Program-made: the position numbers and the translations under genes | Part shown: piece after piece, positions 1 to 64,000 of the stretch | Layout: the number at the start of each line of letters is the position of its first letter | How positions within the stretch are numbered: position 1 is the first letter of the stretch | The notes under the pieces: generated by a model | Database searches by the model: none | What the model was told of the DNA's origin: nothing | What the model saw: the letters and a program-made list of their open reading frames with translations, nothing else | Assembly (NCBI GenBank): GCA_026874595.1 | Contig: CM049306.1 | Span: 18,841,019-18,905,018 of the forward strand | DNA: 64,000 bases | Source of the DNA: Sipunculus nudus | Lineage: Eukaryota > Annelida > Sipuncula > Golfingiida > Sipunculidae | Direction of reading: 5' to 3'

Positions 1-1010
1 CAACTGGGACAAAACGTGAACTTGATCTGTAACTGGTCATTATCTGCCAACACACCAAAAATCAGGCCAATATCTGCAGGTATTGTGAAGAAAAGTCTGT
101 ACAAGTGTATTTGTCATGAAAATTTATGTTTTACATGAAATTTTCTATGTTCAGGAGCCGTAAAACAGTCAAAAGTAGGTCAACAGGACGAAATGCGAAC
201 TCAATCTGTAACTGGTCAATATCTGGCCACACACCAAAAATCAGGCCAATATCTGCAGGCATTGCGAAAAAAAGTCCGTACATGTGTATTTGTCATGATA
301 TTTCATATTTTTCATGTAATTTTCTATGTTCAGGAGCCGTAAAACGGTCAAAAGTAGGTCAACCAGAATGAAATGCGAACTTGATCTGTAACAGGTCTAT
401 ATCTGCCCACACACCAAAAATCAGGCCAATATCTGCAGGCATTGCGAAAAAAAGTCCGTACATGTGTATCTGTCATGAATATTTCTATTTTTCATGAAAT
501 TTTCTATGTTTGTACAACGGTCAAAAGTAGGTCAACCGGGACGAAACGCGAACTTGATCTGTAACTGGTCTATATTTGCCCACACACCAAAAATCAGGCC
601 AATATCTGCAGGCATTGCGAAAAAAAGTCCGTACATGTGTATCTGTCATGAATATTTCTATTTTTCCATGAAATTTTCTAAGTTTAGGAGCCGTAAAACG
701 GTCAAAAGTAGGTCAACCGGGACGAAACGCGAACTTAATCTGTAACTGGTCTATATCTGCTCACACACCAAAAATCAGGCCAATATCTGCAGGCATTGCG
801 AAAAAAAGTCCGTACATGTGTATCTGTCATGAATATTTCTATTTTTCATGAAATTTTCTAAGTTTAGGAGCTGTAAAACGGTCAAAAGTAGGTCAACCGG
901 GACGAAACGCAAACTCGATCTGTAACTGGTCTATATCTGCCCACACACCAAAAATTAGGCCAATATCTGCAGGCATTGCGAAAAAAAGTCCGTACAACTG
1001 TTTGATTTCG
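1..1010. repeat. Tandem satellite, unit about 180 bp
   Basis: Five and a half head-to-tail units, with unit starts near 1, 180, 359, 533, 714 and 894 (one unit about 6 bp short). Each contains CACACACCAAAAATCAGGCC and GTCAAAAGTAGGTCAAC. Units differ by few substitutions, so the array is young; it runs off the left edge. The short open frames in it are repeat artefacts. Confidence 0.95.
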
Positions 1011-1072
1011 GAATGACGGAAGGACGGAATGACAGAATGACGGAATGACAGAATGACGGAATGACGGACATG
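1003..1072. repeat. Short minisatellite of GAATGACG/GAATGACA units
   Basis: About seven 7-8 bp units of the type GAATGACGGAATGACA follow directly after the satellite. Similar GACGGACA-type tracts occur near one end of the P3 elements, so this may be the microsatellite part of a broken element. Confidence 0.8.
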
Positions 1073-1073
1073 G

Positions 1074-1558
1074 CTAAAACTATATGCCCCGGCCACTTTG
1101 TGGCGGGGGCATAAAAAGTCTCTAGCTTCAATAATATTTATGTTAAGTGAGTAAATATATTCCTGATTTTTTACAAGGTGCATTATGTTCAGGCCAATAA
1201 CTTCAACAAATGATGCATTACTGACCTAATTTTTGGTATGTATCTAGGAAATGTTTGGAAGAATATGCATACTAAATATGATCAAAAACAGACCAGTGTT
1301 TTGATATTAGGCAATCTTGAAGTGAAACAAGGGGTTTTTAATGGAAAAATAGAAGTTTTTTGTTAAAATATCAATTGAACAAAGTCCTAGTGACCCAATT
1401 TCATTTATGGTTGGAGATTTGGAGGACATCTAACTGTATGTAAAATTTTGGATTCATAGGTCCACAGCATAACCTGTTAACAGACAGAAGGATGGATGGA
1501 GGACGGACAAAGGACTACTATAAGATGTCAGATGACTTATAGTCAGTTGAGCTAAAAA
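1074..1558 (+). mobile_element. P3 family fragment
   Basis: Shares TCTCTAGCTTCA, GTGCATTATGTTC and the terminal AGATGACTTATAGTCAG followed by GAGCTAAAAA with the copies at 48,848 and 59,581. Only one internal unit and the right end remain. At 1,083-1,113 an imperfect inverted repeat (TATGCCCC..GGGGCATA) forms a 14-bp stem. Confidence 0.75.
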
Positions 1559-1652
1559 CCTGAATGATACACTCAACTTTAATTTTTCTGGGAATACAAC
1601 AAAATACATATAAATAGTAAGTGGGCCCTGACTGTAACAATAACAGATATAG

Positions 1653-2390
1653 CAAGAGCACCGCAAAACGAGCATAATACATCGCCTTATGGCTCTGACC
1701 TCTGACCTCACTAAATAAATATGCATGAATTTAAATCAGGAGATTTATAGTATTATTTAACATTATCATTAGTTTCATAAAAATCCATACCATTTTTTGT
1801 AAGTCCCTACGTCACCAAGGTCTTGTGACTTCTGACTTAATTAGATTTTGCTGCGACACCAAAAAGTAGCCTTTTGACCCCTGACTTCATTAAATTAATA
1901 ATCTATAAGTAGTTATGGTGAGTTTCATTAAAATGCTTCAAAGCCCTGGTAAGTTACTGCGGCGACACTTAGTTAAGAGATTGATGCAAGGCGACACCAC
2001 AATGTAGCCTGGTGACCTCTGACCTCATATATGCGTGAGTTGTGCCTAGAATTTAATTCAGGTGAGAAACTGTATTGGTTAATATTTATAATGAGTGTCA
2101 TATCTATAATAAGTTATTGTAGCAACACCACAAGGTAGCCTCATGATTTCAGACCTAATTAAATATGCAAGGATTTTGCCTATAATCAAACTAAGGGGAA
2201 ATAATCTATTGGTTAGAAGTTATGGTGAGTTTCATGAAAAAACATCAAATCACTTGTACGTTATCACAGCTACACTAAAAGATAATGTATTGACAGACAG
2301 ATCACAAGACCATGGATTTACCATAGATGGGCATATTATAATAAGGATGGAAGGCATTGATGTTAGAATATTTAATCACTGCAGGTGACA
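1653..2390 (+). repeat. P4 family copy, diverged 140-bp tandem units
   Basis: Begins CAAGAGCACCGCAAAA, as does the copy at 18,179. It consists of diverged units around TGACCTCTGACCTCA, ATATGCATGAATTT and GAGTTTCAT. Two perfect direct repeats of the nuclear-receptor half-site spaced by 1 (DR1) are at 1,696 and 2,013. The open frame at 2,143-2,388 lies inside the repeat and is unlikely to be a gene. Confidence 0.7.
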
Positions 2391-3654
2391 GTGACAGAGG
2401 ACTGCTTTGTGTTGAGTCTTATAATGAGCCACTGAATTTACCATACTCAGCATTATTTAAGTAGACTTTTTACATTTGACTGAAGTAAACTGTTATTCAA
2501 GAACAAAATAGATGTACCAGATGATTTGTCAACTGACAGAGGAGCAAAGAGGAATGTTCTTTTATTACATATTTTCTAAAATGCAAAGCTGATTTATGTA
2601 TACTCCATAAAAAGTACTTAAATCTTAACAATAGACTCGTTTCTATAATATTTATGCAGGGGTATGTTCTGCAGTGTCTACATACATTGGCAACAATGTC
2701 AACAAGGTCAGCCAGTACCAAGCTGGTTTTATGTCATTATAACAGACTTTTCTAAACATTCTGTGTACTGAATAGGATTTTTTGCTGAGAAATCAAGTTT
2801 TCCCATGAGTCCTATTACTATTTTAACTTTCCCTGCTCTGGTGGGAAACTTTCTTTATGTGAGCTGCAGTCCTTGTAGACTTTGTCTTTTAAACTAGAAA
2901 TCTTCATTTTAAGGAATGCAAGCCTCCATAATGAGGTGGTGTCCAAAATGTGGGACCCTCCAAAAATCATGTTTGCGTTCACTTATTCCACTCTTATTCC
3001 CAGGTTTAACGGACCTTTTCTAAGAGCATGCGCACTGCATTTAACTGTCGTTTGCTGGGTTTGGGTCCTTTAAGCCAGCATCGCAGATCTTTCAAATGAA
3101 AGCAGATACATGCAACAGATGCCAACAGCAACCCAATCTCTAATGATAGGACAGGATTCTTTTGCTTTTATCATTTAAGATTTAGCAATTTGTCTCTTTT
3201 TCACTGAATAAGCTGTGATATCCACGTTTTTCTAACCTATTTTTATAAAAGCTCCAAGGCATTCTTTTAACTTATAAATGTCAGATATATGATTGGGCCC
3301 TTTTAAATTCTGAAAAGTAAGCTGCAATGAAAGAAAAAGCAAAGAATGAAATAGGAATGGAACATTTTCCTTTCTGTACCAGGCCTTAAGTCCCTGTTTC
3401 TTGTTAGTGCCTTGCTATTGAAATTTCAGCAGCTCCAAACTGGGTTACAAAACTTTATATGTGAGGCACAACATTACACCATTTAACTGCCCAAGCAGAA
3501 AAAATTCTAACTATAAGGACTGTATATAAAAAAAAAATATTATTGATTTGTTGAAGGGGTTATAGTTTATAATATAAAAGAAAGAGTTTTCAAGCATAAA
3601 ATCTCTGCCTGGAAAATATTAAATTTCATGACCATAGGGTCCATCAACATCATG
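2391..3654. other. Unassigned AT-rich sequence, probably HDAC6 intron
   Basis: No exon, repeat family or RNA gene recognised. Minus-strand frames at 2,497-2,721 have no convincing splice context or homology. Confidence 0.5.
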
Positions 3655-5047
3655 TAATCCCCGCCCCCCCCCCCCCCCCATTCCCTCCCTGTGAATGGTG
3701 GTTTTGTTAGTAAACAGACCGCCGAGAGCCTCAGGTCTGGCCTGAGAGCAAGAACACCAACCGCCGGTCCGGGACCAGGACAGGGTCAGCTGCTGTAATA
3801 GAAACAGGAGAGCCGGAGACCGGCTGGAAACAGGAACAGGAGTCGAACCCGGATGCTCCGGAACAACAGGAGACGCTGAAAAGGTGAAACAGGGTGCCGG
3901 TCGGAACGGGAACCGGAACCAGGAACAGCAGTGAACCCGGACGCACAGGAACAGCAGGGGAAATTGAAAAGTGGAAACAGGGAGACGGTCGGATGGAGAA
4001 CTGTAACGGCCTGAACCAGGAACAGGAGCCGAACCCAGAAGTACTGGAACAAGAGGGGACGCTGAAAAGAAGAAGCAAAGAGCCGGCTAGACCGGGTGAT
4101 CGGAACATCCCGGAACGTAAAGCCGGCGAGGAGCCGGAGGCCACAGAGCTCTTCTGGAATGAAAAAGGGACGGACGTAGATGAATCGTCTAAGCCCGACA
4201 TGTTAATAAAAACAGTTAAACGGAGTAAACTGGGGACCTGTTCGGGTGACCAACGTCACTCGAAGTCCACTGTTTACAGGATAAGGTAATAAGGATTATA
4301 CGGCGGAACAATAGGTGACCGCAAGTCATATGGGTGCGGTAACCGAGGAAGGTACATCCCCCCCCCCCCCCCCCACCACACAAGGACACCGAGGACAACC
4401 GGTGAAATAGGTTAAGTCCGAGAACAATGGAACAAAGACCATTGATGAATGAGCAAGCTTGACATGGAGAAAACGGGTCCGTGGAACCATAACAAGCGGG
4501 AATTGGGAGTAAAAGGAACACAGCGGGGTGAGTCCCAAAAGGAATAAGAGACACAGGTGGGGGAATAAGTGGGACTCTCAGTGGCGGGGAGGGGAAAAGA
4601 ATCACAACTCACAGTTCAGTTGGCAAACCCCCCCATTCCCCTCCCTGTGAATGGTGGTTTTGTTAGTAAACGGATGTGAGCTTTTCTGTATTAATAAGAA
4701 TATTCTCTGTTAGTATTCACACGCCAGAAGCTCCACTTACAAAATTTTCCCTGAGTAGGCCTATCATCGCCCACTTTCGCCTCATTCTCGGTATCTAGGT
4801 CATGCCTCGCTTTGGTAGAGCCACATTATTCTAGGGCGAAGTAGGAAGTATCAGGGGAGGGACAGATGATTGTAATACAGAAAAGCTCACATCCGTTTAC
4901 TAACAAAACCACCATTCACGGGAAGGGGAATGGGGGGTTTTATTACGTAAACATCAATGTGAGCGTTTTCTGTATTAATGAGAAGAAACAGATAAACCAT
5001 AGGGAGGGAGATACTGACCTGGAACGACGAGGATGAAGAAAATACGG

Positions 5048-5925
5048 TCAGCAAGTAGTAGAAACCACATCAGAAGACGACGTCTGCAGGCAGATAGCGG
5101 GCCGAACGTGAGCAGACGTCGAGGAAGATGTGGGAGACGTTGACGATAGTGCCTGCGGCAACCACGAGACCCATGGCATAAAGGCCGGAGTCTTGCAGGC
5201 GAACGTCCTTGAGGTAAAATTGAGTAAACGTGGAAGGGGACTTCCAGATACCCATTTTGACCATTGCGGCAAGAGATACGCCCGAAAGGTGAGCGAAGGA
5301 TGAGGCAATAGCCCTGACCTCATGAGCCGTGACAAGGCCCAGACGGGGCAATTCGTTGCGCCGAACCGGTACCGGCCGTTAGGCAGGGCAGGAACGTGCC
5401 ATGAAATCACGGGTCATCGTAAGACTGCGATTTACAATAAAAGTCCTGAGGAAAGTGAAAGTCCGCGGATAAACCGTCAGCCGCAATTTGAGAAAATTTA
5501 GGATCGGCCATGAGAGCATGAAGCTCAGCTCAACGGCCAGCAGTGGCGAGCGCCAGGAGGAAGGCCGTCTTACGCGACAGATGGAGCAGGTGCGCGGAGC
5601 GGAGCGGCTCATAAGGAGCGTCGCAGAGGAGTCGGAGTACCACGTCAAGGCACCAAGAAGGAACTACGTACCGCGGGCGGGAGGACAAGCGGACCCCCTG
5701 GAGAAAATCGGAAACGACGGGATGACGGAGAACCGAATCCCTACGGAGGGGGCGAAGCACGGAAAGAAGAGCCGCCCGATAGCTGCGAATAGTGGGGAAG
5801 GATAAACGTTTATCCTGTAATAAATGCAGGAGGAAATCAAGGAGCGACTGGACCGGCGGATCCAGTGGATCTACATGACGCTCCTTGGCCCATCGAGAGA
5901 AGATGAGCCATCGGGAGTCATACAC
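5048..5925 (-). pseudogene. Tyrosine recombinase of DIRS copy A1 (broken)
   Basis: The minus strand reads an N-terminal helical core-binding domain ([32 protein letters not shown]), then LALATAGR. A second frame follows with AHEVRAIASSFAHLSGV and [15 protein letters not shown], typical of the catalytic HxxR..W..Y block. A TGA at 5,532-5,530 falls at the Arg that follows AGR in copy A2 (AGRRAEL), the expected first catalytic arginine. A deletion near 5,340 removes the segment that holds a poly-G tract in A2. Confidence 0.85.
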
Positions 5926-5940
5926 ACGGTCGGAAGATCA

Positions 5941-6693
5941 TCAACGGGGAGCCGCTGCAAGAGCCGCATCCGGTGTTGAAAACCCCTGATCTTTGAGCGA
6001 TCGGACGACAGTAAGAAAGCGCTCAGAGGGTACGACCGAGCAGGGCGAGGACGGAGCGGCAGATCGACCGACAGCGGCAGTAGAATGGGTGGACAGACGA
6101 GAAACGAACGACATCGAGGAAACCACGGAGCCGCTGGATGAAACGGGACGATCAGGAGGAGATCCGTGAGAGGTGCCGCCGAGAGACGCAGGAGTAACCG
6201 CGGGATCAGGGCCGGGGCCGGGAACCCGTACAAGAACCGGCCGGTCCAGGCGGACGGGGGCGTGTCCAGTAGAAGGACGCGAGGGCGACGCAGCCGTGGA
6301 CTGGACGGAACGAGGGGCGGAGGGTTTGGGAATTCGAACAGGGCGAAATCCGGAGTCCCCCCAAGCGCCGAAGATCCCCCGGAGAACCGGCGGAGGGAGA
6401 GAAACGGCGGTAAGGGTACCGAGGCGATCCCGGGAAAGGGAGTCGGCGAGGACGTTCACGGCGCGGCGGACATGACGAGCCTGAAGTGTAAAACCGAGAG
6501 GGATACACAGATCGAACAGGCGATAAGTTTCCCGCAGAAGCGAGGGTGACCCAATGCCGCCCTGCCTGTTGATACATGCAAGAACCGTCGTGTTGTCTGT
6601 CATGACTAGAACATGACTGTCGAGGAAGCGCGGAGCATGGGAAAACCAACAGCGGACAGACGGGAGTAGCCCGTCGACACGTCCGTCTAGCAC
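5941..6693 (-). pseudogene. DIRS copy A1 leader fused to RNase H region
   Basis: An open frame of 250 codons begins with the leader peptide MLDGRVDGLLPSVRCW and jumps to LDSHVLVMTDNTTVLACINR, an RNase H core, then HVRRAVNVLADSLSRDRLG. In full copy A2 these parts are about 3 kb apart. The join is at about 6,630, with two bases of shared sequence, so it is a deletion and not a natural gene fusion. Confidence 0.85.
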
Positions 6694-7301
6694 AAACGCC
6701 AGAAGAAAAATGTGGCTATACCAAAGCGAGGCATGACCTAGATACCGAGAATGAGGCGGAAGTGGGCGATGATAGGCCTACTCAGGGAAAATTTTGTAAG
6801 TGGAGCTTCTGGCGTGTGAATACTAACAGAGAATATTCTCATTAATACAGAAAACGCTCACATCGATGTTTACGTAATAAAACCCGACTGTACAAACCAA
6901 AACAGTGGACGAATCGCGCAGAGCATGATTACATGTCCATCATGGCCGACGCCAGAAGAAAAAGTGATTATTGGAAACGAAAGTGTGACCTAGGTACACG
7001 GGAGTGAGGCGGGATGGGCGATAATGGGCCCAATAAGGGAAAATTTTTCAGTTGGCTTACTCTGGCATATAAACTTTAACAGAGAAAATTCTCATTAATA
7101 CAGAAACAGCTCACAATTATGTTTACGTTATAAAACATTACTGCAATAAATGCCAACTACTGTTAGTAAAAGAATGTGGTGGATAAACTTTAAATTTTAA
7201 ACAAATATTATGATTCATCTCCACATTCTTCGCAAGATTTGAAAGAAACTGATAAAGAAATATATGTCGTTACTGTAATAAGTAATGGAAACCGCACTCA
7301 C

Positions 7302-7398
7302 TCTGTCTGCGGGAAAACAGGAGCGAACTGAACCTCTTTTAAAAGTGGACCTTCTTCCTCCTCCGTCGCCAGCTCAGGTTCTTCTTTGAACAGCTGGG
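7302..7398 (-). CDS. HDAC6: HDAC6 exon AD: acidic tail after catalytic domain 2
   Basis: 97 nt, phase 1 to 2, acceptor atcacag and donor gtgagt. It encodes [20 protein letters not shown] then [11 protein letters not shown]. An acidic spacer is usual between DD2 and the zinc finger of HDAC6. The gene continues to the left; the next exon was not found in 1-7,301 and probably lies beyond the window. Confidence 0.85.
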
Positions 7399-10300
7399 CT
7401 GTGATGTAAACATAATTTTAATCCTCTACAGTAACTCAAAGATACTCTGTATTACTTTCAAACAACTACTCTTGGCACAATTTTAACTGGAAAGCACTCA
7501 GCTTGTCAGCAGCTTGTATGGCCACAAGACATTATTATGTCTTCCATGATGCCACTATCTTCCATAATGCTGATATCATCACGCTGATCAAATAACAAAA
7601 TTTACTCACTGTAGTTCATGAATGTTTAAAGTACCTTCATTGTCCACAGAATATTTCAAACGGCTCTTCACTGATTTCAATAAAAGTTTGAGGAATGATA
7701 GGCCATTGTGTAAGGAGAAAGTGTTCAAATTTTGGGATAGATTGGTTAATATGTGGGGATATTGTACAGAAAAGCAAATGAGACAGCAGGCAAAATGCAG
7801 TGAATTTGGAAAGATACCGGTACCAATCCAAATCAACATGTTAATCACACCTATTTGTCCAAATATTAAAAATATTCTTCCTTTAACCATGTCCAAATTC
7901 ATACAGAACTTTCAAACATATGACTCACACACGGACACAAACCCAGCCAAGCATGACCCTGCTTGCCAAGGTTATTAAACAAAAATTATTTATTCATAAA
8001 TAGCTTCTATGAAATATATAAACATAAAATTACATAAAAATTCTATCAAATAAATTTTCAAGCATACTAAAATTAAAAATGCCAAAACTGAGTGTTGTCA
8101 TACAAAAAGAAAACATTTGCAAGGATTTACATATTCCTTTGCTTTTCCTATTACACTGATCATTAAATACCATATCCTTTAGTTATAAAGTCACTTCAGT
8201 GAGTGAACCTCTGTAACAATGTTATCTGACCATGTAACTTGGTCTATGATTGAACACTGCACCTTCAGCCACCAACTTTGCACATCAGATAGTGCCTTGT
8301 TTCTACATCCTTCTATGCTGGATAGCAATTGATATGAGTGAATGTATCAACTAAGAAATTCTGCAGTTTACCTCTGAATTTTAGACAGGACCAGTATTTC
8401 TTCTGAGTATCCAGCACAGTTTTTATGCACTCTACTCCATATCTATAAAGAAAACAAAAAATTTTAAAGGCATGGGGAACAAATATATATATATATATAT
8501 ATATATTATAAATATAATTTAATTATCAGCCAATGATTCTTGGATTGTTTTCATCCTGCTGCTGTGACAAAGAAACACAAGATCTGGGTGCGGCTGTAAC
8601 AACTTGCATATACCTCATATTTTTTTATAACACATTCTCCATTCTACTACCCTGTCCATTTTCTTTTTCAAAAATTTATAGTTAACCCATAGTTTATAGT
8701 TAATCTCATATAGGTTCTTGTTACAGTCACCAATGATAATAATAATGTACTTCATTATAGAGTTTAAACCCATTCACAATTACTCATGCACTTCACCATA
8801 AAATTCATATTAATACATGCTTTATAATATTAAAATAATTCAATCACTGAACCTTCAAAATACTGTTAAGAACATAAAATATACTTACATTTAGCAATAA
8901 AAAGCTCTCTTAAAAAGAAATGTTTTAACATTCTTTTAAAAACATTCATGTTGATCTGTGATCTTAAATACTGAAGCAGCTCATTCCAAAGCACAGGTCA
9001 TTAATGACAAAAACGCTTGTTCCCCGTAATACTTCAATCATGTTTTTGATTCTACCAATGTAGTACTTGTCAGAGCCATCAATAATTATACAGGTACTTG
9101 CCAGAGCCATTGATTATCATATTTATTTTTCCCAGTGCCATCAATAATCATCTCAGTCCATTGCAGTGATAAATGTACTAAGGTTCTACTAAGGATACCT
9201 GTTACAGCAGAGAGGATCCATCAGTGGACACTGGTCACCCAGGAGAATGGATGTGCACAGAGCCATGCTCTCAGATATGGAACGCAGGTTGTATCCTCCC
9301 TGAAACAGCAAACAGTTCAAAGCACCAGTCAAAATTAGTTTTGAAGTGATTTACATGATAGTGCAATGTCAATTACATAAAGAGTGTGGCTTTTGACTGT
9401 TCAATCAGACTTTACCTATTACAACCTTTGTTGTACACAAATGTGTCAACTATAATGACATATTTTTATGCTGCAAAGTATTGAAGACCCTAAAATACTG
9501 AAAAGTAATTAAATTTAAAGCATGACAATTCAATAATTTTCTTTTATTACACATTGGTGAAGGTGCATGTTTATTTTGGGTAATAATGTCCTACACTCAA
9601 TAATGGAACATTTTGATACTTTGTGCTTGAATTACTTAGGTGTCTGTAGCTGGTAATATTATAGCCGTGACAACCCAACTCAGTAGGCAATCAGATAATT
9701 GGGCTGGTAAGCCTACTTGAGTCGTGATACAAGTAATATCGGGGAACGTATCGCAGTGGTCTTGCATCAGGTTGCATTCATATTGTGGTATACAGCCCAT
9801 AATCTCAATATTATGCTAAGAATGATGAATCAACACAATAGTATACAAGTGAGCTCGCAACCCAAACTGAAACACAGTCTCCATAGACACAGGTCATTTC
9901 CTGTATTGCCTGTGAGCTGCCTGCGTCCTGTAACCCATGCAAGCCATGCTTGTGTTCATTACTGGCAGAGGGTGAGGATGCAAATTACAGAGGTTACCTA
10001 AAATATATGTAAACCTCCGTGGACTTGTACATATTTGACACATAATAACTATCCCGATGTGTTGAACTGACAAATGGTTTGAGAAATGGTCAAAAAATGG
10101 CACTCAGCACGGATAAAACCTCTGCCAAGGCAACACATTGTAAAGTGTTACATTCCCTATCCTTATCTGTATCAAACTAATGTGGTCTTCTCTGGCCCAT
10201 GTCACATTCCTTCACTGTAATTGTGGAGACAAATTCAGTCAATTTTGTGTAACCCTGCTAACAAACTAACCAATAAACCATCACACACAGATGAACACTG

Positions 10301-13300
10301 GTAATGTAAAATTGCTTCATGTCAGTGGCAAATGTCTAACTTTATACTCTATACTGAACACAGAATCATTATATATCTACAATTTTACCTCCAGTGATAA
10401 TATCAGCTTCCCATTGGCCAGACCAAGCAGCATCTGTGTCATGTGAGCATACCCTTCAGGAGTAATATTGTATCTACCCTGTACCACAAAATGCAAAACA
10501 AAGAAATATTAAATATAATGCTACAAAAATATACCAAATACAAACTTAATTTGTTATTGGCCAAAATACAATAAAGAAGTTTTATAAGGCAAAAATGGAT
10601 TAATGATACCTTCTCTCTGTGCAAATTACCTTACAGTAACATGTTATAAACATGACTGAACATTTTATTTGTTGAGCATTTTTTATTTGTATTTGAGTAT
10701 AGCACACAATTTCAAAGCACATAAATTAATCTACGACTGCTCCTGAGAGGGGTCAATGGCAGAGGTTTGAGAACACACCACAAAAATTAACTGCTCCATG
10801 GAATCACCGTTCCAATTTTTCATGAATCATTTCATGGGGGGGGGGGGGGTATAAATGAGCACCAAGTCCCCTGTAATATTGATGATAAATAAAGCTCTTG
10901 TTTGAACTGCTTCAAAGAAATCATTATACAGTGAAACCTGTCTAAAGTGGACAGTCAAGGGACTCAATCATTTTGTCCTTAATAGTGAGGTGTCCTTATT
11001 AGGCAGGTTGACCTTGGTTGATAACTCAGGGATTATAAATAAGACAACGAACAGCTGCAAGAACATATTTATTGTATTATATCATGTTTCATGTAGATGT
11101 ACAGCATATTCATGCACACATCATGCATTTAATAGTCATATACAAACTGTGATTATTTTTACTTATATCAAGTAGTAAACAATATGAGGAGAAAGGTCTA
11201 TGAAACTATCCGTAGAAACAACATTCATAAATTCTTCTGCAAGTGCACGTACGCTCTTTTTCATGGATTCACTCAGTCAAATAAGCTCGACTTTTCAGAT
11301 AGCTTAAGTTCCCGCCTGAAGTATGTGTGGTGCCACCTGGCGGTATTGTCTTAACTATCCTGTTCAGCTGTCCCAATGCAATAATATCAAAGATAACTAG
11401 ACATTTCTTGGCACCGCTGGTGCCATGGTATCGCCAGACAAATGATTGTCTGAGAATGAAATAATAATATCTGTTATATTTTGTTTCACATCATATTTTG
11501 TTCTTTGTAATAAATTGTTATATTGTCATAAAAATTGTCATTTGTTCCTTATCAATAGCATAAATTGTGGAAAAACAAGAAAATAGAGTAGGGGGTGCCA
11601 CCATGCAGTTCCCAGCAAATGACTCATCACATTACCCATATCTATCTATATGCATAATATGAAAGATATCTGCCAATTAGTTTCCAGCACATGACAACAC
11701 TATCCAACAACTTTTTTATTTTTATTTTATAATGCTGACAATACTGTCAAGTCCCATATAGGCAACATTCATGAGCCATTTTAAATAGTCTTCATCCAAA
11801 AGTCAAGACCACTCTCAGAGGAAAATGATCCAGTTGTGACTCTGTGGTACACCCAGTGCACTAATTCATTTATCACTGACCATCATATCTATTTATAGAA
11901 TCTGACCATGGCCCAGAACTGCTGATGTTTGGGCAAAACATGATGCAACACCATGTGCAGACCACTAGCTGAAGCAATCCCCCAGGTTCACTGGAGATTT
12001 TCATGATTGTTGGAGATTTTTACCATATATGGCAATATTTAAAGTCAAGTCCACTCTCATATGCAAGGTCAGGACCCAAATTTAAATATATCTCATCCCA
12101 TAATCCAAATCTATGTATATGCATAATATAAAAGAAATCTGTCCATTAGTTTTTGACTTATAATGCTCACAGTGCTGTCAAGTGGCCCTTTTTAAGATAT
12201 TCATGATTTTATGTTTTTCACCAAATATGGGAATATTCAAGGTCAAGGTCACTCTCATAGTCACGGTCATGACCCCAAATCAATAAACTGCATTCCAAAA
12301 TATCCAACATTTGAAAAAAAAAATTAAATAAAAAAAAAAAATAATTTAAATTAAATTAAATTTTAAAATTAAATTTAAAATTAAATATACCTCATTCCAT
12401 AAACCATATCTATATACATGCATAACATGAAAGAAATCTGTCCATTACTGTTTGACTTATAATGCTCACAGTATATACTGTCAAGTGGCAATGATGGGGT
12501 ATTCAAAGGCGCAAAAAACAAGAAAAGGACAACAGGTGGCACCACCTATCTTCTGCAAAAGACAAAACTATCCAAGATCTTCCGTCAACTTGATTTTTGG
12601 ACCAATCCATGCATCCCTTTTTAAGATATTCATGATTTTATGTGATTTTCACCATATATGGTAATATTCAAGGTCAAAGCCACTCTCAAAGGAAAGGTCA
12701 TGACCCCAATTTTAATATACATCATCCCATAACCCATACCTATGTACATGCATAATATTAAAGAAATCTGTCAATCAGTTTTTGACTTGTGATGCTAAAA
12801 GTACTGTCAAGTGGCAATGATGGGGTATTAAACGGCACAAAAACAAGAAAAGGATACTAGGTGGCACCACCAGTTTCCGGTATATGACATCACTATCCAA
12901 GATCTTTGTCCAACTTGATTTTTGGATAAATCCATGAAAGATTTCTGAAGATATTTAAGAATTTGTGTGATTTTCCCCAAAAATGGATCTATTCAAGGTC
13001 AAGGTCACTCTCCTAGTTGAGGTCATGACCCCATTTTAAATAGGCTTCGTCCTCTCACCTATATCTATAAATGTGTCAAGTTTGAAAAAGATCCTTGAAA
13101 TATAGTTATTGTGTCCAAAAGAAATCTCTGCGGCGGCGGCGGTGGCGCAACCGTGCCTAAACCATAGTATCTCCAGACTATGTCTGGCGATACAATGACA
13201 ACGTTGATAATGTGAAGATTGTAATGGCTACGAACCTGGGAACATTCGTTTTTTATAAGTGAATGTAGCTTTAGCCTTAAATAAACTTTCTTTAATGATG

Positions 13301-16300
13301 GTTGTTTGGTTTGATTTGCTTTGATGTTGAAGACGCCCGAGATTAAACGAACCTCGAGGTGGCACGATACTTGTAACTACAGAGCGAGCACATGGTTGAT
13401 ACTCAGCAGATCAGTCTGAGATTTACTGAGCAAAACTAATTAATTTATATCAAACAGCCTGCTACAAGAAAGTGGCTAGTTTACAGTTAGATATTGCATG
13501 GTGAAATCAGGGACGCACGGATAATCGGCAGCCATTTAATCATTATGACCCCGCGGTTGGGCGAATAATATGCAGCTTCGCAACGTGTGAATGATCAACC
13601 GTAAAATATAGTGACAGGAAGTTTACCGCTTCACCCTTGCTGTGTTTTTATCCTATGAGCACATCACACCATGACATGAACACCTACACGCATTAAGGTA
13701 ACAACTGGGAATTGCTCAATCCTTTGTGTTCAAGTCCCGCGAACAACAGTAACGGTGGCCTTGATGTTGTTCGGGGCGAGTGATCAGTGTCCTCCGGAGA
13801 TGGCGTATCATGTCCGTATTTGTCAGGTTCATTAACTCTAAGAATGTTAGTTTGAGATGACTGCTGTCCATTGTCTGCAGTAGTTAGGTGTCCGCCTTAT
13901 ACATAACATATAGGCAACTTTGGAGGGACTTAACTATATTGTCCGTTATAGCCAGTTGTCCGCCTAAGTGAGGTGTCCGTTAGACCAGTTTTCACTGTAT
14001 GTATGATCAGTGCAATATTTCATTCAAAAAGGTGTCATACTAAGTGGATTAACAATTGTCAGGTTCATATGCACCATTTCTGGAATTGTTGCATATATTT
14101 CTTTTCTTCCTACCAGCACACAAAATACCACATATTTCATCTTGACTGGGAAAAATGCCTGACTGTTTCTGATTTTTGGTCACTGAATCTGTAGTACAAT
14201 TTATTTTACTTTTACATTGCGTTGACAGTGTATACACAGATACCTACCAGCGGGTCTCCCTGTGCAGCATCAAATCCAGCTGACACAAGGACAAGCTCTG
14301 GATCGTACTGAAATAATATAGTAATATTAAATTTTAATTGGCTGACTGACAAAAAACATGAAACAAGTACCTATCTGCCAATTGACTGTTGACAACTCTT
14401 ATTTAACAGTTTCATTCCATTATATATGATCATCTTAAAAATGTTTCACCAGCATTATTATTACCATCATTATATTGTGAATATTTATTTTACATTTTGA
14501 TAAAAAACACGTATATCAAAATGATCAAAAACATGTATATCAAAATTAGTTAGGCAGATATGGAGTTAACATTCAAAGGTACTGTTTGACAAACTCTTTA
14601 CCTAATTAACAGAGCAATATTATTAAAGTATTACAAAATAACTTTGGTAATTAATGTTATTAGGGCAAAGTCTCTTGTTTCGTTGACCCCACTGCTTTCA
14701 GTAGATCATGAAAATGACTCAACATTTTACAGTATAAGTGTCGATAAAATAGAAAAGCACTGAAAATTTAGAAATATCTAGAATTTTATGTATCACAGTA
14801 AAACAATCACCTCATAAGCTATTGGCATAACCACATGATGGAATGCTGCAATGTATTCATCATTACCCATCGGCACCTGATATATGGAAAAAAAATAATC
14901 AATGATTTTTTATTTTACAATATAAATATATGACAAAAACTGGTGGAACATTCACATTTCTATTGGCATTGGCACATGTATCACAGATCAAAATGAACGA
15001 CCAGAGAAATCACTCAAATGCTTTTTACACACAATTACACAATATTATCCTTTCATTCATGATGAATGTCTCAGGATTGCTTTGAAATATAATGATAACC
15101 TGGTTTTCTATTTTATTAAGGCTCATTGCAAAAGTGTTTTTTCTGACCTGGAGGCCTTGCACAGTGCTGACATCTGGTGACAACATACAGAACTACTTGT
15201 CAGGAATACTGGTTTCCATTTGTCTGTATTTCTAAACTAGAATACAGGTAGTCGACAGGCGACTACTTATATCCGCCTAAATCAGAGTGGAACGGGTGAA
15301 GTGTTGCATATAAGCATGGATGTCTGCAGCCAAATTGTGTATGTAGGTTGCGCTACCTACCAAAAAATCCAGAAAGCTCTATACACATGCAAAACTTTGG
15401 CCCAATCGGTCAAACGGTTCCCAAGATATGAGCTTGGATATCTGCTGCATAAACTAGAATGCAGGTGGCGCCACCTGTCATAAAATCAAGAGAGCTGTCG
15501 GGGATGTATAAACTTGCAAAATTTTAGGCAGATATGTCAAACCACTGCCGAGATATGAGTGATTTTATCCCATGGCAGACAAACAGATGGGAGCTGTGCA
15601 AACATAGCTGCAGGTGGCGCCACCAGTTTTGCGTATGATAAAGAGCTATGTGAGATTTATACACATGCAAAATTTTGGCCCAATCGGTCAAACGGTTCCC
15701 TAGATATGAGCTTGGATGTCTGCAGCGTAAACTTGATTGTAGGTGGCGCCACCTGTCATAAAATCAGAAAAGCTATCCAGGATGTATAAGCATGCCGAAT
15801 TTCAGGTTAATTAGTCAAACCACTGCAGAAATAGGAGTGATTTTAACCCAAGGCAGACGAACAGATGGACACTGTGCAAACATGGTTGCAGGTGGTGCCA
15901 CCATTTTCGGTGTATGTTATAAAGCTCTCCAAGGGCTACATTTGTGCAAAAAAATTTTCCTGATCGGTCAAACGTTTCCTGAGATATGAGCTTGGATGTC
16001 TGCAGCGTAAACGTGAATGTAGGTGGCGCCACCTGTCATAAAATCAGAAAAGCTATCCAGGATGTATACGCATGCCAAATTTCAGGTGAATTAGTCAAGT
16101 CACTGCAGAGATATGAGTGATTTTAACCCAAGGCAGACAAACAGATGGACACTGTGCAAACATGGTTGCAGGTAGCGCCACCATTTTTGGTGTATGTTAT
16201 AAAGCTCTCCAAGGGCTACATTTGTGCAAAAGAATTTTCCTGATCGGTCAAATGGTTCCCGAGATATGAGCTTTGATGTCTGCAGCGTAAACGTGAATGT

Positions 16301-19300
16301 AGGTGGCGCCACCTGTCATAAAATCTGAAAAGCTATCCAGGATGTTTACGCATGCCCAATTTCAGGTGAATTAGTCAAGTCACTGCAGAGATATGAGTGA
16401 TTTTAACCCAAGGCAGACGAACAGATGGACACTGTGCAAACATGGTTGCAGGTGGCGCCACCATTTTTGGTGTATGTTATAAAGCTCTCCGAGGGCTACA
16501 TTTGTGCAAAAAAATTTTCCTGATCGGTCAAACGGTTCCCGAGATATATGGGTTTATGTGTGGAAACAGACGCACAAACGGACGCAGAGCGCAAAGGAAA
16601 GGTCAGAGGTCAAAACAAAATCGGGGCGCAGCAGTTCACATGTGACCCGAACATAATCCCGGGTTTCGGAAAATTCCGCCCAGCGGTTACGGAGGAGTTC
16701 TCCGGACACCTACGCGTCGGTGGCGGCGGCGGCGGCGGCCAGCTGAAAACATAGTATCCGCAAAACTCTGTTTTGGCGGATACAATTAAGAGTACACTTC
16801 TCATTCTGGGGATCGACTGTTGTATTTTGAGATTGTTTCTTTGTAACTCTTCTAACTGTGAACCATGAGGTAAAACTGGGCTGGCCTCTTTGATTTTTTA
16901 TGAATTAAGTTACAGGATCCTCTTATTTCAGAGTCAATCTACACAAAAACACTTCATAATAGACATCACATTAAGATCAAGCTGCATGGCAATTCAAAGT
17001 CAAGATTTTGTAACCCTCTATCTGCATCACATGACCTGTGGTCAAGTAACTGATGCCTAATATGTTCTTTCTCACATTTTTAACCAAACAGAGCACATGC
17101 AGATTTAAATAGACCTTGGAATTTATTATTACCTAATTGCCACTCCATGGGTGCTGACATTCAGTCCCTAACTTGACCCTGACATACATGACACACTCAT
17201 AATGGAAATGAAGGTTAATTATCCCTGTCCCATTTCATGGCATTTTGACACTGGATCCTTCAACCTTGACCGTGACCTACTTAATATGACTGACGTTTAT
17301 GTTAGCCACTACTTACCCTCTCATCAAACAGAATGTTGACATTGAACCCTTAAATTAAGACTTTCCTTTGACCTTGACCTACTTTATCATGATGGACATG
17401 AAGGTCAACAATCACCTTCCCTGTCACTTCATGGAATCTTGACCTGGAGACCTTCCTTTGACCTTTACCTTCTTTATTATTTTAGATATGAATGTTAACC
17501 ATCACTTACCCTGCCACTCCATGGAATGTTGACATTGAAGCCTTCACCTTGACCTTGACCTACTTTATCATGATCTGCATCTGTGTGGCAAGGATAAAAG
17601 AACCCACTGTCATAGCGATGTAAAGATATATTCAGCACACTGTAACAGAGAAAAGGCAAGAAATTAGAAAATATAAATACACAATATCTGACACCATTTT
17701 CTGGAAAATGTTTATCAGTGTTTTTTTGTTTAGTCTTTTCAACATGTACAAGTGAGACTGATCAATGAAATATGATTAACATGGCAAAATTAAAGACAGT
17801 TGACTTCAAAATGTTCAGAATCATAACATGTAATTACGTTACAACAATGAAGCCTCAGTTCAAACTCATACTATTAATTTCAAAAAGACAAAACTTCAGG
17901 TGGAAATGATCACACAGATAAAATAATAATAATAAAAAACTGATCTCCAGAAATTCTGTCACATTATATTCATTGTAAAACAAAAAAAAATAACTAATAT
18001 ACAAATTTAAAGTAAATTATAACTTCTGAATCATACACTGTAGTTAAAACAACATGTGCCTTATTTAAATCTGAATAATGACACAAAGATATATACACCA
18101 GAAGTATGACAAATAACTCTTGCGACCAGGAGTGCTGCTGAAATTTACCTATCTGCACGAGCTTATTAATAAGTTAAACAAGAGCACCGCAAAAATGCAT
18201 AATACACCAGTTGTGTATCTGGTGACCTCTGACCTCATTAAATATGCATGAATTTTGATGAGAATGTAATTCAGATGAGAAATTGTTGGTAAATATGTAT
18301 AATGAGTTTCATGTAAATCAATAGGATTTTTGTAAGTCACCAAGGTGCCTCAAAAGTGTGGTGACCCCTGACCTTATTTAATATGTGTGAATTTTGATGA
18401 GAATGTCAATCAGGTGAGAAAGTCTACTGGTAAATATGTATAAGTTTCATGTAAATCCATAGGATTTTTGTAAGTCATCAAGGTACCTCCAAGGTGCTGT
18501 GACCTCTGACCTCATTAAATATGCCTGAATTTTTATGAGAATGTAAATCAGGTGAGAAAGTCTATTGGTAAATATGTATAATGAGTTTCATGAAAATCCA
18601 TAGGATTTTTGGTAAGACACGAAGGTGCCTCCAAAGTTTGGTGACCTCTGACCTGATAAATATGCATGGATTTTGCTGGAATTCAAACATTAGTGAGATA
18701 TTTTATTGATTAACATTACTGATGAAATTTATCAAAAAAACCTTTTATATTCTTCATAATTTATCGTGGTGACACCACAAAGTAGCCAAGTGACCCGTGA
18801 CCTTATTAAATATGCATGGACATTGCCCATAATTGAACTTGGGTGAGATTATCTGTTGGTAAGTACTTATATGGTGAGTTTTGTGAAAATTCCTCAAAGC
18901 CCTAGTAAGTTATGACAGTAACACTAAAAGTTAACAGACGGATGGTCAGATGGAAGGACAAACAGAATGTGGGTATACCATAATACTGCCGTCATTAGCC
19001 AGGTGAATAAAAAGCTTCTGATACTAGGACGCTAACCCTGCATGAATGATAGTGTTCAAAGTTGGTGCCATAGAATGATTAATTAACCTATGTTATTGCA
19101 AGGAACTTCTGAAAATATTTTGAAAAACACCAATGACATCATAGTATTGTTGTCCGAGACATGAAATGCAATAAACAACCAACCCCCCCCCCTCCCATTA
19201 TATAAATTGGTTTTCAGACACCTTTCAGGGAAATGGGACATGGACGGACATCATTGTCCTCTGCACATCATGACTCGCACTCAAAAGATGCTCATATCTT

Positions 19301-20127
19301 CAAATGCTACGTCCTGGTGAAAATATGTGCAACAGAAATCCTCATTCCGGGGGTAATTTTACTCTTGGATTTACACCAAAATTGAACTTCTTGGAGATTT
19401 TTACAATACCAACATGTATGATAAATTTCAATAACATCTGTGATGCCATTCTTCAGATATATTGCAGACACACTTTAAGGATCAGATGAAAACAATGACC
19501 TCCACTTTATTTAAACAGCATCTGGAGTGCCATGACACATATTAATTCAAACAATCTTTGTTGCTGTGTTTTCTGTGAGAAACAGATTAAGAAAAATCTT
19601 ATAATAAGTTTAGTGTTGTTGCATTTTATGTAAATTATATTTATCTTTAATGGTGATGCCAGAGCCGTTATTAAATATAATTTTTTTTTGTCAGAGGAAC
19701 TGATAATCACACTGATTCGATCTTGTCACAACCATCAATAATCACAGAAGTCCTCGTTAATCGTTTGATATATCATGCCCACTCTATTCACTCACATGAA
19801 GCATCAAATAAATTGGAATTTACCTCTTGTCTTCTTCAAACATGTGTTGCGTTCCATTGCCATGGTGAATATCCCAGTCAAGGATCATAACCCTAGCAAA
19901 AGTAACAAAAATTTCGCTCATGTAGTGTGTGGCAATCTATAACCATATCACACTGGTTTTACATATTAATATATCACACTTGATCTTCCATTAAACCTCT
20001 GATAACATGGATGAGCAAAAAATACTACACACAAGAGCTGAGAAGCACACTAGTATCATACTGTATACAAGTACTTTAATTGTATCCGCCAAAACAGAGT
20101 TTTGCGGATACTATGTTTTCAGCTGGA

Positions 20128-20161
<34 letters not shown>

Positions 20162-23100
20162 GCGTAGGTGTTCGGAGAACTCCTCCGTAACCGCTGGGCG
20201 GAATTTTCCGAAACCCGGGATTATGTTCAGGTCACATGTGAACTGCTGCGCCCAGATTTTGTTTTGACCTCTGACCTTTCCTTTGCGCTCTGTGTCTGTT
20301 TGTGCGTCTGTTTCCACACATAAACCCACATATCTCGGGAACCGTTTGACCGATCAGGAAAATTTTTTTGCACAAATGTAGCCCTCGGAGAGCTTTATAA
20401 CATACACCAAAAACGGTGGCGCCACCTGCAACCATGTTTGCACAGTGTTCAACTGTTCGTCTGCCTTGGGTTAAAATCACTCATATCTCTGCAGTGACTA
20501 GACTAATTCACCTGAAATTGGGCATGCGTATACATCCTGGATAGCTTTTCTGATTTTATGACAGGTGGCGCCACCTACATTCACGTTTACGCTGCAGACA
20601 TCCAAGCTCATATCTTGGGAACCGTTTGACCGATCAGGAAAATTCTTTTGCACAAATGTAGCCCTTGGAGAGCTTTATAACATACACCAAAAATGGTGGC
20701 GTTACCTGCAACCATGTTTGCAGTGTCCATCTGTTTGTCTGCCTTTGGTTAAAATCACTCATATCTCTGCAGTGACTTGACTAATTCACCTGAAATTTGG
20801 CATGCGAATACATCCTGGATAGCTTTTCTGATTTTATGACAGGTGGCGCCACCTACATTCACGTTTACGCTGCAGACATCCAAGCTCATATCTTGGGAAC
20901 CGTTTGACCGATCAGGAAAATCTTTTTGCACAAATGTAGCCCTTGGAGAGCTTTATAACATACACCGAAAATGGTGGCACCACCTGCAACCATGTTTGCA
21001 CAGTGTCCATCTGTTCGTCTGCCTTGGGTTAAAATCACTCATATCTCTGCAGTGGTTTGACTAATTCACCTGAAATTCGGCATGCTTATACATCCTGGAT
21101 AGCTTTTCTGATTTTATGACAGGTGGCGCCACCTACATTCAAGTTTACGCTGCAGACATCCAAGCTCATATCTAGGGAACCCTTTGACCGATTGGGCCAA
21201 AATTTTGCATGTGTATAAATCTCACATAGCTCTCTATCATATGCAAAACTGGTGGCGCCACCTGCAGCCATGTTTGCACAGCTCCCATCTGTTTGTCTGC
21301 CATGGGATAAAATCACTCATATCTCGGCAGTTATTTGACATATCTGCCTAAAATTTTGCGAGTTTATACATCCCCGACAGCTCTCTTGATTTATGACAGG
21401 TGGCGCCACCTGCATTCTAGTTTATGCAGCAGATATCCAAGCTCATATCTTGGGAACCGTTTGACCGATTGGGCCAAAGTTTTGCATGTGTATAGAGCTT
21501 TCTGGATTTTTTCGTAGGTAGCGCAACCTACATACACAATTTGGCTGCAGACATCCATGCTAATATGCAACACTTCACCCGTTCCACTCTGATTTAGGCG
21601 GATACAAGTAGTCGCTTGTCGACTACCCGTATTCTAGTTAAATACTGAATTATTTTGCAACAATTATCAAGCAGGATATCAAAATATGGGTATAGTTCAT
21701 GACTGTTCACCTGTGGGGTGTCTGATTCACAAAAGTTTCATTTTGCTTCAATTTCCCTTTCTTGAAAATCACAAATTTGAAACCCCTGCAAACATAAGGC
21801 CTACCACATTATCTCTAATATCAGGTGTATCCAGGGATATATCATATACCGTAAAATCTCCACTTAAAACCGCACTTCCGATTGAAACCGCACCCAGACT
21901 TTGCCGAAATTCCAGGCGAGACATCGCGAGGGGCTCAAATACTAAGAACCCCCCTTTAAAACCGCACCAACTTTCGCTACGGAATGATTTGACAAAAGAC
22001 ACAATCAAGCTATCATCTAGAAATGAACACGCGTAGGTTGCGACTCGGCCATTCCTGTCCACCTTTTAATTCCTTGGGCATTTAATTTAAACACATCATA
22101 ACACTTTTTTGCAGGGTCACTCAAGCACGGAGTTTGGGAAGACGTAAGGGCCGGTGAACCTCTGCCTGTTTATACAGATTTTATATTTCGTGCCGTATTC
22201 TTGTTTGCTACTGATTTGTCATTATATTTTGAAGAAAAAAAATTCTGCTGATCCATTTCAAGTCACTGTATATTTTAATTCAAAAAATGTTTTATGAAAA
22301 TTCCATTTTTCTGGAATTACTCGGAAGATTCAAATCATTTTCATACCGGTTACTTCGGTATTATCATCGTCACATCGTACGTTTACATCGCTCCATGTCA
22401 CAACTAAATATCAAAGTATATGAAGTTACCTTGTAGAGATACGCACGTATAGGAAACATGACGCTTGATAACGAGTGATTTTAAGGTAAAATTAAAGTGG
22501 CCAGTCGGGGTAAGCAAGTTTTTTTCTTGAAGAAAGTTTCCGTGTGAGGAGCCATTTTGTCAAGGCAGTGTTCACGCAAGGCACGCTAGGACGAAATAGG
22601 TGGCTGTTCTGTTTACCACCCACCGCGTTCAGCCGTTCAAAATATTCTTAGCAGAATACCGGGGCATTTTAGCACATGGCGGCACTCAACCTTGATTTTA
22701 AAACGATCGTCAGCCATTGTGTGACTCCTTACGATGTCAGCTTTTTATTCATTTTACGTTTTAAACAAATAATCATTGCTAAATAATGCTGCAAATGGGT
22801 TTAAAGTAGGCTTTTATTTCAATTTTGCTTGACCATGCCCAACGAGGTGGGCCGCTGTGTGTTACAGCAGGGTTGTTGTTTGTCGTGGTCACGAGTTGAC
22901 ATTCCTTTCACAAGTTACATCCATACAACGTCGTGGACGAGTGGACCAGTAATGTATCTGCAGGCACCCGCTCAAACTAGGTGGGGAATGACCGAATACA
23001 AGTCTTATTTTTTGCACAAAATAAACAAGGTCAAATATGGCTTTAATAAATTTCATAAAACACACTACTTGAGTGTGTACTTCGAAACTCACGTGAATCC

Positions 23101-26100
23101 TCGATCATTGTACACATAGACGGAGGACCCGTGTATGGGGAGTTAGCACAATAAGTGACACGATAATATGCTAGACATGTCATGTATGCTAGGTATTTAT
23201 CGTATATACTGCGTTATATGAAGATGTTTTTTAGCCGCCAAAATGTCATATACCATTTGGTCTTTCCTTCGCAGTAAATTATCCAGTCTGAACGGTTAAG
23301 AATTTTCGGGTTTTCCTTTCATTATGCGCGACCCTGGTTTGGGGTCGCGCTGCAGATACTTTCCGCTACGTAGCGTGCATGACTGAGTCGGGGCCCGTCT
23401 CAATCATGGTACAAGACAAGGTTGTTGTAAACGTATTATTTGGTGACAAATACCAAAATTTTATAACAAGTTATATATCACACGAAAACTAATCAGCAAT
23501 ATTTAATTTATAAATAACAAATAATCGTAAATAATACATTTACACACGGCTCCCATGCATGCGAGACTGCTGCTAAGAACGGCCTTCGAAAGTTGCAATA
23601 TTATCGCCCACTCGCCGGCCCCAAAACGATGTCTGTCAGGAAGATATTCAGGAAACCCTTCTAGTATAAACCGCACAGTACTTTCAGGAAATCAACCTGA
23701 TTTCAAGATTTTGAATTTCTTGATTAAACCGCGGTTTTAAGTGGAGATTTTACGGTAACATATTCTGATAAGACTCTGTGATAAGCTAACGCCTGTGACA
23801 AGCAAACATACTAATATTTGGTTGGCTGGAAAGTTTTCATAACCATCACCATTATCACAGATTAAATAAAAAAATTTTCATCAATGATGCCTAATATGTT
23901 TACACTAGTAATACCTTTTCAAGCCATATTTCTTCTGAGCATATCTGGCTGCCACGGCTACACTGTTAAAGAAACAGAAACCTCTGGCTGTATGCATCTC
24001 TGCATGGTGTCCTGGTGGCCTGCACAGAATATTCATAAACATTAAATAATATGTTAAATACAATTAAATTGAGTAACATACACAATATATTTCTAAATGT
24101 AATGATAAAATTATCTTTTTAATGTCTCTCTTACAAATAGAACACACACTTGATAAAGATAAAAGTGATATCTACATGGTGCAAGAAAACATCGCTATTT
24201 TTTTCTATTGCTGCAGTGTAAAATTAAATAATATGAACATTTACAACTTACAGAATATGAGAAATATAACAATACATGGTATCCCTCATGATCAATATTG
24301 TGAGACACAATTTTAACTGCAAATTGCCAAATCTTCCTGTAAATAGTGACCTTTCAAAGTTATGTCTGACTACACCTGGTTTGACCTCTGATATACATGA
24401 CTATAGTTGGTTTGACCTTTGACATACCTGACTATACCTAGTTTGACCGTAGACATATCTGATTTCACCTGGTTTGACCTTTGACATATCTGACGACCTT
24501 TGACATATCTGACACCATGCTGGTTTTAACTTTGACATACCTGACTAAAGCTGGTTTAATCTGACATACCTGACTACAGATGGTTTCATCTTTGACATAC
24601 CTGACTACAGCTGGTTTCATCTTTGACATACCTGACTACAGCTGGTTTCATCTTTGACATACCTGACTACAACTGGTTTGACTTTTGACATACCTGACTA
24701 TAGCTGGTTTAATCTTTGACATGCCTGACTACAGATGGTTTCATTTTTGACATACCTGACTACAGATGGGTTTCATCTTTGACATACCTGAATACTACTG
24801 GTTTGATCACTGAAATATCTGACTACAGTTGGTTTCAACTTTAATATACCTGCCTACAGCTGGTTTTATCTCTGACATACCTGAATACAGCTGGTTTCAT
24901 CTTTGACATTCCTGACTACATTTGGTTTGACCTTTGACATACCTGACTACTGCTGGTTTGATCATTGACATACCTGACTACAGTTGGTTCGAACTTTGAT
25001 AGACCTGAGTACAGCTGGTTTTATCTTTAACATACCTGACTATGGCTACTCCATTCTGAGAATTTCCTGATAACACATCATCTACCACACACAATGTACA
25101 GCCACATGCCAGGCTGGCAGACTCAAAGGCATGCTGCAAACAAAGAAAGAAACATTAGTCAAACAGCTGGCAGAATCAAAGGCATGCTGTAAACAGAGAA
25201 AGAAACGTTAATCATACAGCTGGCAGCCTCAAAGGCATGCTGCAAACAGAAAATGAAACATTAACAACACAGCTGTCAGCTTCAAAAGGCATGCTGTAAA
25301 CAGAAAATGAAACATTAACAAGACAGCCGTCAATACCAAAGGCGTGCTGTAAACAGAAAATGAAACATAAACAAGACAGCTATCAACATCAAAGGCATGC
25401 TATAAACAGAAAATGAAACATTAATCACACAGAATTAAGAAACAGAATTTCAATTAAGAAAATTGAAATTACAATGCAATTGAACAATATACAAGACAAA
25501 TTTTACATCCAGAAATTGACCCTAGCTATTTCAACAATTTCAAAAAAAGGTTTAACAATATAGATCCAACGCTAAAAATATATTGCTGAAATCTGAATAT
25601 TTGTCTCCTATAACTAAGGTAAGTTTCAGTTTAACTGTAAACACAGGCATCTGAATTAAAGATGAAAAATTATATTTATAGCTCATTCCCAATCAGGGTG
25701 CCAATTCTAATCTGGAGATTATTCTTTAAAACTTAAAACTGATTGCACAATTTGACACAAAAGTGAATATGGGACTAAACGCTTAATATGAGTTGAAAAA
25801 CCAACAGTTTTATTCACAGTCTTCCGGTTCTTCTTGAGCTTGTCGCTTTGATTGCCAGCCTCATTTTTAAAGTTCCATTTATTAGTTTTTTTTTTGTGGT
25901 TTTACTGTTTTTTCAACAACTGTTTCTTCATATATTTTCTCACATATTTATTTCATTTAAAATAAACATGAGTAATTTTAAAGGAAAAGTTTTAGTTTCA
26001 TTCTGATAAATCTACTGTATGCTTTATTTCATTATTACAGCTTAACAATTGGACTTCAACAGTCAATTTAGGAGAATATCACTAAATTTCACTGGGCACC

Positions 26101-29100
26101 ACCATATGGAACAGACTATATATCTGAAGAGCAGCCTGACCTCACTGACAAAGATAGAATCCATGTCTCTCTCCATCAGAGACAGCTCTTCATCTTCCTG
26201 ACCTGACCAGCTCTTGGCATATTCTAGATAGCTCTGTCTGAAACACAGTTTACAACATGTAAAATTCACTTTGTAATCACACAGAAACATGTTTTACAAT
26301 ATGTAAAATTCACATTGTTCTCACACAGAAACATGTTTTACAATATGTGTAATTCTCATTATTCTACCACAGAACCATGTTATACAATATTTAAAATTCA
26401 CATTATTCTCATAGAGAAACATGTTTTACAATATGAAAAATTCACATTATTCTCACACAGAAACATGTTTTACAATATGTAAAATTTGTGTTATTCTAAC
26501 ACAGAAAAATGGTCTACAATATGAAAAATTCACATTATTCTCACACAGAAACATGGTTTACAAAATGTAAAATTTGAAGAGGTACAACAGTTCTGGAACA
26601 GTACAAAGAATCTGACCAACTAGAGGGAGTGTCGGATGTTTAAAATTTTGAGCTGGATGCACAATGTGATACATTGGTCTAAAACAATTCTTCCAAAAGC
26701 CTTGAATAATTCTACATACCCATGTACAAGCAGCAGTTCTTCATCTGTGACCAGTCTTGGCTACAAGAACAGAAATAAAACAAATTATAATATGCATATT
26801 ATCTGTAATGTGACCTAAGGTTTGGTTGAACTAACACAAGTACCTTCAAAAGCGAGAAAAAATCTGTTATCTTAGGAAAAAAAGTTGCATGTTCAAAAGA
26901 TATTTAATTTGTAATTAAACATCAATTTTTATAATTATTTAAAACAAAATTTATCTGCCTTTCATCTGATCTTGTTAGTGAATATTTATACATGTATGTA
27001 CTATTATTTAATATGCCTGTATGTTATATTTAGACAAGGTTACAATAATATATGAAGCATGTTACCATAAAGAACAAAATGTAACTATGTATGGTCTCAT
27101 CCACAGGAATAGAACTTTACTAAGAACGAAGCTATAGCATATAATACTGGTATCATTTGCAATGTTTACATCCAATGAGTCAGTATTGGTTATGATAAAC
27201 ATATGCAATCTCAGACAGGAATCTCACAGTGAAAGATAGAATTTTTATTTTTATTATTTAGGCAATAGGAAACTTATAATGATATTTTTGTCAACATAGC
27301 GAACTTAATCAACCAGTGTCAGATTACCAGGGAGACAGGAAAGGTCAATTACAAAGTCTTATATTCAAATGTCTTGTACAGTTAATGTTTTTCCACAAAG
27401 TGAAGATTTTGTCTGGTTATCTGTAAGATCTAATAAGTCCAGCTTACCTCTAATACTTTACATCTCTCCACCAGACCAAGTGTCTTGTGTTTTTCATATA
27501 TCCTTTTTATTCTCTCAGGTCTCTCTGGATGGTCCCTGGATGAAAACAGAAAATTACTTATTTAAATTGAAAAATATAAGTCTAACAATGTATTAACACT
27601 GTTGCAGTTACAGGATAATGCGAGGTGTAATATTTTAACAGAATCAATTAATATACAGGATCACAAACTGCCAAAATAATCTTCTTGAAAACATTTTGCC
27701 TATCCAAAGAAAATTTTTCTGTTGACAAGAAATCTTGAAGATATTTTTTCTTGGTTTTTGGCAGCATGCTGATGTCAAGAGAATTTATCTAGATTTTCTT
27801 TGTCTCGTCACAAGATGCTTTATTCCGATTCGCTCAGCTGCTCTCCATCATGTGATGTTACCCTATAAATGATTACTGTAAAACAAATGTAAAAATTCTT
27901 ACCGATTATTTCGTATTTTATGTCGCATCATGCGCTCATCGTAAACTAGGCATGTCCTGAAATTGTAAATTACATTGTTTAATATAACAGTTTTGATGGT
28001 GAAATACCATAGTTGCAGGTTAATTGATTAATTGATTACCAATGAATAAATTATAATCATATACAAATTTTACTATTTTATTCATTCAAAGAAGCAGGAA
28101 CAGTTTATCATTTAGTGGTCATTATGAGCCACTGAAAATTTGTCAGCTGATAAACCTTACATGGTCAAAATGTTGTTTCTCACACTGACATTCTGTGTTT
28201 TATGTTTATATATTACATATTTATATTTACCTTGTTACAGTTTATTAAACATTTACAGTTACAGTTTGTTAACCTTTACTGAATACTACAGTAAATATTG
28301 AAAGCAACTGATCTCAGTTTACTGAATATAAAGATACTGTTGATTTTCTTATAAAGAAAACCTCTGAACTTCAGAATCTTGAGAATACCTGTTTGGTGGT
28401 TTGGATAGATCTACCTCTCTCTTCAGCTGCTCTATCATTGCAATGACCTGGTCTTTATCTTTTACATACAGATGATAATCTCCATAAATTTCAAACTTTT
28501 CTGGACGGTTTTCTGGAGTTGCAAACACTACATTCCTGAAAAGAATATAAAGGAAGAGGACTAAATGTCTGACATTTAGTACACAGTAACTGCTGAGCTA
28601 TGCTTGTGGTTGATATATCCCCCATTTTTCCCACAAGGCAGGACCTAAATAAACAAGAACCTGGAAATAATATCCATGTCTAACATCTATATGCTACACT
28701 TATATCCATATACTTGTGTCTAGGAGAATAATATCCTCTGCCAGGAGGGTATGCATTCATCCCTGTTCGTCTGTGTATTTATGTTTGTGTGTGTGTGTTG
28801 TTCAATACACAACTCTAGCAATCATGAAAAGAATCTCATGAAATTTTCAGGGCATTTTGGGAATGGGCCAATGAAGGATTGATTAGATTTGGATCCGGCA
28901 CATGATCTGGATTCTGGAACATCATCAAGGAATATTCACAAATATGCAGTTACTTATGCACAAATGAACCTGGGAATAGAGGTTTGAACAAGTGAATGCA
29001 AACAGTTTTGGGAGCAAATCACAACAGGGACCTAGGCTCCCTGCATGGCAGAGGCTTGCATTCCTTAGAATGCAGATTTCTAGTTTATCTATATAACCTA

Positions 29101-31945
29101 GGAAAAAATTTGTTAATCAATACTTATGAGTATACAGCATTCAAAATAAAACTGCAGTTCAGTTACCAACTTACAGTTAACCAAAAGCAGTAGAGCTTGG
29201 CAAGAAGCCTGGAACGTGGCTGTTCCTATAATTTACCTCTTTGTCAGTAATGGTCCCGGGGTAGTAATACTTACTGAGGTCTCTCTTCATTATCCTCCCA
29301 CATCTCTGCTCCCTGATTGAACGCAAAACACTTCCAATGTGGAGACAGGGCATCTTGAACATGAAGAATTGTACTGACCATACTAAAAAACAACCAAATT
29401 AAAAATATATACTATTTGCACAAGGTTTTAATATTTTGTGGCCTTAAACATGTTCTGGTATTTTTCTTATTACAATATGCATTAATTCACTTTTCATTTT
29501 ACATTCTTATATATAATGCCAAAAAAATCTAACAACCATTTTTATTTTTCCTTACCAGTACTCCTTAGTAATACAATGACATTATCATGGACAACAGTCT
29601 ATTTTACAATCTAATCCACTATCCCTATCAACATTTTTTTGCAATTAGTTTTTTGGTATGATAAACTGGGTAAACAAAACTTGCACCAAAACTAAACAGA
29701 AAGATTGAAAACATGGTGTAAGAGCATGACAGATATTGATGTATGCCCATGCAAGGTGCTATTTAAAAGCCTTGTATTGGCAGTTTCAATGAGTTTGAAC
29801 TGAAGTTCAATAGCCATATGCACTTTGAACTCAATATCTTTCCGAAAAAAGAGAGAAATATTGACCGCCTCACCTATCACATGGTGAACCAACTGAACCA
29901 ATGTGTGGACTCGGGTCATCTAATAATGCTCTCAAGGTCAAGGCCACACCTTCTGTTAGAGACTCTAAACAATAACCACCCTGAAAGTAAGTCAACAGCT
30001 TAACACAATCATCATTTCATAAGATACCAGGTGTAGTATGAAAGAAACAAATTGCATGTAGAATTATTTTTGTGCATATAGGATATGTTTATACATTGAC
30101 AAATACATTAAACTGTAGCTGCCCCTACTTTATATTTACTATTTTTCTCAAAATAGTTTTAAAAAAAATAAACAGAAAAATCAACTGCTCAACAGTTGGT
30201 ATGCTCTCCGCATGATACACCTGGTTCAGACACAGGGCAACAACAAACCTTGATATAGTCAGCTAAAGACCCATGGACAAATCAATTTCAAGATAGGGAG
30301 AAATTCTAATCATGGATTACAACTTGAAATTCTGGCATAACAGATGTTATAGTCTTCAGACCTTGGTTACATCCCATTGTAATAATCCCGATTCTTCTGT
30401 CATGTATCTATTGATATGCTAAATATGTGGTGCAACAGATACAGCTTTCAAATATAAGGTCCTAAGTCACATATTTAAACACAGAAATGTACCTTTTAAT
30501 TTTTTTAATTTTTACTGCTCACAAGTTGTTCGGCAGGGACTATAATGATTGCTAAACAAAGAAAGAACTGTGTGTGGTGTAACAGGTCTTATTTGCAAAA
30601 GAAGTTATCTGGTCAGACCAAATTTCAAAGCAATCTATCCAACCATTCTTGAGAATACTGAACCTCCCATCTGAAAACAACCAGCTGAAATATCATGAAT
30701 TCATATAAGCCAATATCACATTACATCTTTAATATACAGACCTATTATTCAAACAAGAAGCATAAGAAAAGACCATGATCCACTTCATACTCTGCTTAAA
30801 TATATCACTTATTTTGGAGTCAAGGCAATGGTTTGCATATATCTGCTGCCTCTAAATGGCCATCCCTCATCCTGATGATATATTGTAACATTTCAGCCAA
30901 CTTCAATTAAAATACAAACTTGTATATATATAACCAACAAAGATACCTGATGAACATTAGGAAGTTTAACAGGCATTACCACTGTTACAAGAAATCTTAC
31001 ACTGGGCACATGTAGAGTTAATGTACAGGAAAACCAATAACCTTTGACAATAACCTTTGAAAGCACCTGCCCAACGGTCAAGTATCATCTAGCTTTTCCT
31101 TGCCCTACATAAATTTTTACTTGCCCTTCAAAAATATCCTTCACAGCCAGGAACATGAAGTGGTGTTCAACATGAGTGTTTTCTTGTATATTAAACAATA
31201 TTTATGTTTATATGAGTTTATTTGTTAATTATAATTCTCATTATTATATTTACACATAAAGAAGAATAATCAACAAGATTTCCATCCTCTAAGGATGAAA
31301 ATGGCTAAATGAATATTAGTTAAGATTAAGGCTTTTCACTAAAGGCTTATGTTGGACCTGTTTGTACAGCAGGGCAAGAAGGAACTGACTTTTGTTTGCC
31401 CTGCCAACACTTTCTGAAATTTTTACTTGCTGCAGGCAATGTCAATCCCTGAAAGCCTCTACTTACAGGCACCTGTCTAATATGGCCACCTATCTATTAC
31501 AGGCAAAACCTCAGGTTCTGACCATGTCAATATTTGATTTGTTCCACTGTACATTTATTATGAATATTATGGATATGGGAGTATAAGTCTACTGTTCGAT
31601 ACATACCTCTAAAACAATACAAAGTTTTCCTTCTGCAAATGGCTTAAGCAGGTTTATAAAGTGTGCATAACAGGCGGGAGTGACCTCCATCTCTCCCTGA
31701 AATGTATGATTTTCATTTAAATGTGATATTGTATATAATTCAATGAAAATATGTCATGAATAATAATGGGTGCAGTGCCCTATAGCTCTATCATTCTGTT
31801 ACAAACACTGGAATTAAAAGCTATTTAATAACAACTTTGTGCAGATTGGAAATTTAAAAAGTACATCCCACAGACTTGCTCATACTATCTTGAATATCCA
31901 TACAGATCAATGAACATTATGGTGCTGCTTTCCACATCACAAATA

Positions 31946-32014
<69 letters not shown>

Positions 32015-35000
32015 CATTATATCGCCACGAAACACTCTGTATTTAATCCAGTGACTGCTGTTACACCCCTAAGTCCCACCACCCAATAAAACACCAAGGA
32101 GTGCTTATTAAGAGAGCAGTGCAAAGAAGGTCAATTATCATATCTTTAATCTCATTTGCAAATCACATTTACTTATTGAACTGATTCATTCTTCTCAGAG
32201 TTGTGGAACAATTATCATAAGTGTACTTCATTTTGGCAAATGTACTGGAATAGTACTTCAAATTTTTTAACGTTGTAACCAGCCCCTAAAAGCCTTATCT
32301 GGAAGAAGAAGATAAGCTGTTACTTGAACACTAACTGGTCACTTGTCCACAAACTAGTCACATGATCTGCAATTCCTACCTCTGGACATCCGAAAGCTGC
32401 ATCATACCCACTGGACACCAAGATAAGTTGAGGGTTAAACTGAAACCAGAGAGAGTTAACCTCTTAAACATACAAATCTAAATGTACTTTTTTTGCTCTA
32501 ATAATTAAATTGCAGTTATCAATAATTGTAATTATCACTAAATTTAAAGCTTGTAAAAAGGATGTAGTCAATAGGTCTCTAAATACATGTAATATCCAGA
32601 TTCCTTAATCAATATTATTTTTACCATTTTGATTCTAACAAACACTGCAGAAGCTAAGGTAAGTTTACTCCAATGAGAATGATTCAGTTTGACTTCATAT
32701 GATTATAACAATTGTCATGAGTACTATAATTCTTATGATCCTTCTGTCAGGGCAGTCAAATGCTGTGCACTAAATCCTTCATGAAAAAATACTCAGTTAA
32801 CTCTCTACTTTTCCGATTAATTTTTAGACATCAGACAAAGTCTGGCACTCTTTATATTTACATTTCAAGTAATATCTTGCTAAGTTTCATTGTACTCTTT
32901 CTGGGTACCAGTTATTCATCAGTTATTACTGAGAAAGTTTGAGAATAACTGAAATCAGAAAAGAAAATAAATATGTGATCTGTCTGACCTCAGAAAAACT
33001 AGTAAAACAAGGGCTTTCTAGCTGTCGATGTCAAGCTCCAGTGGACCTGAGAGGCTGTCTGAACTAATACAGTTCAATTAAACTGCAGCTATTCACAGAA
33101 TCTTTTTGATGTGCAGAAAACATCCCTCATCCCTTTTTCACAGAAACCTGAACTGAAGACAGTACATTAGTTAAATTATTGTTCCACTGCTATAAATCTA
33201 AGAATCTAATGCAACAACTTTTCTTTTTTAAATTATACAAAAGTCATGCAAAATCATACTTCATATGCCAAAGGCAGGAGTACTTGCTGAAAAATGGCCA
33301 GATAGTCAGCATTCCCCATACCAATCTGAAATTTTAAAAAATCAAGATTCAGACCAATTAAATATACAATCACAAAGAAACAAGACCCCCAAATATATTT
33401 ATGTTATACTAATATCACTCCACTGATAATTGGTTGCTGAACTATGAATTAAGAATTAAAATGATTACTGTCAACATAAATGGCAAACTATCTTGTATGG
33501 TCAATTACCCGCATCAAAGTTTATCACTGATCTCTAAAGTGTATGATTAAACATTGTCATTGTGTTATACGTATGAATAATACTGTCACTGTGTTAAGAA
33601 CATGATTAAAAACTGTCACTGAAATAATTATTTTCTGAATCAACAAATGTGAATAAAAGCATACACTCAGACATTTTTTTTTTCATTTGACAGGAATAAG
33701 GCATCATGCATTCAATTTTCCCCTGCAATTAACATATGTAAAGACATATCCCAGTACATTTAACTATTTTTATTCTATTGTGATACTTTTCCTATATAGT
33801 CCTCCAAACTGGAATAGTTCAAAGTATTTCTATGCTCAAAAAAGTCGGCTGAAGTCATTAAATTGTATTTTGATATATATTCCCAGCAAGCTGACCTTGT
33901 TTAATGGTACGTTGATATTGTAGCCTTTTCCTGGTCCTTCTCCGATGTAGTCATAATCAGACTCTCTCAGATTTGGCCAAAATGTGCCAAATTCATACCG
34001 ATGTATGGAAAAATACATAACCCTTAAAAAAATCAAGCATATTCATTCTACCAAAAACTGAATATGTATTCAGTACTGCAATAAAACCTACTTAGTGTAT
34101 GTATGATGATTTAAGCCTTGCTTTTTTTAAAGTAAGCCATAAATCCACTTAACTCTGCTAATATCTGCATTACAAGAGCACACACTACAAAAGGACATTT
34201 TAATACAAGCATTTCTGAGTACACTTGTCTATTTCTTGAGAAGTTGCCATAATTCTGAATCAAAATAAATGAGTTGAAAGTCTATAAAATGTGTTGTTGT
34301 TTACTGAACCTGAAAAATCAACTTTTACACCAATTATCATGATCTCCAGAAATACATTTTTGTAATTAAATTAATAAAGTTAATAATTTAGAATAAAAAT
34401 GCATTTTTAAAATTCTTATACAAAAACAAAATAAAACTAAACATTTAATATGAAAAAAAAACAACAAAATAATAGGATATTTATATTTTGCATCAGCCGA
34501 AGAACTGTTAAAATTTAAGATATCACACTCAAAATGAAATAATAAGTACTGACCTTGGGTCATCATAGAACATGTACTGGGAGGCTTGACCATGGTGGAC
34601 ATCCCAGTCTACAATCAGTATCCTGTATACAGAAATCAAAAGTCAATCAGGAGCAGAAGATTCAATGTTTTATGTAGTGATGTGACAAAAACCCAGTGAC
34701 ATTCAATCACCATCTTATAATAAAAGTTCAATGTAATTATATTATAGGTAACAAATTTTTTCATGCATTATATATATACTAATTTTAACACCATATGACT
34801 TAATAAACAATGTACTTTTAGAGCAGACCTGACTAAAAAGAAATTTAAAATATCAAAACAAAAATATAAAAGCCAAAATCTTAAGTCATGACATCTTACC
34901 AAATGCCAATCCAACAAAAAGGTTGTTTTTGACCTGTATACTGACCTCTCAAGTCCCATGTTTTCCACAGCATGTTTGGCAGCTATGGCAACATTGTTGT

Positions 35001-38000
35001 AGAAGCAGTACCCACAGGCCTCCTTATGGGTGGCATGGTGACCAGGAGGTCTGAAAATAAATTAAACTACAAGGAATAAGGACAAGCAGGATCTGTATTC
35101 ATACATACAGTGAAACCTGTGTTATGAGACCACCCAGGGGACTGGCCAAAAGTGGTCTTAATTTATAGGTGGTCTTATAAGACAGGTCAGTTACGAGTAA
35201 TGTGAATTCTGTCACTAATCGGTGCTCTTTCAGACAGGTTCTACTGGAGGCCCCCACTTGTGCCTTATGAATTGGTTAGAATTGCTGTCCATTAATCATA
35301 TTCTATATATCCTATTTGAAAGGATCTTTTTAGTACCCCTTTAACCATTTGTATGGGCCTAAAAATTCTCATTTTAATTTGGGGAAAAACAAACTAATAA
35401 TATTTAGAAAATAGAATACGGGTAGTCGACAAGCGACTACGTGTATCCGCCTAAATCAGAGTGGAACGGGTGAAGTGAGGCATGGATTGAGTGGCAAGGG
35501 GAAATAAAGTGTTGCATATTAGCATGGATGTCTGCAGCCAAATGGTGTATGTAGGTTGCCCCCCCTACCACAAAATCCAGAAAGCCGTCCAAGTTGTATA
35601 CATATGCAAAATTTAAGGCAGATAAGTCAATCCACTACATGTATATGAGTGATTTTAGCCCGTGGCAGACAAACAGATGGACGCTGAGCAAAAATGGTTG
35701 CAGGTGACGCCACCAGTTTTGCGTATGATAAAGAGCTATGTGAGAACTATACACATGCAAAACTTTGGCCCAATCGGTCAAACGGTTCCCAAGATATGAG
35801 CTTGGATGTCTGCTGCATAAACTAGAATGCAGGTGGCGCCACCTGTCATAAAATCAAGAGAGCTGTCGGGGATGTATAAACCTGCAAAATTTTAGGCAGA
35901 TATGTCAAACCACTGCCGAGATATGAGTGATTTTATCCCATGGCAGACAAACAGACAGGAGCTGTGAAAAAATGGTTGCAGGTGGGGCCACCAGTTTTGC
36001 GTATGATAAAGAGCTATGTGAGATCTATACACATGCAAAATTTTGGCCAAATCGGTCAAACGGTTCCCGAGATATGAGCTTGGATGTCTGCAGCATAAAC
36101 GTGAATGTAGGTGGCGCCACCTGTCATAAAATCAGAAAAGCTATCCAAGATGTATACGCATGCCGAATTTCAGGTGAATAAGTCAAGTCACTGCAGAGAT
36201 ATGAGTGATTTTAACCCAAGGCAGACGAACAGATGGACACTGTGCAAACATGGTTGCAGGTGGCGTCACCATTTTTTGTGTATGTTATAAAGCTCTCCAA
36301 GGGCTACATTTGTGCAAAAAATTTTCCTGATCGGTCAAACGGTTCCTGAGATATGAGCTTGGATGTCTGCAGCGTAAACGTGAATGTAGGTGGCGCCACC
36401 TGTCATAAAATCAGAAAAGCTATCCAGGATGTTTACGCATGCCGAATTTCAGGTGAATAAGTCAAGTCACTGCAGAGATATGAGTGATTTTAACCCAAGG
36501 CAGACGAACAGATGGACACTGTGCAAACATGGTTGCAGGTGGCGCCACCATTTTTTGTGTATGTTATAAAGCTCTCCAAGGGCTACATTTGTGCAAAAAA
36601 TATTTTCCTGATCGGTCAAACGGTTCCCGAGATATGTGGGTTTATGTGTGGAAACAGACGCACAAACGGACGCAGAGCGCAGAGGAAAGGTCAGAGGTCA
36701 AAACAAAATCGGGGCGCAGCAGTTCACATGTGACCCGAACATAATCCCGGGTTTCGTAAAATTCCGCCGCGCGGTTACGGAGGAGTTCTCCAGACACCTA
36801 CGCGGCGGCCGCGGCGGCGTGCAGCTGAAAACATAGTATCCGCAGAACTCTGTTTTGGCGGATACAATGAACTGATCTTTTCTAATCAGGACATTAAACT
36901 ATTTGTTGAAGACCTCACCTGATGATGGCCATCCCATTTCTGACCTGCAATGTAAAAATATTATCAATCAAATATATAATCTTGACATAAACCAGTTTGA
37001 AAGAAATATACATATAAAGGGAAAGACTTCAGTAAATGAAACTCTTTTTTTCTTATTACTGTTCAATTCTGTTTATTACATATTTGTTATGAAATAAAGC
37101 AACCATATATCACATTAAAGTTGCATTAACTTTACTTCTCAATAAAGAAGCAATTAATATGACTTTGGTAATGAATCAGTGGCGGATCCAGGAGGAGGGT
37201 CCAGGGGGTCTGGACACCCCCCCCCCCCCCTTTTTTAGCCGCCACAACCTTTTTTAAAGGTTTCAGACCAAATTTTGCAGCTGGACCTGGACCCATCCCT
37301 CCCCCTTTCAAGACCTAGATACTTATTCTAAGCATTATCATTAGTCCTCGTTTCGTCGGACCTCTCCTTTTCCTAAATCCTGGATCCGCCCCTGTGAATA
37401 TAACTATTTACAGATTAATTTAATGAACAGTCCATTATGAAGCAGTCTACTGACCAAAAATGCCATCTTTACCTCAGGGTTACCACATAAGATATCAAAG
37501 TAACAGTACTTACCAACATTGTTCCACTTAGTTAAAGTAGATTATAGTTAACATTTTGCTTAAGTAATTTTAAACTAATGACCAACATCCTTACTTTGCC
37601 TTCAGCCACCTGCTTCACCAGATCCACAGTGCTGCCTACAGCCAGCCTTGCAGCTTCACTGGTCTTCTGTAAGAGGCAGAAGTTGAGATATTAAAGATCA
37701 TGTACAGTTCTCAGGAACAAATACATCATTGTCAGACATGTGGTTATAACACACCATAACTCCTGCCTGGAAGTGAAACAGCTGAACTTGCTTCAATGTG
37801 AAAAAAATAATTTTTGGAAAAAATATACAACATTCAGATTTTTTAAAATTTAGGCCAAATTATTCTATTTTGAAAAAAAATATTCTCACATGTGGGCCAA
37901 AACTGAATGGACCAGTGAACTACAAATTTACATCACTATACAAGTTGTTGATCAAGAAAGGATGTGAGGATATAAATAGCAACAGAAAAGGCACTACACA

Positions 38001-41000
38001 AGGGAAATATTATTCTGTAGCCACATCAAAAACTAGACACAGACTACATAACTACTGCAAGATCATAAATTAATTAATAATACAACTGTTGTAAATCTCA
38101 TGACCTCAACCTCAATAAATATATGCAGATTTTAACAAGAATCAAACTCCTGGGAGATATTATATCAGTAATCATTAACACTGCGTTTTATCAAATTCCA
38201 TAATATTCTTGACAAGTGATCACACTGAAATTCAGGTCTTATGACCTCTAACCTCATTTAATATTTGCAGATTTTTCTTAAAATTAAATTCAGGTGAGAT
38301 GTTTTATTTGAATCCATTCATTGTGAGTTCAGTTATAATCCATCATATTCTTGTTAAAGAGACATAATCAGGAGCTAAATTATGGCTATTCTTTCACACT
38401 ATCAGTTCAGTTTTGCTTTGTACAAAAAAAAAACTGACCCAGCATATGGTCTCATTTCCTCGCATATGGCTGTTTAACACCATGTTATGGCTCTGGGTGT
38501 TGGTAAACACAGCCTGTTTACCATAATAAGGCCGCGAAACCAGAGGTCCGATTAAGAGTGGCAACACGCTGTGTTTCAGCCAGTAGAAACATGTATTACA
38601 TTTTTTTGGGCAAAGTCAGACCGGGCATCTCCTGATTGACACGTGTTTTAGCTCAGCCATGCACACGGCCCCACGTGCGTGTTTATGTTGACATCTTTCA
38701 TCATGCCCGGTCCACTGTTTTTTACATTTGTTCACAGGAGAAAGGAAACAGTTTCAGGGCAATATTTTGGCAGGTACAGATTTTTTTTAAGGGAAGAAGC
38801 TTTTTTTCGTGTTACCTCAATATGCTTTATAGGTGATTGGGCCCATTTAAGACAGGCGTAAAATGAAAATATAATCATACCTGTACTGATACAACGATTC
38901 ATTCCTAATCAATCCCATTTAGTTTAACCAGAATAAAACAAGAACATTTTCTATCATTTTATATAAACAGTTTTCAAAACAAGTCTTGTGAAACAAAAAT
39001 AAGTTATTTAAATCATAAGCTGAAAATAAATACAGGCATTGTACCCTAGTTATTAACTAAATATCGAGGCATGTAACAATGTAATGACACATCTACTAAC
39101 AGGGTGGAAGAAGACATTGTCAAACTTGGAGGAGGCTTCTTTGAGCTGTTCTGTGTCAGTTGTAGCTGTCTGATCAACGATGCTCATCAGGTCAGTGTGG
39201 TGCTGAGACAGAATCTCCTCATCTGTAGCCTGCCTTGCCTGAAAAAAATTAACAATCATAAAAACAAGGGCCTGAGGACCCAATGCTCACTTATGAACAT
39301 TAAGCATAAGACAATACTGAAAAAAGTGAGACTGAATCAAATACATCTGGATAATGCTTTTTTAAGTATACATTTTAGGCATTAATCTCCTGTAACTGCG
39401 AATATTTTGCAATTTTGCTATGACAGAGATTTCAATAGTACATCTATTGCAGTTTTGAAGATGAAACTGACTTTCTTTAATCTTTATATGGTCAATAACT
39501 TTTGTAGCATACTTGGTCAAATGTATATCAATGTGTACCAAACTTTCATGACTAACTATACAGCCATAGTTGAGAGAAGCTGCAAAAAAAACCAACAGAC
39601 ACATGCCAGATGCTGCACCAAATGAATGCCACACAGGTGAGTTACCGGTAAGAATTGTCTGTAGGGACAACCCTGTGTGTAGCTGAATGACTGCTCAGGA
39701 CTATATATTTACTAAAAATAAAACTTTACACAGTGCTTTGACTGAGCCACAAATTTCACCATGCAGGCGAGTTCTAATTACATAATGTTAAACACTGTGG
39801 ATGAAGTACTGGAACATCATGATATGAATTGTGCTGCCCTCTTGTGGCCAAGTGGCAAACAAACCAGCCACATAACAAAAAGAGGATCACCAAATGAAGT
39901 TAATTCTATAGGCATTTAAAACAAAGTTTAACAACTTTAACAACTTTGTATATAACTTTGTTTATTTACCTCCAATGGATTCAGTGCAAGGCAAAACATT
40001 GTCCATGCAGACAATAAGCACAACACCTCTTGGTACCCATTGATTAGGAATTTTTTCTACTGGTTTGCATGAATGCAAGTTATCTTGCAAATACATGCAG
40101 ATAAAGGTAATGGTACTGACAACAGTTATCTCATTTGTTTCTATAAAACCCCGGCATTCCCTCCCTGTGAATGGTGGCTTTGTTAGTAAACTGTTGTGAG
40201 CTTTTCTGTATTAATGAGAATTTTCTCTGTTAAAGTTTATACGCCAGAGTAAGCCAACCGAAAATTTTCCCTTATTGGGCCTATTATCGCCCACCCCGCC
40301 TCGTTCCCATGTATCTAGGTCACACTTCCGTTTCCTGTAATCACTTTTTTATCGATGGCGGAATTAAGTGGACTGGGAGGGAGCGTTGTTTGTAAAACAG
40401 AAAAGCTCACAACAGTTAACTAACAAAACCACCATTCACAGGGAGGGAATGAGGGGGTTTTATTACGTAAACATAATTGTGAGCTGTTTCTGTATTAATG
40501 AGAATATAACAGATAAACCTTGGGGAGGGGATACCTACCTGGAACGACGGAATGAAGAGAACATCACTGCAGTGATGGAGCGGACAAAGACGTCGCCGGA
40601 ACAGACGTAGGAGGCGAGGACGGTCTGGAGAACTGTAGGACCTCACCTGCCGCAATCACAGGGCCCAAGGAATAAAGGCCTGAAGCTTGTAACTGGACAT
40701 CCTGGAGATAAAAGCGGGTGAAGGTAGAAGGGGACTTCCAATATCCTTTCTTGACCAGTTGGTTTTGGGAAATCCCCGATAAATGGCCCAACGATGTAGA
40801 AAGGGCCCTGATGTCATGAGCCTTGACGTGAAGCTGCTCTAAGGTTGATGGAGAAGCCGATTCATATGCTGAGATAATGGTAGCTTTTAGTCACTCACTA
40901 ATGGTGATAGGGCTAATTTCTTTGTTTGAAGTGGTGACTTTCTTTGAAATAAACAACTTCTTGGGCCCCCCCCCCCTTTTAGAAGGAGTAGCTTAGAGAA

Positions 41001-44000
41001 AATAGCGTAAAGCAAATGTTAGCCCCGTGACGGTACTGTCCATGAGGGAGGGCTGGAACATGCCAGGTTAACGGAGGATCATTGAATGACGGTTCTTCTT
41101 ATAAAATCCGTCGGGAAAGGTAAGGGGGCCGATGAATCGTCGGCCGCAATGTTGTGTAAAGTGCGAGTCGGCCACTAGGGCATGAAGCTCAGAGCTCCAA
41201 CCAGCAGATGCAATAGCAAGGAGGAAACTGTGTCCCTAGACAAATGTAGAAGATGTAAGACAACGGCCAGACGCCAGGAAGAAGGGACATAGCGAGGACG
41301 AGAAGCACGGGCATGTACCCCAATGATAAATCCGGCACCAATGGATGACGGAGGACACGATCGTGACTCTGCGGACAGAGGACCGACAGCAGGGCGGCAC
41401 GAAAGCCACTAAGAGACGGTTATGATAAATGTTGATCCTGTAGGAAATAACCGAAGAATACCAAAAGTGCCGCAAGCGACGGAACGAAAGGAGATTCCGT
41501 GGGCAGACGTCCAACCGGTGAAGAGACGTCACCGGGAGTCAGAGATGTGGTCCGAAGAACGGCGAGGTGGAGCTGAGGCAAAGAGAGCAGCTGGACTTGA
41601 AAGGACCAGATCCTTGAGATGACCAATGAGAGTACGCATGCGCACGACTGAAATGTACGGCGTGCTCGTGGGAATGACGGGAGATCGATCCGGAGGGGTA
41701 GAAGAAGCAGTGGACCTGAGAAAATCGAGCGCCACAGGGAAAAGCAGGGAGTTGCAAGCGAATGGGAGGATGAGGAGGAGATCCGTCTAGTCCGCATGGG
41801 ACAGACGGAGGAGGATACGGCGGAGGAGCCAGGGCACCGGAAACGCGTAGAGAAACCGGTGAGACCAAACGGAGGGTGGATGGGCAGGGAGACAGTCCAA
41901 AGGGCGACGGAGACACGTCACAGACAGGAAAGTGCGTCTGCTAGAATGTTGATACTCCCGGAAGATGAGACGCTCGGATCGAGGTGCGGAGCATGATACA
42001 TAGATGGAACAAGAGGGAGGTCTCCAGCATCAGTGAGGGAGACCGAGAACCGCCCTGCCTGTTTAAACATGCCACCAACGTGGTGTAGGCGGGCATGACG
42101 AGTGTGTGACGGCCTATTATGCGGTGGGACCAACGGGAGATCGCGCGACGGATGGCCCTAAATTTGAGGACATTGATATGAAGGAGGCGGTCCGACTGGG
42201 ACCAGACCCCCGAGGCGGGAGATTGGCCATATGGTCACCCCAACCGAGGAGAGACGTGTCTTTGAAAACGGTACAATCGATCTCCTGAGAAAAAGGAACT
42301 CTCAGAAGGAGAAAGGGAAGGTCCAGCCAGGGACAAGGGACCACCACGGGAGAGGAAACGGTAGGACTGTGGGACAAACCAAACTCAGACGTAGAAGGCC
42401 GTGAGCGCGAAGGAGAGACTGAACCGGACTGAGATAGAACCGACCAAACAGAACGAAATTGGCGGCCCAGTTGTGAGTGCCGGGAAGAGAAGCAGCGGCA
42501 CGAAAATTGATACAGCGAGACGTAAGAAAGGAACAAATCTGCGTCATGAGCGTTAGAGCAATGTGCACGATAGAGACACAGTCCCTGACGTAAAATTGGG
42601 AGTCACACCCATAAACAGGAAGGACCGGGTGGGAGTGAGCTGGGACTTCCCTGTATTGACAAGAAAGCCAAGGTTCCTGAGTAATCGAGAACCCAGGAGC
42701 GGTGCGCCAGTAAGAAAGAGTGAGCGGCCGCATGGACAAGCCAATCGGCTAGGTGAGGAAGCACAGATATGCCCTGGGAGCGGAGGTACCGTGTGACTGT
42801 GTGAACGAATTCTCTATTCCCGCAGCATAAAATATAGGGCCCATATTGATCCCGAACGGAAGGGCACGTAATTTATACACGGGGGTCGGGTAGGGGAACC
42901 GAAGAAAAAGTAGGGACGACGGACGGATCGGAACGTGACAATATGCATCCAAAAGGTCTAATGTGAACGCCCAATCCCTCCGACTGATAATGCGGAGAAC
43001 TGCATGAAGATTGAACATGCGAAAGGGCGGCAGTGTAATGACTGACTAGAGGCGCTTAAGATTGAGAATCAGGCGCCCCCGGCCGTGCAGTTTCGGAACC
43101 AGCAAGGACGAGAGAAAAATCCCTTGGTGGAAGGGAGAAACTCGAGAATCAACCTCTCGTCGAGCATAGACTGAATGGCCTCCTCCAACGCGAGACGGTT
43201 GAACGGATCAGTGGGTGGCCGAGTGAAGAACGGTTGCAGGGTGACTGAAGGATCGTGCAAAAACGTAATACGGTGCTGAGAACGAAACGAGGTGACGTTA
43301 TGCTCGCCCAAGCGGGAGAAAAAGGGTTGCTTAGACGAGCGCCAACCGGACTTAAGGAGTCATTTCTTGGTCGAACCTTGGTGCAAGAAACGACTGCTAA
43401 AAGGCTGTGCAGGACTGGTACGGCCGGAAGGACGGGAAGACGGAGCGGGGCCCGACGAGCCGATGAGAAGGCCGGGCTGGAAGGCCGCGACCCGGGGATG
43501 CGGTAAGACGAGTGCGCAGCAGGAGTTGCCAATCGGTGGCGGGCCTGCCGGTCCCAAAGATCCAATGCACGGTCAAAAGAGGGGCCGAAGTTGGCCGCCA
43601 AAGAGAAGACACCCCGTAAAAGGTTGAGCGTAAAGCTCAGCCATTTCAGCTGGAGTTTGGGTTTCAAGGTACATAATGAATGGAAACAGGCCAAGCGGCA
43701 CAGTAAAAGACAATTTTCTACAATACGCCAAATAACCGGCTGGAGTTCAGCACAGTCAGATATCGTTTAGTGTGGTCAGATCCGTGGAGACGGCGAGGAG
43801 GCCAGTGGAATCAATTATAAACTGGACGCTGACGCCGGGGAAGTCCGAGGCTGTAGCCAAAGGAACTTAGGACCGTCTGGTTGCGTCTCCTGTTAGGAGG
43901 TAGCAACGAGGTCCAGCAGCGCAGGTTTGCGCGCACGCAAATCCTGGTGCTTGAGCGCAATCACCGACCACTGGTCTGTAGCCAGGGCAGGATCGGCAGC

Positions 44001-47000
44001 AGAAGCTGAAGGAGCAGGATCGAGCCGAGAAGCCACAGGAACCGGCCAGCAGGCAGCACAGCAGCAGGAGTCTGAAACAAAGATGTGGATGGCCGGCCAG
44101 GGATCGCAGAACAAGCCGCCGGAGCAGCTGGAATCATAGGAAGCGAGGGCGGCTGAAATAAGTGGAAGCAGGAGGGCCAGAAGTACCTACCTCAGCTCTA
44201 TGAAGCCCCGAGGAAGCCAACGTGACAGTAACAGCCGGTTCCGTAGACAAGGAAGGAAGCCGGTGGGGCCGGCGGGGAGGGCAGCAGTCTAGGTGAGAGA
44301 ACCGGGGTGGTGAGGCAACCGGACGAATGGACGTGGGTCTAGACGAATTGTCTAGAGCCGACATCAGTGAAGAGCAAAAACTTGAGAGTTTACTCAAATT
44401 GGAATAAGCGGAGGGGGGTCCTAATGTGAAGCCGAGTGAACAGGGGAGGACTCCTGCTTACGGGAAATGATAGTAAAGATATTTAGCGGTAGAACTACCG
44501 GGGAAGTAACTCCATATGGGTGGAATGGATGGGGAACGTAACACGGACGTGTTGCGTCCACCCATGGTAGGATCAGGGTGGAAAATTTTAAGGGGAAAAT
44601 TTTCGGTTGGCTTACTCTGGTGTATAAACTTTAACAGAGAAAATTCTCATTAATACAGAAACAGCTCACAATTATGTTTACATAATAAAACTTACTGGTA
44701 TTCTCACACAGCGATCTACCAATCCTAGTTCTAGACACCGTTGCCATGGTAATGTAACTCTTTTTCCATTCTCCGGGTAGCCATCATCCCATAGACAGTG
44801 AGGCTCAGCCATAACATCATCATAAACCAAACCTACACTGTAAAGGAATAATCAACTGTTAGTAGACCTGCAGAACTGACAAGAAGTGATATGGACAGTG
44901 CATAGACATTTAACATACCATTTACAAGTTCTAAATTCTTACAGTATATCCTCCATTTCCAAAAGCCCTGTTTTCAAGTCTTTCATGTCCATTTACAGGT
45001 AGTAAGAATAAACTTTTTGGTACAATTACCATTTGACATGTAAAAAATATCCAAATGACCATTTATCTTTTTATTATACAGTCAAGTCTTTGATGATGTT
45101 CATGGAAAATTCTGTCACAGAGCTGTCAATTAGGTGGAGCAATGTGCAAAATACATCACACAGACGGTCTGTCACAGATTACACAAATCAGTTCCATTAT
45201 ATGTTCAATGATGATTTTTTTTTTACTTTCTGCAGACTACACTGTTTTTAGGCTTCAGTAGAACAATGAATGGAAATATTCATGTTTTTTGTTGAATCTT
45301 TTAAAGAACTGCAAATACTGGTAAGGTATTATTTTCATTCCAGATAACTGAACTTTTTTGCTCTGATTTTGGAACATTTTGAACAAGTGTCCAGCATAAA
45401 ATGTAATCAGCAAAACACAGGTGAAAAGGTATGTTTAACGAAACTAAACTTCTGGTGGCATACTTCTGAATGAGGCATTTAGTCCTCTGCATGCTATATA
45501 AAGAAAGCAAAACCTTATACAAGAAGGCTCCTTCTTAATACTCATATCTTGTGATCTAATATCTATTCTGAAATAAAGATTTGATTTGTCTGTTCTATTG
45601 ATAACCAGTAAAAGCAAGATTTCTTCTTCGATCACTAAGACACCTTGCTTCTCTGAGCCACACTGCCTGATAATCCTGAATTATATCAGATAAAAGTTTT
45701 GCTACCATGCTGGAACATCATCCATCTGATCAATAAAATAAAGGCTTGTAAACCAATTCAGTTTCTTGAGCATGAATTCTTGTTATTACAGCATGTAAAC
45801 ATTTTTTAATACTGTCAATTATTTACAATTGTTACACTGGATTTTACTATGTGCATCCTGGTTAATAATTCATGAAATAGCAGGCAGGGCCACTCAGTGT
45901 AGCAAGGTCTCTTCATGACAGAGTGACAGAACATGCTCTTGGGAGGATAATAATCTTTATTTACTTATTCACTTTGTGAAAATGGTCTTCATAGATTTCC
46001 TTATATGGTTTCAACCTATTCATTACAAAGTTATTGTTTATTTCCAAAATAGTCATCACATTAGTACATACACCTGTAGTATTAAACATATTTCCAATGT
46101 AAAACACACTACTTACCCTTTTGGCTGATTTTCTATGTCTGAGATTTTCTGAAAAAAAAATATAAGTATAATTAAAACAGACTAGACTCTTCAAAAACCT
46201 TGTTGCAAATTCTGAATGAAAATACTTGATGTTCTTCTTGTTTTCAAAGTAAAGAGTTACATGAGGTAGCAAAGTTAAAACTACATTACTTGACTATAAC
46301 AAGTTAAGAGTTTTAAAAAAACAGGTGTACACATTTTTCATAAGTTTACAAAGAATGGAAGCATGAAATGATTAACTTTGGGGTTCAAGTCTATAGGTAC
46401 CCACTGATCTTAAACAAAGATAATACATATTACAGAATGCCCCATGTGAACATTTTAATTGTAATTACAAAATACAACAATTCTGGTAATAATTCTTACC
46501 AAGCCTTCCATCATGGCAAAAACATCACCATCTGGTAACACCTTGGCTGACCTCAATACACGACCTTGAAGTTCGTTAGGGGACACTCTTGGCACCTGGT
46601 CCTCCTGACTCTGTGTCATTAAAATATGTGACACCTAAATTTGTATTCCATTGTGTAGACAGACCCACTTGATCATCTGTTTGCACTAACAAAACGGTCT
46701 AAAACAATTAAGACTTAACAATAAATGCAAGGTCATTAAGATCTCAACTCACCTTTTTTGTTAAGAACACACAGCAGTGATAATTATAATGATCTGCATA
46801 TACTTTACAAAAAACTGTTAAAAGTCATGTTGGTGCATTTATAAATTCAGCGTTACTGGATTTGACTGTACTGGCCTTATTAGGCTAATTGAAACTACTA
46901 TATTTTACTGGCATTAAATGAAACTATTGTACACACTTATTCAAACAGTCTCACTGGAGAACAAGGTATGAGTGTCCCTAAATCATGGCAAATATTGAGG

Positions 47001-47244
47001 GAATATGTCTTCTCAGCAAGAAATCAAGCAAACTCAATTAATTTTAACAAGTGGCTGTTAAAATTTAATATTTTTTTTTATTATTTTTCAGAATGTTTAA
47101 CTGATCCCAAGTTAAGTGAAAACAGTGTAGTATTAAAATAAATACATTTTATCCTAATAGGCTTACAGAGTTATTACTGTCCCCATGGTTACCAGGTGGT
47201 GGGGAAGTTCCATCCTGGTGATGATCTGCTCCGTGGTCTGCCAT
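7302..47244 (-). CDS. HDAC6: Histone deacetylase 6-like, tandem catalytic domains, 30 coding exons (3' end off window)
   Basis: Class IIb zinc-dependent lysine deacetylase; in animals HDAC6 is mainly cytoplasmic and removes acetyl groups from alpha-tubulin, HSP90 and cortactin. The 30 exons listed separately total 2,645 nt, about 881 residues, and join in one frame with GT-AG introns. DD1 spans residues about 74-443 and DD2 about 493-849. Both hold PPGHHA, DWDxHHG, an SGYDA/AGFDA aspartate and EGGY. Expected zinc ligands are D242, H244 and D335 in DD1 and D661, H663 and D755 in DD2; the catalytic tyrosines are Y375 and Y795. Two domains in one chain distinguish HDAC6 from HDAC10, whose second domain is degenerate. 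No zinc-finger UBP domain was found before position 1, so the C-terminus is missing here. Introns hold nearly all the transposons of the window. The start exon follows an intron, so a 5' non-coding exon must lie further right. Confidence 0.95.
7399..8371. other. HDAC6 intron AC-AD
   Basis: No mobile element recognised. A plus-strand open frame of 118 codons at 7,622-7,978 has no recognisable domain and is probably chance. Confidence 0.6.
8372..8442 (-). CDS. HDAC6: HDAC6 exon AC: end of catalytic domain 2
   Basis: 71 nt, phase 2 to 1. It encodes [20 protein letters not shown] plus KFR, the closing helix of DD2 (compare [12 protein letters not shown] in DD1). Acceptor ttatag, donor gtaaac. 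Confidence 0.93.
8443..10388. other. HDAC6 introns around exon AB
   Basis: AT-rich, with an (AT)n tract at 8,485-8,506. Apart from exon AB (9,199-9,299) no further exon or element was recognised. Confidence 0.6.
9199..9299 (-). CDS. HDAC6: HDAC6 exon AB: catalytic domain 2, GGYN
   Basis: 101 nt, phase 0 to 2. It encodes [20 protein letters not shown] then [11 protein letters not shown]795 is the catalytic tyrosine. Donor gtatcc. Confidence 0.97.
10389..10478 (-). CDS. HDAC6: HDAC6 exon AA: catalytic domain 2
   Basis: 90 nt, phase 0 to 0. It starts [18 protein letters not shown] and ends GKLILSLE. Same length as DD1 exon M. Confidence 0.97.
10929..13997. mobile_element. pogo/Tigger-like DNA transposon, non-autonomous
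   Basis: Flanked by TA on both sides. The left end CAGTGAAACCTGTCTAAAG and the right end (reverse complement) CAGTGAAAACTGGTCTAACG form imperfect terminal inverted repeats of pogo type. Subterminal GTGAGGTGTCC recurs at both ends. No transposase frame seen. Its interior is interrupted by a P2 element at 11,398-13,196. Confidence 0.75.
11398..13196 (+). mobile_element. P2 family element nested in the pogo-like transposon
   Basis: Starts TAGACATTTC. Hairpins follow at 11,410-11,424 (GGCACC/GGTGCC) and 11,435-11,452 (CAGACAA/TTGTCTG). The core is made of diverged tandem units with CAAGGTCAAGGTCACTCTC, CTGTCAAGTGGC and GGTGGCACCACC. A (GGC)n tract lies at about 13,131-13,147 and a 3' hairpin at 13,167-13,193, ending GATACAAT. 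The layout matches P1, and both cores carry GGTGGCRCCACC. Confidence 0.75.
14248..14307 (-). CDS. HDAC6: HDAC6 exon Z: catalytic domain 2, SAGFDA
   Basis: 60 nt, phase 0 to 0. It encodes [21 protein letters not shown]755 is the third zinc ligand. Donor gtaggt. Confidence 0.98.
14308..14810. other. HDAC6 intron Y-Z
   Basis: AT-rich intron sequence without recognised repeats. Confidence 0.6.
14811..14876 (-). CDS. HDAC6: HDAC6 exon Y: catalytic domain 2
   Basis: 66 nt, phase 0 to 0. It encodes [20 protein letters not shown] plus YE, the helix before the third zinc ligand. Donor gtgatt, somewhat weak. Confidence 0.97.
15238..16786 (+). mobile_element. P1 family element, copy 1
   Basis: Starts TAGAATACAGGTAGTCGACA with a hairpin at 15,248-15,266, then TATCCGCCTAAATCAGAGTG. 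The core is alternating 150/130-bp spaced units, each centred on GGTGGCGCCACC (15,464; 15,611; 15,741; 15,891; 16,021; 16,171; 16,301; 16,451). A (GGC)n tract near 16,725 and a terminal hairpin at 16,754-16,783 follow, ending GATACAAT. It has no coding capacity; open frames in it are repeat shadows. The layout resembles the bivalve pearl and Helentron-associated elements. Confidence 0.85.
17130..17509 (-). repeat. Tandem duplications of the exon X 3' half and donor
   Basis: Four degenerate units of about 83-88 bp continue the end of exon X into its intron. Each carries a version of CCTTGACCTTGACCTACTTT, a CATGAAGGT-like segment and CCACTCCATGGAATGTTGAC. The unit at 17,300-17,372 even keeps CTACTTACC, the reverse complement of a GGTAAGT donor. 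Copies contain stops and are not coding. Confidence 0.75.
17510..17639 (-). CDS. HDAC6: HDAC6 exon X: catalytic domain 2, SLHRYD segment
   Basis: 130 nt, phase 2 to 0. It encodes [16 protein letters not shown] then [20 protein letters not shown]. Donor gtaagt. Its 3' half and donor are repeated about four times in the downstream intron (17,130-17,509). The coding strand holds two overlapping AGGTCA half-sites. Confidence 0.97.
18179..18990 (+). repeat. P4 family copy with five 140-bp units
   Basis: Starts CAAGAGCACCGCAAAAATG. Units begin near 18,219, 18,358, 18,498, 18,639 and 18,787 with GGTGACCTCTGACCTCATT. The copy ends after a GATGGACA-like tract with GGGTATACCATAATAC. Three perfect DR1 motifs are at 18,223, 18,500 and 18,642. 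It lies in the intron between exons W and X. Confidence 0.8.
18991..19823. other. HDAC6 intron W-X, right part
   Basis: No element recognised apart from a short poly-C run near 19,183-19,194. AT-rich. Confidence 0.5.
19824..19892 (-). CDS. HDAC6: HDAC6 exon W: catalytic domain 2, zinc-ligand loop
   Basis: 69 nt, phase 2 to 2. It encodes [20 protein letters not shown] plus DK. D661 and H663 are zinc ligands. With exon X it is bracketed by two inverted copies of the P1 element. Confidence 0.98.
20079..21636 (-). mobile_element. P1 family element, copy 2 (inverted relative to copy 1)
   Basis: Same termini on the minus strand: TAGAATACGGGTAGTCGACA at 21,636 and GATACAAT ending at 20,079. A (GCC)n tract of about 10 units lies at 20,128-20,160. 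The core carries repeated GGTGGCGCCACC palindromes and one perfect DR1 at 20,265-20,277. Very similar to copy 1 throughout, so a recent pair. Confidence 0.85.
21847..23757. mobile_element. TA-flanked DNA transposon with 27-bp perfect inverted repeats
   Basis: The left end TACCGTAAAATCTCCACTTA and its continuation AAACCGC are exactly inverted at the right end (23,731-23,757). The ends include TA, as expected for a Tc1/mariner/pogo-type target duplication. The interior, about 1.9 kb, is richer in CG than the flanking introns and has no transposase frame. A plus-strand frame of 96 codons at 22,829-23,119 has no recognisable domain. It lies in the intron between exons V and W. Confidence 0.8.
23915..24019 (-). 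CDS. HDAC6: HDAC6 exon V: catalytic domain 2, PPGHHA
   Basis: 105 nt, phase 2 to 2. It encodes [20 protein letters not shown] and ends AQKKYGLK. Catalytic histidines are H623-H624. Same length and phases as DD1 exon H. Confidence 0.98.
24345..25035 (-). repeat. 31-bp minisatellite carrying the exon U donor site
   Basis: About 22 units of roughly 31 bp, starting exactly at the exon U donor. On the minus strand the unit reads about GTAGTCAGGTATGTCAAAGA followed by TGAAACCAGCT. The last bases of the exon (ATAGTCAG) plus gtatgt are themselves one unit. About a dozen units keep CAGGTATG. Confidence 0.9.
25036..25133 (-). CDS. HDAC6: HDAC6 exon U: catalytic domain 2, flanked by splice-site minisatellites
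   Basis: 98 nt, phase 0 to 2. It encodes [20 protein letters not shown] and ends SQNGVAIV, leading into the PPGHHA exon. Acceptor tttgcag, donor gtatgt. Both splice junctions have been copied into tandem arrays: the acceptor upstream (25,134-25,440) and the donor downstream (24,345-25,035). Same length as DD1 exons F plus G. Confidence 0.96.
25134..25440 (-). repeat. 58-bp tandem array carrying the exon U acceptor
   Basis: About five extra copies of the acceptor region and the first 10-20 bases of exon U. On the minus strand each copy reads like CTGTTTACAGCATGCCTTTG, so each has a potential AG acceptor (one reads ATAG). The unit includes GTTAATGTTTCATTTTCTG upstream of the acceptor. Confidence 0.9.
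25441..26140. other. HDAC6 intron T-U, right part
   Basis: AT-rich, no recognised element. Confidence 0.5.
26141..26237 (-). CDS. HDAC6: HDAC6 exon T: catalytic domain 2
   Basis: 97 nt, phase 2 to 0. It encodes [20 protein letters not shown] and ends MDSIFVSE. The donor reads gtcagg, weaker than its neighbours; the alternative gtgagg five bases earlier would put a stop codon in frame. A 45-bp minisatellite abuts the acceptor side. Confidence 0.93.
26238..26580 (-). repeat. 45-bp minisatellite next to the exon T acceptor
   Basis: About eight units with CACACAGAAACATGTTTTAC and AATATGTAAAATTCACATT (plus strand). The first unit overlaps the pyrimidine tract of the exon T acceptor. Unlike the exon U array it does not copy the AG itself. 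Confidence 0.85.
26720..26760 (-). CDS. HDAC6: HDAC6 exon S: short exon of catalytic domain 2
   Basis: 41 nt, phase 0 to 2. It encodes [13 protein letters not shown], equivalent to the ATKEELxxxH segment of HDAC6. Donor gtatgt. Confidence 0.94.
27448..27535 (-). CDS. HDAC6: HDAC6 exon R: catalytic domain 2, HPERPERI
   Basis: 88 nt, phase 2 to 0. It encodes [20 protein letters not shown] then LVERCKVLE, the canonical PERPERI segment. Exons Q plus R equal DD1 exon D in length. Confidence 0.97.
27903..27956 (-). CDS. HDAC6: HDAC6 exon Q: start of catalytic domain 2
   Basis: 54 nt, phase 2 to 2. It encodes [17 protein letters not shown], the conserved opening of DD2 ([10 protein letters not shown]). 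Donor gtaaga. Confidence 0.95.
28389..28535 (-). CDS. HDAC6: HDAC6 exon P: inter-domain linker
   Basis: 147 nt, phase 2 to 2. It encodes [20 protein letters not shown], then [20 protein letters not shown] and ends LSKPPN. Charged linker between DD1 and DD2, without catalytic motifs. Confidence 0.9.
28735..29086 (+). repeat. Dispersed repeat with CTCTGCCA.../...GGCAGAGG ends
   Basis: Begins CCTCTGCCAGGAGGGTATGC, contains TTGGATCCGG and ends GGCAGAGGCTTGCATTCC then TTTCTAGTTT. This resembles a repeat type seen in many animal genomes, with ends CTCTGCCAAGGAGG and GGCGGAGG...TTTCTAGTT; that link is from memory. Non-coding. Confidence 0.5.
29275..29382 (-). CDS. HDAC6: HDAC6 exon O: end of catalytic domain 1
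   Basis: 108 nt, phase 2 to 2. It contains [20 protein letters not shown], the helix that closes an HDAC6 catalytic domain, then an acidic tail ending NEERP. Donor gtaagt. Confidence 0.93.
29874..29980 (-). CDS. HDAC6: HDAC6 exon N: catalytic domain 1, GGY
   Basis: 107 nt, phase 0 to 2. It encodes [20 protein letters not shown] and then DDPSPHIG. Y375 of EGGY is the catalytic tyrosine. Six nt longer than DD2 exon AB. Donor gtgagg. Confidence 0.96.
29981..31606. other. HDAC6 intron M-N
   Basis: 1.6 kb of AT-rich sequence. Two weakly inverted stretches rich in TTGCCCT and AAATTTTTACTTG near 31,100 and 31,400 may be ends of an unrecognised short element. Confidence 0.4.
31607..31696 (-). CDS. 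HDAC6: HDAC6 exon M: catalytic domain 1
   Basis: 90 nt, phase 0 to 0. It starts [17 protein letters not shown] and ends GKLCIVLE, leading into GGY. Identical length to DD2 exon AA. Confidence 0.96.
31697..33259. other. HDAC6 introns around exon L, with (AT)n
   Basis: A pure (AT)n microsatellite of about 60 bp at 31,950-32,012. Otherwise only exon L was recognised. Confidence 0.6.
32380..32439 (-). CDS. HDAC6: HDAC6 exon L: catalytic domain 1, SGYDA
   Basis: 60 nt, phase 0 to 0, coding 20 residues that include [17 protein letters not shown]. The Asp of SGYDA (D335) is the third zinc ligand. Identical length to DD2 exon Z. Confidence 0.97.
33260..33325 (-). CDS. HDAC6: HDAC6 exon K: catalytic domain 1
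   Basis: 66 nt, phase 0 to 0. It encodes [20 protein letters not shown] then YE, the helix before the third zinc ligand. Identical length and phases to DD2 exon Y. Confidence 0.96.
33896..34022 (-). CDS. HDAC6: HDAC6 exon J: catalytic domain 1, SIHRYE segment
   Basis: 127 nt, phase 2 to 0, donor gtcagc. It contains [18 protein letters not shown] and ends [12 protein letters not shown], a standard HDAC6 DD1 stretch. Three nucleotides shorter than its DD2 counterpart, exon X. Confidence 0.97.
34554..34622 (-). CDS. HDAC6: HDAC6 exon I: catalytic domain 1, zinc-ligand loop
   Basis: 69 nt, phase 2 to 2. It encodes [20 protein letters not shown] with zinc ligands D242 and H244. The HHGQ motif is followed by Ala-Ser where most family members, including DD2 here, have Gly-Thr. 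Same length as DD2 exon W. Confidence 0.97.
34946..35050 (-). CDS. HDAC6: HDAC6 exon H: catalytic domain 1, PPGHHA
   Basis: 105 nt, phase 2 to 2. It encodes [20 protein letters not shown], with the catalytic histidine pair H204-H205 and the GxCFxNN motif. Same length and phases as DD2 exon V. Confidence 0.97.
35109..35210. repeat. Possible solo end of a pogo-like transposon
   Basis: TACAGTGAAACCTGTGTTAT has the same terminal motif as the element at 10,929 and is followed by an inverted TGGTCTTA/TAAGAC arrangement. No matching second end was found before the P1 copy at 35,412. Confidence 0.35.
35412..36868 (+). mobile_element. P1 family element, copy 3
   Basis: Same termini as copies 1 and 2: TAGAATACGGGTAGTCGACA at the left and GATACAAT at the right. 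The core has repeated GGTGGCGCCACC units, one perfect DR1 at 36,688-36,700, and a shorter GGC tract near 36,805. It lies in the intron between exons G and H, in the same orientation as copy 1. Confidence 0.85.
36919..36944 (-). CDS. HDAC6: HDAC6 exon G: 26-nt microexon
   Basis: Encodes VRNGMAII plus two bases of Arg, leading into PPGHHA in exon H. Acceptor ttgcag, donor gtgagg. A P1 mobile element ends 50 bp to its left (at 36,868, in the downstream intron). In DD2 the same residues are part of the larger exon U, so this intron is specific to DD1. Confidence 0.92.
37177..37394. mobile_element. Short inverted-repeat element (MITE)
   Basis: 218 bp with ends CAGTGGCGGATCCAGGA and TCCTGGATCCGCCCCTG in inverted order, and an internal C-run of about 14. 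The CAGNGGCGGATCCAGGA terminus is widespread in animal MITEs, often assigned to hAT. The flanks share TGAAT, but no clear 8-bp target duplication is visible. Confidence 0.75.
37595..37666 (-). CDS. HDAC6: HDAC6 exon F: catalytic domain 1, ARLAVG helix
   Basis: 72 nt, 24 codons, phase 0 at both ends, donor gtaagg. It encodes [20 protein letters not shown] and then AEGK, the helix preceding the active-site loop. Together with exon G (26 nt) it equals DD2 exon U (98 nt). Confidence 0.93.
37667..39100. other. HDAC6 intron E-F, with a P4 fragment
   Basis: At 38,080-38,360 two diverged P4 units occur (CTCATGACCTCAACCTCAAT; TATGACCTCTAACCTCATTT). The remainder was not assigned. Confidence 0.55.
39101..39238 (-). 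CDS. HDAC6: HDAC6 exon E: catalytic domain 1, ATDEEIL segment
   Basis: 138 nt, phase 0 to 0, donor gttagt. It contains [18 protein letters not shown] and ends [11 protein letters not shown], the conserved stretch just before the SxxxAxLAxG helix. Its length equals DD2 exons S plus T (41+97), so DD2 has one extra intron here. Confidence 0.95.
39239..40148. other. HDAC6 intron D-E, left of the DIRS insertion
   Basis: No repeat recognised; the minus-strand frame at 39,362-39,670 has no splice context or known domain. Confidence 0.5.
40564..41916 (-). pseudogene. Tyrosine recombinase of DIRS copy B2
   Basis: The C-terminal block reads [20 protein letters not shown] and then [15 protein letters not shown], with the His-x-x-Arg, Trp and Tyr positions of tyrosine recombinases. 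N-terminal helical frames lie at 41,236-41,916. A run of 11 C (G on the coding strand) at 40,966-40,976 interrupts the catalytic domain. Confidence 0.85.
41918..42300 (-). pseudogene. RNase H region of DIRS copy B2
   Basis: Fragments such as [16 protein letters not shown] and the downstream [15 protein letters not shown] with INILADALS align with the RNase H region of the type A copies (GWGAHLADL; VNVLADALSRD). Interrupted by frameshifts. Confidence 0.7.
42302..43018 (-). pseudogene. Reverse transcriptase of DIRS copy B2
   Basis: [20 protein letters not shown] then [14 protein letters not shown] and [12 protein letters not shown] match the palm region of DIRS RT. Further frames carry [15 protein letters not shown] and [10 protein letters not shown]. 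The YxDD region falls between frames. Several frameshifts. Confidence 0.85.
43149..44397 (-). pseudogene. gag-like region of DIRS copy B2
   Basis: Frames at 43,149-43,694 and 43,893-44,397 lie upstream of RT in the position of DIRS gag. They are rich in Pro, Ala, Ser and Arg. A Cys motif like the CSSC...CxxC of copy A2 was not evident. Broken by frameshifts. Confidence 0.6.
44696..44837 (-). CDS. HDAC6: HDAC6 exon D: start of catalytic domain 1
   Basis: 142 nt, phase 2 to 0. It encodes [19 protein letters not shown] and continues to [11 protein letters not shown], matching the start of HDAC6 DD1. The usual PERP-like segment reads PENGKR. Its length equals exons Q plus R of DD2 (54+88). The donor is gtaag directly followed by the end of a DIRS retrotransposon at 44,690, so the +6 base of the intron comes from the transposon. 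Confidence 0.95.
44838..46116. other. HDAC6 intron C-D
   Basis: AT-rich, no recognised element. Confidence 0.5.
46117..46148 (-). CDS. HDAC6: HDAC6 exon C: short linker exon
   Basis: A 32-nt exon with a long T-rich tract before its acceptor and a consensus gtaagt donor. It encodes [10 protein letters not shown] and the first two bases of a glycine codon completed by exon D (phase 2). Only this donor gives an open junction; one base less would create a stop. Confidence 0.8.
46500..46610 (-). CDS. HDAC6: HDAC6 exon B: N-terminal extension
   Basis: 37 codons, phase 0 at both ends, acceptor acacag and donor gtaaga. It encodes a polar stretch containing [20 protein letters not shown], the leader before DD1. 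No known domain; the assignment rests on clean splice sites and frame continuity with exons A and C. Confidence 0.8.
46611..47166. other. HDAC6 intron A-B
   Basis: AT-rich, no recognised element or RNA gene. Confidence 0.5.
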
Positions 47245-47245
47245 C
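47167..47245 (-). CDS. HDAC6: HDAC6 exon A: initiator exon
   Basis: The acceptor tacag is followed by one G and then ATG GCA, a good initiation context with G at +4. It codes 26 residues beginning [12 protein letters not shown], hydrophilic and without a signal peptide, as expected for a cytosolic enzyme. Donor gtaagc, phase 0. If a coding exon existed upstream this ATG would be internal; the lack of homology at the N-terminus leaves that open. A LINE tail ends about 13 nt upstream of the acceptor. Confidence 0.75.
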
Positions 47246-47413
47246 CTGTATTAACAGAGAATATAATATAATATAATATATTTAATTTATATAGCGCTAA
47301 TTCAACAAAATAGTTATCAAAAGTGCTTTACAAGACACAAAGCACAGTTTTTCTAAAACATAAAATTTAGATTCCTACTAAAACAAAGATTCCTAAAAGT
47401 TAAACCCTAATTC

Positions 47414-48865
47414 CTAAGAACTACCAAAAGCTAATATAAAAAGGTAAGTTTTAAGATTTCTTTTAAAAGAAGCACTGATTGAGTGCGGAAGTTCATTCCA
47501 CAACCTTGGTGCCACAGCTGAGAAAGCTCTCGAACGACACGTCTCACTTTGTGCTTTAGGAATCACTAAAAGCCCTTGGTCTGATGACCTAAGCTGCCTG
47601 ACTGGAACATAAAAAGTTAAAGAGGTTCCTAATGTAAATAGGCGATTGACCATTTATGGCTTTGTATACTAATAATAATATTTTAAAATCAATGCACTGT
47701 CGCACCGGGAGCCAATGGAGTTCTTTAAGCATAGGTGTAATGTGGTCGCGCTTCTTGGCACCAGTTACAAGCCTAGCAGCTGCATTCTGCACTCTCTGAA
47801 GCCGGTCCAGTAACTTGCTAGGAAGACCACATAGCAAAGAGTTGGAACAGTCAATCCTTGAACTGATGAACGCATGAATTAATGTTATTTGTGAATCTTG
47901 AGTTAGGAAACCCTTTATCCTAGCTATATTACGCAGGTGGTAAAAAGCCAAACTACAAATATTATTTACATGCTTATCAAGGCAAAGCCCTTGGTCAAAA
48001 ACAACCCCCAGGTTCCTAGCACAGTTTGTTGGCACAACTACAGAGTCAAATATGTTAAGAGTTTTCAACTGAATTTTGACCTTTGCTGGTTTGTACCGAT
48101 AATCAGAACCTCAGTTTTATCAGCATTGAGTTTAAGCAGATTCTGACACATCCAAACACCTATGTCATGCAAGCATGTTTCAAAGGTAGAAATAGGAACC
48201 TTTGATTCTGGTTTAAATGATACATAAATTTGACTGTCATCAGCATTAAAATGATAATCCATTCCATGCTGTCGTACTAATTCACCAAGTGGTAATGTGT
48301 AAATTGTAAAAAACAGAGGCCCCAGCACAGAACCTTGTGGAACACAGTAGGTGATCTCAGTTGGAGAAGACTTATGACCTGCAACACTGATACACTGACT
48401 TCGATTGCACAGGTATGACCTGATCCATTGCAAGGCATCTCCACTTATTCCAAGCCTGGTGGACAACCGTTGTAACAGGAGCTGATGATCCACTACATCA
48501 AAGGCAGCAGATAAATCCAATAGTATGAGAATGGATACTTGTTGGGAGTCCATAGCCCAGAGAAGATCGTTATATACTTTGAGCAGGCATGTTTCAGTGC
48601 TATGAAAAGGTCTATATGCAGACTGTTGGTCTTCATACAAATGGTTTTCCTTCATGTATGAAGTGATATGAGTGGCAACAATCTTTTCTAACACTTTAGT
48701 AAGGAACGAAAGGTTAGATATTGGCCGATAGTGCTTCAAATTATGTGCATCAAGACTGCTTTTCTTCAGTATGGGGGTTACAATAGCCGATTTCAAAGAT
48801 GCTGGAACTTCACAATTGTAAAAAGACATATGACACAATTGACAAACAAGGGACCTATGGGTCAC
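47414..48865 (-). pseudogene. LINE reverse transcriptase and C-terminal domain
   Basis: Reading leftwards: KHYRPISNLSFLTKVLEKIV, then LILLDLSAAFDVVDHQLLLQ, then VPQGSVLGPLFFTIYTLPLG. The catalytic motif is FNADDSQIY where Y/F-ADD is expected, so Asn replaces the aromatic residue before ADD. The C-terminal block LQRVQNAAARLVTGAKKRDH with LKELHWLPV is typical of CR1/L2 elements. Frame changes near 48,065 and 47,600 break the ORF. Confidence 0.9.
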
Positions 48866-51477
48866 GACGCTCAGCTGTTATTTATGATAAAAAAATATTA
48901 TTTAGAAATGAGGCACATGCTGGTTTTGTGTGGTAATAAATATAAGCTGTATTATGAATTGTTGTTGTTTAGCTTATGTATGATTTTGATAGTACCTTTG
49001 GAGACAGGGAAGAGGATTGATTTCATTTATTTTATTAACAAATGGAGTACTACTGTCACACAGATTTTGACTTGGCCATATAACTTATAAGCAGAACATA
49101 TAATATAAGAGTTTAACTATTTATTAAAAAAATTACAAATATTGTCCCAAATATAATTTTTATTAAAAAAAATAAGAGAATCATATGATTTTTTAAAATG
49201 AAATATAATTGATATGATTATTGAAATAATATTAAAGAATATATTCATGAATGCATTCATGAATACATTTTGAAAGTATTTGCACGAGTATTCATATACT
49301 TTCATTTTTACCTAAATTCCCATTCTTTATGCAAGAAATTTTATAATGGAGTACATAATCATATTCGTATTTAAATACAATTACAAAGTATTCGCACCAT
49401 GTCTGGTATTTATTCAGTTTTCACCAAACAATGATGTTGAGAATCCAGAATATACAAAATTCACACATTTAAATAATGATCATAAGTACCTGGTTTTATG
49501 GCTTTTATTTATATTAAAAAATAACTGTAAAAAATTCATTTTGGCCTAATTTCACATCAATGTACACACTAGACACAGTAGGAATCTAGATTAATATTAT
49601 CAACTGCATCTTTGTCTATCATTAATTTCCTTCATATAATCCTTAATGATTAGTAATGAATAATATGATTTACTTCTTTATCATTAAAAATGAACTGAAA
49701 AATGCCATAAGTGACTGCATGGTGTTATTTGGAATATGTGACATTCTACCCATCGATACAAGATTCTTATATCATCAGTAATTGCAAGTTAATTTGTTGT
49801 TATTATAAACTAACAAATTCCTTTTCTATTTTTCTTTAATTTGTTATTAAAAACCAATAAAAATTTATTAATTTATTGTTTATTGTTATGTTGTTGGTTA
49901 AAACTACTAGATGAGTTGGGTTGAACACCTGGATCAACTGTGGCTGGCCATCAGCTGCCTGGATTCTCCCCTCAAGCGTGCATAATTTGATGAAAGGTCA
50001 ACAAGGTCAACATACAGGTGACTCAAGAGGGGCTGGAGAGAGCCAAAGTCTGACAGGGTCTCATAAAAAACATTAATAAAAGCTACAATATTTGGCAAAT
50101 TTCTTTCAGCTTTCTAAACTAAAAATCTGAAATCCTTATGTGTGCATGATATGAAAATTATATCAACAGTGCTCTTGGGAAACAAACGTGCCATGGTCAC
50201 AGTTGGGCAAAATTTAAGGTACTAATTTTATATTTATACTAATAACTTATAAAATTTGAAAAATTCAGAACTATTTTGGGTATTCAATTGAATCTTGATT
50301 AAATAATGTTACATCCCTGACAAAAAAGATCTCTAGCTTCAGCAATGCCCTTGTTAAGGGAGTAAATATATTTCTTGATTTTTTACAAAGTGCATTATGT
50401 TTGGGCCCATAACTTAAAAAAAATACACAATACTGACATCATTTCTGGCATGTGCATAGTGAATGTATAGAAAAATATGTATATTATATATAATCAAAGT
50501 CAGATCAGTGGTTTTGATATTAGGCAGTCTTAAAGTGTAACATTGGTTTTTAATGGAAAAATGAAGTTTTTCATTTATATCTCGAAGGAATTAAGTTCTA
50601 GTGACCAAATTCTTGGCATGGTAGGGGATTTTGGAGAAATCTAACTGTATGCCAAATTTAAGGAACCTAGAGCTGAAGCTCGGGAGCTGAGCTCTAGCAA
50701 ACTGCATAACACTAGCAATATGTGACATGGTGCTTGAAAACTTGAATAAAATCTACAGTTTTTGATCAACTGGTTTCAAATTTTTGGTGTTAACAGTTGA
50801 AATGCTAACAAAAACATGCTGTGAAAATTAAATCCACACCAGTTACAGCAAAAAAACGTGCCATGGTCAAATTTGGGCAAAATTTAAGGTACCAATTTTT
50901 TATTTTTGCTAATATTTTTAAAAATTTCAAAGATTTTGATCTAATTTTGGGTATACAATTTAATTTTGATTAATAAAAGTAATATTACTGGAAAAAAAGG
51001 GCTTAGCTTTAACAAGTTTTGTGTTAAGTGATAAAATTTCTTTCCTGATTATTTAAAAAATGCATTATGTTTGGGCCCATAACTTTTTTAAATTAAATAA
51101 TACAGACCTAATTTCTGGCATGTACATAGGAATTATATAGAGGATTATTTATAGGAAATATGAGGAAAAACAGATGAGTGGTTTTGATATTAGGCAGTCC
51201 TAAAGTGTGAAAATAGGTTTTAAATAAAAAATTGAGGTTTTTCCTTAATTTCTCAAAGGAATGAAGTCGCAAAGACCCAGTTTTCGGCTTGGTAGGAGAT
51301 CTTGGGGACATCTAACATTATGCTGAATTTTGGATTCCTAGGTCTTACGGTTTCAAAACGTGCCACATCTACGGACGGACAGACGGACGGACGGACAGAC
51401 GGACGGACAGACGGACGGACGACGGACAATGGACCTCGACTATAGCTCAGATGACTTATAGTCAGCTGAGCTAAAAA
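48848..51477 (+). mobile_element. P3 family element nested in the LINE
   Basis: Left end AAGGGACCTATGGGTCAC, right end with a hairpin at 51,443-51,473 (TAGCTCAG...CTGAGCTA) followed by AAAA. The core holds direct repeats about 668 bp apart (ACGTGCCATGGTCA at 50,186 and 50,854). A GACGGACA-type microsatellite lies at 51,372-51,426. No coding capacity. It interrupts LINE coding sequence between VFIPI and the CQLCHMSFYNCEVP segment. Confidence 0.8.
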
Positions 51478-52383
51478 TTGGAATAAAGACATCCGCACAT
51501 TGCTTAACAAGCCAGGTTGGAAAAGGGTCAAGTTCACAGTGCTTAGCTGGTGAGCGCTGTAAGATTTGAGAGATCTCCTCTTCAGATGGGGGTATGAAAG
51601 TATCTAGTGTGCAATCTGCAGTAGTGGCCTAAGCCGTTTCTACAGGGAAAGCACAGCGCTGTTCCAGCAACTTATTGTGAATTGAAGCAACTTTATTTGT
51701 GAAGAAATGGCTAAAAACCTCGGCTGTCCCTCAGGAACTTGGCATCTCTGATTGTGAACGTTTGCCAAGAAGGTTATTCACTATTGAAAAAAAGAGCCTT
51801 TGAGTCATCACCACATTCTGCTACCTTTCTCGTATAAAATAAGCGTTTGGCCTTTAGAATAAGCTGATTTACCTCCTGTCTGTGTTTAACATACATTTCA
51901 TGATGAACTGTTAATTTGGATGCTCTCCACTGTCTCTCTAATTTGCGCAACTTACATTTAGCAATCCCCCCATTCCCCTCCCCGTGAATGGTGGTTTTGT
52001 TAGTAAACGGATGTGAGCTTTTCTGTATTAATGAGAATATTCTCTGTTAGTATTCACACGCCAGAAGCTCCACCTACAAAATTTTCCCTGAGTAGGCCTA
52101 TCATCGCCCACTTCCGCCTCATTCTCGGTATCTAGGTCATGCCTCGCTTTGGTAGAGCCACATTATTCGAGGGCGAAGTAGATAGTTTCAGGGGAGGGAC
52201 AGATGATTGTAATACAGAAAAGCTCACATCCGTTTACTAACAAAACCACCATTCACGGGGAGGGGAATGGGGGTTTTATTACGTAAACATCGATGTGAGC
52301 GTTTTCTGTATTAATGAGAAGAAACAGATAAACCATAGGGAGGGAGATACTGACCTGGAACGACGAGGATGAAGATAGTGCGG

Positions 52384-53577
52384 TCAGCAAGTAGCAGAAA
52401 CCACAGCAGAAGACGACGTCTGCAGGCAGGTAGCGGGCCGAACGGGAGTAGACGTCGTGGAAGCTGCGCTGGTGACGTTAACGATAGTGCCTGCGGCAAC
52501 CACAGGACCCATGGCATATAGGCCGGAGTCTTGCTGGCGGACGTCCTTGAGGTAAAATTGAGTAAACGTGGAAGGGGACTTCCAGATACCCATTTTGACC
52601 AGCGCGGCAGGAGACACGCCCGATAGGTGAGCGAAGGATGAGGCGATAGCCCTGACCTCATGAGCCGTGACATGGAAGGACTGTAGTTCAGCCGGATGTA
52701 AAGAGTCATGGGCGGCGATGATAGCAGCCTTTATCCAGTTACTGATAGTAATAGGACTTATTTCTTTATCGGCTGCACCCAATTTTGAAGAAATAGAAAG
52801 TTTCTTAGGGCCCCCCCCCCCCCCCCCCCCGGAGAGATTTTGTAGCCTTAAGATAGTATCTTAAGGCCCGGACGGGGCAATTCGTGGCGCCGAACCGGTA
52901 CCGGCCATTAGGCAGGGCAGGAACGTGCCATGAAATTGCGGGGTCATCGTAAGACTGTGATTTTCGATAAAAGTCCGGAGGAAAGTGAAAGACTGCGGAT
53001 GAACTGTCAGCCGCAATTTGAGAAAATTTAGGATCGGCCATGAGAGCATGAAGCTCAGCACGTCGGCCAGCAGTGGCGAGCGCCAGGAGGAACGCCGTCT
53101 TACGCGACAGATGGAGCAGGTGCGCGGAGCAGAGCGGCTCATAAGGAGAGCTGCGGAGGTGCCGGAGTACCACGTCAAGGCGCCAAGAAGGAACTACGTA
53201 CCGGGGTGGGTCGAAAGAGTACGGACCTCCTGGAGAAAATCGGAAACGACGGGATGACGGAGAACCGAATCCCTACGGAGGGGGCGAAGCACGGAAAGAA
53301 GAGCTGCCCGATAGCCGCGAATACTGGGGAAAGATAAACGTTTATCCTGTAATAAATGCAGGAGGAAATCAAGGAGCGACTGGACCGACAGTAAGAACGC
53401 GCTCAGAGGGTACGACCAAGCAGCCCGAGGACGGAGCGGCAGATCGACCAACAGCAGCAGGAGAATGGGCGGAGAGACGAGAAATGAACGACATCGAGGA
53501 AACCACGGAGCCACTGGATGAAACGGGACGATCAGGATGAGGTCCGTGAGAGGAGCCGCCGAGAGACGTAGGAGCAA
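52384..53577 (-). pseudogene. Tyrosine recombinase of DIRS copy A2
   Basis: The N-terminal domain contains LLDFLLHLLQDKRLSF. The catalytic domain contains ALATAGRRAELHALMAD (first Arg), then after a G20 tract VTAHEVRAIASSFAHLSGV and [17 protein letters not shown] (HxxR, W, Y). The homopolymer at 52,811-52,830 shifts the frame. Enzymes of this class integrate the circular DNA form without making target duplications. Confidence 0.9.
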
Positions 53578-53607
53578 CCGCGGGATCAGGGTCGGCGCCG
53601 GGAACCC

Positions 53608-54135
53608 CTACAAGAACCGGCCGGTCCAGGCGGACGGGGGCAAGTCCGGGAGAAGGACGCGAGGGCGACGTAGCCGTGGACGGGACGGAACGAGGGGCGG
53701 AGAGTTCGGGAAATCGAACAGGTCGAAATCCGGAGTCCCCCAAGCGTCGAAGATCCCCTGGAGAACCGGCGGAGGAAGAGAAACGGCTGTAAGGGTACCG
53801 AGGCGATCCCGGGAAAGGGCGTCTGCAAGGACGTTCACGGCGCCGTGGACATGACGAGCCTGAAGTGTAATACCAAGAGGGATACACAGATCGAACAGCC
53901 GATAAGTTTCCCGCAGCAGCGAGGGTGACCGAGTGCCGCCCTGCCTGTTGATATATGCAAGAACCGTCGTGTTGTCTGTCATGACGAGAACATGGCTGTC
54001 GAGGAAGCATAGAGACCAGCGTTCGAGCGCACGATGGACCACTCTGAGTTCCAGAACATTGATATGGAGCAGACGCTCCCGAGGAGACCAGAGGCCGGAA
54101 ATACGAAGATCGGCCAGGTGGGCACCCCAGCCCAA
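53608..54135 (-). pseudogene. RNase H region of DIRS copy A2
   Basis: GWGAHLADLRISGLWS, then HINVLELRVVHRAL, then LVMTDNTTVLAYINRQGGTR and HGAVNVLADALSRDR: the D-E-D-D order of RNase H in DIRS elements. The open frame is 175 codons. Confidence 0.9.
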
Positions 54136-54213
54136 CTGAGACGCGTCGGTAAAGATCGCAAAGGCGACGGTCTGCGTGAACAGAAAGCGACGAAGGAGAT
54201 AAGACAGCCGGAG

Positions 54214-55205
54214 TCAGGGGCGGAGGGCCCGCCAGGCCTGGTGGGCAGGCAGAATCACCGTACTCTGAGATGCCGAACCCAGGAGACGCGCGGAGCGGAG
54301 GAGTGACTGCACCGTGCGGAAGAATAGGCGGCCCATGGGGACGAACGTGGCCGCCCAGTTGAGAGAACCGTGTAAGGAAGCCGCCAGATATGAGCCTACA
54401 CGTCGAGCCGACAGAAGGGAGCGGATCCGCCGGCGCAGATTGACCGCGAAGTCGAGCGGGAGAGATACACGACCGGCCCGAAAATCCAGGACCACCCCCA
54501 GAAACTGAATGGTCTGGGTAGGGACCAGATAAGACTTCTGGACATTGACCAGAAAGCCTAGATCGCGAAGAAGGAAAAGCACGAGGGCACGGTGGTGGAG
54601 AAGTAGATTGCGAGATGGGGCGTGAACGAGCCAGTCGTCCAAGTACGGGAGGACTGATACCCCGACCGACCAGAGGTAAGTGGTTACAGCATGAACAAGG
54701 AATGTAAAAGAACCAGGGCGCAATATTGACCCCGAATGGGAGGGCCCTGAACTGAAACACGCGAGGGCCGTGGGCGAACCGAAGGTACGGCTGAGACACA
54801 GGGTGGATCGGTACATGGAAATACGCGTCTGTTAAATCGATCTTGAACGCCCAGTCGCCCTGGCGGACGGTGCGGAGCACGGCGGGTATATTGAACATTC
54901 GAAAATGGGGAGGTCGTATAAAGGCATTGAGGCGCTTCAAATCTATAATCGGGCGCCACTGGCCGTGTGGTTTGGGGACAAGAAAAATGCGGGAATAAAA
55001 ACCCGGGAGTTCCGGGATCGACCGGGAGAATGGCGCCCTTCAGGAGAAGGGACCGAATGGCATTTTCTAGCGCGAGACGCTTGGCCGGAGCCCTGGGTGG
55101 GGGAGTAACGGAAACGCCGTACGGGGCGGAGGGGTGAAAAACGAAATTCGGAAACCAAAACGAACTGTGCTTAAAACTAGGGGATGCGAGGTGACACGCC
55201 TCCAA
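54214..55205 (-). pseudogene. Reverse transcriptase of DIRS copy A2
   Basis: FKIDLTDAYFHVPIHPVSQP and FRALPFGVNIAP in one frame, then VSVLPYLDDWLVHAPSRNLL (YLDD catalytic motif) and LGFLVNVQKSYLVPTQTIQF in another. A frameshift near 54,790 separates them. DIRS RT is confirmed by these motifs and by the RNase H that follows. Confidence 0.92.
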
Positions 55206-57137
55206 GCCGGATAACAGGTCTGAAGACAGCCGCCTACCGGACCTGGAGTGTCACTTACGGCCGCCACCCCTCCGAGCTGATTTACTGCGAAAGGAGGAGG
55301 CCTGGCGAGACCCGGACGTCCGAGCAGATGGGTGGGCGGGAGCCACCGAGCAGCTAGCAGCCGGAGCCCGTACCGGAGCAGTACGGGACCAGTAAGGGCG
55401 AGACGCCTGTGAGGTCGGAGGAGGCGCCGACCAGAGGCGGGCCTGACGATCTGAACGATCCTGGGCAGCCTCATAGACGCGGGATAGATGACCCCGAAGA
55501 GGAGAGATCCCGTGAACGGCTGAGTAAAGAGATCGGAGAGCCCCGCGGGAGATAGCGCGGGCTGGACGGAGCGAAGGGTGCGGAGACACCCGGCGCGGCG
55601 GAGCAAAATACAATCCTCCACCAGGCGCCAGGCCAAGTGTTGTAACTCGGCACATGCGTGAGCAGAAGCCTGCCATATATTATTTAACATAGACGGAGAA
55701 ATAGACAACAGGCTGGTATGGGCCTGAAGGTTGTTGACAACGCCGGCGGTCTGGCGGGCGAGAGCCTCCATATCAGAGAGCTGAGAATTGGATACATGCG
55801 CCGCCGGGGAATAAAGCAACCTACCGTCAGAGAAGGGTTGATCATCGGTTCCAATGGAACAGCGGGAAAGGAGGGAGACGGGACGAGCCTGTCGAGGCAG
55901 GTCGCCCGATACGCCTAAGGTGACCACAAGGGACCGGTCTGCCAAGGGCGCCGCGCGCCAGGTGGCACCGGCGACCCAGACGATGAGGATATAGCGCCGG
56001 TGACGGCGGCATGATGATTGTCAAGCAGCCGAGCCGTCTCATCGGTAAATTCCATGCAGACCTGAGGTCCGGAAGTCGGCGCCGAGAGCGTGGACGGGTT
56101 CAGATAGAACCCGGCCGACGCGGCAGAGGCGGGCAGCCGCCTGAGGCGCTGGAAGGTCGGCCCATCCGGGCGAGACTCCTGCATGGTGCGGGCCACCTGA
56201 TCAAGTAGGTCAGACTTCATGGTGCGCCACGCCTGCCTCTGCGTGTTGAGAGCAGTCCACTGATCCGTACCGGCCAGAGGCGCCTGATCTGTAAATACAA
56301 GCGGAGAACGGACGGACGGAGAATCAAGAGCAGACGAGGCCGCAGGAGCGGCTGGGGCACAGACGGGGTCCGTATCAGGAACCGCAGGGCAGGCGGCTGG
56401 AGACCGGGACGGGAGGGGAACCGCATCAGCGGAAGGACGGTCCCTAAGGGGACGAAGGGACAGACAGCTAGGAAGGGGCGGATCAAACAGGGGGGGGGAG
56501 CACTTACCTGCGCTGGAGCCGGTGGGGAACGGGTGACTTCCAGCCGAGCGGAACGCTGCGGGGACAACACAGGAGGATCGGTCAAAGACACCTGCCCCGG
56601 AGCCGTGGCCTGGGGCGCGGACTCCGACTCAAGGTCGAAATCCGCCCTTAAGGATTCACAAAAACAGGAGAGACGGTGAATGAGGGAAACAGTAAGAGCA
56701 TTCTCGGGGGGCCCGGGCGGGGCAGGGGTCGGATGCTTCCTGGAGGGGGCAGCTAGAGCCCTAGCCGGAGCCCCAACAGGGGTCTGGAAGACAGAGCCCT
56801 GGGAGGGAGGGACAGGATCGGGAACGAGAAGGGGATCCGCAGAGGGGGAGCGTAAGGCCACCCGACTAGACACAGAAGGAGTGGCGCCCCCCCCTGCTCC
56901 CCACCACCGGAGCCGAAGACAGCTCAGGAGAGGGCTCAATGGGATCAAGGGCAGTCGACCATGCATGAAGTCGTGCCCATTGAGAGGCGGCCACGTGTGA
57001 CAATAATAACATGGGTCCGCCTCACCAAGGCATGTGCCTTCACTGGAGCGACAGCCGAGACAAGAGGGGTGGGTATCCCAGGAAGGTAGAGACGCTCCAC
57101 AAGAGGAACAAATCCGAGAGACGTCCATAGTGGCCAA
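55067..57137 (-). pseudogene. gag-like region of DIRS copy A2
   Basis: The first frame (56,217-57,137) opens MATMDVSRICSSCGASLPSW and has further cysteines (CLGC, DPCYYC), a likely zinc-binding knuckle near the N-terminus, then a Pro/Ser-rich stretch. It continues in another frame at 55,067-55,945. The function, binding of retrotransposon RNA, is inferred from position. Confidence 0.7.
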
Positions 57138-57560
57138 GGGAAAATGAAAGCGTACTTACAGTAAGTGAAGCAACGAGCATGGGAAAACCAACAGCGGACG
57201 GACGGGAGGAGCCCGTCAACACGTCCGTCTAGCACAAACGCCAGAAGAATAATGTGGCTCTACCAAAGCGAGGCATGACCTAGATACCAAGAATGAGGCG
57301 GAAGTGGGCGATGATAGGCCTACTCAGGGAAAATTTTGTAGGTGGAGCTTCTGGCGTGTGAATACTAACAGAGAATATTCTCATTAATACAGAAAACGCT
57401 CACATCAATGTTTACGTAATAAAACTTAATGTCAGGCACATACCACGGTGTATTTCCACGTATTAATATGTCTTTAGTCAGAAGCGGAGCATGGTCATCC
57501 AGTACAGATTTCACAACACAATTATACTGAGTGACATTAAACTCCAAAAAAGGTAGAGCT

Positions 57561-59580
57561 GTAATGAAACATTATATCATAATGTGATGCATATATCACA
57601 AAACTTCCATCACAAATACATGATTCAATACATATGAGGCATATTAAGTTTAGATTATTCCTTGTTTTTAAAGACACCATTTCTCATACAATCCTCTCAT
57701 ATAGAAGTAATTTTCTAACTGTCAAAATAAAATTAATCTCCAAACAATCAGCTCATCAAATGCTGTCACTTGTCAGATGCTGTCACACTTGTTTTGGTCA
57801 TTTTTATTTAAACTAATAACATGATGGTCCCAGTGGAAAGTGAAAACATCATGCGTGTCATGATGTGGGCTTAACTGGGGTTAAACATGAACATTTTATA
57901 AATAACAGCTTGGATGACTTTCAGTTCTCATTATTTTACAAACACATACACGTACCGAGAAGTCCTTAAAAATTAATAACTGTTATCTTAAAGCAGTGAG
58001 ATCAAAAACTTCCTCTGTAAAAACAAGCATGTTCTGTATATTTATGTTCTAGCAAATTTATATTCATAATATAATATTGGAGGTCAGATTTTTCAAAGAA
58101 ATCCACCAAAAAACACAGAAAAATACCAGAAATCAACCAAAAGCACTTGTATCAAAAGTTTTTTTACATTACTAATTATTTAATTGTTTAACTGATATCT
58201 AGCATAAAATGATAAGATTAATAGGGTAAAAAGTATTATTTAATATAATAATTAACAAATCCAATAATTTACATATATAATCCATTCAAAATTTGAAGGT
58301 CTAATATACTTATGACTTATTATTTAAATATTTTAAAACAAAGGAATAAATTTTAGTCAATCATAACATGGGATTTTTATACTGACGGGAGAAACCGACG
58401 TTGTCTTGTACATGCCTGGTGACTTGGGCTAAAGGAAAGATATCGCCACCTTTTAGCCAAATTGGTTACTAACACTGCCAACAGCAGCTTGAGAGGAGAG
58501 AAATAAATGCCAAGTTCAATATCAAATTCATTTATATATATGTTTATTAACCTTATCACTTTATGTTAGTTATCAGTAAAAACAAAATATTCAGGAATGT
58601 CAAAGTGCTTAGTTTATTTTCAGTGTTTTTTGGTTGATTCTCTGTAGTTTTCTGTGAATAGTCCGACCGTAATATTTGTGAACGTAAGAGGCGTTAAATG
58701 TCATATAGACCTGCACTGACGGACTTTCTGGGGAAGTGATCTCTGGATCACTGCTTGAACTCATTCGTTAAATTGGAAGGCCAATCACAGTTATCAAAGT
58801 AATCAACTTAGGTAAATCCATCCAGTTTAGGATGCCTCATACACTGTTTACCGAATCCGGAATCCTCAACCCACATCCAACTTCTGGTACATGTACATTG
58901 TCTGAACAGTGGTAATATTTTATAATGTCACTTGTGTGTCACATACACTTATATTTATACCAAACGTTTTTATTTTATAAAATGTATACAGGTGCATTGA
59001 ACTAACCATCCCTAGTCCACAGGTGCAAGGACTTGGTGGTGGTGGTGTGTGTGTGTTTGGGGGTTGGAATGTTGGGAGTAACAACATCTCTGTATATACA
59101 TACAGGATATTCATTTAATTCAACAGTACTTACAATATAAAAAAAGTTCATATCCAATTACTGAATATTTAAAAAAGGACAGACAGACTGGTAGACAAAC
59201 AAAGGTTTAATTATATTTTTATTTGTTAAAATTATTTAAAAGAAAACTGATTTCTTTGAAAACGCTACATAACCACAAAATGGCATCTTCTGCATTACTC
59301 CTTGAATTACTATTTCAAGAAAAGTTTTGTATATTGTAGTGGAAACAGCATAACAATTAAGGGAATACAGTGCAAATATTAACAATTACTGCATAATACT
59401 TGGTGGGGGGGGGGGGGGGGGGTTGATATGAGAATAACTGTACACCTGTCACAGCAGCTGGAGGATCTCCCCCAGTGACCTATTACAAATCAGTTACCCT
59501 GGCACAGCTGATCTCTTGTGTTTTTTCAGGTTGGTATGAGATTTTTGGGACACCTTACTGAGTCTAAAGTAAGGTTAAAC
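57561..59580. other. Probable first HDAC6 intron, unassigned
   Basis: AT-rich. It holds a (GT)n/(GGT)n tract near 59,035-59,060 and a G20 run near 59,404-59,422. No exon or repeat family recognised. Confidence 0.5.
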
Positions 59581-62575
59581 AAGGGACCCATGGGTCACTG
59601 CTCCCAGCTGTTATATTATCACAAAATATGATTTGGAAGAGGAGGTAGGCAAAGGCTGGTTTTGTGAGGTAATATAAGCTCTGTTATGAGTTGATGGTGT
59701 TTAACTCAAGTTATGTACAATTTTGATACTATCCTTGGAGACAGGGAAGAGGACTGATGTCATTAATATTATTTACAGTTAGAAATGGTGTGCTATTATC
59801 ACATAGGTTTTGGCTAGGCCATAAAACTTTACCTACATTGCAGCAGAATTATTTGAAAAGTTAAACTATTTATTAAAAATTGATAACAAATATTGTGTCA
59901 AATATAATTTAACTTAAAAATAATAACAGTATCATTTTTTTCATCAAAGATTTTTTAATAATATTATCAAAATAAATGATTATTAAAATAAAGGAGTAAA
60001 TATTCATATTCGCATTCAGAAACATTTGCAAAGTACTGCACCATGTCTGGTATTTATTCAGTTTCAGCCAAACAAAGTTCTTGATAATCCAGAATAAACA
60101 AATATCATAAATTTAAATAATGATCATATGTACCTGGTTTTATGAATTTTATTTATATTCAAAAATAAAACTATAATATTCACTTTGGACTACCTTCACA
60201 TCAATCTACACACTAGACATAGCAAGAGTCTTATGACAATTATCAACATTACAGAAATCATAATGAGAACTTGTCTAAGATCAGATTTTTTATCATATTC
60301 AAATTTTTTTTATTTAAACAAAAAATTTTTCAGAAAAAAATGTGAAGTATCTCAGCTATGAAACCATTATATGTGTAAAAAATAACCCAAGGATAAGAAT
60401 ACCCTATAAATTATACAAGGAGAAAACTAGAGATGGGCAAGTTTAATTTTATTAACTGAAATATAGGAACCAGTAATATAAACTTTGATTATTTACATAG
60501 TCTTGTGACAGCTGTTACAGCCACGTGTCTGAATGTCATAAGTGAAACATATTGACATCTTTAATCAGTACTTTTCCGAGTAAAATTTAAATATTTTGAC
60601 ATATATTAACTTTTTTTTTTAATTTGGAATAAATATAAATTAACAAGCTGAAACACTTGGAAAAGACCTGGGAATTTAGATTTATATTATCAAATGCATC
60701 TTTGTCAATCATTTATTTCCTTCATATAATCCCTAATAGTATAGAACAATATAATTTAATTATTTTTTTTCATTATTAAAATTGATAAGAAAAATACCAT
60801 AGGTGACTCAATGGTGTTACTTGGAATACATTTTCATCCATCCATACAAAATCCATAAAACATCAGTAACTGCAAGGTAAATTCCTGTCAGTGTTACTCA
60901 TCAACTGTCAAATTTCTTTTCTATTGATTATTTTTAAAGTTGTTTATAGACCTATAAAAATTTATTTATTAATTGTTTATTGTTATGCTGTTGGTCTAAA
61001 CAACTAATTGATGAGCTGGGTTGGACACCTGAATCAGCTGTGGCCAGCAATAAGCTGCCCAGCCGCAAGTATATGCCCCGAGTCAAGCGTGCATAATTGG
61101 CCTGAAAGGTCAACTTGAGGACATACAGGTGACTGAAGAGGGGCTGGCTAGAACCTGGGTCTGACATGGTCTCATAAAAACTTTAATAAAAGCTACAGTT
61201 TTTGGCCAATTTCTTTCAACTTTCAAAATTAACAAGCTGAAATCCTTATTTCTGCAAGATATGAAAATTATATCAACAGTGTTTACAGGAAACAAACATG
61301 CCATGATCAAAATTCGGCAAAATTTAAGGTACTGATTTTATATTTATGCTAAAAACTTGTAAAATTTAAAAAATTCAGAATTAATTTTTGGTATACAATT
61401 GAATCTTGATTAAATAATGTTTTATCCCTGACAAAAAAAAATCTCTAGCTTCAGCAATTTTCATGTTAAGGGAGTAAATATATTTCTTGTTTACAAAGGA
61501 AATTATGTTCGGGCCCATAACTTAAAACATTTTCGCAATACTCACATCATTTCTGGCATGTGCATAGAGTATGAACAGAAGAACATGTATATTTTATATG
61601 ATCAAAGTCTGATCAGTGGTTTTGATATATGGCAGTCTTGAAGGGTAACAATGGGTTTTTAATTGAAAATTAAAGTTTTTCTAAACATCTCAAAGGAATG
61701 AAATTCTAGTGACCAAACTTTTGGTATGGTAGGGGGGTTTGGGAGGCATCTAACTGTTTGCCAAATTTTGGGAGCTGAGAGCTGGCCTGGGAAGCTGGGG
61801 AGCTGAGCTCTAGCAAACTGCATAACACTTGCTTGATCTAAACAATACTTTACATGGTTCTTGAAAACTGGAATTAAATCTAAAGTTTTTGATCAACTGG
61901 TTTCAAATTTCAGATTTTAACAGATTAAATCCTTATGTGTACGTGCTGTGAAAATTAAATCCACAGCAGTTACAGGAAAAAAATGTGCCATGATCAAATC
62001 TGGGCAAAATTTAAGGTACTGATTTTATATTTATGCTAATAACTGATAAAATTTAAAAAATTCAGATCTAATTTTGGGTATACAATTGAATCTTGACTAA
62101 ATATAAATATATACCTGAAAGAAAGTCTCTAGCTGCAGCAATTCTCAAGTTACGGAAGTAAATATATTTCCTGAATTTTTACAAAGTGCATTATGTTTGG
62201 GCCCATTACTTCAAGAATTTAATAAACATTGAACTAATTTCTGGTATGTACATAGGAAATATATAGAGGAATTAATATATTAAAAATGGTCAATATCAGG
62301 TCAGTGGTTTTGATATTAGGCAGGCTTGAAGTGTAACAATGGGTTTAATGGAAAACAAAGGTTTTCCTGAATAATTCGAAGGAACTGGTCCTAGTGACCC
62401 AATTTTCAGTATGGTAGGAGATTTTGGGGACATCTGAAGGTATGTCGAATTTCAGATTTGTAGGTCCAATGGTTTCAAAATGTGCCAGTTTAACGGACGA
62501 ACGGACAGACGGACAGCTGACAAACAAAGGACCATGACTATGGCTCAGATGACTTATAATCAACTGAGCTAAAAA
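59581..62575 (+). mobile_element. P3 family element, longest copy
   Basis: Left end AAGGGACCCATGGGTCAC, where GACCCATGGGTC is a perfect palindrome. The right end carries AGATGACTTATAATCAACTG then AGCTAAAAA. Core repeats about 684 bp apart (CATGCCATGATCAAA at 61,297; GTGCCATGATCAAAT at 61,985). A short GACGGACA tract lies near 62,495-62,517. No coding capacity. Confidence 0.8.
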
Positions 62576-64000
62576 TGTGTCTAATTGACACACAGATGGA
62601 CGGACAGACGAAGACTGGAGTATCACTCACGCACGGTCTTGATGAGGTTATGAGTTTACATATTGACAGACAGTATGGTATACTGGATTCATGTTAGGCA
62701 GATAAAAATAAGCATCAATATTAAGATACAAGCAGCTGCAGGACATAATTTAACGTTTTCTGTTCACAGAAGTGTTGTTCCTCTGGGAGGTAATTCTACA
62801 GTCATACCATAAAGGCATAACTTTAGCTCAGATGATCTATTTGCAGTGCTTTGTCCCGCACAACTGCAGTTTTGGATGAGGCTGTTATTGTAACTTTGAT
62901 GTTTTAATTTTGCTATGCACTATCACTGATAACGCAATGCATTATAGTTCATACCAAATATATTATCACTGTCACGTCAGACTTTACTTAGACTTTAGAC
63001 TAAAGTTTAGTGTCAGTGTACGAATAATGAATATATGATTACGCCTCATACTCATAGTCATGATTAAGTCAAACTTTACTTCACGTTTTATCATACCTAC
63101 CGTAGAACCTGTATTACCACTCAGACTTCCGCGTCCCTGACATCAAACGCACACGGGCAGCACCAGTGCGAGGTGACACTCTCGTGAATCTATTGAATTC
63201 AGACCTCTCTTACTTCAGGCTTTAATGTTTGTAATGTTTGCCCGCCACAACAAGTTCAATGGATCACTGATTTATTGTGAAACAGCCCTCAGGTGGCGGT
63301 CTCGGTTTCTGGTCTCGTTTACTTATTTAATTTTGTTATTAATATGACCACTAGAGGTCTCTGAAGTGGCATAGACAGGTTTTAGCTCAGCTGACTGTAA
63401 GGTAAAAAAATAAGGTTTGGTTTCAGGCATGTTTTTCAGGAATAAATGCGGGCGGGCGATTTTCTCTTTTATTTTTTACCTGTTTTTTTTGTATATTTCG
63501 ATAAATATGTTATATGATCAAGGAAAAGCGTGATAATAACAGATTTTTTTTTCTAATCAAGTAAAAGCACACAAAAAAAAATTAAAATTATATTATTTTA
63601 TCTTCATGGAAGAAATGTCCGAGCGGCTGGAACTCAAAATTGGCAAGTTTCTATTGAAAATAAAATTGCTTAAATGTGAACTTACAAAAAGAGATCCCAA
63701 TTAAGTCTCAACTGCAAAACAAACAGACCCTGGCAAGTTTAACCTATGAAATATGTACAGAAAGACTGGAGTCGGATATGTAGATTTAGAGGACAGCAGT
63801 CAGGGGCCTTCTTCAGACTTAAGAGGATTTCAGTCTCCTGTTAAAATACCAATGATTATATTTCATTGTCATTATGAACCTGGACAAAACTAATGTGTAC
63901 GGTTAACAGAAGTCCACAATTAAGAAATATATTAACACTGATGAGACTGTCGAACGCATAAATTCAACCTTTATTTTTTCTATTTTAGGCCCAGTTGCCT
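62576..64000. other. Right edge: no gene confirmed
   Basis: A GACGGACA tract continues at 62,595-62,610. Apart from the weak 5' exon candidate at 63,101, I see nothing assignable. Confidence 0.4.
63101..63260 (-). other. Candidate non-coding first exon and promoter of HDAC6
   Basis: The initiator exon is preceded by an acceptor, so a 5' untranslated exon must exist to the right. Here the minus strand has a good donor (gtaggt at 63,100-63,095), and the preceding 150 bases are richer in CpG than the flanks. No TATA box or initiator could be defined, and the right end is arbitrary. Transcript evidence could place the real exon elsewhere or outside the window. Confidence 0.25.

Follow-up and report, generated by a model that had tools for sequence, protein, structure and literature searches.

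The HDAC6 locus

The window, that is, the whole stretch of 64,000 nucleotides of Sipunculus nudus DNA that was analysed, carries an HDAC6 gene on its minus strand. The peptide encoded by the joined exons U and V matches the PF00850 (Hist_deacetyl) family with an E value of 7.1e-22, HDAC6 ranks first among the PDB matches of this peptide, and exons B, C, U and V, when joined, form a single open HDAC6-like frame. The exon U peptide ends in NGVAIVR and the next exon (24019-23915) carries PPGHH, which bears out the initial annotation in placing exon U immediately ahead of the PPGHH active-site exon of deacetylase domain 2. In the case of exon C, the automatic choice of start was 26233, and 26237 was set by hand to keep the frame. 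The exons and arrays of interest are as follows:

17358..17574, minus strand: 90-bp donor array of exon W, 2.4 copies (TRF)
17510..17639, minus strand: exon W, domain 2 (family search, splice sites)
23915..24019, minus strand: active-site exon V (PPGHH), joined to exon U (family match, splice sites, open frame)
24366-25042, minus strand: 31-bp donor array of exon U, period 31, 22.2 copies, 78% matches (TRF)
25036..25133, minus strand: exon U, HDAC6 deacetylase domain 2, 98 nt (Pfam, PDB matches, splice sites, open frame)
25113..25424, minus strand: 53-bp acceptor array of exon U, 5.9 copies, six acceptors (TRF)
26141..26237, minus strand: exon C, upstream of exon U and joined to it in frame (splice sites, open frame)
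26249..26574, minus strand: 44-bp array, 7.4 copies, adjoining the exon C acceptor (TRF)

Domain 1 of the same gene includes a micro-exon of 26 nt (36944-36919, encoding VRNGMAIIR), which corresponds, in domain 2, to a portion of the 98-nt exon U.

Arrays derived from splice junctions of HDAC6

The donor array of exon U begins approximately 12 nt within the exon, and these 12 exonic nucleotides (AGCCATAGTCAG) are common to the first unit and to the best copy, confirming both that a 31-bp array of some 22 units starts inside exon U and that its unit derives from the exon U donor. The sequence CAGGTATGT occurs 13 times on the minus strand between 25038 and 24430, representing the real donor, where the intron opens at 25035, and 12 decoys, in agreement with the earlier count of about a dozen units that keep the donor word. 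Over the whole window, the minus strand has 14 occurrences of CAGGTATG, compared with a single one on the plus strand. The donor GT is kept in 15 of the 21 decoys; the dinucleotides of the 31-bp unit are intact in 8 to 21 of the 21, and many match the figure for GT. The donor 9-mer is the best-conserved 9-base window of the unit (rank 1/31), a rank that is not counted as evidence of selection because the units were anchored on that very motif. The aligner recovered decoys in 16 of the 21 units, 13 of them with GT, and by a crude weight matrix 11 of these 13 match or surpass the real exon U donor in strength. A search with the stretch 24345-25500, in which very common words were skipped, returned a single match in the genome, namely itself, and an origin of the donor array from a dispersed repeat or transposon was rejected on this ground.

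On its acceptor side, exon U is flanked by a second array, with decoy exon starts at 25399, 25346, 25293, 25239 and 25186 in addition to the real start at 25133. Each of the six acceptors is pyrimidine-rich and precedes a copied exon start, which reads CATGCCTTTGA or nearly so; AG is kept in all five decoys. A third array spans the donor of exon W, where degenerate copies can be followed by eye to approximately 17130 and each unit holds at least 36 nt of coding sequence. The exonic portion of the unit thus amounts to 12 nt in the exon U donor array, 21 nt in the exon U acceptor array, and 36 nt in the exon W donor array. The initial annotation described the first of these correctly but was incomplete, as the exon U acceptor array and the exon W donor array were missed. 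The 44-bp array at 26249-26574 stops about 10 nt ahead of the exon C acceptor, and its score fell short of that for a junction-spanning array.

Altogether, 3 of 34 HDAC6 junctions have copies by the junction test described below. The first HDAC6 exon (39150-39101), in domain 1, was excluded from the test on account of poor splice scores; among the domain-1 junctions that were tested, the equivalent donor ahead of PPGHH included, not one came up to the threshold, and the HDAC6 arrays are therefore probably younger than the domain duplication.

Consequences of decoy use for the reading frame

When the six acceptors of exon U are combined with its 16 GT-bearing donors, only one of the 96 pairs, the expected one, keeps the B-C-U-V frame without a stop. 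Use of the nearest decoy donor would shift the frame, and the other 14 lie past a stop codon at 24980. The prediction that use of a later donor breaks the frame was correct, and a translatable cassette of alternative 5' splice sites was rejected, since all 15 decoy donors that retain GT fail to yield an open product. In 12 arrays taken together, the frame survives at 5 of the 101 decoys that were aligned, the aligner totals being lower bounds (at least 101 decoys, of which at least 100 were scored). Intronic extensions are likely to meet stops by chance alone; read from the sequence, the 1/96 result is a measure of what mis-splicing would cost, not of whether it occurs. No intron gain between the copies was found at exon U, the predicted coding frame passing straight from 25036 to 24019 without any additional exon.

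Frequency of junction copies at other genes

The frequency of such arrays was estimated from exons of kinesin and myosin motor domains, plus three histone deacetylase exons, all collected by family search and blind to repeats. The first sample comprised 20 regions (13 kinesin, 6 myosin and 1 histone deacetylase), in which 87 of the 88 exon matches could be placed and the test covered 145 out of 174 possible junctions, whereas the second comprised 60 single-exon regions (40 kinesin and 20 myosin), in which 97 of 120 junctions were tested. Junctions were left out where no acceptable splice site lay near the end of the match or, in the first sample, where too little intron was available. At each junction, a 55-bp window across the exon edge was compared with the adjacent intron, and a score of 20 or more was taken as positive.

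Three of the 145 junctions of sample 1 (L099, L095 and L098) and six of the 97 of sample 2 (L115, L133, L136, L144, L146 and L159) are positive, giving 9/242 tested junctions with copies, or 3.7% (95% interval 1.7-6.9%). All nine belong to kinesin or myosin exons, six at acceptors and three at donors, and the units of the nine arrays include 8-49 exonic nucleotides. Two of them are borderline (L115 and L133, with scores of 21 and 22) and a third, L098, consists of a single duplication, leaving six plain ladders. For instance, L144 has 21 decoy acceptors at a spacing of about 31 bp, L159 has 19 decoy donors at 36 bp that make 20 sites with the real one, and L099 has six decoy acceptors, with a copy of myosin coding sequence behind each. 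At the kinesin acceptor of L136 (position 710 of the gene-oriented locus), the units are 71-72 bp long and four of eight decoy acceptors are in frame, making this array a candidate, as judged from its sequence, for protein variation that depends on repeat length. The proportion at HDAC6 (3/34) is higher than in the samples (9/242), but not significantly so (p 0.17), and HDAC6 was not randomly chosen.

Two controls were applied to the HDAC6 and sample-1 junctions. Neither the 537 introns shuffled in two-base blocks nor the 179 inverted introns yielded a single case at or above the similarity threshold, the copies being direct only. The exon U donor array is thus real, chance being excluded by the shuffled and inverted introns.

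Comparison with the intron interior

The same comparison was made with windows displaced from the junctions into the intron, with the following numbers of windows having copies:

Junction: sample 1, 3/145; sample 2, 6/97
60 bp: sample 1, 4/141; sample 2, 8/97; both samples without HDAC6, 12/238; HDAC6, 4/34
100 bp: sample 1, 4/141; sample 2, 8/97; both samples, 12/238; HDAC6, 4/32
150 bp: sample 1, 8/138; sample 2, 9/97; both samples, 17/235; HDAC6, 4/30
200 bp: sample 1, 11/129; sample 2, 8/97; both samples, 19/226; HDAC6, 4/30
300 bp: sample 1, 7/119; sample 2, 8/97; both samples, 15/216; HDAC6, 2/28
400 bp: sample 1, 6/90; HDAC6, 3/24

If anything, junctions have copies slightly less often than the intron interior (uncorrected p 0.049 at 200 bp and 0.11 to 0.51 elsewhere), and a junction-specific mechanism was rejected for now, as the displaced intron windows carry copies at least as often. 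Windows internal to exons have copies in 2 of 276 cases (HDAC6 rows included). A triplet of the donor word gives 808 matches genome-wide, against 448 for the reversed control, these being overlapping matches and not arrays. When arrays were grouped by eye over the first 95.8 Mb of contig C1, the stretch to which this comparison is confined, the donor word and the reversed word each gave six (the exon U array included in the former), and enrichment of the donor word in arrays was rejected. Selection to keep the decoy donors was rejected as well, given that the 15/21 of GT falls within the range of 8 to 21 for dinucleotides of the unit. The alternative 5' splice-site role that had been proposed for the array finds no support in either result, GT being kept no better than many other dinucleotides and junction-spanning arrays being no commoner than those of the intron interior.

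There is thus nothing clear to indicate a junction-specific process or selection on the decoys, and the sequence analysis lends no support to a regulatory role for the exon U ladders. The simplest reading is one of strong minisatellite formation in introns that sometimes takes in the edge of an exon, and is tolerated where the copies lie on the intron side.

Relation to known duplications of splice junctions

Minisatellite-like duplications of exon/intron boundaries, on either the 5' or the 3' side, are reported for the globin genes of amphioxus, following an earlier description of such 'mirages' in amphioxus Adh3 (PMC3087553). As reported there, AG or GT is kept in many but not all copies, and the Adh3 data together with RT-PCR of the globin genes suggest normal splicing despite the mirages (PMC3087553). 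The copy number of the BflGb6 mirage varies between haplotypes (PMC3087553, PMC3902484), and similar repeats are described in amphioxus PGBD5 and troponin C (PMC3902484).

The HDAC6 arrays resemble the mirages of Adh3, BflGb6/BflGb9 and troponin C, as these are described in the parts of the reports drawn on here, in that their units span an exon/intron boundary, in that the splice signal survives in many copies though not in all (15/21 for the donor GT and 5/5 for the acceptor AG), and in that several genes of the genome are affected. They differ from the amphioxus cases, within the same parts of those reports, in the presence of arrays on both sides of one exon, in donor ladders of 13 sites (exon U) and 20 sites (L159), and in the availability of a frequency estimate from a repeat-blind sample. 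By the anatomical definition, the HDAC6 arrays are mirages; the kind itself is known from amphioxus, and what is new here is the double-sided exon and the estimate of frequency. The genome is also unlike that of Branchiostoma, having a size of 1.43 Gb as opposed to about 0.5 Gb, with sampled chromosome-scale contigs of 63.5-110.9 Mb.

Tandem duplication of segments holding splice signals is also described as a route of intron gain, in the potato RdRp gene, in ATP2A1 and in fission yeast genes, with the potato duplicate crossing an intron-exon boundary (PMC4974935). As in those cases, the duplicated segment at HDAC6 holds splice signals, but its copies are confined to an intron that was already present and the coding exon has not changed, with no new intron of the kind outlined in that source. 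In human segmental duplications, internal tandem repeats with units averaging 30 bp in four copies are reported to alter gene structure, some of them at exon-intron boundaries (PMC2812944). Those repeats, as portrayed in the relevant part of that paper, are variable, run through exons and may create introns, unlike the HDAC6 arrays, which are intronic ladders of splice sites. No further reports of such arrays were found in the literature searched, in which subscription journals are thinly covered.

Origin of the arrays and choice of splice site

The exon U arrays are probably junction-derived minisatellites of the 'mirage' type, tolerated as a by-product of tandem duplication while the exon-terminal site is the one used. 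Here, a short segment across the exon/intron boundary would have been duplicated in tandem and then expanded, likely through slippage or unequal exchange, with the 31-bp donor side and the 53-bp acceptor side of exon U arising by separate duplications. The exons were found through conserved domain families, and the exon is therefore regarded as parental, with the intronic copies descending from it. All extra copies are on the intron side, leaving the coding exon and its own splice sites intact.

Homology places the limit of the coding exon at the exon-terminal member of every array, and from homology and frame it is this member that is predicted to be used in the RNA. The spliceosome would thus mostly take the copy at the edge of the exon. 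The probable reason is exon definition, in which the pairing of sites across the 98 nt of exon U would give the shortest exon the advantage, and any mis-spliced RNA with stops would presumably be lost to decay. Across the 12 arrays, 74 of 100 scored decoys equal or exceed the real site in strength by a crude weight matrix, while none of the five decoys of the exon U acceptor array reaches the score of the real acceptor by the same measure. If exon-terminal use holds in the RNA, the choice of site would be made by position rather than by strength. A broader generalization can be offered only tentatively, namely that about 1 in 27 junctions of this genome lies beside its own copies, often in a near-identical ladder, that the exon-terminal site is routinely used despite decoys that are mostly equal or stronger, with position and not strength governing the choice, and that the genome is broadly permissive to splice-site minisatellites.

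The ladders could instead serve a regulated form of unproductive splicing, diverting transcripts to stop-containing exons and lowering HDAC6 to a level set by copy number. Such a role is unlikely, even though most of the GT-bearing decoy donors recovered by the aligner equal the real donor in strength or exceed it and the real pair of acceptor and donor alone stays open, because the decoy GT is absent from 6 of 21 units and is preserved no better than many other dinucleotides, because chance alone predicts stops in intronic extensions, and because the like ladders at unrelated kinesin and myosin junctions, at a rate no higher than the intron background, do not suggest a gene-specific device. 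It is also quite unlikely that the donor array acts as a backup that brings more U1 to the vicinity of the exon, in aid of exon definition or of protection against premature polyadenylation, or that it provides spare donor sites. The 12 decoys identical to the real 9-mer and the presence of junction copies in several genes would fit this idea, but acceptor cases outnumber donor cases in the samples (6 against 3), donor-word arrays are no commoner than reversed-word arrays over the part of C1 compared, and the frame is not restored by the spare donors.

Productive alternative 5' splice sites in 31-nt steps, for which the intact donor words might speak, are scarcely credible when every GT-bearing decoy fails to give an open product. 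The array might also be a false expansion introduced during assembly, given that misassembly is common in tandem arrays and that the BflGb6 mirage of amphioxus was apparently misassembled in the genome draft (PMC3087553). A false expansion is very unlikely at exon U, where the units differ among themselves (78% matches) and have a single matching place in the genome, with arrays of the same kind at other loci; the exact copy number is that of one assembly. The exon U array, then, is real and derived from the donor, and in all likelihood represents a tolerated by-product, of a kind already known.

Other repeats and bacterial sequences

Several further features were observed in the window and in the assembly. 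Four-copy arrays of a related 278-280 bp unit with GGTGGCGCCACC lie in both orientations at 15405-16547, 20329-21469 and 35516-36636 of the window, and are probably a dispersed element with its own internal satellite. A satellite-like array followed by a run of the octamer CGGAATGA is found both at positions 1-1068 of the window (180 bp, 5.6 copies) and at 2961-4582 of locus L094 (359 bp, 4.4 copies), and the two are likely to represent one mobile element with internal repeats. Long minus-strand frames occur at 53194-57155 and 47589-48877 of the window, some of which we take to resemble retroelement reverse transcriptases. On contig C2 (8512621-8513975), tandem units of TGTATTTCTTCATACAGGTAAGTCG have an acceptor fused to a donor, in the manner of repeated recursive-splicing sites.

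Unbroken bacterial-type genes for HDAC-like proteins or cytochrome oxidase were found on contigs C60-C62, C66, C72, C74, C75, C77, C79-C83, C89, C90, C123 and C127, several of them in equal-scoring copies. For an HDAC-like protein from one bacterial-type contig, the best matches among the 80 listed do not exceed 52% (Deltaproteobacteria, SAR324, Nitrospira and others). On C123, the COX1-family match is presumably bacterial, judging by its translation, whereas that on C5 we take to be a nuclear mitochondrial fragment. The contigs with these bacterial-type genes probably derive from bacteria co-assembled with the animal, perhaps symbionts.

Significance

How the spliceosome chooses among equally good sites is an old question, usually posed with artificial minigenes. 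In this genome, the few per cent of junctions that have their own copies, at donors as well as acceptors, represent natural replicates from which a position rule could be read by RNA-seq. The arrays suggest that the phenomenon described in lancelets extends beyond Branchiostoma, and that a mechanism specific to junctions is not needed to account for it. Their main value would lie in providing a genome-scale natural experiment in splice-site choice.
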